Shown here: positions 1-64,000 of the stretch, piece after piece
Layout: each line of letters begins with the position of its first letter
Numbering within the stretch: position 1 is the first letter of the stretch
NCBI GenBank assembly: GCA_037367355.1
Contig: CM074697.1
Location: forward strand, 2,232,001-2,296,000
Origin: Neoscytalidium dimidiatum
Taxonomy: Eukaryota; Ascomycota; Dothideomycetes; Botryosphaeriales; Botryosphaeriaceae
Length of the DNA: 64,000 bases
Reading direction: 5' to 3'
Notes under the pieces: model-generated
What the model saw: the letters and a program-made list of their open reading frames with translations, nothing else
The model's database searches: none
What the model was told of the DNA's origin: nothing
Made by a program: the position numbers and the translations under genes

Positions 1-3000
1 TCTTGAGCAATCATGGCAGCCTCTTCTTGTCTCATCCAGAGCAGGCATTCATTCTTCGCTCCCACATTATGCCACTCGTCATCAAGAGCCTTTCTGAGCG
101 TCTCAACTTTTCAATTACTTTACGGATTTTGCGGGTCTTCAACCTGGTCCTCAGACAGCATTTGACCATTGTGCCTTCAGAATGCGAAATGGCTCTTGGT
201 CTACTTAATCATATGCTTGATCCGGATGCTGCAGCACCTTGGAAGCGTGCTATGTGCATGGAAATATTTCGAAACGTCTACTCCGATCCCAACCTCATCA
301 TACAGATCTACGCACAGTACGATTCTCAAGAAGGCAGAAAATCAATCATCAGAGACAACCTTGCTGTGTTTGTACGTTTGTCGACTGAGAAACCTACTGT
401 TATCGGTCTTGGCCAACATTCCACTGCCCCGATCAATGCGCCTCCGGAAGAGGATGTTTTGCCAGACGCTCAAGCTGCGCTTGAAGCTGGCGCGGTAGGG
501 ATCATCGGTGGAGCTCCGAACACGTCAAGCGTTCCTGGAATCAGTACGCAATGGAGCACCCTCAGAATCCCATGCATGGACCATCTAGACAAGCAGGAGC
601 CACCAGCCTTACCTGAGACCTACGTTTACAGTCTTGTGCTGAGCTGCATTAACAACTTTTCCGAGAGCTTAGCCAAGTTCATTCTGCCACTGACTGTGCA
701 CAAGGAGGGTCGTAAGAAGAAAGCAAAGGGGGATGCGTCATCGAGCCAGGAACCTCCGAGCACACCCATCGAGGAGAAACCAAAAAGTCGAATGGCTAGA
801 TCGCAGTCATTTCGCCGGAGGACAGTACCCATCAACCCATTAGAGTTGAAGAACAACCCCGCGGAAGAGGCCATCAAAATGACGGCAGAAGCCATCAATG
901 ACTGCTGGCCTGCTGTGCTTGCCACCTGCTCAACGTTCCTCAACGCTGCCCTGGACAACGAATATTACCACGACCTTGTGCGGTCAATACAGAAGTTTAC
1001 CCAGATCGCGGGTTTGTTGCGTTTGTCAACACCGCGCGATGCATTCCTAACCACGCTCGGAAAAGCGGCAGTTCCTCCCACCGTTTTCACTGCGACAGTC
1101 TCCAATCCAAAAACGTCGGGTACTGAGACTCCGACCATGTATAGCAACAAAGGAGGGCTGCTCAGTGTGGATAGTCTCGTCAGCCAGGGATCTGACAAGA
1201 ACAGACGCACGTCAATGGAATCAGGACCACCGTCTCTCAGCACGCGCAATCTACTGTGCTTGAGGGCATTGCTGAACTTGGCTATTGCCTTGGGACCTAC
1301 GTTGGAATCCGCGTGGTCAATAGTGTTCGAGACACTGCAGCAAGCGGACATGATTATGGCAGCAGCGAATTCAACGAGCAGCGGAAGAGATCGACGAGGT
1401 AACCGCTATGATGGAGGTGCTCTAGCTCAAATCATGGGCCCCGAGGTCGCTGCTGTTCAAGCTGCAGCAACTCGGTTATTTGAAAGCACGGTCGATTTCC
1501 CGAACGAATCTTTCGTACAGGTCTTGACCTCATTGTGCACGCTTCTCGAGGGAAAGCCAAGTCCAGCAAATGTTAGCCAAGGGACATCGACTCCGAATGC
1601 TCATGAGAGAAAAGTTAGCAATTTTGGAATCAGTATCAAGACCGAGCTGCATGTCCAGGATTACGTCTTTTCTTTGAATAAGCTCGGTGACCTTGGTACT
1701 CTTAATGCTAATCGCCTGATTAGTTTCGAGCCTGATGTTAGCGGCTGGTCATTGTTGATCAAAGCTTTAGTGTCCGTTGCCAGTAGCACGAAGATAGCGA
1801 GCTCGGTGCGCCTTCTATCGGTGGATGTACTCAGCCGTCTCGTCCAGGATGTAGCCAAGGAGACGCAGGCTGAAGATCAGCCACTGAAAAACGAAATTCA
1901 TTCAAGGGTCTTATCAGCGCTCCAGTCAGTCGTAGACTCCTTATACGAGGGCGCCAATGATCCTGATGATGAGCTGGATGAGACCGATATCGAAGTACAC
2001 GTCGTTGTTCTTGATGCCCTGAAGAGCATTCTTGAACAGTGCGGAGATTCACTACAAGTGGGATGGAACCTGGTCTTCCTGCTTGCTCGCAGTGTTTTTG
2101 TGGAATTTGCAACAAGTATACAGAACGGAAAGCCGGATAATACCAAGAATATGGTTTCGAAATCATCTGAGATGATTGCCACAAAGCTGGGAAGGCTGGC
2201 TTTCAGTTCTGTTCAACTTGTCTGTTCTGACTTCCTCACATCCATCCCTGACGACGCGATTTTCCTTCTCTTAGACCTGCTTTATTTTTTCTGCGACCAG
2301 GGCGATGATCTCAATATCTCTTTGACAGTAAGGCCAAGCACAAGTCTTTTTTATCCAAGCGGACTAACGTGCTGTACAGACCATCACGTTCTTTTGGAAC
2401 GTCTCCGACTATCTTCACGGTCGTGCCGATCCAGCAGCAATGGAGGAATTGGCCGCAAAATCGATCGACGCGTCCAATCCGGAAGAACAAATACAAGAGG
2501 GCGTGAAGACTCAATCGATACCAGCGATGTGGATGCATCTCTTGGAACGTATTGCGACTATCGCCCACGATCGTCGAGCTGAGGTCAGAAACGGAACTCT
2601 GCACACACTTCTCCGAATTTTCGATAACTACGGCGATCAGCTCTCTCCAGCATCGTGGAACCTCTGCCTGAGAGTGATCATGTTTCGTTTACTGGATTTC
2701 GACATCAAACAACACCAAGCCTTCCGATTGACCAGTGCTGACCCCGAAGAAGCACATGCTTGGGTCGAAACGAGCCGTATCATTCTGAATGGGCTTGTCA
2801 AGCTCTTCAGCGCGTACCCAGAGAGCATTCTGAGTGCCCCTCGATTTTCCAGTCTATGGGAATCCATGTTGGATTATTTCAGGCAGTATCTGAGTTGTGG
2901 ATCTCAGGCTGTCAATGCAGTGACATTTGACGCCGTTGCCGGGCTGCTAGGGAAACTTGAGACAGCGGAAGCGGTTGGCGAAGGGGCTGTCCAGAAAGCA

Positions 3001-4398
3001 GTACAAATATGGCTGGATGATTCACCTACTGGACATCCAGATTATCCTTCAAAGACTGGAAATCATGAGGCCTACCTGGCTTATGTCCGCTGCTTCAGAC
3101 AATTTTACCGCCTCATTGGTAGCAAACTGGACAGGAACGCCCTTTCAAAAGTGGCAACGAATCTACGCACCTGCATTGTGACAGAAGAGAGCACAGCATA
3201 CACATCGGATCGAGACATTTTGACGCCCTTGCAGAAAGAGGTCCTCGAGAGCATTAAGGTCATCAAGACAAACTTTGATGGTGCTCCTACAGTCCTGGTG
3301 AAGCTCCTAGCAGACTTCATCGCTCTTCCGTTCCGCAGAACTCCACCCATTGGAACCCGAGATGGGAATACTTTCGTTGCCCTAAGCAAGGCATCTATGG
3401 ACCACACTCAGCGGCTTGTATCGGAACACATCAACAGCAACGAACTATTTTCCAAGGGTGCTCTCCTCTCAGCTCTGCAGAGCCTTGTCATACCCATCCG
3501 CCTCAAATACGAATGGAAAGTGCAAGGCAAAGCCCCAAGTCTCTGGCAGAAAGCTACTACAACATCACTCAACATCCTCGGAGCTGCTCTCGTGAACGCC
3601 CAATCCCTGTCAATCAGCCAGGACCAGATGATTCCCATCTGGCAGGAAATTGTTGCCATAGCGAGCGGCATCTCCCACGCCGACCCCACGGCCGCGCCCT
3701 CCCCAACCGTCATCCTCGAAGACGAAGCCTTCGACATCCGTTCCCTAACTTCGCTCCGCGACATTATCACGCCGGGCCTCGGCGCCGCCTACATCCCGGA
3801 CTCGACTCGCCGCGCTTACACCTCCACCCTCTTCCACACCTCCCTCATCCATCCAACGTCCATCGACGAGATTCCGTCCGACCTCTCCGCCTCCCCGCCA
3901 CTCGCCTCCCTCTACCGCATCCGCCACGGCCGCACCCGCGACCCGGCCCCAACCCCGCGTAAACGCATGTCCTACTTCTGTCTCCGTGAGCTCCTCTCCC
4001 TCGTCCGCATCGCGCCTTCTTCAGCGGACCATCGCGCGGAGCGCATCGCCCTCGCCCGCGCCGCCGCCCCCTTCCTCATCCTCCGCGCAGCCCTGCCCGT
4101 CAAAGCCTACATTGCGGACCAGCCGCTGCGTGGCCGCATGCCCCAGCCCGCTGCACAGCGTGAGGAGCTGCTGTTCGTGCTGGAGGAGCTGAAGACTTTG
4201 GAGTGCGAGCCCGATGCCATTCCGCCAATGGAAGGCGTGAGTGGAGCCGAAGGCAGGAGGCATTTGCAGAGGCTGTATCCGCTATTTTTGAGGGCGGTGG
4301 CGGTGGCTGGGGGCGGTGGTGGGGAGGAGGCTGAGGTGGTGAGGGCGTTGGAGGGGGTGTTGCGGGGAGTGGGGGAGGGACTGTTTGTGGAGGGTTGA
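1..4398 (+). CDS. MON2: MON2-like Golgi/endosome trafficking protein, 3' part
   Basis: The left edge cuts this gene; about 1447 C-terminal residues are visible. MON2/Ysl2 proteins are large helical-repeat relatives of the Sec7 ARF-GEFs that lack the Sec7 domain and act in Golgi-endosome traffic. The visible part opens with the Sec7/MON2-family block around MEIFRNVYSDPNLI. A charged, Ser-rich low-complexity stretch follows near visible residues 235-285, then long helical repeats and a MON2 C-terminal region. One intron is inferred at 2328-2379 (52 bp, GT-AG, branch GGACTAAC); joining across it gives an uninterrupted frame (ISLT then TITFFWNVSD). The last 700 bp are GC-rich and the tail is Gly-rich. 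The N-terminal DCB region lies outside the window. Family identity is confident; exact 5' structure cannot be judged. Confidence 0.88.
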
Positions 4399-5162
4399 AG
4401 GGGGTTGGAATCGAGATCTTGCTTTTGGTGGGGAAGTGGTTTGGTGTGTTCCCTTTTTCATCATTTGGGAGGACAGGAGGGGAAGGTAGAGCGCTAGTGC
4501 TGCACTAAGGTGGGCTGGATGCGTGAGACAGCGTATCACAGATGCAGATGTGTACGAGTAGTTAGTGAAGATGACGTGCTGAAATGATGGAATCTGTGAA
4601 CTTTTGAAGTGTCTCCGTCATCGTTGTGCTGTATGGTTCACGCGTCCTGCTTGTTTCTAGCGACTCACGGCCTAATTGTCAGGCTTCTGAATAGCCTTGT
4701 ATGAAATTGCAGGTGGACTATAAATATTGTTTCAAGGCTGAACTGGAAATCGGGCAGCAGTGCGAGTGTACAGTGCTAAAGCATGTAGTTGGGTGTACCG
4801 AAGGGCGCTGGTCGTAATTCGGTGAAGCTCGGATGAGCAATAATAGCGTTCACGAGATGGTGAGCTGTAAGGGATCATACAATATGATTGGGTCCCTGAG
4901 GAATCCCTTGGTACTTGCAGTGTTGCATACACGATCACACGTTACTCTTAGTTTACTGAGAGCTTACCTGTTCTGCCCTCAAAATTGGCATCTGGCGAGC
5001 TGAATTTTGCATCTCTGCTGCCGGAATTCGAACGGAGGCAGCACAGAAGGTCGTGCGTACCTTGCCTGAGAATATAGAAGCACGCTCCTGCTGGCGCGCG
5101 AGTTGAACGAAGCTCCCATTCCAAACTGAGAGTCACCAGTGCACACATGAGCAGTTCAGAAA
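4399..5162. other. intergenic, no gene seen
   Basis: This is the 3' flank of the MON2-like gene and the 5' flank of the ECM33-like relic. Reading frames are short and resemble nothing I know. An imperfect B-box-like string near 5029 has no matching tRNA arms. Confidence 0.6.
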
Positions 5163-5972
5163 ATGTTCACTCTGGCCATACTCACTAGTTTAGCTGCTTA
5201 TGCTGTTGCTGGTAAACACTAAACTCCCAAAAGATTAGCGAAAGGCGCTTCTGCTAATCTGTTCAGCGTGTTCTGTCTACGGGACTACGATGATATCGAA
5301 CTCGGCTGACGCCGCCAGTATTGCCTCCTGTACCGCCTTCACTGGAAATATAAGTATCGTCACCGGAAAGGCAGGCGATATTTTGATTAGTAATGTTCGA
5401 GTTATTGAGGGGAGCCTGCGTGGAGAAAATGCGACACAAGTTTCCAGTGTCTCGGCCAACTCGCTTGAGACCATTGTTGACCTAACCTTCAAGCATGTGG
5501 ATATACTTTCCTCCTTGAAATTTCCTCTGCTCTCTCGGACTGTGACACTTGATATGGAAGAACTTGCTTCCTTATCGCATCTTTATTTTTTTTTTTTTTT
5601 ACCCGCATGAACACGTCAGCTGGGTTATATCTTCAAAGAACGAACTTGTCCAGCCTTGGCCGCCTCAACCTCAAGGTGGCATCTCGAATCGCCATCATCA
5701 ATAACACTTCCCTGTAGTCTATAACTTTACCGACTAAGAACATTTACGTGTTAGACATTGAAGGTGATGGTGGTGCGCTACAAATATCGCTTCCGAATCT
5801 CCAACGGGCAAGAGGTCGTAGATACAGTGGAATCTTATCGACCTCGACATCGGCTCTTTCGACAGTGAATGTTTCACTGGTTTTCCCGGACTCTTCCATA
5901 GAATTCCCTCTTCTGGAGATTGTTGGGAGTAGCATTTACATAGGGGATGATCGGATGCAGGGAAATATATAA
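5163..5972 (+). pseudogene. ECM33/Sps2-like GPI wall protein, decayed
   Basis: A short secretory signal (MFTLAILTSLAAYAVAG) is followed by a plausible intron at about 5214-5268. The next exon reads ACSVYGTTMISNSADAA, then the Receptor-L/ECM33 pattern (GNISIVTGKAGDILISNV, GSLRGENATQ). The frame then enters a T14 tract near 5585-5598 and stops. ECM33-like sequence resumes in another frame (TNLSSLGRLNLKVAS), stops again, and a third block (LQISLPNLQRARG, FPDSSIEFPLLE) follows before ending with no Ser-rich GPI tail. ECM33 proteins are GPI-anchored wall or membrane glycoproteins of about 400 residues. I infer a pseudogene from two frame breaks and the missing C-terminus. A heavily spliced gene is possible, but no clean GT-AG pair repairs the T-tract break. 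Confidence 0.6.
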
Positions 5973-7166
5973 ATGCCACGGGTTAAGAATGTCGGCACTA
6001 CATTTGAGATGTACAGTACAATAATTCAGAAAGCAGAAATCTGAACTTCGAGTTTCTAGATTCCTTTTCGGATGCAAATTCTCTGGAAACTGCACTTGGT
6101 GAGCAACTTAGAGTCTCGTCATAGATTTGATTTATGTTAATACCTCTTTCCGTCCGATTGGCTTAATTCTGGACAGACTTAAGCGAGTTGACAGTCTTGT
6201 TCCCATTCGCTCGACCAAAGACGATTCAAGTCTGACTGTTCCAGTCTGAATGAACAAACTCAATGGGTCCTGTTCTCACACGGTGTTGCTTGTTGTGTCC
6301 GCCAGTCCTTAACTCTTTGGGGGTGTTAAATAAAGTGTAATCGGTACAGTAGGTTGCTTTAGGAGCAGGTGATATATTTGTTTGATCCATCTGTACAGAT
6401 AATAGATTCCTCGCCCGACAAATGTACCGTTTATTCTACCTCGCTGGTGTCTTTACTGCTGTCATGTATTTGAGATTACGTCTTCGAGCTGTTCCTTGAC
6501 CGTTTATTGGCCGCTTGAAGCCTATTCTCCCGTATGCTCACAATGTCATTAGCTGCAATATACCAAGCTTTCATCTTCGCGTTTTAAATTCGACATCCGC
6601 TAGACTACAGAGGCAGATAGCAGGTAGTTGGTGATGTACGACGGTCACGGATTATGGTATCCGATGTTGCTGAACCTGGGAGAATGAACCTCGGTAATTT
6701 GTACCCCCTAATGGCTTCCAATAAACTTCGCTGGAATTATTGACTACATTGGGGAAGACAGCCATATGACAGTTAAAATCCTATCCTTGAGTGACCTGCT
6801 GTGCAGCACGCTCACAAAAGCCTGTTAATATTATTCCAGCCGACATGGAGAAAATTTCTGGAGCTTGAAAATTTCCAGCCTGAGAAGCACAGCAGATGGC
6901 TTATGTGATGCGTCCTGCGGAGGGGTATCTGTGTGACGTGTGGGAGTCGTAGTCGTAAGGATGTTCCTGCATTTGCAACGGCCAAAGGCAAAACGCAATT
7001 GTATACCTTTTTAGATTCTATTTTGCGCGTTACAGAAGGACACAGGCTGCGCGTCCTCCGCTGTGTCTCCGATGATAATCAAAGTAGATACGTTGAACTG
7101 GGAAACCAAAAAAAAAAAGATATGTATCATCATCGTCTGGTAGAAAAATAATTCTAGCCCGTGAAA
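5973..7166. other. intergenic, no gene seen
   Basis: This 1.2 kb AT-rich stretch has many stops in every frame. It lies between the ECM33-like relic and the convergent end of the first UstYa gene. No repeats or RNA gene were recognised. Confidence 0.6.
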
Positions 7167-8069
7167 TCAGCTCCACGTCGCATTATACGCGCGCACCTGC
7201 CCCTCCTGCCACGCCATCAGGGCCTCCCAATCGACGCACGAATGCACGACCCCCCAGCTCAAGCCGTCCTTCCAGTACTCCTCGGGGCTCCCCGGCGGCG
7301 AGTCGGTCTCGAACGCCATGTAATCGCCGCACGTGATGCTCAGCCGGAGGTACTCGAAGCAGTGCTCCAGGTGGGTGATCCAATCCTCGTCGATCGGGGT
7401 CGGCGCGAGCGGGTCGGTCGTCTCCGGGCGGTAGACGAGGGCGTTGTAGCGGATGCGGAGCATGTTGACGCAGTGCAGCTGGTGCAGGTTGTTGAGGACG
7501 TAGAAGTTGTTGATGTTGGGGAGGGCGGAGGCGGCCGCGGGCGGGTCGGCGAAGAGGAAGAAGGGCGCGTGGATGCCTGGGTCGTGGAGGCCGTAGCGGG
7601 ATGGGTCGGAGAGGTAGATCGAGTCGGAGCCTGGGTAGTCTCTGTCAGTAAGTCTTTTTTTTTTTCCCCCCCCTTTGAGGCCGGGAAGAGGGATCTTGCC
7701 TTCGGTCAGCTTGGCCCAGTTCTTATCGACTTCGTGGCCGGGGCCCATGTATTCCGGGTGTGGGCTGAAGGGGACGTCGTGGCGGTTGGTGAGGATTTCG
7801 CGCGGGATGGGGTTGTTGGGGTTGATGCCGAAGCTGGCGGCGGATTCTTCGCTCGCTGACTGACACCAGTAGCCGATCAGGACGCCGGCGCAGACGTTCA
7901 GGAGCGCAAAAGATGTGTAGAAGAAGATGTTGTGGGGGAGGCTGCTCTTGCGTGGTTTTGCGGGGGTGCGCTCTTCGTCTTGTGTCTTCTCGCCTGTCGG
8001 CAACAGGCTGTCCGCTTGCTCGATTTCTGCATAGTTTTGCTTTTCTTTGAAGAAATTGGTGAATTGCAT
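7167..8069 (-). CDS. UstYa-like (DUF3328) oxidase 1
   Basis: UstYa-family proteins are membrane-anchored oxidases that cross-link or cyclise fungal RiPP cores. This one has a cytosolic N-terminus, one TM helix (NIFFYTSFALLNVCAGVLIG) and a lumenal domain. Both diagnostic HxxHC motifs are present: HQLHC after NNL, and HLEHC before FEYLR. The first ATG (MQFTNFFKEK) is at 8069; the frame is open further upstream without an ATG. The frame is open throughout, but I infer a 60-bp GC-AG intron at 7640-7699 (donor G|GCAAGA, branch TACTGAC, acceptor ACAGAG). Splicing removes an odd Gly/Lys-rich insert and gives 280 residues with the junction LTE-DYPGSD. The second UstYa gene has an intron at the same place and phase. 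It shares a divergent promoter region with that gene. Confidence 0.87.
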   Translation of the reverse strand: MQFTNFFKEKQNYAEIEQADSLLPTGEKTQDEERTPAKPRKSSLPHNIFFYTSFALLNVCAGVLIGYWCQSASEESAASFGINPNNPIPREILTNRHDVPFSPHPEYMGPGHEVDKNWAKLTEGKIPLPGLKGGGKKKRLTDRDYPGSDSIYLSDPSRYGLHDPGIHAPFFLFADPPAAASALPNINNFYVLNNLHQLHCVNMLRIRYNALVYRPETTDPLAPTPIDEDWITHLEHCFEYLRLSITCGDYMAFETDSPPGSPEEYWKDGLSWGVVHSCVDWEALMAWQEGQVRAYNATWS

Positions 8070-8568
8070 TCTGAGATCGACAATTTTCAGACAATTGGTG
8101 AAAGAGGGGGATGTAGAGCAGCGCGAGAAGCTCAAGAGAACGGTGAAAAGCAGCGGGAATGAGCCAGATACCGGACGGAAGAATGATCGCAGCCGGGTGC
8201 AGCTGGATGCAGGGCATAGCTAATGCCACTATCGGTCGAATCCTACGCTGCACGAGCTCCGCTGCTGCTCTGCTTGTAGCAGAACGTTAAACCGCGCACC
8301 TCCCCGGCTTATCGCACATCCCCACGGCTGCTGGAGGCCAAAATGCCGGTGTCTGGGCGTGTGAGACAAACCAACACGTCCGGGCGCTGGCACGACTCAG
8401 CACAGTTGCGAGACGGCGCCGACGATCTAGATGTGGTGTTTGGTCGACGGGCGATTGCGAATACGGGGAGGCGTTTTTTGTGCATTGCATTGCATGTGCA
8501 GCGGCAGAGGCGAGCTGGGCTGGTAGGGATGACGATCCTGGGGCGGCCGGGAGTGGCTGGTCGGGGGG

Positions 8569-8609
<41 letters not shown>

Positions 8610-9086
8610 GGAGGATAAGCACCAAAGCTTGGGCCTGGAACTTTAGACCATCCTGTTGCCCCTTTCGGCATGCCCGAGTCAGCGTCAGACGGGCTGGCCT
8701 GCTACCCTGCCACCCTGCCACCCTGCGTCTCTGCCGCCCTGCAACCTTGCGACCCCGGCCCGACCGCCGGGTCAGCCCCGCGTGCTGACTTGGTAGCTGG
8801 CTATAGCACACCCATCTGCACCCCACCAACCAACGTGGCGCTGGCGGTCGATGCTGCGTCCGAAAATCCTGCATTAGGCAAATGAGGCAATTCGTCGCAG
8901 GACGCGCAGCCGGAGGATTGTGCACTCATGTCTGCCCCCACTGCTGCCAGCTCAAGCTCGGATGCGCGAGAGAAAAGTTGTCGGCTTTCAGGCACCTCTG
9001 CTCCCCCTTCCCGTGCACTGCAATCCAGTTCTCTCTGACCTTCGATTCCTCAGTCCTTTGTTTTTTCTGTGCCATTTTCAGCCGCA
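8070..9086. promoter_or_regulatory. divergent promoter region between UstYa 1 and UstYa 2
   Basis: The two UstYa genes point away from each other across about 1 kb, so this stretch should hold both promoters. It contains a pure GA microsatellite and a CCCTGCCA-type tandem stretch near 8703-8750. No binding site for a known regulator could be assigned. Open frames here are low-complexity artefacts. Confidence 0.5.
8571..8608. repeat. (GA)19 microsatellite
   Basis: Nineteen uninterrupted GA units lie in the divergent promoter between the first two UstYa genes. Such tracts vary in length and can exclude nucleosomes; an effect here is only a possibility. Confidence 0.95.
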
Positions 9087-9965
9087 ATGCTCAACAGCGC
9101 TGTCAATTCCAAGCACGAGTACCAGCAGGTTGCTCTGGACGAGGAAGCCGCCAAGGACGAAACCCGACGTTCGCAGCCGAGATCTCACACCATCTGGCAC
9201 TATGTCTGCATCTTCACACTGGCCCTGGGCTGGGCTGCGACGGTCGTCTACAGCTACCGCACGCAGCCGCGAGAAAACACCATGTTGCACGTCTACTCCA
9301 ACACGCCCATCCCGAGGGAAGTCTTCAACCCGGTGAAGAAGGTCTTTGACAAGGACCAGCGGTACATGGGCGACGGGCCGGAGGTGAACCACAATTGGGA
9401 CATGCTTGTTGCAGGTATGACTTCCGCAGAGTGGTAGGAAATGGCCCGTCAGTTGATATTGTTTCGCAGGCCACGACGCTGTGTGGATCGAGAACCCGTC
9501 TCGGTGGGGCCTACCCGAGGGCATCGTCGCTCCGTATGACCACCCGAACACGCCGGATCCAAAGCCCACCGACTTCTACGTGATTTCGATCCTGCATCAG
9601 CTGCACTGTTTGGTAGTCTTCCACATTCTCTTAGAGCCAAAACGCTTCTCAAATGCGCTAATGGCCCCCAGAACATGATCCGCTTCCAGTACTACCAGGA
9701 GAAGAACCGGGTCGACACGTCCGCCGACCCGGACGCGTTCAAGTGGAAGGTGCACGTCGAGCACTGCTTCGAGTACCTGCGCCAGGGCATCTCGTGCGGC
9801 GGCGACCTGATCATCGAGGGCAGCAGCCCGATCAAGGTCGGCAAGGGGCACGCGACGTCGGTGACGGGCTGGGGCGTCGAGCACGACTGCATCGACTTCG
9901 ACCGCCTGCGCCGCTTCCAGATCGAGCAGGAGGCCAAGTACAACGAGACCTGGCAGAAGGCGTGA
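9087..9965 (+). CDS. UstYa-like (DUF3328) oxidase 2
   Basis: The model has three exons (9087-9414, 9470-9612, 9672-9965), two GT-AG introns of 55 and 59 bp, and 254 residues. The start is the ATG of MLNSAVNSKH. A TM helix lies at about residues 37-56 (IWHYVCIFTLALGW). The lumenal domain has the usual NTPIPREVF block, then HQLHC (just before the second intron) and VEHCFEYLRQ, so both HxxHC copper-oxidase-type motifs are intact. The C-terminal block GWGVEHDCIDF is also characteristic. The expected role is oxidative cross-linking or cyclisation of the RiPP core in the secretory pathway. Its first intron matches the inferred GC-AG intron of UstYa 1 in place and phase, which suggests the two arose by inverted duplication. 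Confidence 0.92.
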
Positions 9966-10094
9966 AGAAGTAGAGAGAGACAGCGCTTAGATATATATAT
10001 ATATACACCACGTTCGAACAAATAGATCTTTGGAAAATTTCTGTACTTTTCTCAACTTCGTCCACCAAAGCGATCCCCGCCCAGGAAAAAACGC

Positions 10095-10808
10095 TCAAAG
10101 CCCGTACACGCCCAGATCCTCACCCATCCCCGGCCGCACCCACACCGCGCCCTCGACCCCGCCGAAGGCCCGCAGCGGCCGCACCCCGCGGTCCTCGAAC
10201 CCCAGGCTGCGGAACACCGCCCTCGACGCCTCGTTCGCCGGGTCGAACAGCCCCAGCACGTCGGCCACGCGCCGCTCGCGCCGATCCGCCCACCGCAGCA
10301 GCCCGGCCGCCGCCTCCCTCGCGTAGCCGCGCCGCGTGTGCGCCGGCAGGATCGCGAAGCCCAGGTCCGGCGCCGCGTACGCGTCGGGCGGGACGCCGCG
10401 CGAGAGCGAGACCGTGCCGATGGGCGTGCATTTGGCGAGCTCCTCGGCGAAGGGCCGGTGCTCGTCGTCGTCGTCGTCGTCGTCGTCGGGTGCCTCGTTG
10501 GTGTTTGCCGTGGTGGTGGTGGTGGTGGTGGTGGTGGTGGTGGTGCTGCTGCTGCTGCAAGCGTCGGGCTTGAGAGAGACGAGGTACGTGCCGTAGCCGT
10601 TGCGGGCGTGCTCGGCGACGAAGCGGTTCTCGATCAGCGCGCGGGCGGCGGCGGGCGTGGTGATGGAGGTGGGCTTGCCGCCGATGGAGGCGATGAACTC
10701 GGGGGTGTTGTAGAGGGCGACGATGAAGGCGGCGTGGGCCGGGTTGGTGGGCGAGAGGTGCGTGAGGTAGAGGCGGGGCGTGCTGATGTGGAAGTTTGGG
10801 TCTGTCAT
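10095..10808 (-). CDS. GNAT-family N-acetyltransferase (Acetyltransf_3 / RimJ-like)
   Basis: This is a single-exon gene of 237 residues. The N-terminal half (STPRLYLTHLSPTN, then FIVALYNTPEFIASIGG) and the motif A region with the acetyl-CoA loop (RRGYAREA, about residues 159-166) match the RimJ/RimL-type GNAT family. The C-terminal GLFDPANEASRAVFRSLGF block is the usual motif B. Between the halves is an insert of Ser4-Thr12 (about 85-100) and Asp8 (about 108-115), encoded by two microsatellites, which probably forms a flexible loop. No signal peptide is seen, so it should be cytosolic. It lies between UstYa 2 and UstYa 3; acetylation of the peptide product or a self-protection step is possible. 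It could also be an unrelated housekeeping GNAT caught inside the cluster. Confidence 0.85.
   Translation of the reverse strand: MTDPNFHISTPRLYLTHLSPTNPAHAAFIVALYNTPEFIASIGGKPTSITTPAAARALIENRFVAEHARNGYGTYLVSLKPDACSSSSTTTTTTTTTTTTANTNEAPDDDDDDDDEHRPFAEELAKCTPIGTVSLSRGVPPDAYAAPDLGFAILPAHTRRGYAREAAAGLLRWADRRERRVADVLGLFDPANEASRAVFRSLGFEDRGVRPLRAFGGVEGAVWVRPGMGEDLGVYGL
10461..10545. repeat. coding (CGT)n and (GGT)n trinucleotide repeats
   Basis: Two triplet tracts, about 10461-10488 and 10511-10545, lie inside the GNAT gene. On the minus strand they encode Asp8 and Thr12. Both have triplet periodicity, so length changes would keep the frame. Confidence 0.9.
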
Positions 10809-11101
10809 CTTGGAGCTTGACGTCTGTGGTCTGTTTTTCTTTTTTTTTCTTTTTTTTTTCTTATTGAGATGTGTGGAGAAGGGTTGCTGTGTGGGTGGAC
10901 TTGGGTGGATGGTTTCCCATTTATGTACAGCAGCTGCTGCGAGTCATGCTGTGTACACTGTGGCACAGTCGGGCAGTTACCCGGCGAGGCAAGCCACTTT
11001 CTCCCAGCGACAAGGTTGCATGCATGAAACGTTTTGGGGGGCCCGAATCCGCTCTCGATTTTCTATTCGCTACGATACATAATAAAAATTCCCTACTCGA
11101 C

Positions 11102-11972
11102 TCAGTCCTCGTGCTCCTCGTTGTCGAAGTGGTTCCGGTGCCCTGGCGTGTGCGTGACCTTGCCGCCGGTGTACCCCGACCCATTCACCTTGTCGGACCG
11201 GTGCTCGTAGGCCCAGCTGAACAGCCGCTCAAAGTCGCGGCACTGGTGCGTGGCGCCCATGCCGTTGATGCCCACCGTGGTCAGCGGCTCGAACGTCACG
11301 TCGCCGGCGCACATGATGGCCTGGCGGATGTAGTCCAGGCAGTGGTCGCGGTGGAACACGACCTCCTCGGGCGTCATGTCCGTCACGGCGTCCGGGTAGT
11401 AGGCGAAGCGCAGGAAGTTGAGGCAGTGCAACTGGTGGAACATGGACACGCCGTACACCTTGTGCGTGTCCGGGTTGTTCGGTGCGGGAAGCGAGGCGGG
11501 CAGGTTGGCCGTGAAGGCGTTGGGCACCTCCACGATGCCGTCGCCCGGTGGGGACAGCCGCTGCCACATCTCATCCGTCGCGTTGCTGGGTGCTCCCCCC
11601 ATGTATGCGTGCGGCTGGAAGGTGACTACGCTGTTGTACAGCACTGCGGATGGTCAGTGTATATTCCTGGAATCTGTGGGGAGGAGTCTCACGGTCTGGC
11701 TCGAAATGGTCCGTCTCGGGTTTGGTGTCGCAGCGCAGGCTCTTCAGAAGCACCAGGACGTGGCCCCAGACAGACAAGCCGCCGATGAAGAGGAGCACAT
11801 TGAACGTGAAAGCTGCGACCTTCCAATTCACCCAGCGGCCTGTCCTCTTGGGAATCTTGAACCCGTGCGCTTCGTCGAGCAGGAATTGCTTGTCGTCATC
11901 CATGCTGGTCGATGCGCTTGAGAGTTGTTCTTCCGATGAGACTCCGCCTTGCGCAGACTTGAATTTGTACAT
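11102..11972 (-). CDS. UstYa-like (DUF3328) oxidase 3
   Basis: The model has two exons (11693-11972 and 11102-11643) with a 49-bp GT-AG intron, giving 273 residues. The chosen start is the ATG of MYKFKSAQGG. A TM helix lies at about residues 51-74 (VAAFTFNVLLFIGGLSVWG). The lumenal part contains FHQLHCLNFLR and HRDHCLDYIRQ, the two HxxHC motifs, then a HQCRDFERLFSWAYEHR block typical of the family. Its intron lies between FEPD and LYNSVV, unlike the other two UstYa genes, so it is a more distant paralogue. It is divergent from the 2OG oxygenase. A separate oxidative step on the same peptide is the simplest role. Confidence 0.92.
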
Positions 11973-12715
11973 TGTGAAGGGGACAGAGAGAGAGAAGGGG
12001 GGGGGGGAGAGAGAGCGCGTGTGTACGGATGGAGAATTGAGAATGTCTGGAAAGAATTGGTAGACTACGTGTGGGAACGAAGAACAGCGGCAACAAATGA
12101 ATGCATTGTCCCAAAATAGCTTCATACCGCTGTCACGCACGGTGTCGGCCCCTCCGACTAGACGCGCCTTGCCACTTCAACGGTCATCCCACCGACATGC
12201 TCACGATTGCTCAAAGGGGAAGGCGGGGCTTGCAGGACCAACACTGAGCTCGCAGGATCAAGATGCATGCGTCTATCCACCTTAGCGCTGAGAATAACTA
12301 GGGGAGCGAGTAATACAGCAGCATTATTTCGGGAGAAAAGCGATTCGCGGAGAGGGTCAACTCCGGACTACCCGATTAGGCAGGTGTGGGGGCGGCGAAT
12401 CGAGCCCGTGCCCCGGCGTCAGCCCCCAGGACACGGTCCGGAATTGCGATCCTTCAGCTCCACAACCGGCGATCTCGTTGGCACCGGCGTCGTAAGCAGG
12501 GTCCTTGCGGCTGCGGGTGGCTGCCTGCATGCACATCCTCGCTGAACAGAGTCTAGATGTATGCACGCATTTATGCTCGCATGTGCAAGAACTCGTGGAG
12601 CATCCAGGATATGAGGACCACTCCGCTCCCCTCTCGACACCACGCAATTCCAGCTTGGAACTCCAGTCCCAACCTCAATCTTGTTCAGCATCTTTCCTCT
12701 ACAGTAGTCGTTGCA
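11973..12715. promoter_or_regulatory. divergent promoter region, UstYa 3 / 2OG oxygenase
   Basis: The two start codons lie 743 bp apart and point away from each other, so both promoters must be here. A purine-rich GA/G tract (about 11985-12014) falls in the UstYa 3 leader. No specific operator could be identified. Confidence 0.5.
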
Positions 12716-13636
12716 ATGGCCTCTCCAAAGCCTACGCTTGCCTCCAAGACCAAATCGTCCAAGCTGACGACCGCGGCAGCAGTGCTGCTCCCGCTGCTCC
12801 CCTTCGGCTTCCTCCAATGGCAGCACATCAGCTCCAAATTCGGCATCCGCACCGCCGACATCACCATGCCTTCATTCTCCTCAGCCACCACCGCCTCCTC
12901 CTCCTCCTCCAACGACACCTTCACCGCCATGGCCGCGCAGTACGCCGCGGCCTGCCCCCAGCACAGCATCAACCCGCACATCTTCAGCACCGACCCGCTC
13001 ATCATCTACATTGCCGATTACCTCACGCCGGCTGAGACCTCCTACCTGCTGAACCTCGCGGCCCCCTACTACCGCCAATCGCCCGTCTCGAAGGGCTACG
13101 CCCTCGAGACGTACGACCGCGAGATCCGCAGCTCCATGTCGGCCGTCGTGCCGGACGACCCGGTCGTGTCGTGCATCGAGCAGCGCAGCGTCGACTTCCA
13201 GGGCTACGTCCCCAAGGACCGCCTCGAGGACGTCCAGGTGGTCAAGTACGGCCCGAGCGACCACTTCCGCCCGCACTTCGACTGGTTCGCCGGCATGGCC
13301 AACCCGCGCGTGAGCACCTTCTTCGTGTACCTGGCCTGCGACGACGGCGACACGGGCGCGGGCGGGTGCGAGGGCGGCGCGACCCAGTTCCCGCACTACG
13401 AGGGAAGGTTCCCGGCGCGGTGGTGCGGCTGGGTGGACTGCGAGGACGATTCCGGCGTCGGCGGCGTGGCGTTCGCGCCCAAGGTGGGCAACGCCGTGTT
13501 TTGGGAGAACCTGTATCCGAACGGCACGGGGCATCCGGGCGTGTGGCATGCGGGGATGCCGGTCAAGAAGGGCAGGAAGGTTGGGCTGAACATCTTCACT
13601 AGGCGGGATAGGTGGGTGCCGGAGCAGCAGTCGTGA
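12716..13636 (+). CDS. 2OG-Fe(II) oxygenase, prolyl-4-hydroxylase-like, membrane-anchored
   Basis: This is a single-exon gene of 306 residues. A basic N-terminus and hydrophobic segment (about 17-34, LTTAAAVLLPLLPFGFL) suggest a type II signal anchor, putting the catalytic domain in the same lumen as the UstYa domains. The prolyl-4-hydroxylase fold is marked by YGPSDHFRPHFDWF (Fe ligands His187 and Asp189), the distal His278 in GVWHAGMPVKKG, and Lys288 ten residues later as the probable 2-oxoglutarate ligand. All key residues are present. An earlier in-frame ATG exists, but the ATG at 12716 (MASPKPTLAS) starts right before the membrane segment. It is divergently paired with UstYa 3. The likely role is hydroxylation of the RiPP precursor or product; Pro in the invariant APA before each core is one possible site. 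Confidence 0.9.
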   Translation: MASPKPTLASKTKSSKLTTAAAVLLPLLPFGFLQWQHISSKFGIRTADITMPSFSSATTASSSSSNDTFTAMAAQYAAACPQHSINPHIFSTDPLIIYIADYLTPAETSYLLNLAAPYYRQSPVSKGYALETYDREIRSSMSAVVPDDPVVSCIEQRSVDFQGYVPKDRLEDVQVVKYGPSDHFRPHFDWFAGMANPRVSTFFVYLACDDGDTGAGGCEGGATQFPHYEGRFPARWCGWVDCEDDSGVGGVAFAPKVGNAVFWENLYPNGTGHPGVWHAGMPVKKGRKVGLNIFTRRDRWVPEQQS

Positions 13637-13708
13637 TTGAAAATTTTTATTCTCTGTCTGGAGTTTTGTATAGATTCGATGCAATGACAACTGAACGATT
13701 TACCATAC

Positions 13709-13739
<31 letters not shown>

Positions 13740-15676
13740 AAAGGTTGCGTGCCGTGAAATTTTGAAGGTCCGACAGTCCCTTTACCCAGCGAGTACATCC
13801 TCCATCATATCACTTCGAGCAGTAGTTATTCCCTGGGTCTAGCGAAACGTCATTTTCTACGTGCCAAAATTGATCATGCATTGCAATTCCATACTCAACT
13901 GTGCACTCGGATTCTGGACTCGATTAACACCAGGAAATAGCCATCTTCCTCCCATCATCGCAATTCGCAGGACGACTAAGGAAGGCATCAAGAGATGAAT
14001 CTTGAGTGAAAAGTTTGGAATGACGATGAGCCCGAACATTGCGAACCGGAGCCAACAGCCGTCGCACTGGCGCGGCCGACTCAGTCACTACCCGGCAACG
14101 ACTTTTTTGCAGGGAAAATTCGCAAGCTCCAACACCAACACGAAGCGAAGCACGAGGCAGCTTTGACTTGAGCTACCTTTCCAACTACCATTAGCACGAT
14201 TCACTTGAATCTCCGTAGCATGAATCTTTTCGTGACGAGTTCCTTGTCTACTGACAATAGGTGCCAACGCCACCAACTCACTACCCAGATCGACCGTGCG
14301 CAATGGCAAGTCATCCATCAACCATAAACCAGCAGATCTCAACGCTAGCGGTGCCCATCGCGGGGACTCGTATAGGATGACATGCCTGCCACATAAGGTG
14401 TTGGTTAATTTCTTATCGCGAACAAGCACGTCTAGTGTCTCCCATCTCTAGCGCTGACAGCGAACGACGGGGTCCAAGCTCCCCTTGCAGCTGTGGCCGA
14501 CCAGGATGTGCATCCCTCAGCCGCACAACAGGCACCGACCGCTCTCTACCCCGTCTCGGTTCGGCCCCTCCGGCACGCTGCTGCGTGCGGAGGAGCCTCA
14601 GTCGCCACCACCGTTCGGCCCGTGTCAGCGCATACCTGCATACACCGTGCGCTCTAGACACTTACTCGCTGAATTGGCACACTACAGACCGCTAAAATGC
14701 TGTGGGGGCTGAAGGATCAGAAAATCGACTGTTTCACCGGCCAGCCAGCCGCAACCGGTATTTTGCGGCCAATCGGCGCACATCACTTCCATTGCCTCTT
14801 TTGGAAATGCGTGATAGCGCTGATGTGGAGCCGGGAAAACAACGCAACGCGCGCCGGCCGCTGCCCGTCAGATTTTTCACCGTGCAATTCTCCTGCCTAC
14901 CACCGATCAATGAGAGCTATTGTTGCTGCGGAGGCAAGGATCAGCATTCAGCTGTCTGTGTATTGCTCCGGACGTGCGGCTTACTCTCCGCGCCAGCGCC
15001 GTCAACCACGCCGGCTAACCCGTCCCACTTCTCCACGAAGGATCACAAGCCAGTGCAAGAGAATCGTTGACCGTTCTCTCTGCTGCTGGGAATAGATGGA
15101 GTAATCCTCCATACTTGCCCAATCAGGAAATTCATTCCCCGGCGCTGGTCGAGCCCCGTTTCAGGAACGGCTACTTCACTTCAAGCCACCAACAACATCC
15201 GCGCAATTTCTTTCATATCTGATGCAACATCGGACCAAATATCTGCTTATTGTCTCTCGGAATGTCAGTATCAGGAAGGTGAGACAACGATCTGTGCCAG
15301 AGCCTGGACATCCATGACCTTCGGCAACGACAGCAAGCCCGCTATTCGCATCAGCGGGCTAAGTGGGTACTCTGAACGCATCCGAAGGAATTTCGGCAGT
15401 CATGACGGACACAAGTCAAGCCCACTGTGATCGCCCTGACGGGCATTGGTAGTATAAAGGATCGCAGGAAGGCCCCGTTCCATCAGACCATCACTTCAGC
15501 ATCACTCCACCAGCTCTCCAGCTCGAAGCCTCCCAGCACCAGCCCTCGTAATCACCAGTACGTCCCAGCACCCCTCCAAACACAGAAAGTCGAACCAACG
15601 AACTGACCCTAACCCCACAGCACCAACCACACCAAACACCTCAACCCCAGCAAACCCCCATACACCGCCATCAACA
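13637..15676. other. intergenic, no gene seen
   Basis: This 2 kb stretch separates the 2OG oxygenase from the precursor gene. It begins with a T27 tract at 13709-13735. Frames in 14.4-15.1 kb are short, Arg/Pro/Ser-rich and lack family features. The last 230 bp form the precursor's promoter and leader. Confidence 0.6.
15453..15620 (+). promoter_or_regulatory. TATA-like box and possible 5'UTR intron of the RiPP precursor
   Basis: A TATAAA string at 15453-15458 lies 219 bp before the precursor ATG. The pyrimidine/CA-rich leader that follows contains a possible 63-bp intron at 15558-15620, with donor GTACGT, branch CCTAAC and acceptor CACAG. Inference only. Confidence 0.4.
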
Positions 15677-16465
15677 ATGAAGCTCACCACCGCCGCCGCC
15701 CTCTCCGCCCTCACGGCCTCCGCCTTCGCGGCCGCCATCATCGACCCCAAGCAGTCCGCCCCGGTCATCGAGGTCGCCGACAAGCGCGCCGCCGAGGCCG
15801 ACCCGGCCGAAGCCGCCCCGGCGTACGTGTGGGCCTCCGCGGGCAAGAAGAGGGAGGCGGACGCGGAGCCGGTCGAGGCTGCCCCCGCCTACGTCTGGGC
15901 CAGCGCGGGCAAGAAGCGCGAGGCCGAAGCCGCCGAAGCCGCGCCCGCTTACGTTTGGGCTTCTGCCGGGAAGAAGCGCGAGGCGGCGGACCCCGCCGAG
16001 GCCGCGCCGGCCTACGTGTGGGCCAGCGCTGGCAAGAAGCGCGAGGCCGATCCCGCTGAAGCGGCTCCCGCCTACGTCTGGGCCTCCGCGGGAAAGAAGC
16101 GTGAGGCCGACGCCGAGGCCGTCGACGCCTCTCCGGCTCACGGCAAGAGCAAGCGCGATGCCGAAGCCGGCGAGGCTGCCCCGGCTTACGTCTGGGCGTC
16201 GGCGGGCAAGAAGCGCGAGGCGGAGGCTGCTGAAGCCGCTCCCGCTTATGTTTGGGCTTCTGCCGGCAAGAAGCGCGAGGCTGAGGCGGCAGAGGCCGCC
16301 CCTGCTTACGTCTGGGCCAGCGCGGGGAAGAAGAGGGAGGCGGATGCTGAGCCTGCTGAGGCTGCGCCTGCCTATGTGTGGGCTTCCGCTGGTAAGAAGA
16401 GGGAGGCTGAGCCAGCTGAGGAGGCGCCGGCTTATGTCTGGGCTAGTGCGGGGAAGAAGCATTAG
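15677..16465 (+). CDS. Kexin-processed RiPP (dikaritin-type) precursor, ten YVWASAG cores
   Basis: This is a single-exon gene of 262 residues. A secretion signal (MKLTTAAALSALTASAFA) and a short pro-region end in DKR at residue 37. Eleven units follow. Ten contain the invariant 12-mer APAYVWASAGKK; Tyr lies at residues 50, 72, 92, 113, 133, 171, 191, 211, 233 and 253. Unit six is degenerate (SPAHGKSKR). Nine intact cores end in KKR and the last in KKH then stop. Spacers are acidic EA/DA/EP-rich dipeptides of varying length, like the Ste13-type spacers of kexin-processed peptides. Kex2-type cutting after KKR and basic-residue trimming would release ten identical peptides. Tyr and Trp are plausible targets of the adjacent UstYa oxidases. 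The layout matches the known ustiloxin, phomopsin and asperipin precursors; I do not recognise this core. Confidence 0.92.
   Translation: MKLTTAAALSALTASAFAAAIIDPKQSAPVIEVADKRAAEADPAEAAPAYVWASAGKKREADAEPVEAAPAYVWASAGKKREAEAAEAAPAYVWASAGKKREAADPAEAAPAYVWASAGKKREADPAEAAPAYVWASAGKKREADAEAVDASPAHGKSKRDAEAGEAAPAYVWASAGKKREAEAAEAAPAYVWASAGKKREAEAAEAAPAYVWASAGKKREADAEPAEAAPAYVWASAGKKREAEPAEEAPAYVWASAGKKH
15788..16462 (+). repeat. eleven-unit tandem coding repeat of the precursor (54-66 bp units)
   Basis: Units vary by whole codons (18-22 residues). The core-encoding DNA differs widely at synonymous sites: Ser of the core is TCC, AGC, TCT, AGC, TCC, TCG, TCT, AGC, TCC and AGT in order, while the protein is identical. 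Units seven to nine are closest to one another. Confidence 0.9.
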
Positions 16466-17005
16466 ATGGACTGGGGCTGACTAGGGGAAGCATTTTGAAA
16501 ATGGGGGGTTGAAGAGGATTATGAGAAACTGCCGGGAGCGGTCAGGGATTGAGTAGATTGGAATCTCTTACATAGATTGATGGCAATGACAATGTTTAGA
16601 ACTTGATTACATCGTCCCATATCTTGAGGATCTATATCTCTACTATTCTCAACTTTGTCGAGGCCAAATACTAACGTTGTGTAAGCAATTAACACACTTG
16701 GAAATAGATTTGGTAGTAGTGACTTGAAGAAAGTTTGAGAGATTGGTAAAGAACGAGTCTCTGGGAGAGCTTACCTTCTGTCCGGAATTAGAGTTCGATG
16801 GAAAACTGTGAGCACGATATGGCGTTCATAGTGGCGTCATTATATTGACGCTTCTCAGTCATGATCAAGTTCCAACCCAACTACGGTCCAATAAAAAAAA
16901 GCCAACTACATCCTACACCTCATACATCAGCTTTCCTCCACTCACTCTCACAGTCCTCAGCTCCTCCTGCCCTACAACCATCCCATCCAGCCCTCCCTCC
17001 CGTTC
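16466..17005. other. intergenic, convergent 3' flanks
   Basis: This is the 3' flank of the precursor and of the minus-strand enoyl-reductase relic. Frames here are short and mostly antisense shadow. No gene was seen. Confidence 0.6.
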
Positions 17006-18036
17006 CTACTTCAGCGGCACCAGCTCAATCAACCTACTCCTCAACAACCCCTCCACCAGCTCACAAATCTTCGTCGCAAGCACATAGTCCACCATTACAG
17101 GCTCGAACGCCGGGCTCCCCGGGAAACTGTACGGCTCCCCAAACGCGGTGTACCCAGCCCGCCACCCCGTGCGCCCATCCGCTCGCGGAAACTCCTTCTC
17201 CATCGGCATCAACCCCGTATAGCGCTTCTCGACGCCAGGCTCGGTCGTCGGCGCGCCGGCGCAGGTGCGAGCGCTTTCTCCCGCAGAGATGCAGCCGAAG
17301 GCGTGGCGCAGCGGCGTATGCCTGGTGGCGTTGCAGGTGCCCGCCGTGCAGGCGGCCGGGTCGGCGTAGTCGGAGGGTTGGGGGCGCGCCGAGGGCGGCG
17401 CACTTGGCGGAGTTGCGCGGCGAGCAGGTCGTCACCGTGCGCCAGCCGGAGAGGCGGGCGAACTGCAGCGCGAAGAGGCCGGCGGCGGTGCTGCCGCCGT
17501 AGACGAGGAGTGTGGGGCGGTCGATATGTTGGTTGCTGTTGGAGAGGGCAGGGGGTGGTTGAGCGTCTGGTAGAGCCCTGGTGGGATTGAACGGTCAGAG
17601 ATGCATTGCTGGTTCAAACGATGCGGGTCGTTCATGTGTGTATATACATACCTTGATCGATCGTCGCGATGCCTACGCCTTGCGTCGCGGCCTCGGTATC
17701 ACTGATATTCTCGGGTATGCGCAATGCCAACCTCTCTTTCACCAAGCAACACTCGGCGAAGGCGCCGCTCTTCGGGTGTCCGATAAACAAGACCGCAATG
17801 CAATCAGCTGGAGCGAAGGGTCTTGTCACCGCAGTGCCGACCTCCACGACTCGTCCGCTCAGATCGCAGCCAACAGTGTGAGGGACATCGCCGGGGCTTG
17901 CAGATCCCATGTGCCAGTCTGACGGACTCAGTGCGACATGCGAGACTTTCACGAGGAGGTATTCTGATTGCAACTCGGGGATTGAGGCCGAGTTATCGAC
18001 GAAGGTGTTGGCCCAGTGGGTTTTGACAGCGCGCAT
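17006..18036 (-). pseudogene. trans-enoyl-reductase / zinc-binding dehydrogenase-like (ToxD family), frameshifted
   Basis: Exon 1 (17652-18036) encodes the GroES-like N-terminus: VALSPSDWHMG, VGCDLSGRVVEVGTAV and GAFAECCLVKERLALRIPENIS. A 74-bp GT-AG intron follows, then GLYQTLNHPLPSP. After that the family sequence continues in a second frame (DRPTLLVYGGSTAAGLFALQFARLSGW, the NADPH-binding Rossmann segment), then in a third (SDYADPAACTAG through to LIELVPLK and stop). Two single-base frame changes are therefore needed, one near 17530-17545 and one near 17375-17385 at a C5 run. ToxD-like proteins are medium-chain reductases of about 350 residues, often in polyketide clusters. I infer a pseudogene; assembly errors in GC-rich runs are the alternative. 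Direct involvement in the RiPP cluster is doubtful. Confidence 0.7.
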
Positions 18037-19420
18037 GGTAGAAACTTCCAGAATTGGTGATATATTCTACTGAGGGGTGTTCGTTGACCGAGATCATAAA
18101 ATAGTCTTCTCTAGTCTACAGCTAGAATCTACGTGATGCGGCGTAGGGAAGGTAAGTCCGTCAACTAGCTCCAGATGTTTGTCTAAAGATCTACTAAATC
18201 CAAGCCTCGAAGGCATTGCGGAGACTAACCAGTCAGTTTGTGACAAGATATTGATCGGGATGTTCAATCCCGGTGCTTACGTGGGGGCCAAGTGATGTAC
18301 GCTTTGTTACACTACGACAGTGACCTGAAGCGCAGCTGAATCCAAATACTACGCTAGAGATTGGATAGGTCGTTAATGACCCAAATACGAGCTGTCATAG
18401 CTTCACGTATACTTATTATCAGAGGTCAATTTAGCTGCGTACAAGCTGAGCTAAAATACAAACAAGGGATACCTTTTCCACTCCCCTCTACAGTGCCTAA
18501 ATTCCACTCCTACTTTTGCACCATCGCTGAACCTCAAAAGAAAGCCATCATAAAGCCTGCCCTTACTTATTTCCTCGGCTCTCTCACCTACTGACCCGTC
18601 ATCTCCTCTTTGAATATCATTGCCACCATTTTCCAAATAATATCCATCCTCTGTGGTATTAGTACGCTACGGCGGTGATAATCACATATAATAGCGCTAT
18701 AAAGATACCACCATCCCTCGCATTGGTTAAGATCCTCATCAAGAGAGATGGTCTGTATCATAGCAAGGCTAGCATAGTGTTCTTCACCATAGAAAAAAAA
18801 AAAGACTTCACAATAGCCTTCAACTACTACATATTCGTCCTTGGTAGCATGAACATCTCCACGTCCGACTATATCGTACTGCCAAACGGACAAGATCAAG
18901 CCCAACGTATTCTACAACGCTTTTACAGAGACGGATAGCATCTAGCGTGGAGTAAGACCCACTTCGCCCCCAAGCAACAGAGTAAGCAAACGATTGCCTT
19001 CGAGTACGGTCATTAAGGTTCGCCCCTTGCAATCTATCTGCAAAATTCATGCCCATTTCCACGGAAATCGTGATTTGTGACACGTTTCTTTAGTATACAG
19101 AATAAAGAGACATACAGCTCTTCCACACAGTCCGTTTTCCATAGCTTGTCTGTTCCTTCTCTTAAGGCACAGTTGTCGAGGAACAATAACTGATGCTCTA
19201 CTGCCTATTTGCTACTATATTAACGTTGCAGTACATCCAAAATCGACCTGATGCGTAGACTTGGCCGATTTCTAAGCACCCAGATCAAGATTCTCGTTAC
19301 AGTCTTGACCAGACCTGCATCCAAGAAAAGGGGACTGTTGAACACAGATTTTTGGAAATTTCATGATCAAAAAGACTGTATACAGTTACGACGACGGTGT
19401 GTAAAAAAGACTACAACAAG
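18037..19420. other. intergenic, possible decayed sequence
   Basis: Both strands carry short frames (for example around 18588-19083) rich in Tyr, Ile and Ser, broken by stops and AT-rich. It looks like a decayed element or gene, but no family could be recognised. Confidence 0.4.
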
Positions 19421-21533
19421 CTAACTACAGTGCACCGGATGTAATACTGAGGGCCCCCTGTCTTCCTTAGCTTCTTCCTTGGGCGTATCCCACTGCACCA
19501 TGATAGAATCATGATCTTTGTTCCTTCTGCCATTCTTTCCCCAAAGCTCGAATCGTAAATCTGCAGGGCCTATTAAGACACGCAGATCAAAATCCGCTCG
19601 ATAGTATTCACGACCCAGATTATAGCAATGACGGTTCTTCCGTTTGAGATCGTTGGGACTAAGTGCTGATTCAATTTCGCACACCTTGGTGACAGGCGAC
19701 GGGTTGTACGAGCTGGACTTGCCACGTATACTTTGAGGTAGCCTTTCCGGCTCCTCCCCAGACATGACTATCTGCGTGCGCCATGGGCGTGTTTCATTTC
19801 CAAGGTCGAGCTTCAATCGGTAATGATGCTGGATGCCTCTCTCGACCGAGATCACTTGGTCCTGTGAGGACAGTTTAGATTTCTCATCGACAATCAGGGT
19901 CAAACACAACCGACCTTGCGGATAATCCAATGTATTTGGCCTTCAGCCCAGCGCTTGCCGTCTCTCTCATCAAAAGTAACTTGCTCTCCAACATGCTTCC
20001 TTGGGTCATACTCTTCACGGCAAAGAACGCCATAGCTGACCCTACAGCATCGCACCGGGAGCATAGTATGATTGAATTCGAGCTCTTGAATTCGATTCAT
20101 GACAAGACCATCACAGACGGCTCGTTGTCTGGAACATAATCAGTGATACGAATTCCAAGCCTTTTCGGATGACGTACGGGTCTTTGGCGAGGAGAATCTT
20201 CAAATTCTCACTGTTTGGAAAGAGACTGCCTGCGCCATTTTCGTATCGCTGTTTTAGGCGCTGTCTCAGGTATTCGGAGCTCCCAAAACCGCCGGAAGTT
20301 ACCAGGTACGACTGGAAAAGCATGTTAATCAAGAGGTTTCCGTTGAGTTAATCAGGTCAACACTTACCACGTTCTCTCCTGCATGAGAGAGCTGCAATTT
20401 GTTCAACTGTGCATCAATCAAACCGAACATCCGCTCGATCTGCTCGTCGAAGAGTTTCTGAAGGTCTTCCCTGTTGTGACGTTAGAGCCAGATTGGTTTC
20501 TATCAGGGGTCGATACAGACCTTTTGAAAAGGATACTAGAGTTGTGGATTGACGCATGTGGAACGTCAATACCCCGGGCCAGTCCAGGTATTGGGAGGTG
20601 GTAGACCGGGAGGTTCGATGCCGCCTGTCCGAAAGACCGTTTAATATGCTCGAAATCGTTATGAAGCATCTTCTCCGCAATCGCATCCAAGTCTCCGGGC
20701 AGTTTTGCATTGATTGCCTCGAGATTGGCCATAATCTTCTCCTTCGCCCTGAGATTGATCAGCGTGGAGCCGATTGCTTGGCCTTCCACACTACCCAAAG
20801 GCATAAGCTCAGTGTTTCCTCGTCCCGCACCCGTGACCTTCAGGATGTTGACGTCTGTAGTTCCGCCACCGGCATCACAGACCAAGAAAACGTCGTCTTT
20901 CTTGAAGCTTTGCTTAGCGGTATACACTGCAGCTGCCTCAGCCTCAGTGAGAGATACTCGGGCACAATGGTCCCTCTTTGTCCCATATCCGGCCTGGCGG
21001 ATGATCCTTTCCATACTGGCAATCATTGCAGGGTTCTTCCAGGTTGTGGGGACGCTGAATATGAATTCGACACGTTTCTGTTCATAACGAGGCATGGTAG
21101 CTTCTAAGGTCTCTTCGATCCATGTATATAGGCAACGAAGGTAGTCGTGGAACCATTGCTGCGCCTCCTTGCATGTTGGTGCATCGTCGCTAGGGTCTTG
21201 AAAGGCAGGATCAAGGTGAAGCTTGAAGAACTCCCGCACGTTCATTTTGTCCTCATCGACTGCATCACACAAGAAGCCCCATTCTCCTGGTTGGCCAGTA
21301 CGCTCGTCGTATGCGATACAAGTAGCGACTTTGTTTACGAGATCTTGGGCGCGTCTCCCTGGCCATGTTTGGATAGTTCTTGGAGGCTCCCAATCCGGTG
21401 CTGAAGACACAGACACACCTAGAAGTATTATTGATTAAGTCAGTGATTGCTAAAGCAAAATAGAAATGCTAGGCCTACCTGTGCAGGTCATGCCAAAATC
21501 GATACCGACAACTATCTCCGGTTTTTCCGCCAT
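19421..21533 (-). CDS. Hsp70-like ATPase (fungal, non-canonical)
   Basis: I join six exons (21479-21533, 20521-21418, 20368-20470, 20178-20311, 19915-20128, 19421-19861) with introns of 49-60 bp, giving 614 residues. The actin/Hsp70 nucleotide-binding fold is shown by phosphate-1 (GIDFGMTCTG, residues 10-19), phosphate-2 (VCDAGGGTTDVNI) and the adenosine motif (VTSGGFGSSEYLRQR). The middle has SLTEAEAAAVYTAKQ as in fungal Hsp70-like proteins. After the ATPase there is no canonical substrate-binding domain or EEVD tail; the last 150 residues have a beta-rich look (HHYRLKLDLGNETRPW). Such proteins are numerous in filamentous fungi and mostly uncharacterised; some sit near immunity-type genes. 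No signal peptide, so probably cytosolic. All joins keep the frame. Confidence 0.88.
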
Positions 21534-21868
21534 TGCAAAGTGAATGAGATCAGGCTGGTCAGATTGCAGTGAACAGCAGAGAAGAGAGGCAAAGAATAAG
21601 AATATGAGGATGGCGCTCGAAGGGATTTCATTGCGTTTACAGCTACGCTAAAGTTCACGCGGCTATTTCCGATGTAGCTATTGACCCAGAGGAAATTTCC
21701 GCTAGCGCATTAATAATTTGAAGTACTTCAGCCTCGATCAGTCTAACCTGGATATAGTATGGAGGTCTTTACTTCTTGACAAGTAAGTACTATATCTTTG
21801 GAGCCAACTCTACTTACTTGAGTCCATCACCAACTTACCAAGACCTTCCTCCAACTGCCATCAGCGAT

Positions 21869-22998
21869 ATGGGTACTATTTTACCAGGCGATCTAGGTGG
21901 GGCCGATCCACAAGGAACTCCTTCTCCAACTTTATCTACCGCGTCACTTCCCATGACTACCACGTCCCAAACGGCTACAGTTTCCATGTCTCCCAGTCCA
22001 AGCCACAGTAAAGACCAAAAATCTGAAGGCATCCCAGCTGGTGCCCTTGCAGGGGCTATAATTGGAACAGCCGTTCTAACCGCGCTTATTACCTTTGCGA
22101 TATCATTTCTTGTAATGAGAAAGAGACTCTACAAATCCCGGCGGCGCAGTCAATTATCACTGGGAAAAATCATCAGTGATAGCAGCGACGACAGTCGCCG
22201 GGACCCATACACGCAATTCAACCGATACCTCCCTCAGTCCGCCGATGACCAGTCCGTACGACAAGCAGTTCTCACGCTGCTGACGCAAGCAGATCAGCAC
22301 GTCTCGAATTTTTATCAAGATGCGCCGACCATCGACATGGGCCGGCAGTCGCAAGAAGAGCAACAGGCCATGCAAAGCCTCCAATCCGACTTCTTACCAG
22401 ACGAGCTGTCGAACATGATAGAAAACTCAAGGCACCCCACAGCCTTGATAAAGCATGCCCTCGCAAATCTGATTTTGGATCCCGACAATGTCCTTCCGCC
22501 AGCGTTCACTTCCTTACCTCATTCAATATACCGCTTCCACGAACACCCAGAAAGCGTAAAAGGTTTAAACCCGCAACGTTCTCTGTGATTCCGGCTAACG
22601 ATATCATAGGATTCCCAATGCTGTTTTCCCACTGGAGAGTACTCACAGGACATCTTCACCCCCCGCTGGCGAAGGATCCAGATGCCAGGGCGTTCTGCCA
22701 GGCCGCTTCAGCCGCCGCCGCACGCACGTTTTCCACCGCGTTCTCACCGTGGGCGACGGACCTCGCCGGCGCCGAGCGCCACGCCCACCTCCTCTCATTG
22801 TTCGAGAGCGCGACCGAAGTTGCTGTCCTCCTGTTCCAGCAGCCGTCCAACATGGCGTTCGACTGGCACCAGCAGCCCAAGCGAGTCGGCGGGATGGCCG
22901 CCATGTTCCCCGCCCTGGCGAAGACCACGGACCCGGTGGGGACGCCGCTAGCCAAGCCGCAGACGCTAGTCGAAGCCGTTCCGTTTCCGTACCACTGA
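21869..22998 (+). CDS. single-pass membrane protein with Ser/Thr/Pro ectodomain
   Basis: The model has two exons (21869-22562 and 22610-22998) and a 47-bp intron with branch GGCTAACG; 360 residues from the ATG of MGTILPG. The frame is open upstream to about 21776 without an ATG, so an upstream exon with a signal peptide may be missing. A Ser/Thr/Pro-rich stretch comes first, then a Gly/Ala-rich TM helix (IPAGALAGAIIGTAVLTALITFAISFLV) and a basic stop-transfer (RKRLYKSRRR). The cytosolic tail of about 260 residues has helical character (LPDELSNMIENSRHPTALIKHALANLI, HAHLLSLFESATEVAVLLFQ). The topology resembles a wall or stress sensor, but I recognise no catalytic domain. Function unknown. Confidence 0.65.
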
Positions 22999-23252
22999 TT
23001 GTTTTTCACGCTCATCTATTTTTTAATCACATGCAAGTTTTTTCGTTGCGGCTGTGCAATTGCGGTTCATATATTGCCCGATGCGGGGTTTAGGTAGTGT
23101 ACGCGCCCTTAGTTCAATGCATCTATTCTCTCCTTCCTGATCTCTGGATAGAACGTGTTAGTTACCTAGCCCCTTATTTGCTTCCGAGATAAAAAAGACC
23201 ATTAATAAACAAGACTATCGATAAAAAGCAAGGGAAAAATAAAACTGCAGTA

Positions 23253-24293
23253 CTACCCTTGCGAACGCTGTACAAGCCAAGAACGCCTGCTCGATCTCGA
23301 CAACCCACGACTTGAGGACGAGACCGTGGATCCACTAACGACTCCCTGCGCTGGGCCAGGAACATGCGAGTAAGAGTCTTCTTCACCATGGTAGCTAATC
23401 TTCCTCCGCGCCTGTGAAGAGCGGTGGTCCTCTGTCCAGTCACTGCAAACGTGGAGACCGCTCATCGCGTCGGCAAGATCCATCTGCGGCGCTCGCCGTG
23501 CTTGCTGAGGACTCTCGGGTAATTCCGCGATCCCGCTTGGGACGGTAAAGCTTTGGTCGTGCTGGAATGACTGTGGCTGGAGGGCTTGTGGGAAAGGATC
23601 AGACACGGGATACGGCGCCGTATTCTGGGCTGGCTGAGCAGGGTAGCGGGCGAATTCGGAATAGTATTTGCTTTCCCAGTTGGGTGGGGAGATAGGGGAG
23701 CTGAAACTGCTCTCATCGTGCGGGTAGTTGGGAGGCGCCTGGTGAGCTGTAACGAATGGGCCGGCGTCGTCGATTTCTTCCTTTGGCTTCTTGGAAAGCC
23801 CTGTTCGTCGGGATTTCAGGCCCAAGCCCTGGCTCTCCTCGTAGGTAGGCGGGGCGCCCTCGCGTCCGCACAGAATTCCCATGGCCGTGTTCAAGCTCTG
23901 GCTAGCGATTCCCAAGCGTGCGAGGCTGGCAGAGACATTTGGAGAATCCCGAACGACGAACAAGCCTCGGGTAGCGAGGCTGATCTTGCCCTTGGTGCAC
24001 ATGTCCACGCGCGCGGACTCGGTGAGCACAGCAACGCTGTTGACAGCATTCTCCGTCGTGTCGAGGACGCCGTCGATCCATCGCTTCTCGAAGGTGCTCA
24101 GGATGGTGGACTTTCGCCGTCGCAAGGTGCGCGCGTATCCCAAGGTCGTGTTGATTTGCTCGCTGGTATCGAGCAGGTCTCTGGTTTGCTCGCCAACACC
24201 TTTTAATTCGAAGAGCTTCTGAGTGACGCTGACCGATGAATTGATAACTGAGCCGACTGCGGATATGCCGCCAAGAGTAATCGGATCGGGCAT
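23253..24293 (-). CDS. HeLo-like N-terminal domain protein, orphan
   Basis: This is a single-exon gene of 346 residues. The first 150 residues (MPDPITLGGISAVGSVINSS, then LLDTSEQINTTLGYARTLR and RWIDGVLDTTENAVNSVAVL) are helical and resemble the N-terminal domains that precede NACHT or ankyrin modules in fungal NLR-like proteins. The remainder is a disordered Pro/Ser/Gln-rich tail with no NACHT, kinase or repeat domain. It could be a signalling partner or a cell-death-type domain without its receptor. The match is by general pattern only. Neighbours are two membrane proteins and an Hsp70-like gene. Confidence 0.6.
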   Translation of the reverse strand: MPDPITLGGISAVGSVINSSVSVTQKLFELKGVGEQTRDLLDTSEQINTTLGYARTLRRRKSTILSTFEKRWIDGVLDTTENAVNSVAVLTESARVDMCTKGKISLATRGLFVVRDSPNVSASLARLGIASQSLNTAMGILCGREGAPPTYEESQGLGLKSRRTGLSKKPKEEIDDAGPFVTAHQAPPNYPHDESSFSSPISPPNWESKYYSEFARYPAQPAQNTAPYPVSDPFPQALQPQSFQHDQSFTVPSGIAELPESPQQARRAPQMDLADAMSGLHVCSDWTEDHRSSQARRKISYHGEEDSYSHVPGPAQGVVSGSTVSSSSRGLSRSSRRSWLVQRSQG

Positions 24294-25186
24294 TGAGGGC
24301 AGGGGAAGATTTCGTGTACGCTTTCGGAGGAACTTGACAAGATGAAGATCAAGACATGCTGCATCGAGATGCTAAATAGGGATGGGAATGGTTCAAGACC
24401 GGAAACATCATCGGCAAGGATTCCGCGGCGTTGGGTGAAGCCTTCTTGGTCTCGTGGTCATGAACCTGGCTAGGGGATGACAGGAGCCGGGAATCTTGCG
24501 CTACTACCGGCTGTAATTTGAAGTCTTGCAATATTATTGGGCCATTGGTGGAGTAATATTGCATTCGCAGAAGGATACTAGTCCGTTTGCAAAGGACACG
24601 CTTGCCCCGCACTCAGGTACGGCTCTTGAAAAGGTATCGGAACTTGCCATCGCTAACGCAAAACGAACCCGACGACAACTTTCAGCGATGCTAATACTAA
24701 ACAGAGCTTAGTAGATCTAGATCTTCGCTTGCTGATTACTGTATCGGAAAAAACCTTGCGATCGTCTGCTGGGTTCCGGTTCCCACATCCTGCACCGAAC
24801 GCTCACACTGACCGTATCCGCCAAATACACATGCTAATCTGATGTCTGTGACCGCCTCACAGACTGGAGTAAAATGTGTCATAATATTGAGGGGGCGGTA
24901 GGAGCTAGCCCGAGACGAAAGTCCCTCCAACGCCTGTCGCTCGATACGCTTAGTAGGACATATTAGGATATGGTCCGGGGATGAAACCGTCGATCAGAAG
25001 CTTGATGACACAACTGAAGTTGTTCAAGGGCTGAATTCCAAGGGTTATCAACTGAATCTTGGGTCGACTCAAAGCAGAGAGGAGTCAAGGTCCGAACAAA
25101 CATGATGTTGTGCGAGATATAACTTCTACAATATATTTGTGATTTCTTTTTTTTTTATTGTACCTGCGCGCCTACACCAATCAGAA
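24294..25186. other. intergenic, no gene seen
   Basis: This holds the promoter of the HeLo-like gene and the 5' flank of the next membrane protein. No coding or repeat signal was recognised; frames are under 90 codons and lack family features. Confidence 0.55.
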
Positions 25187-26039
25187 ATGTCATTAAACAT
25201 GTCTGAAATCAATCTCCTCTTTGCCCGTCCCGGGGACTTACCGATCCCACAGGCAACTACGAGCCTTGCAGGCCATGCAAAAAGTCTATACGACATTGAT
25301 GGCTTCACTCCAAAGCCGACAGACAGCCCCAATTCCTCTTTGCTACGGCGACAAGCAAGCCCTATATGTGGATACCTGAACGGAACCTCATCCGCTCCTA
25401 ATGCATTCTCCTGCCCCGACTACATGAGCTGCTATTTCAACACGGGACGCCACTGGTGGGGATGTTGTTCGAACGCAAATGACTGTACTGCTCAGTACAC
25501 AGACTGCTACGACTATGCCAGCCGATTCGATTGTACGGACCCATGCGATTCTTGGACACTTGTTTGGTGCGTCCCCTCTTCTCTTTGACCCCACCCCGCC
25601 GGTCCCTTTGTTCTCCTGTGTCTCTGATATGTCTACACACAAGAACGGTACAACTTACAAGTATGCCCATAAAAGCTCCTCTGCCTCCCCTTATTGCGCG
25701 ATCGGATACTTTTCTGGCACGGACTGTGGGGACAGCATAACTTACACCAACTACCTGTGCTACACCACAGCACTATCCTACGATATCAAGCCCACCCTCT
25801 CTACAGCCTGCGATGATAATACGTCACCGACTCCCACTACCCCAATTCCTCCCCCACCCTCCACCACCACTTCACATCCAAAGCCATTGAATGCAGGTGC
25901 TATTGCCGGTGGCGTTGTTGGTGGGGTAGCTGCGATAAGCATACTACTGGGGGGAACAATTTTCTTTCTGAAGAGACGCAAGCGCAGGATGCGTGAGAGT
26001 GCTGTACCAGAGATGTCGACATCCCAAGGACATAAATAG
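25187..26039 (+). CDS. Cys-rich ectodomain single-pass membrane protein
   Basis: The ectodomain carries many Cys (CGYLNG, SCPDYMSCYF, WWGCCSNANDC, CTDPCDSW, SPYCAIGYF, YLCYTTA). A Thr/Pro stalk, one TM helix (AGAIAGGVVGGVAAISILLGGTIFFL) and a basic KRRKRRMR tail follow. Exon 1 is 25187 to about 25561 and exon 2 about 25644 to 26039; that join (WTL then NGTTYKY) keeps the frame and gives 256 residues, but the donor (GTTTGG) is weak and a nearby GTGCGT does not keep the frame. The start MSLNMSEINLL has no clear signal peptide, so a 5' exon may be missing. The layout is common among fungal surface proteins. Function unknown. It resembles the neighbour at 21.9 kb in TM style only. Confidence 0.6.
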
Positions 26040-26097
26040 TTTAAGCACTAACATAATTGGTAAATAGTACAATATCGTGCATTTGTCGATATGAGCC

Positions 26098-27628
26098 CTA
26101 GATTCTGAGGTCTCCTTGTTCGTTTGCCTTCTCTGCAAGCCGTATCTGTGCCGCCTCATTGTTGCAACTCGCAGTGAAAACGCCTGTGCTCCTCCTTGCC
26201 TCATCCTCTTCCAACTCATCCAAGGGAATAAAATCAGCCGGGTCCTGGAACATGGCGTCAAACTTATTCTTGATATCTTCAGGCAGTTCTCCAGCGTTCT
26301 CGTTATCTCTGAGCCAGACACGCAGCAGATGTCGAGGATTTTCTGGGTTGTCGACATAGGCAGTTCTCGCGTGCTGGAGCGCCAAATTATTGACCCTTTC
26401 CGTTTTAGCGTCATAAACGGATTATGTTACGTGTTTGTAATACTTACCACTCTATATCTCCTTTCCGAAGCGGTGTGGTGAGGCTGTACTGATCTGCGAC
26501 CCAGTTAAATCCTGCAAACGCTTCACGTTCCTCGAAAGTAAGCTCCTCAAAACTCTTGTCGCGCTCCGGCACTTCAGCGAAGCCAATGAACGTCCTCGTT
26601 GAAAAGTTGAGCAACAGCCTATCTTGGAACCAGTGCAGTAGTCTGACTCCTTCGGGAGGGATTCCGTTCCTAATGCGGTCAGCATGCGGGATGATCTACG
26701 TCCTAAAGTAAAGGAGCATTTACGCTCGCCATTTAAACCTCCGCTCCCCCAGAAGCCTAAGAATGTCTGGCCGGTTCTCAGCAAGGTAGTTGTACACGCG
26801 CCACGCGCTTGCAACTTTCGATTCGCCGCCTTCGGAGCCTTCTGGTATCGAAACGGCCATCAGCGATACCACGTCTGCACCTGCATCGCTGTGATACATC
26901 TGAGCTGCCGCATTTTGTGCTGACACGTATATGGCACCGCGCTTTGACCTTTCAATATGTGCAATACTCTATTGTGGAATTAGCTAATGAAGCACATTAC
27001 TTCGGTGTAACGTGTGGATCACCTTGATGTGGCAGAGCCCACGCCGGATTCCCTGGGACAGTCTCTGGTCACCCACCCAGGAGTTAATTCCCAAGCAGAC
27101 TATCACGAGCTCATCTGTTCGGTACTTGTCGACTGGAATGCCTCGAAGGAGATTGATACCAGTACCGTGGCAGACGTTGTGCGAGATTTCACGAAGTACA
27201 GGGCCCAGGCTTGGCAGCGGGAAGAGTTTTCTAGACAATTCAGTGAAGGCTTCTGAAGATTCTTGAAATGCTTGAAACTTTGAGTCAGATATCATGCCAA
27301 TAGAGATCTCAGGAAGTGTAATATCCACCTTTACAGCATCGTCTATTTCTGTAATCTCCCTGTCGTCCAGGACATGAATCCATTTTTCCGCTGTAACTAG
27401 CAATCAGCAGTGCACCCCACTAACTTTTCATGTGAACCCACGTTGCGCCTTCAATTCCTCGCCTGTCCAAACTAAAGGGCCGGAAAGTCTTCTTGGCCAA
27501 CCGGCCGGAAGGTCCCCAAAGTCAGTGCCTAGAGGATGAGCCCGATTTGCTGCTTCCCATTCAGGTCGATTGAGCAGAAATCCAGGAGAATCAGAGTAAA
27601 GCTCGTACGGTAGAATGGTGGCCGTCAT
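26098..27628 (-). CDS. TauD/TfdA-family 2-oxoglutarate dioxygenase
   Basis: Five exons (27442-27628, 27023-27390, 26724-26941, 26448-26669, 26098-26395), introns of 51-81 bp, 430 residues. Start chosen at MTATILPYEL. The Fe-binding HxD is YHSDAGADVV (about His202, Asp204). The distal His is in LALQHARTAYVD (about His340), and the 2OG-binding Arg lies in RHLLRVWLRD. GINLLRGIPVD and HNVCHGTG are typical of the fungal TauD-like branch. The family hydroxylates sulfonates, herbicide-like acids or other small acids; the substrate is unknown. It is divergent from a Dal5-type transporter, consistent with uptake and oxidation of one small organic acid or amide. All joins are in frame and the key residues look intact. 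Confidence 0.88.
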
Positions 27629-27922
27629 GATGCCGGTTCCGTGAGATTTGAGAACTATTTTGTCCGCGAACAATAGTGTGGCTAAGAAGACAGGTCTGCA
27701 TCGGAAAATCCGTGTTTCTCATCTTGCATCCTGATTACGTGCTCACCTCCCACTCTTGAAGGACCCCACGATCATTCGCATGCCGTGATCCAAACCATGT
27801 CTTGTCTCATATACTACGCGTAATGTGTCGTTACTATAGGTAGATAAATAAATGTGGACAAACCTACTTGGCGCATCAGCTCCGGTCAAATTTCCACTGC
27901 ACTAAAGAGTGGCATTTACAAG
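27629..27922. promoter_or_regulatory. shared divergent promoter, TauD dioxygenase / MFS transporter
   Basis: Only 294 bp separate the two start codons, which point away from each other. This suggests co-regulation. No named operator is visible. Confidence 0.55.
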
Positions 27923-29604
27923 ATGGACAAGAAGCCTAGTGAAACAGTCCGAGATTCCTCTGATGACAAAACGCCGATCTCAGAGACAGTGCCACTACCC
28001 GACGCTGACGAAAATGGCCGTCACCAAAAATCCCCGTCCGAGCGCAAACTCCTCTGGAAGCTCGACGCCTTCATCCTCAGCTGGGCATGCTTCGGCTACT
28101 TCCTGCGACTGCTCGATACGTCCAATATCACAAACGCTTACGTGAGCGGCATGCGCGAGGACCTAAACCTCACCGGGAACCAGTTCAATCTCTTCCAGAC
28201 CCTCTGGACCTGTGGCTATATCGTCGGCCAGATCCCCTCGCAGCTCGTCATCACGAAGATCCGCCCCTCGATCTGGATTCCCGGCGCCGAGCTGCTGTGG
28301 GCTGTATTTACCTTTTCTTTTGCGGCTATGCATAATGAGAAACAGATTTACGCCGTGAGATTCTTGATCGGGGTTGCGGAGAGCCCGTTTTACGTTGGCG
28401 CGATCACGTTGCTCGGGAACTGGTACACGCCGGAGGGTACGTGAGAGAAGCACCTCTCTCCACGCGCAGCAGCGACAGTAGCAGCAGCAGCATTAGTAGT
28501 GAACAGGCCGAGCTTACGTATCGCAGAATTGGGCAAGCGTGCTACGATATTCTACTCCGCCTCATTCGCTGCGAACATGTTCTCAGGCTATCTCCAGGCC
28601 GGAGTGTACAACGGCATGAATGGGATGCACGGCCTCGCGGACTGGCGCTGGTTGTTCATCATGTGTGGCGTCATCTCCGTGCCCGGAGCGCTCTGGGGCT
28701 TCTTCGCTGTGCCGGATTCGCCGTACAACACCAAGGCGAAGTGGCTCACGTCTGTCGAAATCGAGCTGGCGAAGGACAGGATGGTTAGAGTGGATAGGAG
28801 GCCGTTTCAGGGAATTTCATGGGACGTGGTGAAGAGAACGCTTACGTCAAGTATTTTTTGGCCGATGGTCGTTGCGTACATGTGCGTACGGGCTTGATGC
28901 CATGGCTTGTTTCGTGCTGATGTTGTGCAGATGCTTCTGCTTGGACACCTACTACCTGACCTTCTTCGCTATTTGGTTGAAATCCTTGGGCATATACTCC
29001 GTTGCGCAAATAAACGTGTAAGTTTGTACCCGTCTCTCCAGGCTGACATCTCTTCTCACGCGAATCACACCCAGCATCCCAACAGGAGTAGCTGCAATCG
29101 GTCTCGTCTCCACAATCTTCTGGGGCTGGCTGAGCGATCGGCTCAGGGCAAGGCTTCCAGTTGCGCTCATCATCACCCTGGTCAACGTGGTCGGCAGTCT
29201 GGTGCTTGCAATTGCTCCGTCGCGTGGGGGGATTTTCTTTGGGTACTTTGTGAACGCAGCGACATACGCTTACGGGCCAATAGTACTGGTAAGTTTCCTC
29301 CGTTTGTTAGGACTCTCAAAGTTAACATATCTCATCATGATGGAAGAGCTGGATAAATGAGACATGGGGAGACCGCGCAGATCAGCGTGCTCTTATCATC
29401 GGCGTTGCCCAGACTTTAGGGGCCACGTTCTCGGCCTGGGTGCCGGTGTTGATATTCGACACCGGCACTGGCGCGCCGCTCTTCCGGAAAGGCTATATCA
29501 CTGTAACGGTGCTGTCGGCTGTCCAGGCAAGTGCAGCGCTGAACTCTCTGATGAGGACGAGATCCAGAATGCTAATTAAGCACTTATTTAGTTACTTATG
29601 GTAG
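27923..29604 (+). CDS. MFS transporter, allantoate/nicotinate-permease (Dal5) type
   Basis: Five exons (27923-28436, 28527-28881, 28931-29017, 29075-29288, 29347-29604) give 475 residues; all junctions keep the frame. Twelve TM segments are expected in the plasma membrane. The first half has DTSNITNAYVSGMREDLNL and the family block FLIGVAESPFYVGAITLLGNWY. The cytosolic loop carries DSPYNTKAKWLT, and the second half has WINETWGDRADQRALIIGVAQTLG. These are hallmarks of the anion:cation symporter (ACS/Dal5) group, which takes up allantoate, nicotinate, pantothenate and similar acids. The start is the first ATG after the upstream stop (MDKKPSETV). Its divergent TauD partner suggests uptake of the substrate oxidised there. 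The C-terminus (FSYLW) is short. Confidence 0.88.
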
Positions 29605-29966
29605 TATTTTTAATGATTCTAATGAAAAGGGAAAGGTCGAAAAATTTGTAGGGTGTCCAAGCTTCATCGGTACAGTAGAAGACGTGTCTATTTGATACTT
29701 GTTTGCAGAGGAATTCAGACTCCCTCTTATCGCCATGATAAAGCTATAAATACATAGCCTTATCTTGACTATCTAGCAATCCTCTGTGCAAAAGGCCTCG
29801 GAATCGCTGCTATCCAGATTGCATAAGTTGAGGTATGTAAATCTTTGTTTTTGAGATCATGATATCACAAGAACATGTGATATAAGGATGATGAGAAGAT
29901 CCTCAATTATATGAAACAGAGCTCATGGCCTTCAACTAGTTCCCAGAAAGTGTAACGATGACATTC
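29605..29966. other. intergenic between convergent genes
   Basis: This AT-rich stretch lies between the 3' ends of the transporter and the CocE-like gene. Nothing recognised. Confidence 0.6.
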
Positions 29967-32141
29967 TCAATGATTGGAAATTTGCGACGAAGAGATGATA
30001 GGAAGAATCAAATGGCTGTCATACTTGCATCCCGTATGCACCACATGCAGCCCTACATTATCATCCTCCGGCTCCGTAATACGGGCTTTCTCCACTTCAG
30101 GTAGCCGTAGGTCATGCCCGGCGATCCTTAGCATAACACCCTCTCCCTTCTCAAACACCATTCCGATTGGCCAGATAGGAATTTCCAACGGCACAATCGT
30201 GCCTGCTAGGATAGGTTCGCTTCTACGAGAGGTGTAGAATGGCTTCCCATCGACATATTCTTTAGTACAGCTGTGGCTTGCGCGAAGCCACCCTTCCGGC
30301 CCAAGAGTCTTCGCCACATTAGTATCGGGCACCTCTCCTTCCGGAACCGGGCAGGGATAATTGAGCCATTTGAGGGGTTGCCCGTTGCTTCCAATCTTTC
30401 GGATTTGCACCGTTACGTCCATGTCATCTTTTTCCTTGCAGGACATCCATAGCTTCGCCACGGGATATCCCGCCAGTTCGGTGTACTCATCAAAGGCGAC
30501 TGTAAAATCCTACGAATGTTAGCTTGGGCTGGTAGTCCAGATATCGAGGTATGCATAAAGCTCACAAGAGAGTCGGATATGCTGTGAGCCTCGTAAGAGG
30601 CCGAGGCCTCCTGCTGAGAAGGATGCAACGTAAGTCGCCTCTGCGTAGCGTCGAGGTAGAACTTTCTCTCCTCGGTGCACGGAATTGGCCAAGCTTCCTC
30701 CGGCCTTTCAACGATCGTTTTGGCTGGACTGCCGCAGAAGCCGAGAAGGGATAGCCGGAGGCGAGGGGTCTTCTCCCAGCCGTTGTCGATGCCTTTACAG
30801 TAGTGGTCGAAAAACAATTGAAGCTCGTCGTTAGCTTCCGGGCGGAAGAGATCATACCCTAGGAGGCTTTAGCATGCATTAGAAAGTCAAGGCTAGGGTA
30901 ATAGCTTTACATTCTTGCGTGCAGTGGACGCGAAGCCATTTTTCCTTCGTTCCTGCTTTTCGGAAGGTGTGGAATGAACCTTCACAATGAAGGCCAGTCC
31001 TAAAAATAATAATTAGTAACTCCTGTGACATTTAGATATGTGCAGTGACTTGTACGAGTATGAGGCAGTTAAGTAGAGTGGAATATCCTTGATATTTTCT
31101 ACTTGGATGGCTTTATCCTCCCAATAGTCGTCATAATAAGGCCGCGAACGGGCCATAGCGGCAATGTTCTCAACGAAGTTGTGACCTACGTTAGTCAATT
31201 AGTAAAAGGTACTAAAGAATTATACCAATATTGCCGTACCAGCGAACTGTCTTACGTGTGCGTCTATAAATTTAGCACGGGGGACTCCACCACGAACCAG
31301 TATCTGTCGGTAGAAATCAGTCGCGCCTTCCCAAGGTGCAAGAGCTTTAACAGCTGGATGACTGAAGCGCGACGCGAAATTGATTGGAGCAATGGCAAGC
31401 CACGAATTACCGCTTTACAGATATCAGCCTCTAGTGAAATCTGTGGCCGTCGAAGCGCCTGGGGGAGGACTTACGCAAAAGCAACAGAGCCGTTGCACCA
31501 GGGCTGCTTGGAGACCCAATCGACGAAGTCGTAGATATCCTCGGCTTCCTGCTGACCGTAGTAGACGATATTACCTTCGGAGTCGCCTGAACCACGAGAG
31601 TCGACATTGATGATCGCGTATCCTCGCCCACACCACTCGGCCGGATCAGGTGCCTACGAATATGCAGTGGTCAGTCTACCAGACCTTGGCAAGGTTAGAC
31701 GAGTTCCAAACCTCGAATTTCTCGTAGCCGGATGTGCGGTCAAGCGGGATGCCAGCCCGGAAGGGGGCTAAGTTGTCATAGGTCCAAGCACCTACAACGG
31801 GTCAGTCGACTATGATAAGAGTGCTCGGTAGGTAGACCTCTTCCAGTCTTTCCATACGGGCTCCATGGGATGATGGCAGGCACCCTATGGGTTTGCTCGT
31901 CCGATGAGGCCGGTCGAAAAATGTCGGTATAGAGGGTTATGCCGTCACGCATCTTGACAGCGACATCCTTCTCGAAGATAGTATCTACATCAAATGGTCG
32001 GCGTCCAGACTGGCGGGTATGGCCTTTCTGAAGAATCTGTGTCGAAGGATTGAACCCATCGTAATTGTACTCCGGAAACTCAGCCGGATCACGCAGTTTG
32101 TGCCAGATGATATCGGGGAACTGTTGCTGCAACTTAGACAT
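29967..32141 (-). CDS. CocE/NonD-family serine hydrolase (X-Pro dipeptidyl-peptidase-like)
   Basis: The gene has at least eight exons with short GT-AG introns. It starts at MSKLQQQFPDIIWHKL and ends with a C-terminal beta domain (KLWMSCKEKDDMDVTVQIRKIG). The hydrolase core has VDSRGSGDSEG, the nucleophile elbow GNSWLA (Ser in the GxSxxA context) whose first codon is split by an intron, and GLHCEGSFHTF. The family includes cocaine esterase and X-Pro peptidases and cleaves esters or amides; this fungal branch is uncharacterised. No signal peptide is seen, so it should be intracellular. It is convergent with the transporter and may belong to the same catabolic module. All joins I checked keep the frame. 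Confidence 0.82.
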
Positions 32142-33049
32142 TGTGAATGTGGGACACGATATGAATTAACAATGGTCAAAAAGCTTTGAAAGTATAAGAC
32201 GTGATGATGCGCTCGAATCTCTTTTATAATCCTGCTGCGGTCCGTAATGCCGTTTCCTCCCGAAGCCCCACTGACAGCATCGTTTAAAGATGCCGCATCT
32301 CTACAATGAACTCAGTTGAGCAAAAAAAAAAAGACTCGTAGATCCCTCCGAAAGAGTAAAAAGTGAGCTGCGAAGGTGGCCATAGCACTACGTTGTATCG
32401 ATAAACACACAGAATAGCTATATCTAAGCCGGATGCGGGCGGGCTTACGAGGCTAAATCCACTTTTATCTTCAGAATGGCGCAGCTTGCGAGTGGTGGGG
32501 TTCGTACGCAAATCACGGCGTCCTATATCCGACAGGCCGAACAACCTTCTTTCGTACCCGCATAACCGCACCTTACCGGTCCTTGCCTGTTTATGTCGGC
32601 ATAAAGTTGACGCCGAGCTCCGGAGCCCCCTTTTCTACTCACGTAACAAGCTGGCATGCTACGGCACTCCTAACAAGTGCATGTTACTTTCACGTAGCCA
32701 ATTGTAAGCTTTGTTCAAGATAAAAATTCAAAAAAAAAAAAAAAGTTTTCTATCATATGAACGAACAGGCTGAAATAATTATGTTATGGAAATATTTACT
32801 TATTCAAGCTTTCCGATGATAAATTTATTAATATGAAGCTAATAAGCTAGCATTAATTATTCGTATTAGCCTTGGTAATTTTTAATTTTGTATTGGGTAC
32901 AATAAAACGGCCGGAGACGTTAAGGAAAACTTCGTACAGACAGCCTTGTCATACAGAAAAGGCTTCGTCCATGCAAAACGGACAAAGTCTAACCCTAATC
33001 ACAAGCCCGATAGCAGAAACAGGGAATGACCTCGCCTGGGGTCACGGGG
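32142..33049. other. intergenic, AT-rich
   Basis: Promoter side of the hydrolase gene, then a strongly AT-rich stretch (about 32700-32900) with an A14 tract near 32730. No gene was seen. Confidence 0.55.
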
Positions 33050-33505
33050 AGTTGGGAAATTATCCCCTTCGACCTCGCTTGCCATTTTACAAGTTTCATC
33101 AGCAATTTGCTGTCCTCATCAGCATTTTCCAGCCAGATAATAACGCTGGACGGCCTCGAGTGGATGTTTTACATGAGCTGGATTTGATGGTTTCTCTCCG
33201 TCAAATAGTTGTGATCAATGCAGAGGGCGTCAACCCAGAGTTTTCGATTACGGTATTAGCGGCACGCGACTTCGATGCGATCCCAAAGGTTCGGCGTAAC
33301 TAAAAAAGTTTATCGTCGTTTACACCAATTATCCGCAGCTTTTCCGAAAAATTTCCCCATCGATATGAGAGGCATGTGTATATTATGTCCCCGAGCAAGT
33401 AATCTTGCATGACGCATCGTATCTGTGTTGGATGGTCGAAGGAAGAATTCAAATCGACCGTATGGAAGACTTCTTGTAGTCCAGGGGCTCATAATGGAAG
33501 TCCAT
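33050..33505 (-). pseudogene. HET-domain gene relic
   Basis: On the minus strand from 33505 the frame starts MDFHYEPLDYKKSSIRSI, the usual opening of HET proteins, then hits TGA where the family usually has Arg or Leu. Stops and frame breaks follow. Near 33245-33172 the core HET motif LWVDALCIDHNYLTERNHQIQLM is readable, then a TAA and VIIWLENADEDSKL. HET domains mediate heterokaryon incompatibility and cell death. The TGA (CGA to TGA) and TAA fit C-to-T decay such as repeat-induced point mutation, but simple mutation is equally possible. The remainder of a full-length gene (usually over 600 residues) is not found here. Confidence 0.75.
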
Positions 33506-33714
33506 GGTAGTCGTGGACAGCAAATGAGGTCTTAAGCTGACGGCTATGACAAATCGCTCAGTCGGAGTAGATGAGTGAAGCGGACAACCAATCCGCCGTA
33601 TTTTTCCCTCTCTTTTGCACGTGGAATCTGGATCAAGGCCAAAAAAAAAAAAAACTATAAAGAAAGAAAAAGGAAAATGCACATAATCAAATACCGAAAA
33701 GGTAGACCACAGTT

Positions 33715-34338
33715 CTATTCACTCCAACCACTGAGATAGAGCGGACGAGCGCCCCAGTACGCCGCATTAACCCTCGGTACAAGATCCCATCCTAACCCCC
33801 AAACAGCTAGCCCAACCACTAAAGAAAATAAGAATGACCAAACCCTTGTGCGCGTCTCCCGCTCGCTGCCGCCAGCAGCAGCCCCCCTTCCGCCCCACCT
33901 CATATATCCCTGCACAGCCTGAATCATCTCCCGCCACACCATCATCCAGATACCAGCCCTAAGCGGCGCCCCGCCACCAAGGAACGACAACGGTCCTAAA
34001 ACATGTCGCAAGACGCCGAACACGTGGCTTACAATGCACCGCCGTTGCCGTTCAAGCCGTTCGCCAATCCCCGGTCCATCCCATCCTCGGCATCTTGTGC
34101 TCAGGCAGTATCAGGCAAAAGCTTGGGCGGTGACAGAAAAAGTGGTTCCTTATACACGCAAAGTATTAACATTATTTCATCTTCCGCGAGTCGGGGAAGA
34201 GAACTTCTGCTGCTCGTCGATCTCTCATACATAGCCAAGACTTTGAAGAGCTCTCTCTTTTCCCCTCTTTTTTTTTTCATCCTTCAGCAAACCTCCCCCT
34301 TTCCTCCACCAGGGTCAAACAGCCACCACCATCCATGA
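33715..34338. other. overlapping open frames, coding strand unresolved
   Basis: Minus strand 33715-34023 is open for 102 codons with a hydrophobic helix (FLFSLVVGLAVWGLGWDLV) but has no ATG near its start. Plus strand from 34003 starts at an ATG (MSQDAEHVAYNAPPLPFKPF) for 111 codons. A second plus frame nearby reads QYQAKAWAVTEKVVPYTRK, so a small spliced gene is possible. I recognise no family in either. Confidence 0.3.
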
Positions 34339-34761
34339 TGGTGTATTATCCTCCGTGCTTTGGATAAGAACACAGGTCCCTCCGTATCGTTTCTGTTTCG
34401 CTCTAATGCAAGAACCATGCAGGGGAGGGAGAAAGGGGGAAAACCATATACAGCTCGAACGCAGGAAATGGGAATCCTTGCTGGATGGAAGTGATGGAAA
34501 AGAAAAGACTTGCCATGCTCGTAAAGGGGAAAAGTTGACCGGCCCGTTGCTGATGCAAATAAAAAAAGAAAAGTTCCGTAACTCGTGAAATCTAATATCC
34601 TCCTCCGCTTGCGTCCATCCATGCAAGCTGGCGCCCGAAAAACCGTGACCGTTTCATGAACCTATCAGTGAAATATTGCCGAACGCCGAGGACTAATGCA
34701 AAAGAAAGATGATGCGAATGATTAGGACAGCTCCTGGAAAATGGGAACAAAACTGGTGTTT

Positions 34762-36696
34762 TTACCAAACCTGATAGGTAGCAATGACGAGGATGGTAAA
34801 TCCCATCAACATGGTCATGCCCCATCCTCTCTGTCCGACTCTTGCTGCTGCGCTGGTAGCGGTAGCAGTAGCGGTCGCCGCAGAACCAGTGACGCTGTTG
34901 GCGATTGCTAAAGAAGTCGAAGCAATGGCAGCGATGGTTGCTGTTCTGGAAGCACTGGAGGTAGAGGAAGCCGCGCTGTTGGGGTTGCGGTTGACTGTCG
35001 TTCCGTTGAGAGTGACGGCGTTGGAACCCAGTTGAGCACCGATGTAGGCGATAACGGCTTGCGAGTCGCGGACGGGGAAGGTTGCCCTCCCGTTGCTGCC
35101 GATCTGGACGCTCTGGACAGTGGCGTTGACCACTGATGACGTGCCATCATCATCCGAATACTGCATTCCGTTCCACACAGTGCCAGTGGTAGAGTCGGCA
35201 CCGTCGGCAGTCAGGTATGACAGGTACAGGGTCTGGCCCCTGTAGTCGTTTAGAGAGACCGTAATGTCTAGGCTCCCCTTGGATTGAGTGGCATTGGCTT
35301 GCTTGGAGTTGATAACCACGATCGAAGTCAGCTCGCCGCCGCCGTAACCGGCGTACATGCGGACGTTGCTTTTGTAATCATCTGGGACATTGTCGTTGGG
35401 AAGTCTTGCAACCTGAGTAGTGCCGTTGCCAGAGCCAATGAACTGAGCCATGGCAGCGTAGGCATAGTACGTTGGGCGGACGTTCTTTCCAACACCGTTG
35501 AGGGTTGCAGGCTGCCAAGGAGCGGCGTGCGAGTTGTCGGTCATGTGCATCTGGACCGAAGACATGTTGAGAGTGGCACCGTACAGAAAGAAGTTGAGGT
35601 TCCAGAGGGCAGCGCCGAAAGTGTCGCTGACGCCAGCAAGACCAACGGGACCAACGCTCTGCATCTCGCGCAGATAGTAGTCCAGGCCAGTTCTGAGGGC
35701 AATTGCGATCTGTGACTCCCAGTACTCAAACTGGGATTCCGTGTTGTCCAAATCCATCATCCAATCCACGGTGATTCCGAAGGTGGAGACGTCAATGAAA
35801 TACAGGTAGTCGTGCTGATTCCAGGCCCTCAGGTATGGGTTGCTGGAGCCCTGAACGTTGGCCTGAATGCCATCATCGACAAGCATGGAGATCTCAAAGG
35901 TAGTGCCAATGGTGCTGGCAGTGCAGGGACCCTCGAAGAAGTTGACCGGTTTGCCAGCGGGCTGCAGCACACGCTCGTAGACAGCCTGAGCACGGGTGGT
36001 CCACTCATCCACGTAGGTCGAACCGTCCCAGGTGCCGTTGCGGAAACCGTTCTGAAGATAGAGATCGGGCTCGTTGCCAATCTCAAAACCGATCAGCTCG
36101 ACGTTGGTGAGATTGTTCAGGGCGGCCGAGGCCATGAGGGTAATCTGGTCGAGGTAGTCGGCCTGGTAGTAGGCGAGGTTCAGGCCGAAGATAATGGGAG
36201 TGCCCTTGGGGAACCTGCTGACGGCCTCGAAGTAGCCCGGGCCGATGATGTCGGCATCGCTGGCAATGGCACCCTGGCCAACCGAGTTCTGGTTCTCCTG
36301 AATGATGAACTGGTCCATGTCCTCCTGGTAGAGAAAGTAGTCCTGGGTGTTACCGCCAAGACGGATGGTGCCTGGCTTGCCCGTGTAGTTTGCGAGATTT
36401 TCCATGAGGTTCACAGTGAACTGGTTCGTCTGGCGGCCACCGGTGAAGGAGAAGAGGTTCGAGGGCTCAATTCCTAGTTGACGTCAGAATCACGTTTTTT
36501 TTTGGGTGGGGGGAGGAGGGGAGGTAGGAGAGAGAGAAAGCTTACCAAAACCCGCATAATCGGGAGGGATGTACTTGGAAATGCCACTGGCACGCGCGGC
36601 ATTGGCGGTGGGAGTGATGGAGACGGTGGACTGGGCATTCGCGGCGGCAACGGCGAGCGAGAGGAGGCTGGCCAGGCGCATTACGGGTGGTAGCAT
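34762..36696 (-). CDS. GH79-family glycosidase (beta-glucuronidase-like), GPI-type
   Basis: Two exons (36546-36696 and 34762-36473) and a 72-bp intron give 620 residues. The signal peptide is MLPPVMRLASLLSLAVAAANA. The (beta/alpha)8 domain opens with PPDYAGFG and IRLGGNTQD, and carries the acid/base Glu in GFEIGNEPDLY. SDTFGAALWNLNFFLYGA and the C-terminal beta domain (YAGYGGGELTSIVVINSKQ) fit GH79. A Ser/Thr/Ala-rich stalk and terminal hydrophobic segment (GMTMLMGFTILVIATYQVW) suggest a GPI signal, so the enzyme is probably at the cell surface. The family releases glucuronic acid or 4-O-methyl-glucuronic acid from arabinogalactan-type glycans; the true substrate is not shown. A GA tract sits in its 5' leader near 36741-36762. 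Confidence 0.88.
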
Positions 36697-39192
36697 TGTA
36701 AGTGTTTTGGTAGGCTGTTTCCTAAAATCTGCCGGCAGAAAGCAAGGAGAGAGAGAGAGAGAGAGCTCCAGAGAGGCGATTGACGATGGCGGAGCAGAAA
36801 GTCGCAGGTCAGACTGACTGAGCGAGGGGCAGTCTGGGGTTGGGCACCGGAAAGAAGGCGCGGTGCAGGTTGAGCGCGAGTCGGGGGTGCTGGGGAAGCA
36901 GCGGCGCCTGCAGATAAAAAAGAAGCCGGGGGCTGGCAGGGCCGGGGGTGGTGGTGGTGGTGTGTGCAGCAGTGGCTCCTGCTTACCCGCGCCGCTTCCT
37001 TGCAAGCTGCAGGCGCGCGGAGTGACGTGATGGATTGGGGCCTGCGACGCGTGTCGCCAGGCTGTGGCTGACAGCGAACGGCGCCGCATCGAAGCCTTGG
37101 AAGCGCTCAATCAGGCATTGCGCTCCTCCGCCCAGATGTCTCCCACACGGCCAATCACGATACCACGCGCGAGCACCGCATTGCCATGCTGTTGCACCAC
37201 CAGATCCTCAGGCGCAGTGCAGTGCAGTGCAGCGCACCCCATCCCATCCCATCCCAGCACGGCGCGCCATTTGCAGCGTATGCTTAAGGGTGACGCCGCA
37301 GCGCCGCAGAGCGCCGGGCGATCGGTAGCTCAGAATAGCGCAATAGCATTCTGGTTAGCGAGCAGCTGCATGCACGGGCTCTGTGGGCTCTTCTGCGGGC
37401 TCTGCGGGCTCTGCGGGCTCTGCTGCTTGGCTCCCGGCACACGCGCGCGCTCAGGCCGCCCGTCCAGCGGCGGCTGATGTCACAGGCCGCCGCACCGCAT
37501 CCTCATTCCTCACGCCGTCCAAAGCTCTTGAAACAGCACCGCCCTCGCCTGACGCGCCGACGCGTCTTGGAGCACTCGGCGCGCGCACAGGTTTCGGTCG
37601 CGCGGACGCAGCCAAGCTGGCAAGACGGCAGTGGGCCGGAAAATGCGGCTCACAGCGGCGCAAACAAGGTAATTAGGTGACGGGCGTCCGTGAGCCGCCC
37701 GAAAGCATGGCAGCAGCCGGCGTGGATGATGCTGGCGTTGGCCGCTCACTCGCTGTGGCCGTCGCCTACGGCCAGCCGTGTGTCCCGGGCTCCCCTGCAT
37801 CTGCTCATCTCCGCACAATGCGCCACACAATACACAGAATGCCATTTTACCCACGCGAGCACTCGCAGGATTTCGCATGCCAGCGCCCCATGTGAATATC
37901 AATATCGCGTCGCGAGCGCTGCAGTGCTGCGATGCGCGCGCCGGAGGACAAGGGCTGGGGTGCCGGCACCGGGGCCCGTGCTGGCGGGCGGACTTTAGCG
38001 GACGGAGCCACAGCGGCGCGGCGCTCTCACCGTCTCGGCGCCGCTCGCTGCTGCTGCTGCTGCTGCTGATCTGCCGCCCCACCGCCTGGTGACAGACACT
38101 GCAGCCCACACGCCTCCACCATGCAACCACCCGCCCGCCAGCCTCCTGCTGCTACTGCTGCTGCTTATGACGAATATTCTGTCCGCTCGAGCAAAAACAA
38201 AAAGAAAAAAAGAACTGGACGCCTCGACCACCTGCTCTGACGTCGTCCCCACGTCGTCCTCACTCTGTCGCTCTCTTGCGACCTCGACGCCCACTGCCAC
38301 AGCCCGCTCGTTGTTCCACACATCCTGCGACGAGCATCGAAGCGGCTGCCCCACTGAGTCAGTGCCACTGCTGCACCGCCTGCCGTCATCCCGACCACAC
38401 TCTTGATTTTCAAGGAACAGCACAGTGCCCAGCCTCGCATCTCCACCCGCAAGACATCCCAGACCACGCCCAGATCCATCCATCCATCCCTTCCTCGACT
38501 TCCGCGATCCTATGTGCTGCCCCAGCCTGATTGCTGGGCCCTCCCCCCCCCCCTCCTCGGCCGCGTGTTGGGCCGCGCCTACGAAATCACGCCTAGCCTG
38601 TCCCGTTCGGGCGCACTACTGCCCACAGCCACACTCAATCTGCAACCTGACCACACACGACAAGACCACTGGTCCACGATCCGTCCCAGAAGGCCAGCCT
38701 TGCAGACTGCTTTTCTAGCCACTGCATTTCTGCTATCAATATCTTACCAATCAACCATGACAACATGCTGACCAATTGTCCGCTGCGACGCTCGTCTTTC
38801 CGCTGTGGGCATCCGACAACTGCTGCTGCCCACCCTCATGAGCCGGGAGTATGACACGAAAACGTTCCGTAACGTATATCAACACACCTCGTCTAGGGTC
38901 CAACTCACTCGGCACCGTCGGAGAGAAGTCCCGCAGGATTATCAGGAGGCCGCACAGTTGCCCCAGTCAGGCCGCCCGCCTGTGGGGAGCATGTGGAGGG
39001 CGAGGCTTGTTGATCTGCTATATGCTGTGTAACGGACCCTGACCAGTTAACAGCTGTGAAGACGCAAGGGACTAGTAAGAACTGTGGACTTGATTGCTTG
39101 TACTGTACCTGGAGTGCAGGCGCCAAAGAACAAATCCAGAATGCAGGACAACACCAATTCAGCGCACTTGGCCAGTGCTTCTCGGAGGAAAA
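36697..39192. other. long GC-rich intergenic region with tandem repeats
   Basis: This 2.5 kb stretch has no supported gene. Open frames here are Pro/Ser/Arg/Cys-rich and overlap on both strands. It holds GCAGT x3 (about 37214-37230), CATCC x4 (about 37237-37257), a TGCGGGCTC-type 9-mer repeat (about 37373-37424) and CTG runs (about 38048-38070). Part is the long promoter of the GH79 gene. Confidence 0.55.
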
Positions 39193-40218
39193 CTACTTTT
39201 GGAAAGTTTTGGCCACGAACTCCTTCCAGCTCACCGGCTTTTCCTCCAGCAGTGCAAGGCTTCCATCCAAACTCGCCCCGTTGTAATAGCCAGGATCCTC
39301 GATGAACAGGTGATTTTCCAACATCTCTTCCGCGATGGGTTCAGGTAAGAATTTCTTGTACTGCTCGTTTGACACCTGCACAAACCGCGTCTTCTTCCCG
39401 GTGACTTCTTCATACTCGGACAAGATCCGCTCTGGGGTATAGTAGTCTGATGCCCCGAAGACCTGGGCCCCGAGCAGCTTCTCTCGGTTCTTGATGATAG
39501 CCTTCACAAATTTTCCTAAAAAAAAAGCACAGTAAGATTATCGTATCACAGCGATGGTTGAATATAAGAGCAGGGGATTTACCGGTATCTTCCGCAATAT
39601 CCACCAGCGGAAATCTCGCCCTGGCGCTCACCGGATACGACAGCGTCACTACTCCGTCCTCTCCCTCCATCAACTGGCCCTTGTAGTTCGACATGAAGTA
39701 GCCCGGTAGGTAGAAGGAGCAAGGAACACCACTGTCGCGGATGTACCTCTCGATCTCTGCCTTGCCATCGAAATGCGGAACATGCTTCAGCCGCCCGCCG
39801 CTCGTTTCAGTCACGTGCAACAGTGTCGAGAAGATGAGATGCTGGACGCCGAGCTCCTTGGACACGTCCGCAACGTTCTTCCCCTGCGCGAGCTCGACTT
39901 CGGGCTTGCCCGTCTACCAGTAGTTCGTCACGAGGAAGACGGTGTGCGAGCCTTTGACCGCGTCGCTCAAGGAAGGCTTGGAGCTCAGATCGGCCTTGCG
40001 GACATGTTAGCAAAGTTGCAAACATCTCTCCAGGTGAGACGTACGGCTGCCATTTCCACTCCTTGCTTGCTGAGGGCCTGCGCTGCGGGCTTAGAGACAT
40101 CGCGTGTGATGCCCCGAATCTTGAACTCTTTGGACAACACGGTGTCCGCAAGAATGGCCTTTATGACAGAGCCGCCCTGGTTGCCAGTGGCGCCGAACAC
40201 GGTGATGAGCTTCGACAT
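39193..40218 (-). pseudogene. NmrA-like NAD(P)-binding protein with in-frame stop
   Basis: Three exons (40045-40218, 39583-39994, 39193-39515) join in frame into 302 codons. The N-terminus MSKLITVFGATGNQGGSVI has the NmrA Rossmann motif GATGxxG. Later blocks (HTVFLVTNYW, GVQHLIFSTL, GKAEIERYIRDSGVPCSFYLPGYFMSN, ASDYYTPERILSEYEEVTGK) cover the whole family length. Codon 85 is TAG (39914-39916), between NYW and TGKPEVELAQGKN, where a Glu codon (GAG) would be usual; one base change explains it. The rest appears intact, so the loss looks recent, or this is a sequencing error or readthrough. NmrA-like proteins are redox sensors or atypical reductases without the short-chain dehydrogenase Tyr. No link to neighbours. 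Confidence 0.75.
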
Positions 40219-41255
40219 GCTTGACTGAAATTTTAGTCTCACTTGTTCTCAAAAAGAATAGTGGGGTGGTCGATGCAGACACATGGAGCGTCGTCCTTTT
40301 TAAATTCCCCCTCCGCCCCTCACTCACGGCGGAGCTCTACCAACGCCACAACATCCTTCGCGCCTGTATATCCACAGGTGGCTTCCTCCTTGTCGCTTCA
40401 ATAACACAGTTGGGGAGCTGAGTAATGAGCATGTGGAATTATTTTTCACCTGTACTTTGCGCCATGGCGTTTCTGACTATTATAGGGCTTAGCCGCTTGA
40501 CCCCGCTCATCCTTCCCGCCTCTTTGATGACTAGGGCTGACCGCTGCTGCAAGGATTGAAGGAGTCTTTCTGAAACGTGGATTTCTGGATTCTCCATGCT
40601 ATTTAGGGTATTCTATGACAGTAGATATTTTGACTGGCACACGTTCCTTCCATAAATCTCAGAGTGCATCAATGGGATGGAAACATGTGCTTCTACCTGT
40701 CTTGGCATTTTTGCGGTGGGCTTAGTGTGCCAGTCAGGAAGTGATCAATTGATCATCGCATTCATTGACCTCACCCGAATTCTAAAAGTGAGACCGTACT
40801 GACTCGCTATCTTGTTCGCGTACAGTCATGTCGATAGCTGTTGCAGACAGTCGCGCAGATAGTGGAACCCTGTGCAACGGCGACAAGTAGCACTCTCAAC
40901 TGTGAAGTAGCTGGCGCTGTAAAGACCATGGTCACCGCGGCACAAATATCATTCAATGTTCAAGAAAAGGAATGGATTTCCAAATCGCACTCAACAGATG
41001 AGAGGTATCTCCGCTCAATGTCGTCTTTCTTTGCATGTCCTCAACCAAAACCGCACCGCAAAGAGAAATCAGCAACCCCGCAATCACCTTGACCAAAGAA
41101 CCCACGGATGTCATTCCGTTCTCCCCTTCAATTCAACTTTTTCTCTTTCTCACCACGCGCCTTAAATAATCCCAAACTTTTAGATATCCCTCATCCGGAA
41201 TTCCCTCCCAGTTTCCCCCTTTTCTTTTTTTTTTTTTGAAATTCTAATTTCGGTC
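40219..41255. other. intergenic, no gene seen
   Basis: Promoter of the NmrA-like gene and 3' flank of PRMT5. No coding signal was recognised. Confidence 0.6.
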
Positions 41256-44110
41256 TCACATCAAACACCCGTTCTTCTTGCTCGAGTGCAGATCCGACAC
41301 GGCGACCCGCAGCTTCTTGCCGTCGCCGACGGCCACGTACGCCTCGACGAGCCACTCGTACCACACCTTGCGGTCGTCCGTCTGCCGCCACATGCTGACC
41401 GCGATCTCGCCGTCGTCCGGGACATAGATGGGGTTCTACAACACCAAATCCGTCGTCAGCGCCAGCGCAGGCTCATTTTGCTTTCCACCTTCGTCTACCT
41501 CTTGATACCCCAAAAAATAAACTGCAAGTTAAGAGGCATTGCAGAAACAAGACAACGAGAGAAGGGAGAGAGAGAGGAGGGTCGAAAAAAAAGGAAAGAA
41601 AGAAACGCACCTTCAGCGGAAAGTAAATCGGAAACCAGCTGATCATGTCCCTGCTCTTCGCATCGATCGTGTTCGGATTCGTGCTCAGCTCGACCTTCCG
41701 CCCCCACCTCCCTCCTTCCGTCTGACACTCGTACAGCACCGACTCGAAGTACCCCGCCAGCCCGTGGCACACCCCGCGCTGGCCGCACGCGAACGTCAGC
41801 CGCGAGAACCGCTGGTTGTGCTCGTTCGCGCCGTCGCCGCCGGTCGACCCGCCCGCGCCGCCGGCGGCCGCGGAGCCGCCGCGGCGGAGGTGCGACTGCG
41901 CGATGGTGGAGGCCGGCAGGGGGTGCGTGAAGGTCCAGACGAGCTGGACGTCCGGGGCAGGGGGTGCAGGTAGGGTAGTCTCGGTAGGTTTTGCGGAGCC
42001 GTTCTTCGCGGCCGCGGCCGCGGCGGCGTAGGAGCCCGTCGAGGGGGAGGCGGGGGATGCCGCGGCCGTCGGTTGGGACGCGGCGGGCGGCTGGACGGTG
42101 GTCGTCGAGAGGTAGTCGATCTGGTGCAGCATGACGACGTGCGGCGTCTCGGGCGCGGTGGGGTCGGTGGGCGCGCGGCTGGCGATGTCGGCGTGCAGCT
42201 TGGGCGCGGCGACGGGCGTCAGGTGCGCGGTGTAGCTGGCGGGGATGCTGAGGCCGTGGCGCGGGTTGAGCACGTGCTGCACGCCGTCGAGGCACTCGGG
42301 CGACAGCTCGTTGTCGGCGAAGGAGCCGAGGAGCTCGGAGACGAGGATGTCGACGTGCCCGTACGTGGCGGTGCCGTCGTCGGTGGTGCGGTGCGGGCCC
42401 TTCCAGAAGCGCATGTCCGACTTGACCACCGTGACCCGGCCCGCCCAGGAGTCGCGGTTGTGGCGCTGCAGCAGGACGTACGCGTTCGGGTTCTTCTCGA
42501 CCGCCCACATGTCGATCTTGACGCCCGAGTTGCGCGACGCGTTGAGCGAGCGCGTCACGAGCGGGCCGCGGCCGGCTCCCGCGACGGCGACCACGACGGC
42601 GCCGTCCGGACCGGAGCCGGGCTTCTTCAGCGCTTGCCAGTCCAGGAGGGCTTGCTCGACGGCGCGCTCGTACCATTCGTACTTGACCGGGTCCTTCTCG
42701 AAGACCTCGTAGGTGATGCTCTCCAGGTTGTCGGCAAGGGGCTGCAGCGGGGCTTGGAGGAAGTCCTGGTAGCCGGAGCCGAAACGCTCGATCTGCGATT
42801 TGGGAGGCTGGTTCTTCTGCAGGTGACGGATGTAGCTGAGGTGGGGGGTAGGATCCGACTGCTGCTTCTGCTTGGCGGCGGGGACCTTCGCGGCCTCGGC
42901 CGGAGTGGGTTCGCCAGACGAGGGGAAGCTGGGCGAGAACGTGCTGGCTTCCGGAGACAGCAGGCCGTTCGACATGGTCATGATGGTTTCCGGGTCGTCC
43001 ACACCGGGTATGGGACCGATGTCGGAAAGTAGCAGCCATGGGGTGTTCCGGAGGCGGGTGTAGCGGGTCAGGAGGGCCTGGTGGGAGACGGAGAGAACAG
43101 AGTAGCCTTTTTTGTTCTTGAGGAAGACAGAGCCCGGAATGGAGAGCAAGCGTAGAGGCTCGGAGAACCATCTCGACTGAACGGAAATTGGAGGAAGTTG
43201 TCGAGGTAGTGTCAAGGCTGTAGGCGAAATGTATCAGCAGTAGAATGACGATTTGACAATTCTAGGCAAATGACTTGGGCTCTAGTGGACTACATCGGAA
43301 GGGCAGGAGAAGAGCGCATTGGGTAAATATTGATTCTTACCTACGGACAGCCTCGAGTGGTATTTACATACAGTCCTGATCACGTTCCACGCATCCCAGG
43401 TGCCGAAGAGGTCCACTCCTCTGTTCTCCTTGGTGGCGGAAGCCTTCAGATACTGCTCGCGTGCAAAGGGAGCAAGGTTTCCCATCTCGTCATTAGAATC
43501 TGCGTTTGGGTCATCGACCATGGGTTGCATGATCACGATGTTGACGTAGGGGCCAACGGCCAGAGCCTCTTGAACAGCACGGGCGAATTGAGAGACGCCA
43601 GAGCCGTTGAGGTCCCCATGGTGCAGCTTTGGGCCCTGGACGATGATGTTGCCCACGCCGCAAAAGGAAGCGAAGGCAATCTCCTGGGCAAAGACCTGGC
43701 GCGACACGTGAGCAATGACGGGGTCAGGGGATGCGAGGTCAATCCACGGGCTGGAGAGGGCGAGCAGCTGGGAGCTGGTGTCGCCGGGGCCAAGAATGGT
43801 GTCGTCCGGGGTGAGGGGAGTGATCAGCGGCAGCGGGAGGTCGTGGGCGGGTTGGGCCTCGAGCTGGGCGTAATGCTCGGAGAGAAGTTTCAGAACGCGG
43901 GTGTGGAAATGCTCGTTAGTAATCGGGGCAGTGAGCATGTCGTACTGCAAGGCGGTTAGCGGCAGGGCGGGCGTGGGATGGGCGGGGTGGGCTCACGCCG
44001 AGGTCCTGAGCGTGGTGCAGCAGCAGCTCGGTGACGGGATGGCTGCGGCGGGTCTCATGGTGGCCGACATAGAAAATAGGCATATCCTCCATGCTGGCGG
44101 GCGATTCCAT
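41256..44110 (-). CDS. PRMT5: PRMT5 (Skb1/Hsl7) type II protein arginine methyltransferase
   Basis: Four exons (43997-44110, 43341-43944, 41611-43217, 41256-41435) join in frame into 834 residues. PRMT5 makes symmetric dimethylarginine on Sm proteins, histones and other targets. The N-terminal TIM-barrel region is exons 1-2. The join LSVALTLPRQLPP restores the conserved barrel end. The Rossmann SAM site is VAGAGRGPLV (about residues 451-460). The double-E catalytic loop is SELLGSFADNELSPECLDG, with about Glu534 and Glu543. The C-terminal beta-barrel holds a Gly/Ala/Ser-rich insert (SPSTGSYAAAAAAAKNG) absent from short homologues. The last intron (175 bp) is the longest inferred in the window. 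The start MESPASMEDMPIFYVGHH is the first ATG. It is a single-copy housekeeping gene, and its GC-rich third positions create long antisense shadow frames. Confidence 0.94.
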
Positions 44111-46434
44111 GGCAGGGAAACGCGGAGACACAGGGTCGCGCGGTGGCAGCGACAGGCGGAAAGGCGGCAGACGGGGCTGAAGCGAGCGCAGCGCGGCGCA
44201 GGCTGGCTCTGAGTTCTGCGCGCACAAGGAAACCTGAGGGCCGAAATTTCGAAGACACGGCGGGGAGGCGGGGAGACGGGAGGCGGCGCCTTGACGCCCA
44301 GCAGCTGGGCCGGGAGTCAGCGGAGTCGGAGTCGGAGCCCGCACGCCGCGCCGCCGGTCAGCCGGAGAATTGTGAGTCTCGCCGGAAAAACATTAGCGCG
44401 CAAGAGCACTATTATGCATTGTATTTCCTGTATTCCTCCGCATCATCTGACACTTCAGGGCCTTGTCCAAACGCTGAGCAGATCATCGCTTCGATACTCT
44501 TCTGAGGTGTGCAGATAGATGTATGAGCCCCTTCTATCGCGGTTCTACTCAAGGAATATTTGCAGAGTAGAATCTACTTAAACTGACGCATTGAGATTCT
44601 GTCTAAGTTGATAGGAAATGACCTGACGAGTCCCGCAAGTCATATGGAGGCGAGCTGCGCAACTTTCTAATCTAATCCAAACCGGAAGTTGTGCAAGTGG
44701 TGAGTGTGAGCGGAGAGAATAATGCGGCTGTGGGCAACGCGATTCTACTTCTCTCGACAATCTTTAAGCGACGACCAATATGCTGTGTAGTGAGCTGATT
44801 GCGTTCCTCAGCCTGAGCTCCGAGTCCACATTCACAGCTTATAAATCACTCGGAAGACCAGGCAGAACAACCTTCGAGCAGTGGTCCCCGTACGGCAGCT
44901 AGGCGCTGTGCCGCGGATGATCTGCATCTGCCTTGCGCAGACTAACTCTTAGAATCTTTTTCGTCACGAGCGCAGCCTTGTCCCTGTTACCCATGTATCA
45001 ATACTCCGGTCAGTGCATTGCAGGCGCGAGGAAGAGATTGTATTGGTTTGTACGATCGGCCACTGGTGCTCCATCCACCACGGGTGCTACCACTTCCCTG
45101 TCAGGCTATCGTGGCTAATGTCACCCTTACAGGAGACCAGCTCAACCGACGGAACAGCGCCTATCATAGCCTAACCGACTCAATGTTGATATTCCAGAGA
45201 TTTACCCCGAATGTTTCGTTAGACCTCTACCTGCGCTTAGTAGAATGGCAATTGATATCTCCCAACTACACTTAGACCTTGTCGGACTGAAAAAGTACGA
45301 CGCCGCACTGTTTTGCAGTGCTGGCTAGTGGCCTTATATAGTCCTACAGACCTCGAACTCGCACGGATAAACCACTCGACGTTCCTGCAGACATACAGCA
45401 AGATATCGCCCAGGAATAGGAAACAGGGCCTGACCATCGCCCAGACTATAGTCCCCTATCCGATATGCCACATAATCTCCAAGCTACTGTTCGAGAACCA
45501 CATCCACACCGACCTCATTCGTCTACAGTCCCCGTAGGCCGCCCCACACCTCGACCGTATCCGCTTCACATACGCACGTGACTTTCCCCAGCCGCATATC
45601 TTAGTCCAGCGCGACTAAACCCAGCATGCCAGTTCAGCACGAACCATTCGTCGTATCCCCGCCGCTACGCCCTCATGTATCGTTGCTGCAGCCTACAACG
45701 CATCCCACGGCACGGCAATTCCGAGGCTCCCTCGACTACCGCACCGCGACCGATGTAGGACCTAGCTCCAGTGCAGGACAGGCTGACGCGGCCCGGCTGA
45801 CTAGTTGCACAGCCTTGTCGATGTCTGAGTGTGATCCACTCCTGCATCCGTTGCTAATCGGCCGTTTGAAAGCAAGCGAGGTACTAAGTAGCCAATAATT
45901 ACCGCGATACCGGGTAGGCTGAGGGAATATGCCGGTCTAGCCGTTATCACAGGCAGCATCTTCGCCAATTCAGCCTCGCGTGTCCAGGTTCTACGCAAGG
46001 CAAGCGGGCTAGACGGCAGTCGTGTACGACTTCAATTTGTTGAAAAAAAAAAAAAAAAGGATGCGTGGCAGTCTGGACAAAGCTAGCAAAGTAGTCAGCT
46101 TCAGCAGGCGAGCAAGGGCTTCCAGATCCCTGTTGTTTATGCTGACCGTTGCAGTTGACTAAAACGTAAGCAGATTGCAGCCTTATGATGCTCGCGTGCG
46201 TATATATATCCAAGTTCCTCCCATCTGCTGAAGGAAAGTCTCTTGGCCTTGGTCTTGTCGTCATTTCCACTGAGAATTAAGCTTTGTCACTCTTTATGTT
46301 ATGGCAGGTACGCTTAGCGCGGCGCTAGCGCCGCTGGGTAGTTTAGCTCCTCCGCTCTTTCAGAGACGGACCAGACAACAACAACGAATACAGATGCATA
46401 CGAGATTTTGCTTCAACACTTTACCCGTCTACGG
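44111..46434. other. intergenic, possible decayed sequence
   Basis: The first 300 bp are the PRMT5 promoter. From about 44.9 to 45.9 kb there are fragments of plausible reading frame (RRTVLQCWLVALYSPTDLELAR) broken by stops and frame changes. This suggests a dead gene or element I cannot identify. An A16 tract lies at about 46043-46058. Confidence 0.4.
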
Positions 46435-48634
46435 ATGGCACAAGCTATCGCTGTCACCTCTGGCGTTATCACCTTCATAAACGCGGGAGCAAAGATTCTG
46501 GATCTCTGCACTAGGATGAAAGACGCTCCAGAAAAGATCGCCGCATATCTGCAGCATGTTGAAGATGTTCTATTCAACATGGAGAGATTGAAGTAGAAAC
46601 TCCAAAGCAATAGCAACCCAAACATTCCGACCCCTCAAAAAAAAAAAAAAGAAAAACCTCGACTTCGCGGAAAAACTTCTACTAAGGTGCACCGAGCGTC
46701 TTTTGATCCTGAAACAGGTTTTGGAGAACCTTGACAGTCAGTTCAAGGGTGGTCGACAGCGTCATGCCTGGGCATCTCTGGTAGCCGTACCCAGAGGCGG
46801 TGAAATACATGAGAGCTTCAGCAGACTTCAGAACAGCCTTGACACTCTCAAGTCCTGTTTGATCAAACAGAACTTCTGGCTGCTTCAAGATCAAAGGTAT
46901 GTTTGTGAATCAGTAATTCGGCCCATCTCACGTTGATCTTTCGGCGTGGATCCTATTCCCGCCCTGAGTCATACCTATAACTGCGATTTTCATGGTGCGA
47001 TCCCGATCTTTCTCTCAGAACGGTCTCCTCCATTTTCCCAGCCACTTACAGGAAGCTCGGGTCACAGTCGGGGCGAATTTCCTATGCTTCAAAATCTGTG
47101 TCGGATTGATGTCTAAACCGTGCACGTGTTCTCAATTATGTTGTTGAGAGCCGTCGCCAGCTCGCTCCTTGGGGCCTGGAACATCTTCCTAATGGAAGCC
47201 CTGAAAAAACAAAAATCACATTGAGGCGATACAAAAGACTGGACACTTGTCGGTTAAGTCTGCCCTCAGCGTATGGAAGACATTGAAAGCAAGGCCTGGT
47301 TGCGTTCTCGCATACCTTTTTCCAGGAAAACGGCCTTCTGTATACTTCCGGGTCAGAGAGTTCGTGCGTTCGGAGACAACTGAAATTAAATCGACATTGA
47401 AGCTTCTATTCGACCCTGGCTACATGGACGTCAATACTAGAGATGATTGCGGTTATATTGTCTTCTGGAACGCCTGCGCAAGATTGGAATTCGTGATCGT
47501 AGATTTTCTTCTCTCGAAAGGTGCTGAGATCCCTCTTTCCACACAGTTGGTGATTACTATTGGTACATTGTGTGTCAAAAAGCAATAGGGTTGAATTCCG
47601 AAAGTGGCATCGTGATCGGGAATCAGGGCCATTACGCGACAAATGTCAATGTTACTGTTCAACATACGTTTGCACTCCGCCGAGTATTATTGTAAAGGAG
47701 AGCGTCATGGGACACATTGCGTGTCGTATATGGCTTCTCAACCATATCACTGATCTACGTCTTGAATCTCAAGAAGACTCTTGTTTGAGGCGTGCCGGCT
47801 TGAGATCCTCGAAAAACTTGGTATGATTCACACCTGCTGTGACAGTTTGATTTGGGAAAAGTGTACTTACGACGTCAGTATCACAGTGTTGCAGAGTAGA
47901 CGCACAAATTCCAGCTTCAGGAAAAACACCTCAAGCGTATTCTGGATAAAAATATGCTCATCTTTCCAAAGCTCCGGGCAAAACCTTGGTAGTGATATCG
48001 TCGATTTTTTCCAGGTTTGGTGGGCTGCAGTCGATTTGTTTTTTCCCCAAGATGGTTTGGGCCAGTACGGCAATCTGAAAGAGAGCAAGGTAGCTGAGGA
48101 GCACTCGAATCAATGGTGGGTCCTCCCTTCAATCGGAAAACAGCATCAGAGTCACGACGAGCTCCACGAAGAGAATATCTGGGCTATTGCTCAGTACTAC
48201 TTCCCTACCGTCGATCCTAAAACCAAATTCTTCAATGGCAAAATCCAGGAAGTTGAATGTTTTTCATTAGCCGCCCATGTAACGTACTCCGATATCTAAT
48301 AGCGTTCACTGAGGAGCTGAATCGGTGCTTGTCCTGGCTTAATGTTCCATCTCTCATGATCAAATGGCTCTATAGAAGCAACAAGATAGATAAGCTCTAC
48401 GGTTTCAATCCTACTGGATACTCTAATGTGCGGCACTATGGTCTCTTAGAAGTGGGACGAATGAAGATGGATTGGACAGTTGATTTCGTTATCCTCCTTG
48501 TTACTGCCGGCATCACTGCCGACCTAGAAGATGGGGCAGAAATACCTAAAAGCCTGTATAAACAGCTGAAAGGGGATAAAGTCATTGCTGATGGAAACCT
48601 GAAGCCGATAGAAGAGCTTGCTGACATTCTCTAG
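46435..48634 (+). pseudogene. NLR/ankyrin-like gene relic
   Basis: The start MAQAIAVTSGVITFINAGAKILDLCTRMKDAPEKI fits the helical N-terminal domain of fungal NLR-like proteins. It runs into TAG after 54 codons. After an A13 tract the helical sequence resumes in another frame (LLILKQVLENLDSQFKGG, LQNSLDTLKSCLIKQNFWLLQDQ). Further on is a weak ankyrin-like segment (LKLLFDPGYMDVNTRDDCGYIVFWNACAR, VDFLLSKGAEIP) and two more open blocks without known domains, ending at 48634. No NACHT P-loop is readable. I infer one decayed receptor-like gene. It may instead be several unrelated fragments, and the last two blocks (47781-48634) could be a separate small gene. Confidence 0.5.
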
Positions 48635-49585
48635 AGAGTATAGAATTTAATGTGCTATAGCTACGTCTATATTTTATTGCCTGCAAGCTGTTATCATCCA
48701 GGAATGTTTTAGCCACTGGCTTAGAAATGGTTTTTATAGTGGTCTTCGTCCTCCGCAAGCCAACTTGCGGCATCTAGGGTGTAAAAAATCTTGTTGCATG
48801 TCTCGCTGGGAGCTTAGGGTGCCCAATGCCGCAGAGCTGTCACATGCTAGATGGCTGTGTTCCAAGGCAAATTTCTGGTGCAAGCCGTGCATTCGAAGCG
48901 CGGTCCCCAGTGATTTTTGTCGTCCTTGCACTGATTTCAAGCGCGCTGGGTACGGAAAGTCACGGGTGCTGGTCTCACATGTAGGTCAGTGCTTGTAATC
49001 GTCCATACATCCCTTGCAATTATCTTTATAACAGAAAGTAACTAAGTAAGTTCATTTTATACAGAGGTGACTGGCACCATAGCGTCCAACAAGAGAGGGT
49101 CGGAGGCGATTAAGCTCACATAAGCGGGACTAAGCTCACGAACCCTAAAATCAACTGAAACCGACGTGAGCAGACGGTAACTCAACCGTATCCACGCCCA
49201 CCGCCTCAACCCTTGCCCTCCGCTTATGCGATCCGGAACTCCAAGTAGTAATCTAGATCATCCATGGGCCGCGGATCTCGGGCTTCTCAAATCCGACCCG
49301 AAAAGCCCGTCTGCAAAGTAACATCACACCACGGACACGTCGCGCTGCAGCTGCTTGGGCTAGAGAACTCTCTAGCGTTGTGCGGACTTCTCGGATTACT
49401 GCATGTATCCGGTGGACTACCGAATCGCACCTCTGCACTTCTATCATATGACAGACTCTGCATGATTCAGCTTGCAAAAAGCTAGAACGTATAGTATTAG
49501 TAGCTTGGATGGACAATACATTATCTGCGCGATCAAGCAGCTCTGCATTTGCTTCTTCTCAACATTTTCCAGTCAAAATTGCATT
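48635..49585. other. intergenic, no gene seen
   Basis: This separates the NLR-like relic from the BVMO and contains the BVMO promoter. No coding or repeat signal was recognised. Confidence 0.6.
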
Positions 49586-51478
49586 ATGAGTACCTCAACC
49601 AACGATCTCAGCGTCAAGTACGCCATGGAGCGGGCTAAGCGCCTTCGCGATGATGGCATGGCTCAGTTTGTCGAACTCAACAACGAATATGGAGATCTTT
49701 CAAACGACCTCTTCATGGACTACGAAGCCCTCGGCGGCAATCAATGTCTGAAAGACGGCTCAGACGTTAGGTGTCTTATCATCGGTGCTGGCCATAACGG
49801 CCTCCTTGCTGCAGTTCGCCTTATCCAAGCTGGTGCGTTCACCAGCAACGATATTACTCTTGTGGACAAAGCTGGCGGATACGGAGGTACTTGGTACTAC
49901 AACCGATATCCCGGCTTGACCTGCGACATCGAAGGATATATCTACGTCCCTCTCCTAGAGGAGACCGGGTATAAGCCGAAGTACCGCTACTGCGAGGGTC
50001 AGGAGATCCGAGAGCATGCCGAGAGAATCGCCCGTACGTGGGACCTAAAGGCGCAATTTGGTACTCATGTCCACAGCCTGGAGTGGACCGACGCCAACGC
50101 AGATGCCAGGTGGGTTGCGAGGATGACACAGAATCTCGGACCGTCGAAACCCGCTCGAGAACTTGTCGTACGGGCGCAATTTGTCTACGCTGCCCCTGGC
50201 GTTTATCCAATCGGACATATTCCAAAGCTTCCCGGCTTCAATAACTTCCGCCAGAACAAACCCGCTTTCCACACATCGCGTTGGAATTTCGAAATCACAG
50301 GGGGGTCACAAGAATCCCCTAATCTGACGAAACTAAGAGGGAAAAGAGTGGCTGTTGTGGGCACCGGTGCCACTGCTGTACAGGTGATACCTCAGGTTGC
50401 AAAGTGGGCGAAGCACCTATACGTGTTTCAGCGGACTCCTTCATACTGTGGCCCCCGACGTCAGCAGCCTACTGACCCTGATGAGTGGGACAAGGTGATC
50501 GCTCACGGAGTGGGATGGCAGAAGGCGCGGCAGGAGAACTATAACGCCGTTACTGCGGGAGAGCCTGTTGATAGGGACCTAGTCAATGACGGTTGGTCTG
50601 CGGCGAAAGGGTTTTCTGTTATCTCTGGCAGCTCAACTAAAGGGATTATCTCGCCAGATCGAGTCCCACAACATATTCTTGAGATGCAGACTCTCGATGC
50701 TCCCATTGCGGACCGTTTGCGGAAACACATCGAGAACGAAGTGCACGATAAAGATACAGCGGCGAAATTACAGCCTTGGTATTATACTTGGTGCAAGCGT
50801 CCAACATTCCACGACGAGTATCTCCCGACGTTCAACAAGGACAACGTTACTCTGGTTGACACGGACGGCAAGGGCGTGGACAAGTTTACCACCTCAGGCA
50901 TAGTTGCGAACGGCCAAGAGTACGAAGTCGATCTTGTGATCTTAGCTACTGGCTATACGAACGCAGGAGGCACCTCCAGTCCTGCGGGGCGTGCAGGAAT
51001 GCGAATTGTTGGAAAGAATGGGAAGGACTTGGAGGAGAAATACCGTATGGGCTGGGCGAGCTTGCACGGTGTTGCGTCGAACGGCTTTCCAAACCTGTTC
51101 TTCTATGCTCCAACGGGCGCCGCCGGCTCATCGAACTTGACTTACTGCCTTGATATAGGAGCCAGACACTCTGCACACATCATTGCGGAAGCATTGCGGC
51201 GAACAAATGGTTCGAAAAGAGCTGTCATCGAGGTGACGAAGGAAGCCGAGGACGCGTGGGGTATAGAGGTAGCTATGAGAGCTGCCTGGTTCGCGCCCTT
51301 TGCAAACTGTACTCCATCATACTTCACAAGTGAAGGAGACGCCTTTAAGACAAAGCCGGAAGAACTAGCGATGAAAGCTCGAATGGCCAGCTGGGGTGAA
51401 GGTGTCAACAGCTACCGAGACATCATAGAGGGTTACAGAGCAAGTGGAGGGCTTGATGGAATCCAAGTCGTCGTTTAG
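49586..51478 (+). CDS. Baeyer-Villiger flavin monooxygenase
   Basis: A single-exon gene of 630 residues from the ATG of MSTSTNDLSVKY. The FAD site is LIIGAGHNGLLAAVRL, followed by DKAGGYGGTWYYNRYPGLTCDIEG, the block typical of type I BVMOs. The fingerprint region reads FHTSRWNFE, with His and Trp of the FxGxxxHxxxW motif kept but the usual Gly missing or shifted. The NADPH site is VAVVGTGATAVQVIP, and DLVILATGYTNAG is the conserved ATG motif. The enzyme inserts one oxygen next to a ketone to form an ester or lactone, or epoxidises. Its neighbours (Diels-Alderase-like protein, P450, NR-PKS) suggest a late step in polyketide or meroterpenoid-type biosynthesis. No TM or signal is visible. The sequence looks complete. 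Confidence 0.9.
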   Translation: MSTSTNDLSVKYAMERAKRLRDDGMAQFVELNNEYGDLSNDLFMDYEALGGNQCLKDGSDVRCLIIGAGHNGLLAAVRLIQAGAFTSNDITLVDKAGGYGGTWYYNRYPGLTCDIEGYIYVPLLEETGYKPKYRYCEGQEIREHAERIARTWDLKAQFGTHVHSLEWTDANADARWVARMTQNLGPSKPARELVVRAQFVYAAPGVYPIGHIPKLPGFNNFRQNKPAFHTSRWNFEITGGSQESPNLTKLRGKRVAVVGTGATAVQVIPQVAKWAKHLYVFQRTPSYCGPRRQQPTDPDEWDKVIAHGVGWQKARQENYNAVTAGEPVDRDLVNDGWSAAKGFSVISGSSTKGIISPDRVPQHILEMQTLDAPIADRLRKHIENEVHDKDTAAKLQPWYYTWCKRPTFHDEYLPTFNKDNVTLVDTDGKGVDKFTTSGIVANGQEYEVDLVILATGYTNAGGTSSPAGRAGMRIVGKNGKDLEEKYRMGWASLHGVASNGFPNLFFYAPTGAAGSSNLTYCLDIGARHSAHIIAEALRRTNGSKRAVIEVTKEAEDAWGIEVAMRAAWFAPFANCTPSYFTSEGDAFKTKPEELAMKARMASWGEGVNSYRDIIEGYRASGGLDGIQVVV

Positions 51479-52413
51479 GCACCTTTCACTGGGGCTACTC
51501 AGTGTGCAAGTAGAACCATTGCAGTTGAAAATTGTTACATTATTCGGAATTGAAGTTCTACTCACTCTTTCGAACCATCCCGCTATTGAAAGCAGAGTTA
51601 CATGCAAGTTCAAACATATTTGCTCACTACGACCACGATGGGTATTAGCGCGAGAGGGATGAATGAAAAACAATTTTTCGCGGAGAGATCCCGGTCTTCG
51701 AAGCGGAATGCCTCTCAAACATGGATGAGACTTACAATCTGCTCTGATTTGTGGATTCTGAAACATCTTATGCTCACATGATCCTTTCTGAGCATGCTGA
51801 TACGTGCATTAATATCACTTCTTGTCAAAGATGTCCAAATCGACGTAAGCTTCTGTAGAATCTGGTCGTACATGTGTGTCAGAGACTAAGTTCGCTAGAC
51901 AGTCGTGTCCGAATGCGACTAACGATTCGCGCCGCGCAGATTGGAGTACTGGGGTCATTGGATATCTCTCTGGGGAGAGAAAATCTAATACGAAGCTTCG
52001 GATGAGTCGGATGTAACTACACTCGCAACCTCGCTGATCTCTAGCGGCATAGAGTATGTGAAAGTAGCTGCATATGTATGTGCGAGGTGTCTCGGAATCG
52101 CGAACTCTGCCCGCCATAAGGTATGTTAGTGTCCCGAGGCTCTGGACATGGATGATAAAGCTTCATGCAATTCCTTGAAATTCCCGATGGTTCTAGCATG
52201 AGATTTGCCGATAGGCCCATATTCGCATGCACATCGCGAGTCAGGTACGCACATACCACAAGGCGTTCCCTTATTGGAGACCCGAAGGGTGGATAACGAC
52301 AGGCATACGAAGAACTTTTAGTAGAATTGGTCTCTCTGTACGACGCACTGAGGACAAAAGTAAGACGGATTATTGAAATAATTGAGCTCCTTTTACCCAC
52401 CGACTCAATTAGA
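51479..52413. other. intergenic, no gene seen
   Basis: Promoter of the Diels-Alderase-like gene and 3' flank of the BVMO, both on the plus strand. Nothing recognised. Confidence 0.6.
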
Positions 52414-53646
52414 ATGGATATTTTCAAATTGTTCAGCAATCCCTCAGTTCAAGGTCTAATGGATTCCCTTTCACTTTTCAGTCGCAACCTCAGCGCGGCA
52501 TCTCCGTCGATTCGCCCATACGCTGAAAACTTTGTCCTTCCTGGGCCACTTACCAATGGGTCCGCTGGCTTCAGCGATACGGCATCCTCCAACGGGCTGG
52601 GTAGCGTGCAGATCCAAAGGCCAAACACAACCTCTTATGAGGGATGGTATTTCGACGCAGTGTCCACTGACCTCACAAAAGCAGTGATCTTCGGCCCATT
52701 TGTCTTCTACAATGAGCCGAATCCCCTCACGCTCAGACTGAGTCTCTCCTATGAAGATGGTACGTTCAACCAGTTCGTCATCCCGGGCAACAAACTCTTC
52801 GTTTCAACCATTGGCGCCGGGAGCTCGGCAGTATCATCTGATGGCTCCTATTCATGGCATGGAGCCTCGGACCTGGCAGAATACATTATAAACATGGATC
52901 TTCCCGAGCTTGGCATCTCTGGCCAAATAAATCTGCAATCGGTAAATTCTATACATCTTGCTCTCCCTGTATTTAATGGCCAACTGAAGGCAGGCTGCAC
53001 CCGCTCATGTCCCTTGCGGCCCAGCAGTGGAAGGAGCCCCCTTCGGCATTAGCTGGGATCTCAACTGGGTGAATCCCATACCAGACGGTCAAGCGACTGT
53101 GGATTTGAAGATCAACGGCACCAGCTATACATTTCAAGGGCCCGGATACCATGACAAGGTAGTACAAACAACCAACATGTTATCGGCGGTAATGTAGACT
53201 AAAGTATACAGAACTTCGGTCCATTCAGCTTCATACCAGACCTTAATCAGTGGTATTGGGGCCATGGTCGAGCTGGAGATTTGTCAGTTGTCTGGTTTGA
53301 GCATATCAACAAAGCCAATCATTCGTCCGCCAACGCCTACATTTCTAAAGACAATAAAATCATACATTCGGCATGTTCAGGAGTTACGGTCAGGCCGTTC
53401 GGGCCTGGCGTTGAGTTTCCACTCCCGTTTGGCACTGAGGCCACCGTGGAAGGGTTTGACGTCTTTATTGATGCAGGGCTGGTCGGAGCATACAGGTTCA
53501 GAGCCACTGCCTCGAAAAAGGTCGACGAAGGTCCAGGACTAGGGAGATGGGCTGGTACGCTAAAGGGTGGCCTTGTTGGAGAAGAGGCACTTTCTGGACC
53601 TGCTTTATGGGATATGATAGGTCCCATCCCAGATTTAGTGTCTTAG
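52414..53646 (+). CDS. Diels-Alderase-like protein (lipocalin/CrtC-type fold)
   Basis: Three exons (52414-52941, 52994-53158, 53212-53646) with introns of 52 and 53 bp give 375 residues. Family marks are YEGWYFDAVSTDL in the N-terminal half, APFGISWDLNWVNPIPDG, the GPGYHDKNFGPFSF block across the second intron, and WYWGHGRAGDLSVVWFEH. These are shared by the fungal Diels-Alderases of the Fsa2/CghA/MycB group (two lipocalin-like domains related to hydroxyneurosporene synthase). Those enzymes usually make decalins in PKS-NRPS pathways; here the nearest synthase is an NR-PKS. So [4+2] cyclisation is the family inference, but another pericyclic, isomerase or dehydratase-like role is possible. No clear signal peptide. 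The start MDIFKLFSNPS is the first ATG; all joins keep the frame. Confidence 0.86.
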
Positions 53647-55294
53647 TAAGAGGCATGTACAATGTTTCTAGGCAGTAAGACTTTCTTAGAAGTATCTTAA
53701 AAATTTTCTAGTTTCATCCCTTCTCAATTGTTCTTGATCGTCTAGACAAAGATCACGTTAATGTTGATGAATTAATGAGTACCTAAAGTTTGAAAAAGTT
53801 TGCTTGAAGGCGTTCAGAATTGCCACCGCACTTTTTTCCTTTTTGGAAAAGAGTACAACATTGATTCCGCTACGCTTGGATAGTAGGGACGTGGTAACAG
53901 CCCTTCCCTGGATAAGTCTAAGCCCTGCAAGATGGTACTGGTATAGGTGTCCAAGGCATCAGAGAGCGCTGGCGCAGGAGCCGACACGTCCAAGACCTGA
54001 TATAGCACTACTAACGCGCTCACCAGTGGCGTGAAGTGGGTTGGCTCGTCTTCTTGGGACAATCGTGGATGTACCTTGCCAATGGCATTGCTCTATATTA
54101 GGAGCCAATAGTTCGGCCCACCGGCGGCCGAAGCTGCATCGCTATAGTCGTTCATTCGAACTATGTTTTATTTCGAGTCTTGAGTACGGGCCCCATTGAT
54201 GCACCACATCTGATATTTTTGCAAGGTTGATCTATCTTGGAATATCCGTTCTTAGATGGCCAGCTCTCTGTCCAATCTTATGTGGAAGATTACAGTGCCT
54301 GCTAAGAAACCCACAGACCAAATGCGACTACCATAACGACCTAAACTATTTCGTCTACGTGGTTCTCTACACTCCCATCCACAAAAGTAATTGTTAAGGC
54401 GAATGTACGACTAGAATAGAGTAACTTCATCTCCAACACGAGTAGTCGAAAGTTTTGAAGCATACCATGCGATGTGAGTTCCATTACGAGGCATGAATAC
54501 GTTATGTTGAGAGAGCGTTCATGGATCTAGTATTTAAATAAATGTTCTAACGAACACGTAAAACTTCGTCGGCTCATATCTATAATGCGAGCATTAAATT
54601 AAGCGTAGTCATCCTGTTCTGCTTCGCTCCGCTGCGCAACTGTGCTATCGACGAAGATGTGGTTTCACTTACGAAAACGGTCTTACCAGTTCATATGTGC
54701 CATCCGTGTTGCGGGAGACATCTCGAATATGGCCACCAGCGATGACCCAAATTAATGCTTAGATGCGTGAGTCGTTTCCCTGTCCGTAGAGTATAGAGAG
54801 CAAGGTAGTTATAATACTCCTTTATTGTCGAAACCAACACCTTTAGAAATATAAATGTTATAGAAAGAAAAACTGGAAAAATATAAGGAAAGGGAACGTC
54901 ATTGAGAATTGATGCAATAATTACGTCAATTATATTTTCTGAGCTGTCCAATGTTGCAAAAGCAAGATATATATAAGGAATGCAAATCTCTACCCCCAAC
55001 GCTCAAGCAGCTACCAGCGCTTATCATTGCTCATGCAACGCGATGGAATACCACTTTAAGCAACGACTCTCCCTCATCGTGCCACGTGGCCTTTTTTAAT
55101 GAAAACGTAGAGGTGACAAAGTACAGTACAGTAGGGGGAGGAGAAGTAGAACCCTATAACTCTTGTCTCTCCCCCCTCCCCTTTCAGTCGTTCATTCACG
55201 TCGATTTGGCGGTAGCAAACCAAAGAAAGGAGAACTCGAGCTAATAGCCCAAAACACTAGTTATGTCCCTCAAGTTGGAGATGGACAAGTTATC
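53647..55294. other. intergenic, AT-rich
   Basis: This 1.6 kb contains short frames only, on both strands. One minus-strand frame (53814-54062) has no ATG and no recognised family. Nothing supported. Confidence 0.5.
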
Positions 55295-55627
55295 CTATTT
55301 CGTCTCCGAGAAACTTGCTGAGGATGCTACAAGTAACGTCAGCGTTGACAGAACGAGAAAATAGGATTCGCTGTACCTCTCAACAGTCTCATAGACCTTA
55401 AGGCTAGCTACATAAACCGCGTGAACAAAAGTGGCGAAGACCAAGAACCCAGCATTAAGCGGTGCAAGGCCGCAAACTACTGCTGCGACAACGATTGAGC
55501 AGTAGAGCACTCCGATGAGAAGTGATATGTTACGTTCTTCTGTATTGAGGAAGAGGTCTCCATAAGTCCTATGGGTATCATGGATAGGATTGATTTCTGC
55601 TGGTGGCCTTGTGGATCCGAGAGCCAT
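55295..55627 (-). CDS. small membrane protein in the polyketide cluster
   Basis: A single-exon frame of 110 residues with a clear ATG (MALGSTRPPAEINPIHDTHR). Hydrophobic segments are ISLLIGVLYCSIVVAAVVCGL, AGFLVFATFVHAVYVASL and YFLVLSTLTLLVASSA, predicting three TM helices. There is no Cys motif or catalytic residue set I know. It sits between the Diels-Alderase-like gene and the P450 and points opposite to both. It could be a cluster-specific membrane factor. It could also be a non-coding artefact, since only length, start and hydrophobic pattern support it. Confidence 0.5.
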   Translation of the reverse strand: MALGSTRPPAEINPIHDTHRTYGDLFLNTEERNISLLIGVLYCSIVVAAVVCGLAPLNAGFLVFATFVHAVYVASLKVYETVERYSESYFLVLSTLTLLVASSASFSETK

Positions 55628-56777
55628 GTTTGACGCGGAGCTATTATTTCGGCTCTTGTATTTCTTCTCTGGGTTTTAATGATCAATGCGAGGCTAGTAG
55701 ATTAGCCAAGTCGCAGATGCCATTTCATAAGGCGATGTTCTAAGAAGCAGTTGTGGAGAAGGAAGTTACCGGAACAAAGTATATCGGAGAAAATAACCGC
55801 ATATGCTGACCCTTGCGAGGCCCCCGACCCGACAAAGAAGTTTCGTCACATTTCGGTCTCCCTGATTCGTATTCCTGATAGACTTTCGGAACTGCTCCCA
55901 GCTCCCGCTTACGTGGCCTCGATCAGGTCATTTTCGCGCGAGCTCGACTCGACCCACCCTGTGAGTGATAAGCGTTGAAAGTACTTACTACTCTACTGCT
56001 CACCATCCCTGCTCCATAGTACAAATCCAGGACTTCAGACATGTCTGGGCGCTCCTTAAGCCTTGAAATCGGCAAAGAAATATTCGTCTCCATTTATATG
56101 TGGTCTTACCGCGTGTGTGGTATTGGCACGGGCTCTCCCTATCAATGGTAATACTATGCACAGTATAATCAAAAATGATTCATTGCCCGCCGCCGACCAG
56201 TACTTTCTGCGATATCCAGCTGTTCCGGTCGTTCCACTAGATTTTTTTTTTTAAAAAAAAAAGAAGGAAAAGCCTAGATTGCGCTAGGGCGACATGAGGG
56301 AGAGATCCTTGTTCCTTATCCTTGTGTTGCGACTAAGTTAGGCGAACGGCTAGTTCCACCCGAGGTTCGCACCCTTGTCATGTCGAATACGACGTGCTGT
56401 CGTATTGGAGCTTCCCGGGATTGTAAGGTTAAGATGCCGAGTAGTTTTGAATAGGCGCAACATTATGCGCAAGGTGTGAGCCTTGTGGCGCTTCGTGAGA
56501 ACAGCGGTGTTCCTTGCCTGTCCCACGAGTCATCGTCTACTATTTCCGGTACTGATCAGACAGGGCAGAATAGATGAGCCCAGAAGAAAAAGATTGAAGC
56601 TACTAATTCGACAGATTCACACTTGGCTCTTGCACAAGGCAGAACCCGGAAAAACGGGAAGCTTGCTTTGCTATCTCCGATCGAAAGAATATATAGAGAA
56701 AATGCAGCTGCACGATCTGGTAGTCTCTAGAAGGTGGATTTTTCGTTCGAAAATCCACGGCCTTTTGTCTCGGCAAA
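55628..56777. other. intergenic, P450 promoter side
   Basis: Short frames only. A palindromic-looking T/A run (about 56242-56262) lies 0.5 kb before the P450. A B-box-like GGTTCGCACCC at about 56374 lacks the rest of a tRNA. Confidence 0.55.
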
Positions 56778-58518
56778 ATGCTTCAGCTTGTCCTCTGTCA
56801 CCCGTATGCCGCATTCGCGGCGGTAACTCTGCTCTACTTCCTAGGTCTTGCAATATATCGTCTCTACTTCAGTCCAGTCGCAGGATTTCCCGGGCCTAAA
56901 CTTGCTGCGCTGACACGGTTTTATGAGTATTACTACGACGGCATGAAAGGAGGCAAATTTGTTTGGAAGGTCAAAGATCTGCACGAAGAGTATGGTATGT
57001 GCATGTTCTAACTCTTTAGTTGTCTAGAAAGTACTAAAGTGGATTTAAGGTCCGATTGTGCGTATTGGGCCGTGCGAATTGCACGTAAACGACCCCACCT
57101 TCGTCAACACCCTGTACCCCGCGACCGGCCAGAAACGCAACAAAGACGCTTTCTGGACGAACCAATTTGGCCCAAAGACAGCATTTGGGACTGTTGATCA
57201 CGATCACCACCGCCTGCGCCGAGGTCCGTTCAATCGTTTCTTCTCCAAAGCCAATGTCACTCGGCTGGAGCCGATGCTGCGGCAGCAGGCAAATAAGCTG
57301 TGTGAGAAGCTGGAGAAGTATGCCGATACGGGAAAACCAATAGACCTTAGCGATCCCTTTGGCTGCATGGCCACAGACATCATCTCTACGTACGCTCTGG
57401 GATACAGCTTTAACTTCCTGGACGCAGAGGACTTTCAGCCAAATCTTCTGCAAGGCCTCAACGGGTTCACAGCCCTAGCCCCCACGGTCAAGCAGTTTCC
57501 CTGGCTTCTGAAATTTCTGCGAGCCCTCCCCGACAGTTGGGCTCTCAAGATGAACCCTAAAATTGCGCCTTTCCTGGATTTCCAGCGAACGATGAGAAAG
57601 GTCATTACCGACGTGGAGGCGGAAGTACGCAATGATGCTGGCGAGAAGAATGACAGCCGGGCTACCACGATCTTCCACGAGGTGCTCCGCGGCGACACTC
57701 CTCCGGAGGAAAAGGACACAGCGCGGTTGTGGCAGGAGGGAGAGGCAATCATTGGCGCTGGTACGTTCCGCTCTAACAAATTATGTTCTAGCATTTTGGG
57801 CTCACCAATTTGGCATGACGCAGCCACAGAAACAACAACATGGGCCTTTGAGGTCACCATGTTCTACCTGCTATCGCAGCGTTCTATACTGGACAAGCTC
57901 CGCGCCGAACTGCAGAAGATCATGCCCGACCCGCAAGATATCCCGTCCTGGGTCACACTCGAGAAGAATCCATACCTGTCGGCCGTCATTGCCGAGGGCC
58001 TGCGCCTGAGCTACGGCTTAGGCACCCGTGCCGCGCGCATCTCACCCGACGGACCTATGCACTACCGCAGCGCGGATGGAAGTCATGAAGCTGTCATACC
58101 CGTCGGCGTCCCCGTCGGTATGACGCCCGTGTTGGTGCACCACAATGAAGATCTCTTCCCGGATTCGTACCGCTTCATCCCGGAACGCTGGCTGGATGAG
58201 AAGGGCCAGCGGAGGAAAGACCTCGACGGCTATATGCTCAGCTTTAACAAGGGGAGCAGGCTATGTTTGGGGGTCAAGTAAGTTCTAATCGATATTACGG
58301 CCCGACTTGACCTGAGACCTGGCTAACCATCGTCATCATCTAGCCTCGCTTATGCAGAGTTATTCATCACGGTGGCTGCCGTCGTGCGTCGCTTAGGGAC
58401 CCGAATGGACCTGTACGAGACCGATATCTCTGACGTCCGCGTGACACGCGTCTTCTTTGTCCCTAAGCCGAAAGAGGATTCGAAAGGTGTCAGGGTCACT
58501 ATCAGGGGCAGCCAGTGA
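56778..58518 (+). CDS. Cytochrome P450 monooxygenase
   Basis: Four exons (56778-56994, 57050-57760, 57824-58277, 58344-58518) join in frame into 518 residues. An N-terminal TM anchor (YAAFAAVTLLYFLGLAIY) and proline hinge FPGPKLAA indicate an ER membrane protein. The I-helix reads GAATETTTWAFEV, ExxR is EGLR, the PERF-like region is FIPERW, and the heme loop is FNKGSRLCLGVN with the Cys ligand, the final Asn codon being split by the last intron. All signature residues are kept. It resembles fungal cluster P450s of the trichodiene-oxygenase-like group. Convergent with the PKS across 595 bp. The expected role is hydroxylation or epoxidation of the polyketide product; the substrate is unknown. 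Confidence 0.92.
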
Positions 58519-59113
58519 CCGATTTCGATCATCCCATTTCCGAAGGTACGACTGAAGGCATGATTCAGGCTGGTAGTCAGTTGTGGGGGATTACAGCACA
58601 ATCGAGACCCAGCGTAGAAGCAAGCGTATTTATAATCTATCTCTCCGGTCTTTCCGGTTCTAAATTTCTTTTTTTTGAAAAAAGTAAAGAAACTTATCAA
58701 TTTCTATTTTTGAAATTTTTTTCTGACCTAACATCAAGTGCACGTGTAGCCTTATTAATGACTCTGAATTACATACTCCTGCAGAATTGGCGTAGAAACA
58801 GCTGCGTAGAGCTTCTTGGGGTAGTACATTTTGAGCATAATTCGCCTCCTGATATCTTTTGGACTCCAGTTGCTTCGTCCAAGTAGATCATATCTCCTAG
58901 GAAAGCACTCGATAACAGACGTGCCCAACAACCTTGACAACCACATTCACATAATTTCACGCTATTTTCTACTTTTAAGGACCGAAAGCAATACGGCCTA
59001 CCCGTGACACACGATATTGTCTGACCACTTGCTGAACGATAGAGTCAACATCCCACGTAGAAGCACTGGTAGAATTCGAGCAAGCAAGACTTTGCCCTAC
59101 TACTTAGAGACTC
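58519..59113. other. intergenic between convergent P450 and NR-PKS
   Basis: This is the shared 3' region of the two genes. No frame with family features is seen. Confidence 0.6.
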
Positions 59114-62100
59114 CTAATTCATAGCCAGAATCCACCGAAAAAGACTGGACTCGGGAGACCCGTCGTCCGTCCAATCCACATGGCGAAAGCCGGCGTCCAG
59201 CAGGCACGCTTCCCACCGCCGCTCATCCACCAATGGGTACGCTCGGCCGTCGGAGAAGCGCCACCAGCCGTCGAGGAGACCGAAGACGCAGTCCAGCCAG
59301 GCCAGCGGGCGCGTCAGCTCCAGGAGGCACAGCGCCCCGCCATCCGGCCGCAGCAGGCGCTGGGCGTTGGCGCAAGACTCGCGTAGGTTCTTTGTCGCGT
59401 GGATGACGTTGGATGCAACAACGAGGTCGTACGACTGTCGCATGCGCGCCGGCGGCGGCTGCTCAATGTCGAGCACCGCAAACTCCATGGCACAGCGGTC
59501 GCGAGCGTCAGCGTAGCGGGCCTCGAGCTTGCGCCTGGCGCTGGCGACCAGCGAGGACGAGATGTCCGTGAAGGTGTAGGTGAAGGTAGCTTTGCTCGCC
59601 ACGAGCGTGTCCATGAGCTGCTGCGTGGTGGCATCTGTTCCCGCGCCGATCTCCAGGATGCGGAGCCGTCCGGAGGAGCTGGTCATGCGTGTGAGCCGGC
59701 CTACAACCTCACAGACCATCTTCGTCGCCGTAGAGAACATAGGGCTGTTGACATAAAAATCCTCCAAAAGCTGTCGGGAGGTCTGGCTGTGGAAGAGCAG
59801 CTGCAACGGATCTTTGTTGCCCGACAAGCACTCGGCAAGATGCGGGCCAGTTGCAGAGAGCAGCAAGTGATCCGGCCGATAGGCCGGGAAATCTGCTAGA
59901 ATCTCTCGGTGGAGGTCCGCCGATCCAGCCTGATGCAGAGGCTTGGTTGTCCGAAGGAAATTGTTCGGGTGATCGTCCGAATGGGAGATCAGTCCTGCAT
60001 CTTCCAAAAGCTGGTGGTATCGAAGCGCTAGCTTCTGGTACCGGGCGGCGTAAGGAGTTGATGGAAGCTGCTCACCCGCTTTCAGCATTGTCAAGTCGCA
60101 GCCAAGGTTCCTGAATGCCTCGACGATGTATGCCACTGTCAGCGATTGTTGCCTTTGGTATACGTCTGGGTAGAAGCCGGCAAAGCCTGTTTGTCGGGCA
60201 AAGACGCTATATTCCTGCTTGACGCTGTCAAATTCTGACTTGAGAGCACCCTTAGGTTGGAAGTAAGACGTTTTGCTCGTTTCGAGAGGGCTGTTTGTGA
60301 ATGATTTTCTCTCGCTCATCTCTCCGGGTTTGGACAAATTACCACCAATGATGGCCTGGCAGAGGTCTGAAAAGGTGGTATTTTCGTCTACCTTTACGGA
60401 GGAAGACTCCTTTCCAAATCTGCTCTCTATCTCTGATTCGAGCTGAATAGCGAGTAATGAGTCCAGTCCCAGGAGAGATAGAGGTGTTTCCGGTGGTATC
60501 GCTGGCGAGCAGTTCAAATGTTCAGCGAGCAACTTTGCTAAGTCCATAATGATATGCTCGTGCTCTCGCACCTCTGACGGGTGTTGTCCAGAGGAGGGGA
60601 TGGACTCAGAGACACTGTTGCCATCCGGAGTTAGTTGCGGCATGCCACTGAGTCTTAAATGTATCTCTTGACACAGTCTCCCGAAAGTCATGCCTTGCTC
60701 GCAAACTTTTCCAATAGTGAGTTCGACATGAAGCACATCTTGGATTCTCGCTTGAAGCTCAGTTGCCATCAAAGAATCCACGCCGAAGTCACCGAGAAGG
60801 GTGTCATCCTTGATAGTTTCGCGTAGAACTCCCGTTGTCTCAACGATGAGGCTCTCGGTGATACCTTTAACCTCAAGAAGTGAGATCATGCTCGTTGCAT
60901 CTGACGAAGATGATTCATGAGGCTGAATCGGCATTGATGTTATCTTGGGATCATGTGGTTCATTGGTGATTGCGGAATGATCCGTTGCGACCTTCTCGTG
61001 CATTTTGGAAAAGCCATTCGCTGCCTGTAAGGCCTTTTGTAAAGAACGGATGGGTACTTTCGAGAACTTCACCCCCAAAAGAGCCAGGGAAAGTGTATTC
61101 TGGTCCTCGGGGAGTACAAAGACATCGCCGACGAAGACTTTGTCGCTCTCCCGTTCCAATTTTGAGTATACCGTAAACGGCCCTTGTGAGTTTCCATGAT
61201 TGCTAGTATGAACAATCACTTCATCAAGTCCATTGCAGACAAACATTTGGTCGCTCGTATACTCCTCCAAGTTGCCAGCATGTATCTCTGCTACTAACAG
61301 AAAATTGTCGAGAAGAGGCGGATTGAGCCTTGTTTCAAAATGATGTTGGGACGCAATTGTCGGCATGTCTACATTTCCGACCGCCTCGAGACCCTTCGAT
61401 ATGATAGAGCGGATTCCAAAGTAGCTGTCATCGTAGCTCACCATTCGGCCCAAGATTTTCTTCACAAAGGCTCCCCGCACAATCGACGCGCGGGGATCCT
61501 CGCGTATCGTCTGACACCGCTCGTGGTCAATCAGACGGTGTAGTGGCAGATATTGTCGAGCTAAGGAAGCGCCCTGCTCCTGGAATCTGATTGTCCCGGA
61601 AGCTTGAAGCTGGAAGGCCTGATCTTTATCTACACCGTGTGCCCGACTATCGATGATAAATTCCCAGGCCGATCCGGTATGCCTCCGCAGCCTTAGGCGA
61701 AGATGTCGGCTGGGGTCAAAGCCCAAGGGAGCGTAAAGCTGGATCTGTTCAAACTGTGGGAGAGGCGCAGATGGACTCGCAGGCAACGTGCGCAGGAGAC
61801 TAAGGGCACGAATAACTGACTCGAGATACACCGACGGGGGGCTGAGGGTGTGCCCAAGAACGGTTCTTCCTCTAACGAGGAAAGAATATTCTTTGCTAGA
61901 CTGGTTGATTGAAAACTCTGCCGTCTCTGGATCAGCACCGCCATGAGATCGGACCAACGACACTAGTTGCGGAGGCGCATCGGCCACCTGCTGCTGCTGC
62001 TGATGATGATGATGTGCCGCCGCATCGTGATCATTGACAAACGGTAGCCAGTGGTCGGTCGTTTCGAACTGGTATGGAGGCAGTTCCAAAGGTCGGAAGC

Positions 62101-64000
62101 AAGATCTTTGCCATGGATGGAATGTCCAGCATTGCACTCGCACGCGGGCGCGCCAGAGGTGCAGAGTTGCATCTGCAATTGATGCCATAGCATCTGGGCT
62201 ACCGAGGCGAGTGTAATGGAAAGTATGCGATGAGCTGGTAGCCGCACGCCGCACCATTGTGACACCAGCTGGTCCAGAGCCGGCCTCGAGCCAGATGCAT
62301 GATCCTAGCTCTTTCTCAACTCTGGAAACGGCCTCACCGAAGTAAACCGGCTCACGCGACTGCCGCGCAACCAGCTCCGGCGTGATATTTTCCCAGGCTT
62401 GGCTAGATTTCGTGCAAGGCTCGATAGGAATGGCTGAAGGGTGAAACTCTAGCTCCCGTAACAGCGCCTCATAGTCTTCCAAGATCTCATCCACCATTGG
62501 TGAGTGAAAGGCATGCGTGATTGCCAATCGCTTTGTTGAAATTCCGGCCGATAGGGCGGCATTTTCAACCGTGGTGATGGCATCCTTTGTACCTACAACC
62601 ACATGGCTCGAGGCGGCGTTGTAGCATGCAATCTCTACTTTCTCAGCACCGACCGTCGAGTCGATGATGGCTTGCACAGCCGCTGCGTCAGAATCCATGG
62701 CAAGCATGCAGCCACTCTCTGGACCCCACTTTCTCTTGATCAGCGACGCTCGGCCAGAGATCATCTTTAGCGCGTCGGGTAGGGTAAGCACACGAGCAAC
62801 GCACAGAGCCGTTAGCTGGCCTAGGCTGTGGCCGACCAATTTCTTGACGTCTAATCCGGCGCCGATCCACGCCGACGCCGTGGCATATTGTATCGAGAAG
62901 AGCAGGCAATGCAGATCGACAAGATCATCTAAAGGTTGCGTTCCAAAGATTGCGGGAAACAGGCTATGGAGGCCCAGGGACTGCAGCGTTCGATCGCACC
63001 GGTCTAGGTGATATCGTAGCAAAAATGAACTGCGGTAGGCTTCTTCGCTGAGCCGAGGCCGATGCCCCGTCTGGCCGGCGAAGACAAGGACCACAGGCTT
63101 GGAACCACTCTCGGGCTTCTGTACGATTTCATCGCTGATGTGGGCTTTCAGTTCGATCATGGAATTAGCAGAGAATGCTTTCCGGAAACCGAGCTGGTGA
63201 TTTTGTCGTTGAGCTAAGTGAAACGCGAGGCTCGCGAGTAACTCATCTTCAGGAACAGCATGCAGATCCTCGACGAACTGTAGCAAGGCGTGGCAATACT
63301 GGCGCAGACTTGCATCAGAGTGAGCTGTAATCAGGAAGGGGTACTGAGTAGTGTTTTTTGTAGGAGAGAGCGGGGATGTAGACTGCCATGCCACAGGAGG
63401 CTGGCAAACGATCATGGCTGTATTACTCCCTGCCGCCCCATAATTGTTGACGCATGCGGCACGAAATGCGGCATTCCACGGCTGAATGTTCAGAGGGATT
63501 TCCATGTTTGCCTCTTCCAAGTTGGGTGCCTCTGGGTTCAGTTCCGAGAGGCTTGCCTGCGGTGCAATCTGGCCGTGTTGCAGCATGAGTAGGACTTTAA
63601 CTAAGGAAGCAACCCCAGACGCGCCCTCACTATGGCCAATGTTGCCTTTGACAGAGCCGAAGCGGAGAGGTGAGCTATTCCTACTGCTGCGCCCAAAGAC
63701 ACGCTGGAGACTGTGACACTCCACTGGGTCTCCTTTCTGCGTGCCTGTGCCGTGAGCCTCGACGTACGACACTTCGTTGGGATGCATGCCAGCCTTTCGG
63801 AGTACGCTTCGATAAAGAGCAACCTGGGATTCCAATGATGGTGCCGTAATGGTCAGACTTCCCTTACTATTGTTGATGGCCGAAGCAGCCAGCACACCAA
63901 GGATGCGGTCATTGTCCGCCACAGCGGAGGAGAGTTTTTTCAATAGAACAAAGCCTCCACCTTCGCCTCGACAGTAGCCGTCAGCACTCGAATCAAATGG
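59114..64000 (-). CDS. Non-reducing polyketide synthase, KS-AT-PT-ACP-ACP-CMeT, 5' end missing
   Basis: The right edge cuts this gene; 1628 residues are visible with no intron. In order: C-terminal half of KS (PFDSSADGYCRGEGGG, EAHGTGTQKGDPVE, VKGNIGHSEGASG); malonyl-CoA AT (VFAGQTG, active Ser in VGHSLGQL); product-template domain (catalytic His in LGHTLSPPSVYLES, probable Asp in NPPLLDNFLL); two carrier domains (GDFGVDSLMA near 60.78 kb and LLGLDSLLAIQ near 60.46 kb); and a C-methyltransferase (ILEIGAGTDATTQQL, VVASNVIHATKNLR). The protein stops right after the methyltransferase (RWILAMN), with no thioesterase or reductase. No DH, ER or KR is seen, so a methylated aromatic polyketide is expected. 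The starter-unit (SAT) domain should lie to the right. A His/Gln repeat sits between AT and PT near 62.0 kb. Confidence 0.93.
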   Translation of the reverse strand, partial: PFDSSADGYCRGEGGGFVLLKKLSSAVADNDRILGVLAASAINNSKGSLTITAPSLESQVALYRSVLRKAGMHPNEVSYVEAHGTGTQKGDPVECHSLQRVFGRSSRNSSPLRFGSVKGNIGHSEGASGVASLVKVLLMLQHGQIAPQASLSELNPEAPNLEEANMEIPLNIQPWNAAFRAACVNNYGAAGSNTAMIVCQPPVAWQSTSPLSPTKNTTQYPFLITAHSDASLRQYCHALLQFVEDLHAVPEDELLASLAFHLAQRQNHQLGFRKAFSANSMIELKAHISDEIVQKPESGSKPVVLVFAGQTGHRPRLSEEAYRSSFLLRYHLDRCDRTLQSLGLHSLFPAIFGTQPLDDLVDLHCLLFSIQYATASAWIGAGLDVKKLVGHSLGQLTALCVARVLTLPDALKMISGRASLIKRKWGPESGCMLAMDSDAAAVQAIIDSTVGAEKVEIACYNAASSHVVVGTKDAITTVENAALSAGISTKRLAITHAFHSPMVDEILEDYEALLRELEFHPSAIPIEPCTKSSQAWENITPELVARQSREPVYFGEAVSRVEKELGSCIWLEAGSGPAGVTMVRRAATSSSHTFHYTRLGSPDAMASIADATLHLWRARVRVQCWTFHPWQRSCFRPLELPPYQFETTDHWLPFVNDHDAAAHHHHQQQQQVADAPPQLVSLVRSHGGADPETAEFSINQSSKEYSFLVRGRTVLGHTLSPPSVYLESVIRALSLLRTLPASPSAPLPQFEQIQLYAPLGFDPSRHLRLRLRRHTGSAWEFIIDSRAHGVDKDQAFQLQASGTIRFQEQGASLARQYLPLHRLIDHERCQTIREDPRASIVRGAFVKKILGRMVSYDDSYFGIRSIISKGLEAVGNVDMPTIASQHHFETRLNPPLLDNFLLVAEIHAGNLEEYTSDQMFVCNGLDEVIVHTSNHGNSQGPFTVYSKLERESDKVFVGDVFVLPEDQNTLSLALLGVKFSKVPIRSLQKALQAANGFSKMHEKVATDHSAITNEPHDPKITSMPIQPHESSSSDATSMISLLEVKGITESLIVETTGVLRETIKDDTLLGDFGVDSLMATELQARIQDVLHVELTIGKVCEQGMTFGRLCQEIHLRLSGMPQLTPDGNSVSESIPSSGQHPSEVREHEHIIMDLAKLLAEHLNCSPAIPPETPLSLLGLDSLLAIQLESEIESRFGKESSSVKVDENTTFSDLCQAIIGGNLSKPGEMSERKSFTNSPLETSKTSYFQPKGALKSEFDSVKQEYSVFARQTGFAGFYPDVYQRQQSLTVAYIVEAFRNLGCDLTMLKAGEQLPSTPYAARYQKLALRYHQLLEDAGLISHSDDHPNNFLRTTKPLHQAGSADLHREILADFPAYRPDHLLLSATGPHLAECLSGNKDPLQLLFHSQTSRQLLEDFYVNSPMFSTATKMVCEVVGRLTRMTSSSGRLRILEIGAGTDATTQQLMDTLVASKATFTYTFTDISSSLVASARRKLEARYADARDRCAMEFAVLDIEQPPPARMRQSYDLVVASNVIHATKNLRESCANAQRLLRPDGGALCLLELTRPLAWLDCVFGLLDGWWRFSDGRAYPLVDERRWEACLLDAGFRHVDWTDDGSPESSLFRWILAMN

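What the first reader, a model, noticed from the sequence alone, without database searches (positions are those of the whole stretch)
7167..16465. Candidate new fungal RiPP (dikaritin-type) cluster
In 9.3 kb there are three UstYa-family oxidases with all six HxxHC motifs intact, a membrane-anchored 2OG oxygenase, a GNAT enzyme and a secreted precursor with ten KKR-type-flanked cores. Known dikaritin pathways (ustiloxin, phomopsin, asperipin) share the precursor plus UstYa logic. The core YVWASAG is not one I recognise, and three UstYa plus a P4H-like enzyme is an unusual tailoring set.
Basis: partly seen in the sequence, partly recalled or inferred. Interest (0 to 1): 0.93.

Follow-up and report, generated by a model that had tools for sequence, protein, structure and literature searches.

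The report
Twice-kept fungal YVW peptide gene cluster
A fungus carries two diverged copies of one six-gene set that encodes a repeated short peptide (ten and twenty-eight copies of PAYVWAS) beside three UstYa-family oxidases, a prolyl-4-hydroxylase-like enzyme and an acetyltransferase, and that is predicted to make a new small peptide with a likely tyrosine-to-tryptophan cross-link.

The parts
7167..8069 (-). UstYa-family oxidase A (277 aa), exons 8069-7700 and 7630-7167 (GC-AG intron assumed), one predicted TM segment, HQLHC and HLEHC
   Evidence: PF11807 E 8.2e-23; model and paralogue cA at 60.4% identity; motifs and hydropathy
9087..9965 (+). UstYa-family oxidase B (254 aa), exons 9087-9414, 9470-9612, 9672-9965, HQLHC and HVEHC
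   Evidence: PF11807 on the last exon, E 1.2e-17; paralogue cB 62.8% with introns at the same places to within one base
10095..10808 (-). GNAT N-acetyltransferase (237 aa), single exon, no clear TM segment; carries Thr- and Asp-rich low-complexity stretches that the paralogue lacks
   Evidence: PF13302 E 1.4e-17; paralogue cC 62.4%, dN/dS about 0.15; hydropathy
11102..11972 (-). UstYa-family oxidase D (273 aa), exons 11972-11693 and 11643-11102, HQLHC and HRDHC
   Evidence: PF11807 E 6.2e-32; paralogue cD 66.3%
12716..13636 (+). Membrane-anchored prolyl-4-hydroxylase-like 2OG-Fe(II) oxygenase (306 aa); H187, H278 and K288 invariant and D189 nearly invariant in 31 aligned sequences
15677..16465 (+). 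Secreted Kex2-processed repeat precursor (262 aa): N-terminal signal-like segment, ten PAYVWASAG cores, one degenerate unit
   Evidence: paralogous precursor on contig C4
15818..16453 (+). Array of ten PAYVWASAG cores, 60-66 bases apart (once 114, over the degenerate unit); ten different nucleotide sequences encoding one amino-acid sequence

Best explanation
A six-gene unit, present twice in this fungal genome, encodes a secreted precursor with ten PAYVWASAG cores plus its enzymes, and is predicted to work as a dikaritin-like RiPP pathway in which Kex2 would cut the cores free and the UstYa copper oxidases would likely cross-link Tyr to Trp. Steps. Shown by sequence: signal-like N-terminus, a KR before each of the ten cores, invariant PAYVWAS, intact HxxHC(x)nHxxHC motifs, intact H-x-D...H...K of a prolyl-4-hydroxylase fold (metal and 2OG roles of these residues recalled). 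Inferred: (1) in the secretory pathway Kex2 cuts after KR and Kex1 trims the C-terminal lysines; (2) dipeptidyl aminopeptidases trim the acidic spacer in steps of two, since the spacer to Tyr is even in 39 of 41 units of three precursors; (3) the prolyl-4-hydroxylase-like enzyme hydroxylates the proline two residues before Tyr, which is kept in 42 of 42 units, so the mature peptide either keeps Hyp-Ala or uses it as a processing mark; (4) one or more UstYa enzymes form an oxidative bond between the side chains of Tyr and the Trp two residues on (the spacing of the Tyr-Ile ether of ustiloxin and phomopsin), the others adding a further oxidation; (5) the GNAT acetylates the peptide or protects the producer. 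Biological role: either a toxin-like or a self-signalling peptide; undecided.
For: Whole-unit paralogue on C4 2256495-2265552 with the same order and orientation; pairwise identities 60.4, 62.8, 62.4, 66.3, 61.5% for the five enzymes, with synonymous sites saturated in four of five pairs (dS 2.4 in the GNAT pair); tblastn of 147 window ORFs of at least 100 aa (1-40000) against 40 kb of C4: 17 of the 52 ORFs that overlap the unit match, 0 of 95 flank ORFs. Cores: 10 of 10 and 28 of 28 PAYVWAS; 10 and 25 distinct nucleotide versions. Pseudogymnoascus P0040: residues 8-83 match the 2OG enzyme at 66%, residues 176-297 are a PAYVWAT precursor with four cores. The two paralogues are old: N. parvum has both 2OG types, P0002 (77-78% to the window copy) and P0014 (82% to the C4 copy, grouped 100/100 in the tree). 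P4H fold match. DUF3328 proteins as copper enzymes, one a hydroxylase and one a cyclase: PMC12435403 (abstract and passages). Definition of dikaritins as Kex2-repeat precursors cyclised by UstYa: PMC10512285 (passages).
Against: No expression, peptide or chemical data. UstYa proteins also hydroxylate, halogenate or dehydrogenate (PMC12435403, PMC10512285 passages), so a cross-link is not assured; Trp is not enriched in UstYa-linked precursors (20.5% versus 24.5%, PMC7329392 section 7). No tyrosinase, S41 peptidase, transporter or regulator in the unit, though ustiloxin and phomopsin clusters have the first two. The precursor search found no homologue, and the one with the paralogue found a single one, P0040, so the link between core and enzymes outside this genome rests on one gene model, and only for the 2OG gene. 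The first P0040 core has no KR before it. If the product starts at Tyr, a hydroxylated Pro would be cut off, which sits badly with step 3. In-phase spacer dipeptides are xA/xP in only 39 of 48, 79 of 133 and 5 of 18, so pure STE13 trimming is not met.
Confidence: 0.74

Rival explanations
1. The precursor releases unmodified linear signalling peptides, like an alpha-pheromone, and the UstYa genes are bystanders.
For: Every fragment after KR/RR begins x-Ala, the STE13 signature, in both precursors of this genome: 11 of 11 and 29 of 29. PMC6339444 (passages) ties that signature to pheromone-like hormones and says that it is absent from the precursors of the toxic cyclic peptides.
Against: The Pseudogymnoascus precursor lacks the signature: its four fragments start DT, DT, DT and EN. 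Spacers here are 53% and 32% Ala, so the signature is partly composition. Dothideomycete alpha-pheromones have a Cys pair or PYGxPxG (PMC6339444 section 8 passages); the core has neither. All but three of the annotated pheromone precursors have no UstYa neighbour (PMC7329392 abstract passage). Three UstYa genes stay with the precursor in both diverged copies.
Confidence: 0.08
2. A UstYa-modified peptide hormone for the fungus's own sexual or developmental programme, rather than a toxin. The chemistry is as in the best explanation; only the role differs.
For: x-Ala starts in this genome; conservation of the core between two old paralogues and in another class; POI2 of Neurospora, an ustiloxin-type precursor, is needed for perithecial development (PMC7329392 section 9 passage); a UstYa cluster is up in Sordaria protoperithecia against a sterile mutant and UstYa genes differ between Podospora mating types (both as told in PMC5006380 passages).
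Against: No expression data here. P0040 has no x-Ala starts. UstYa genes are also induced in infected banana leaf (PMC5006380), and PMC6339444 (sections 10, 17) says of its conserved motifs as a group that many are in pathogens.
Confidence: 0.4
3. The UstYa enzymes only hydroxylate or dehydrogenate the core; no Tyr-Trp bond forms and the product stays linear.
For: CctR is a C-H hydroxylase and phomopsin UstYa proteins also desaturate residues (PMC12435403, PMC10512285 passages).
Against: Tyr, Val and Trp are kept in 42 of 42 units and the Y-x-W spacing equals the cross-linked Y-x-I of ustiloxin and phomopsin; with three UstYa paralogues at least one cyclase is likely (inference).
Confidence: 0.22
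4. The GNAT and 2OG genes are unrelated neighbours.
For: GNAT enzymes are common (recalled) and both substrates are unknown.
Against: Both lie at the same place and strand in both copies, at identities like those of the UstYa genes, while no flanking ORF tested is shared; 2OG and precursor appear adjacent in Pseudogymnoascus too.
Confidence: 0.04

Closest known systems
Ustiloxin and phomopsin clusters (dikaritins)
   Same: Signal peptide plus tandem cores with KR sites; several UstYa proteins in the cluster; Tyr followed two residues later by the partner residue
   Different: Core Y-V-W rather than Y-x-I; no tyrosinase, S41 peptidase, methyltransferase, P450 or FMO in the unit; adds a prolyl-4-hydroxylase-like enzyme and a GNAT; spacers have STE13-like x-Ala starts (features of the known clusters from PMC6514808, PMC6941272 and PMC6339444 passages)
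Asperipin-2a cluster
   Same: Small cluster, no tyrosinase or peptidase, UstYa cyclase, aromatic-rich core
   Different: Four genes with one UstYa, a transporter and a reductase; core FYYTGY (PMC6514808 passage)
YVW[G/A][G/S] Kex2-repeat proteins (motif 4 of Le Marquer et al. 2019)
   Same: Same core motif; the window core YVWAS fits it
   Different: Reported as conserved secreted peptides; no enzymes around them are described in what I read (PMC6339444 sections 10 and 17 whole, passages of others; figures and supplements not seen)
Lichen RiPP clan R2
   Same: UstYa with GNAT genes
   Different: One UstYa and several GNAT copies; the words prolyl, hydroxylase and 2OG do not occur in the main text (PMC12048977 passages)
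Algal and collagen prolyl 4-hydroxylases (2jig, 3gze, 7zsc)
   Same: Fold and Fe/2OG residues of the oxygenase
   Different: Membrane-anchored fungal protein in a RiPP unit; 26-31% identity over the aligned residues; substrate unknown

Membership tests
Dikaritins (Kex2-repeat precursor cyclised by UstYa; definition in PMC10512285 passage) | Precursor with N-terminal signal peptide and tandem cores between Kex2 sites | tested here: met
   Ten cores and a KR before each; the signal segment is judged by hydropathy only (KD19 1.68 at residue 4)
Dikaritins | UstYa (DUF3328) homologue in the cluster with HxxHC(x)nHxxHC | tested here: met
   Three genes, PF11807, 6 of 6 motifs
Dikaritins | Tyr or Phe in the core as cross-link site | tested here: met
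   Tyr in 10 of 10 cores
Dikaritins | UstYa-dependent cyclisation of the product | not testable with these tools
   Needs peptide chemistry or gene removal
Ustiloxin/phomopsin subgroup | Tyrosinase and S41 peptidase in the cluster | tested here: not met
   Neither family in the eight ORFs of the unit nor in the 12 flank ORFs scanned; not every gene of the window was scanned
Ustiloxin/phomopsin subgroup | Core Y-x-I | tested here: not met
   Core is Y-V-W in all 38 units of this genome's two precursors
Ascomycete alpha-pheromones | Core with a conserved Cys pair or PYGxPxG | tested here: not met
   PAYVWASAG against the motifs given in PMC6339444 section 8 (passages)
Ascomycete alpha-pheromones | STE13 signature after Kex2 site | tested here: met
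   11 of 11 and 29 of 29 fragments start x-Ala in this genome; 0 of 4 in P0040
Prolyl 4-hydroxylases | Double-stranded beta-helix with H-x-D...H and a 2OG-binding Lys | tested here: met
Prolyl 4-hydroxylases | Hydroxylates peptidyl proline | not testable with these tools
   Only a kept Pro at -2 of Tyr is seen, 38 of 38 and 4 of 4 in P0040

The most novel reading that the evidence does not exclude
An ancient, widely kept family of fungal RiPPs, distinct from the known dikaritins: three copper UstYa oxidases weld Tyr to Trp in a Y-V-W core and a collagen-type prolyl 4-hydroxylase marks the proline in front of it, giving a Hyp-Ala-[Tyr-Val-Trp]-Ala-Ser macrocyclic peptide used as a fungal hormone, with two paralogous versions (ASAG and ASKG) in one genome.
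Probability: 0.22. Interest if true: 0.85.

Novelty: new variant of a known kind. Interest (0 to 1): 0.62.

Why it matters
It attaches a defined enzyme set to a conserved secreted peptide (YVW motif) that has been in print since 2019 and for which I found no described maturation. It also points to a prolyl-4-hydroxylase in a UstYa pathway, which I did not find described. Only five dikaritins had been reported by 2022 (PMC10512285 passage). A Tyr-Trp bond by a copper UstYa enzyme would, as far as I saw, be new chemistry and is directly testable. Two diverged copies in one genome also give a natural experiment on core change (A to K) with matched enzyme change.

Tried and rejected
Precursor homologue search with the window precursor: 7998 candidates scored, none at E <= 0.001; Ala-rich words probably drew the wrong candidates. 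Repeated with 400 aa of the paralogue at E <= 10: one hit, P0040, at 2.7e-7.

Shuffle control of the precursor: most frequent 7-mer 10 times against at most 7 in 2000 shuffles. It is a poor control because Ala runs make overlapping 7-mers, and is not used as evidence.

pN in the cores came out at 0.056 and 0.046 although the window amino acids are identical and only one of the 28 C4 cores differs; this is mostly an artefact of TCN-to-AGY serine changes counted stepwise. I use the amino-acid counts instead.

AlphaFold of the UstYa D exon with a two-row alignment: pLDDT 42, discarded. PDB sequence search with a UstYa exon failed on frame and was not repeated.

dN/dS between the two clusters is not usable except for the GNAT pair, because dS is saturated.

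Literature, ten searches: 'YVWAS' 0 papers; 'YVWG' with 'Kex2' 0, though PMC6339444 prints the motif with brackets; 'UstYa' alone 508, the 40 listed mostly the author name Ustyantsev; DUF3328 with acetyltransferase 6, passages read in PMC5006380, PMC12048977 and PMC6941272, listing only for the other three; DUF3328 with prolyl 8, 7 listed, the prolyl passages read in PMC9233826, PMC9002641 and PMC10512285, other passages in PMC6514808, listing only for the other three; a mixed search, 52 papers, 40 listed. None that I saw describes this gene set. Only open-licence PMC texts are held; figures (such as Fig. 9 of PMC5006380 with UstYa clusters), supplements, and Nagano et al. 2016 on Aspergillus, were not seen.

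The parity of spacer lengths (39 of 41 even) may reflect duplication of dipeptide codon pairs rather than selection; the units are not independent, so the binomial value printed there is not a probability I rely on.
Full report
WHERE. The window is contig C3:2232001-2296000 of a 43.76-Mb, 40-contig genome. The oxygenase is 86% identical to a Lasiodiplodia hormozganensis protein and 77% to one of Neofusicoccum parvum, both Botryosphaeriaceae, Dothideomycetes, so the fungus is likely of that family; no name is given by any search.

WHAT IS THERE. Six genes fill 7167-16465. On the minus strand: UstYa A (7167-8069), GNAT (10095-10808), UstYa D (11102-11972). On the plus strand: UstYa B (9087-9965), the 2OG oxygenase (12716-13636) and the precursor (15677-16465). 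Pfam assigns the five enzymes. Splicing gives clean frames and all six HxxHC motifs. The intron of A is of the GC-AG kind if it is placed by homology with the paralogue; this is an assumption. The precursor starts with a hydrophobic segment and then holds ten PAYVWASAG cores, each in a fragment that follows a KR site, with short acidic Ala-rich spacers.

A SECOND COPY. A search of the same genome with the precursor found a second precursor on contig C4; its model has 627 aa and 28 PAYVWASK[G/E] cores, one of them ending KE. A PF11807 search listed 20 exon matches, which I group into 13 UstYa genes; three lie beside the second precursor. Reading that region gave UstYa(-), UstYa(+), GNAT(-), UstYa(-), 2OG(+), precursor(+), the order and strands of the window. 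Identities are 60.4, 62.8, 62.4, 66.3 and 61.5% for the five enzymes, in the order A, B, GNAT, D, 2OG; UstYa genes within a cluster share only 26-36%. Introns of UstYa B lie at the same places to within one base; the C4 copy has one more intron in A, in D and in the 2OG gene. Of 147 window ORFs of at least 100 aa (positions 1-40000), 17 of the 52 that overlap the unit match C4 and 0 of the 95 outside do; the matched stretch on C4 is 2256498-2265492. The unit therefore has sharp borders and has stayed whole while synonymous sites became saturated in four of five gene pairs (dS 2.4 in the GNAT pair). The ADH-like gene at 17.6-18.1 kb and the ORFs left of 7.1 kb are outside it.

SELECTION ON THE CORE. 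The ten window cores are ten different DNA sequences and the 28 C4 cores are 25, with up to five codons per residue, yet PAYVWAS is unchanged in 38 of 38. Spacers vary in sequence and length (8 distinct of 10; 17 distinct of 28). The shared unit of the two paralogues is PAYVWASx, and Pseudogymnoascus has P[A/V]YVWATP.

OUTSIDE THIS GENOME. The one precursor relative found, P0040 of Pseudogymnoascus sp. VKM F-4246 (Leotiomycetes), looks like a wrongly merged gene model: residues 8-83 match the 2OG oxygenase at 66% and residues 176-297 are a signal-like segment with four PAYVWAT/PVYVWAT units, each before EKR; the first has no KR in front. Such a fusion arises when two genes on one strand are neighbours, as 2OG and precursor are here; I could not fetch its contig. 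The 2OG tree of 38 rows (P0040 and three rows shorter than 190 aa left out) groups the C4 copy with N. parvum P0014 (100/100) and puts the window copy with Lasiodiplodia P0001 and an unnamed P0027 (100/99); N. parvum P0002 is of the window type by identity but stands unresolved in the tree. Both types in N. parvum mean that the duplication, or a second acquisition, predates the split of these genera. Homologues of the oxygenase also occur in Cercospora, Aspergillus, Penicillium, Podospora, Microdochium and Rhypophila; whether they have the whole unit I could not test.

PROCESSING. In this genome every fragment after KR/RR starts x-Ala (11 of 11, 29 of 29); in P0040 none of four does. The distance from cut to Tyr is even in 39 of 41 units of the three precursors. 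This fits dipeptide-wise trimming down to Tyr, but only 39 of 48, 79 of 133 and 5 of 18 in-phase dipeptides are xA or xP, so a broader dipeptidyl peptidase or another enzyme would be needed.

USTYA CHEMISTRY. CctR, a DUF3328 protein, is a dimeric membrane enzyme with two coppers bound by HxxHC(x)nHxxHC, needing O2 and electrons; AprY, a cyclase, is likewise copper-dependent (PMC12435403, abstract and passages). In ustiloxins and phomopsins UstYa-type enzymes join the N-terminal Tyr to an internal Ile (PMC9233826 section 9 passages). With Trp in the place of that Ile, a Tyr-Trp bond is the natural prediction here; it is not shown.

WHAT IS KNOWN. The core motif YVW[G/A][G/S] was reported among conserved Kex2-repeat proteins of Pezizomycotina (PMC6339444, section 10 read whole), without enzymes in what I read. 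UstYa genes accompany 22% of 7878 such precursors (PMC7329392, section 7 read whole). GNAT with UstYa is described in a lichen cluster type (PMC12048977 passages). I found no report of a prolyl-4-hydroxylase with UstYa. I therefore rate it a new variant of a known kind.

ROLE. Undecided. Conservation of the core and the x-Ala starts of this genome lean to a signalling peptide; the company that UstYa precursors keep (ustiloxin, phomopsin, victorin) leans to a toxin. No expression data were available.

Noticed in passing
L013 1731-2426 (-), C7:2576731-2577426: Another Kex2-repeat precursor with eight VQ[Y/F][W/G][D/N]K units, within 10 kb of UstYa matches at C7:2579814-2585547.
   Followed up: no
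L015 2042-2710 (+), C3:1441042-1441710: Third kind of precursor: seven units DRKV[I/V]AAPES[L/I]PDSDAILPYKEKR, about 2 kb from a UstYa gene at C3:1443545-1443903.
   Followed up: no
window 57049-64000: Cytochrome P450 and a polyketide synthase with methyltransferase domain that runs off the window edge; a separate biosynthetic locus.
   Followed up: partly
window 17006-18066 (-): Alcohol-dehydrogenase-like gene: ADH_N at 17632-18066, further pieces at 17006-17594 judged by eye in several frames; its ORFs have no match in the C4 region, so it lies outside the unit; gene structure not worked out.
   Followed up: no
window genes 7167-13636 versus C4 genes: Third-position GC of the five enzymes is 0.86-0.95 in the window copy and 0.53-0.59 in the C4 copy; cause unknown.
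   Followed up: no
window 10460-10560: The window GNAT has long Thr and Asp codon runs, absent from its paralogue, that may make the assembly or the protein variable there.
   Followed up: no
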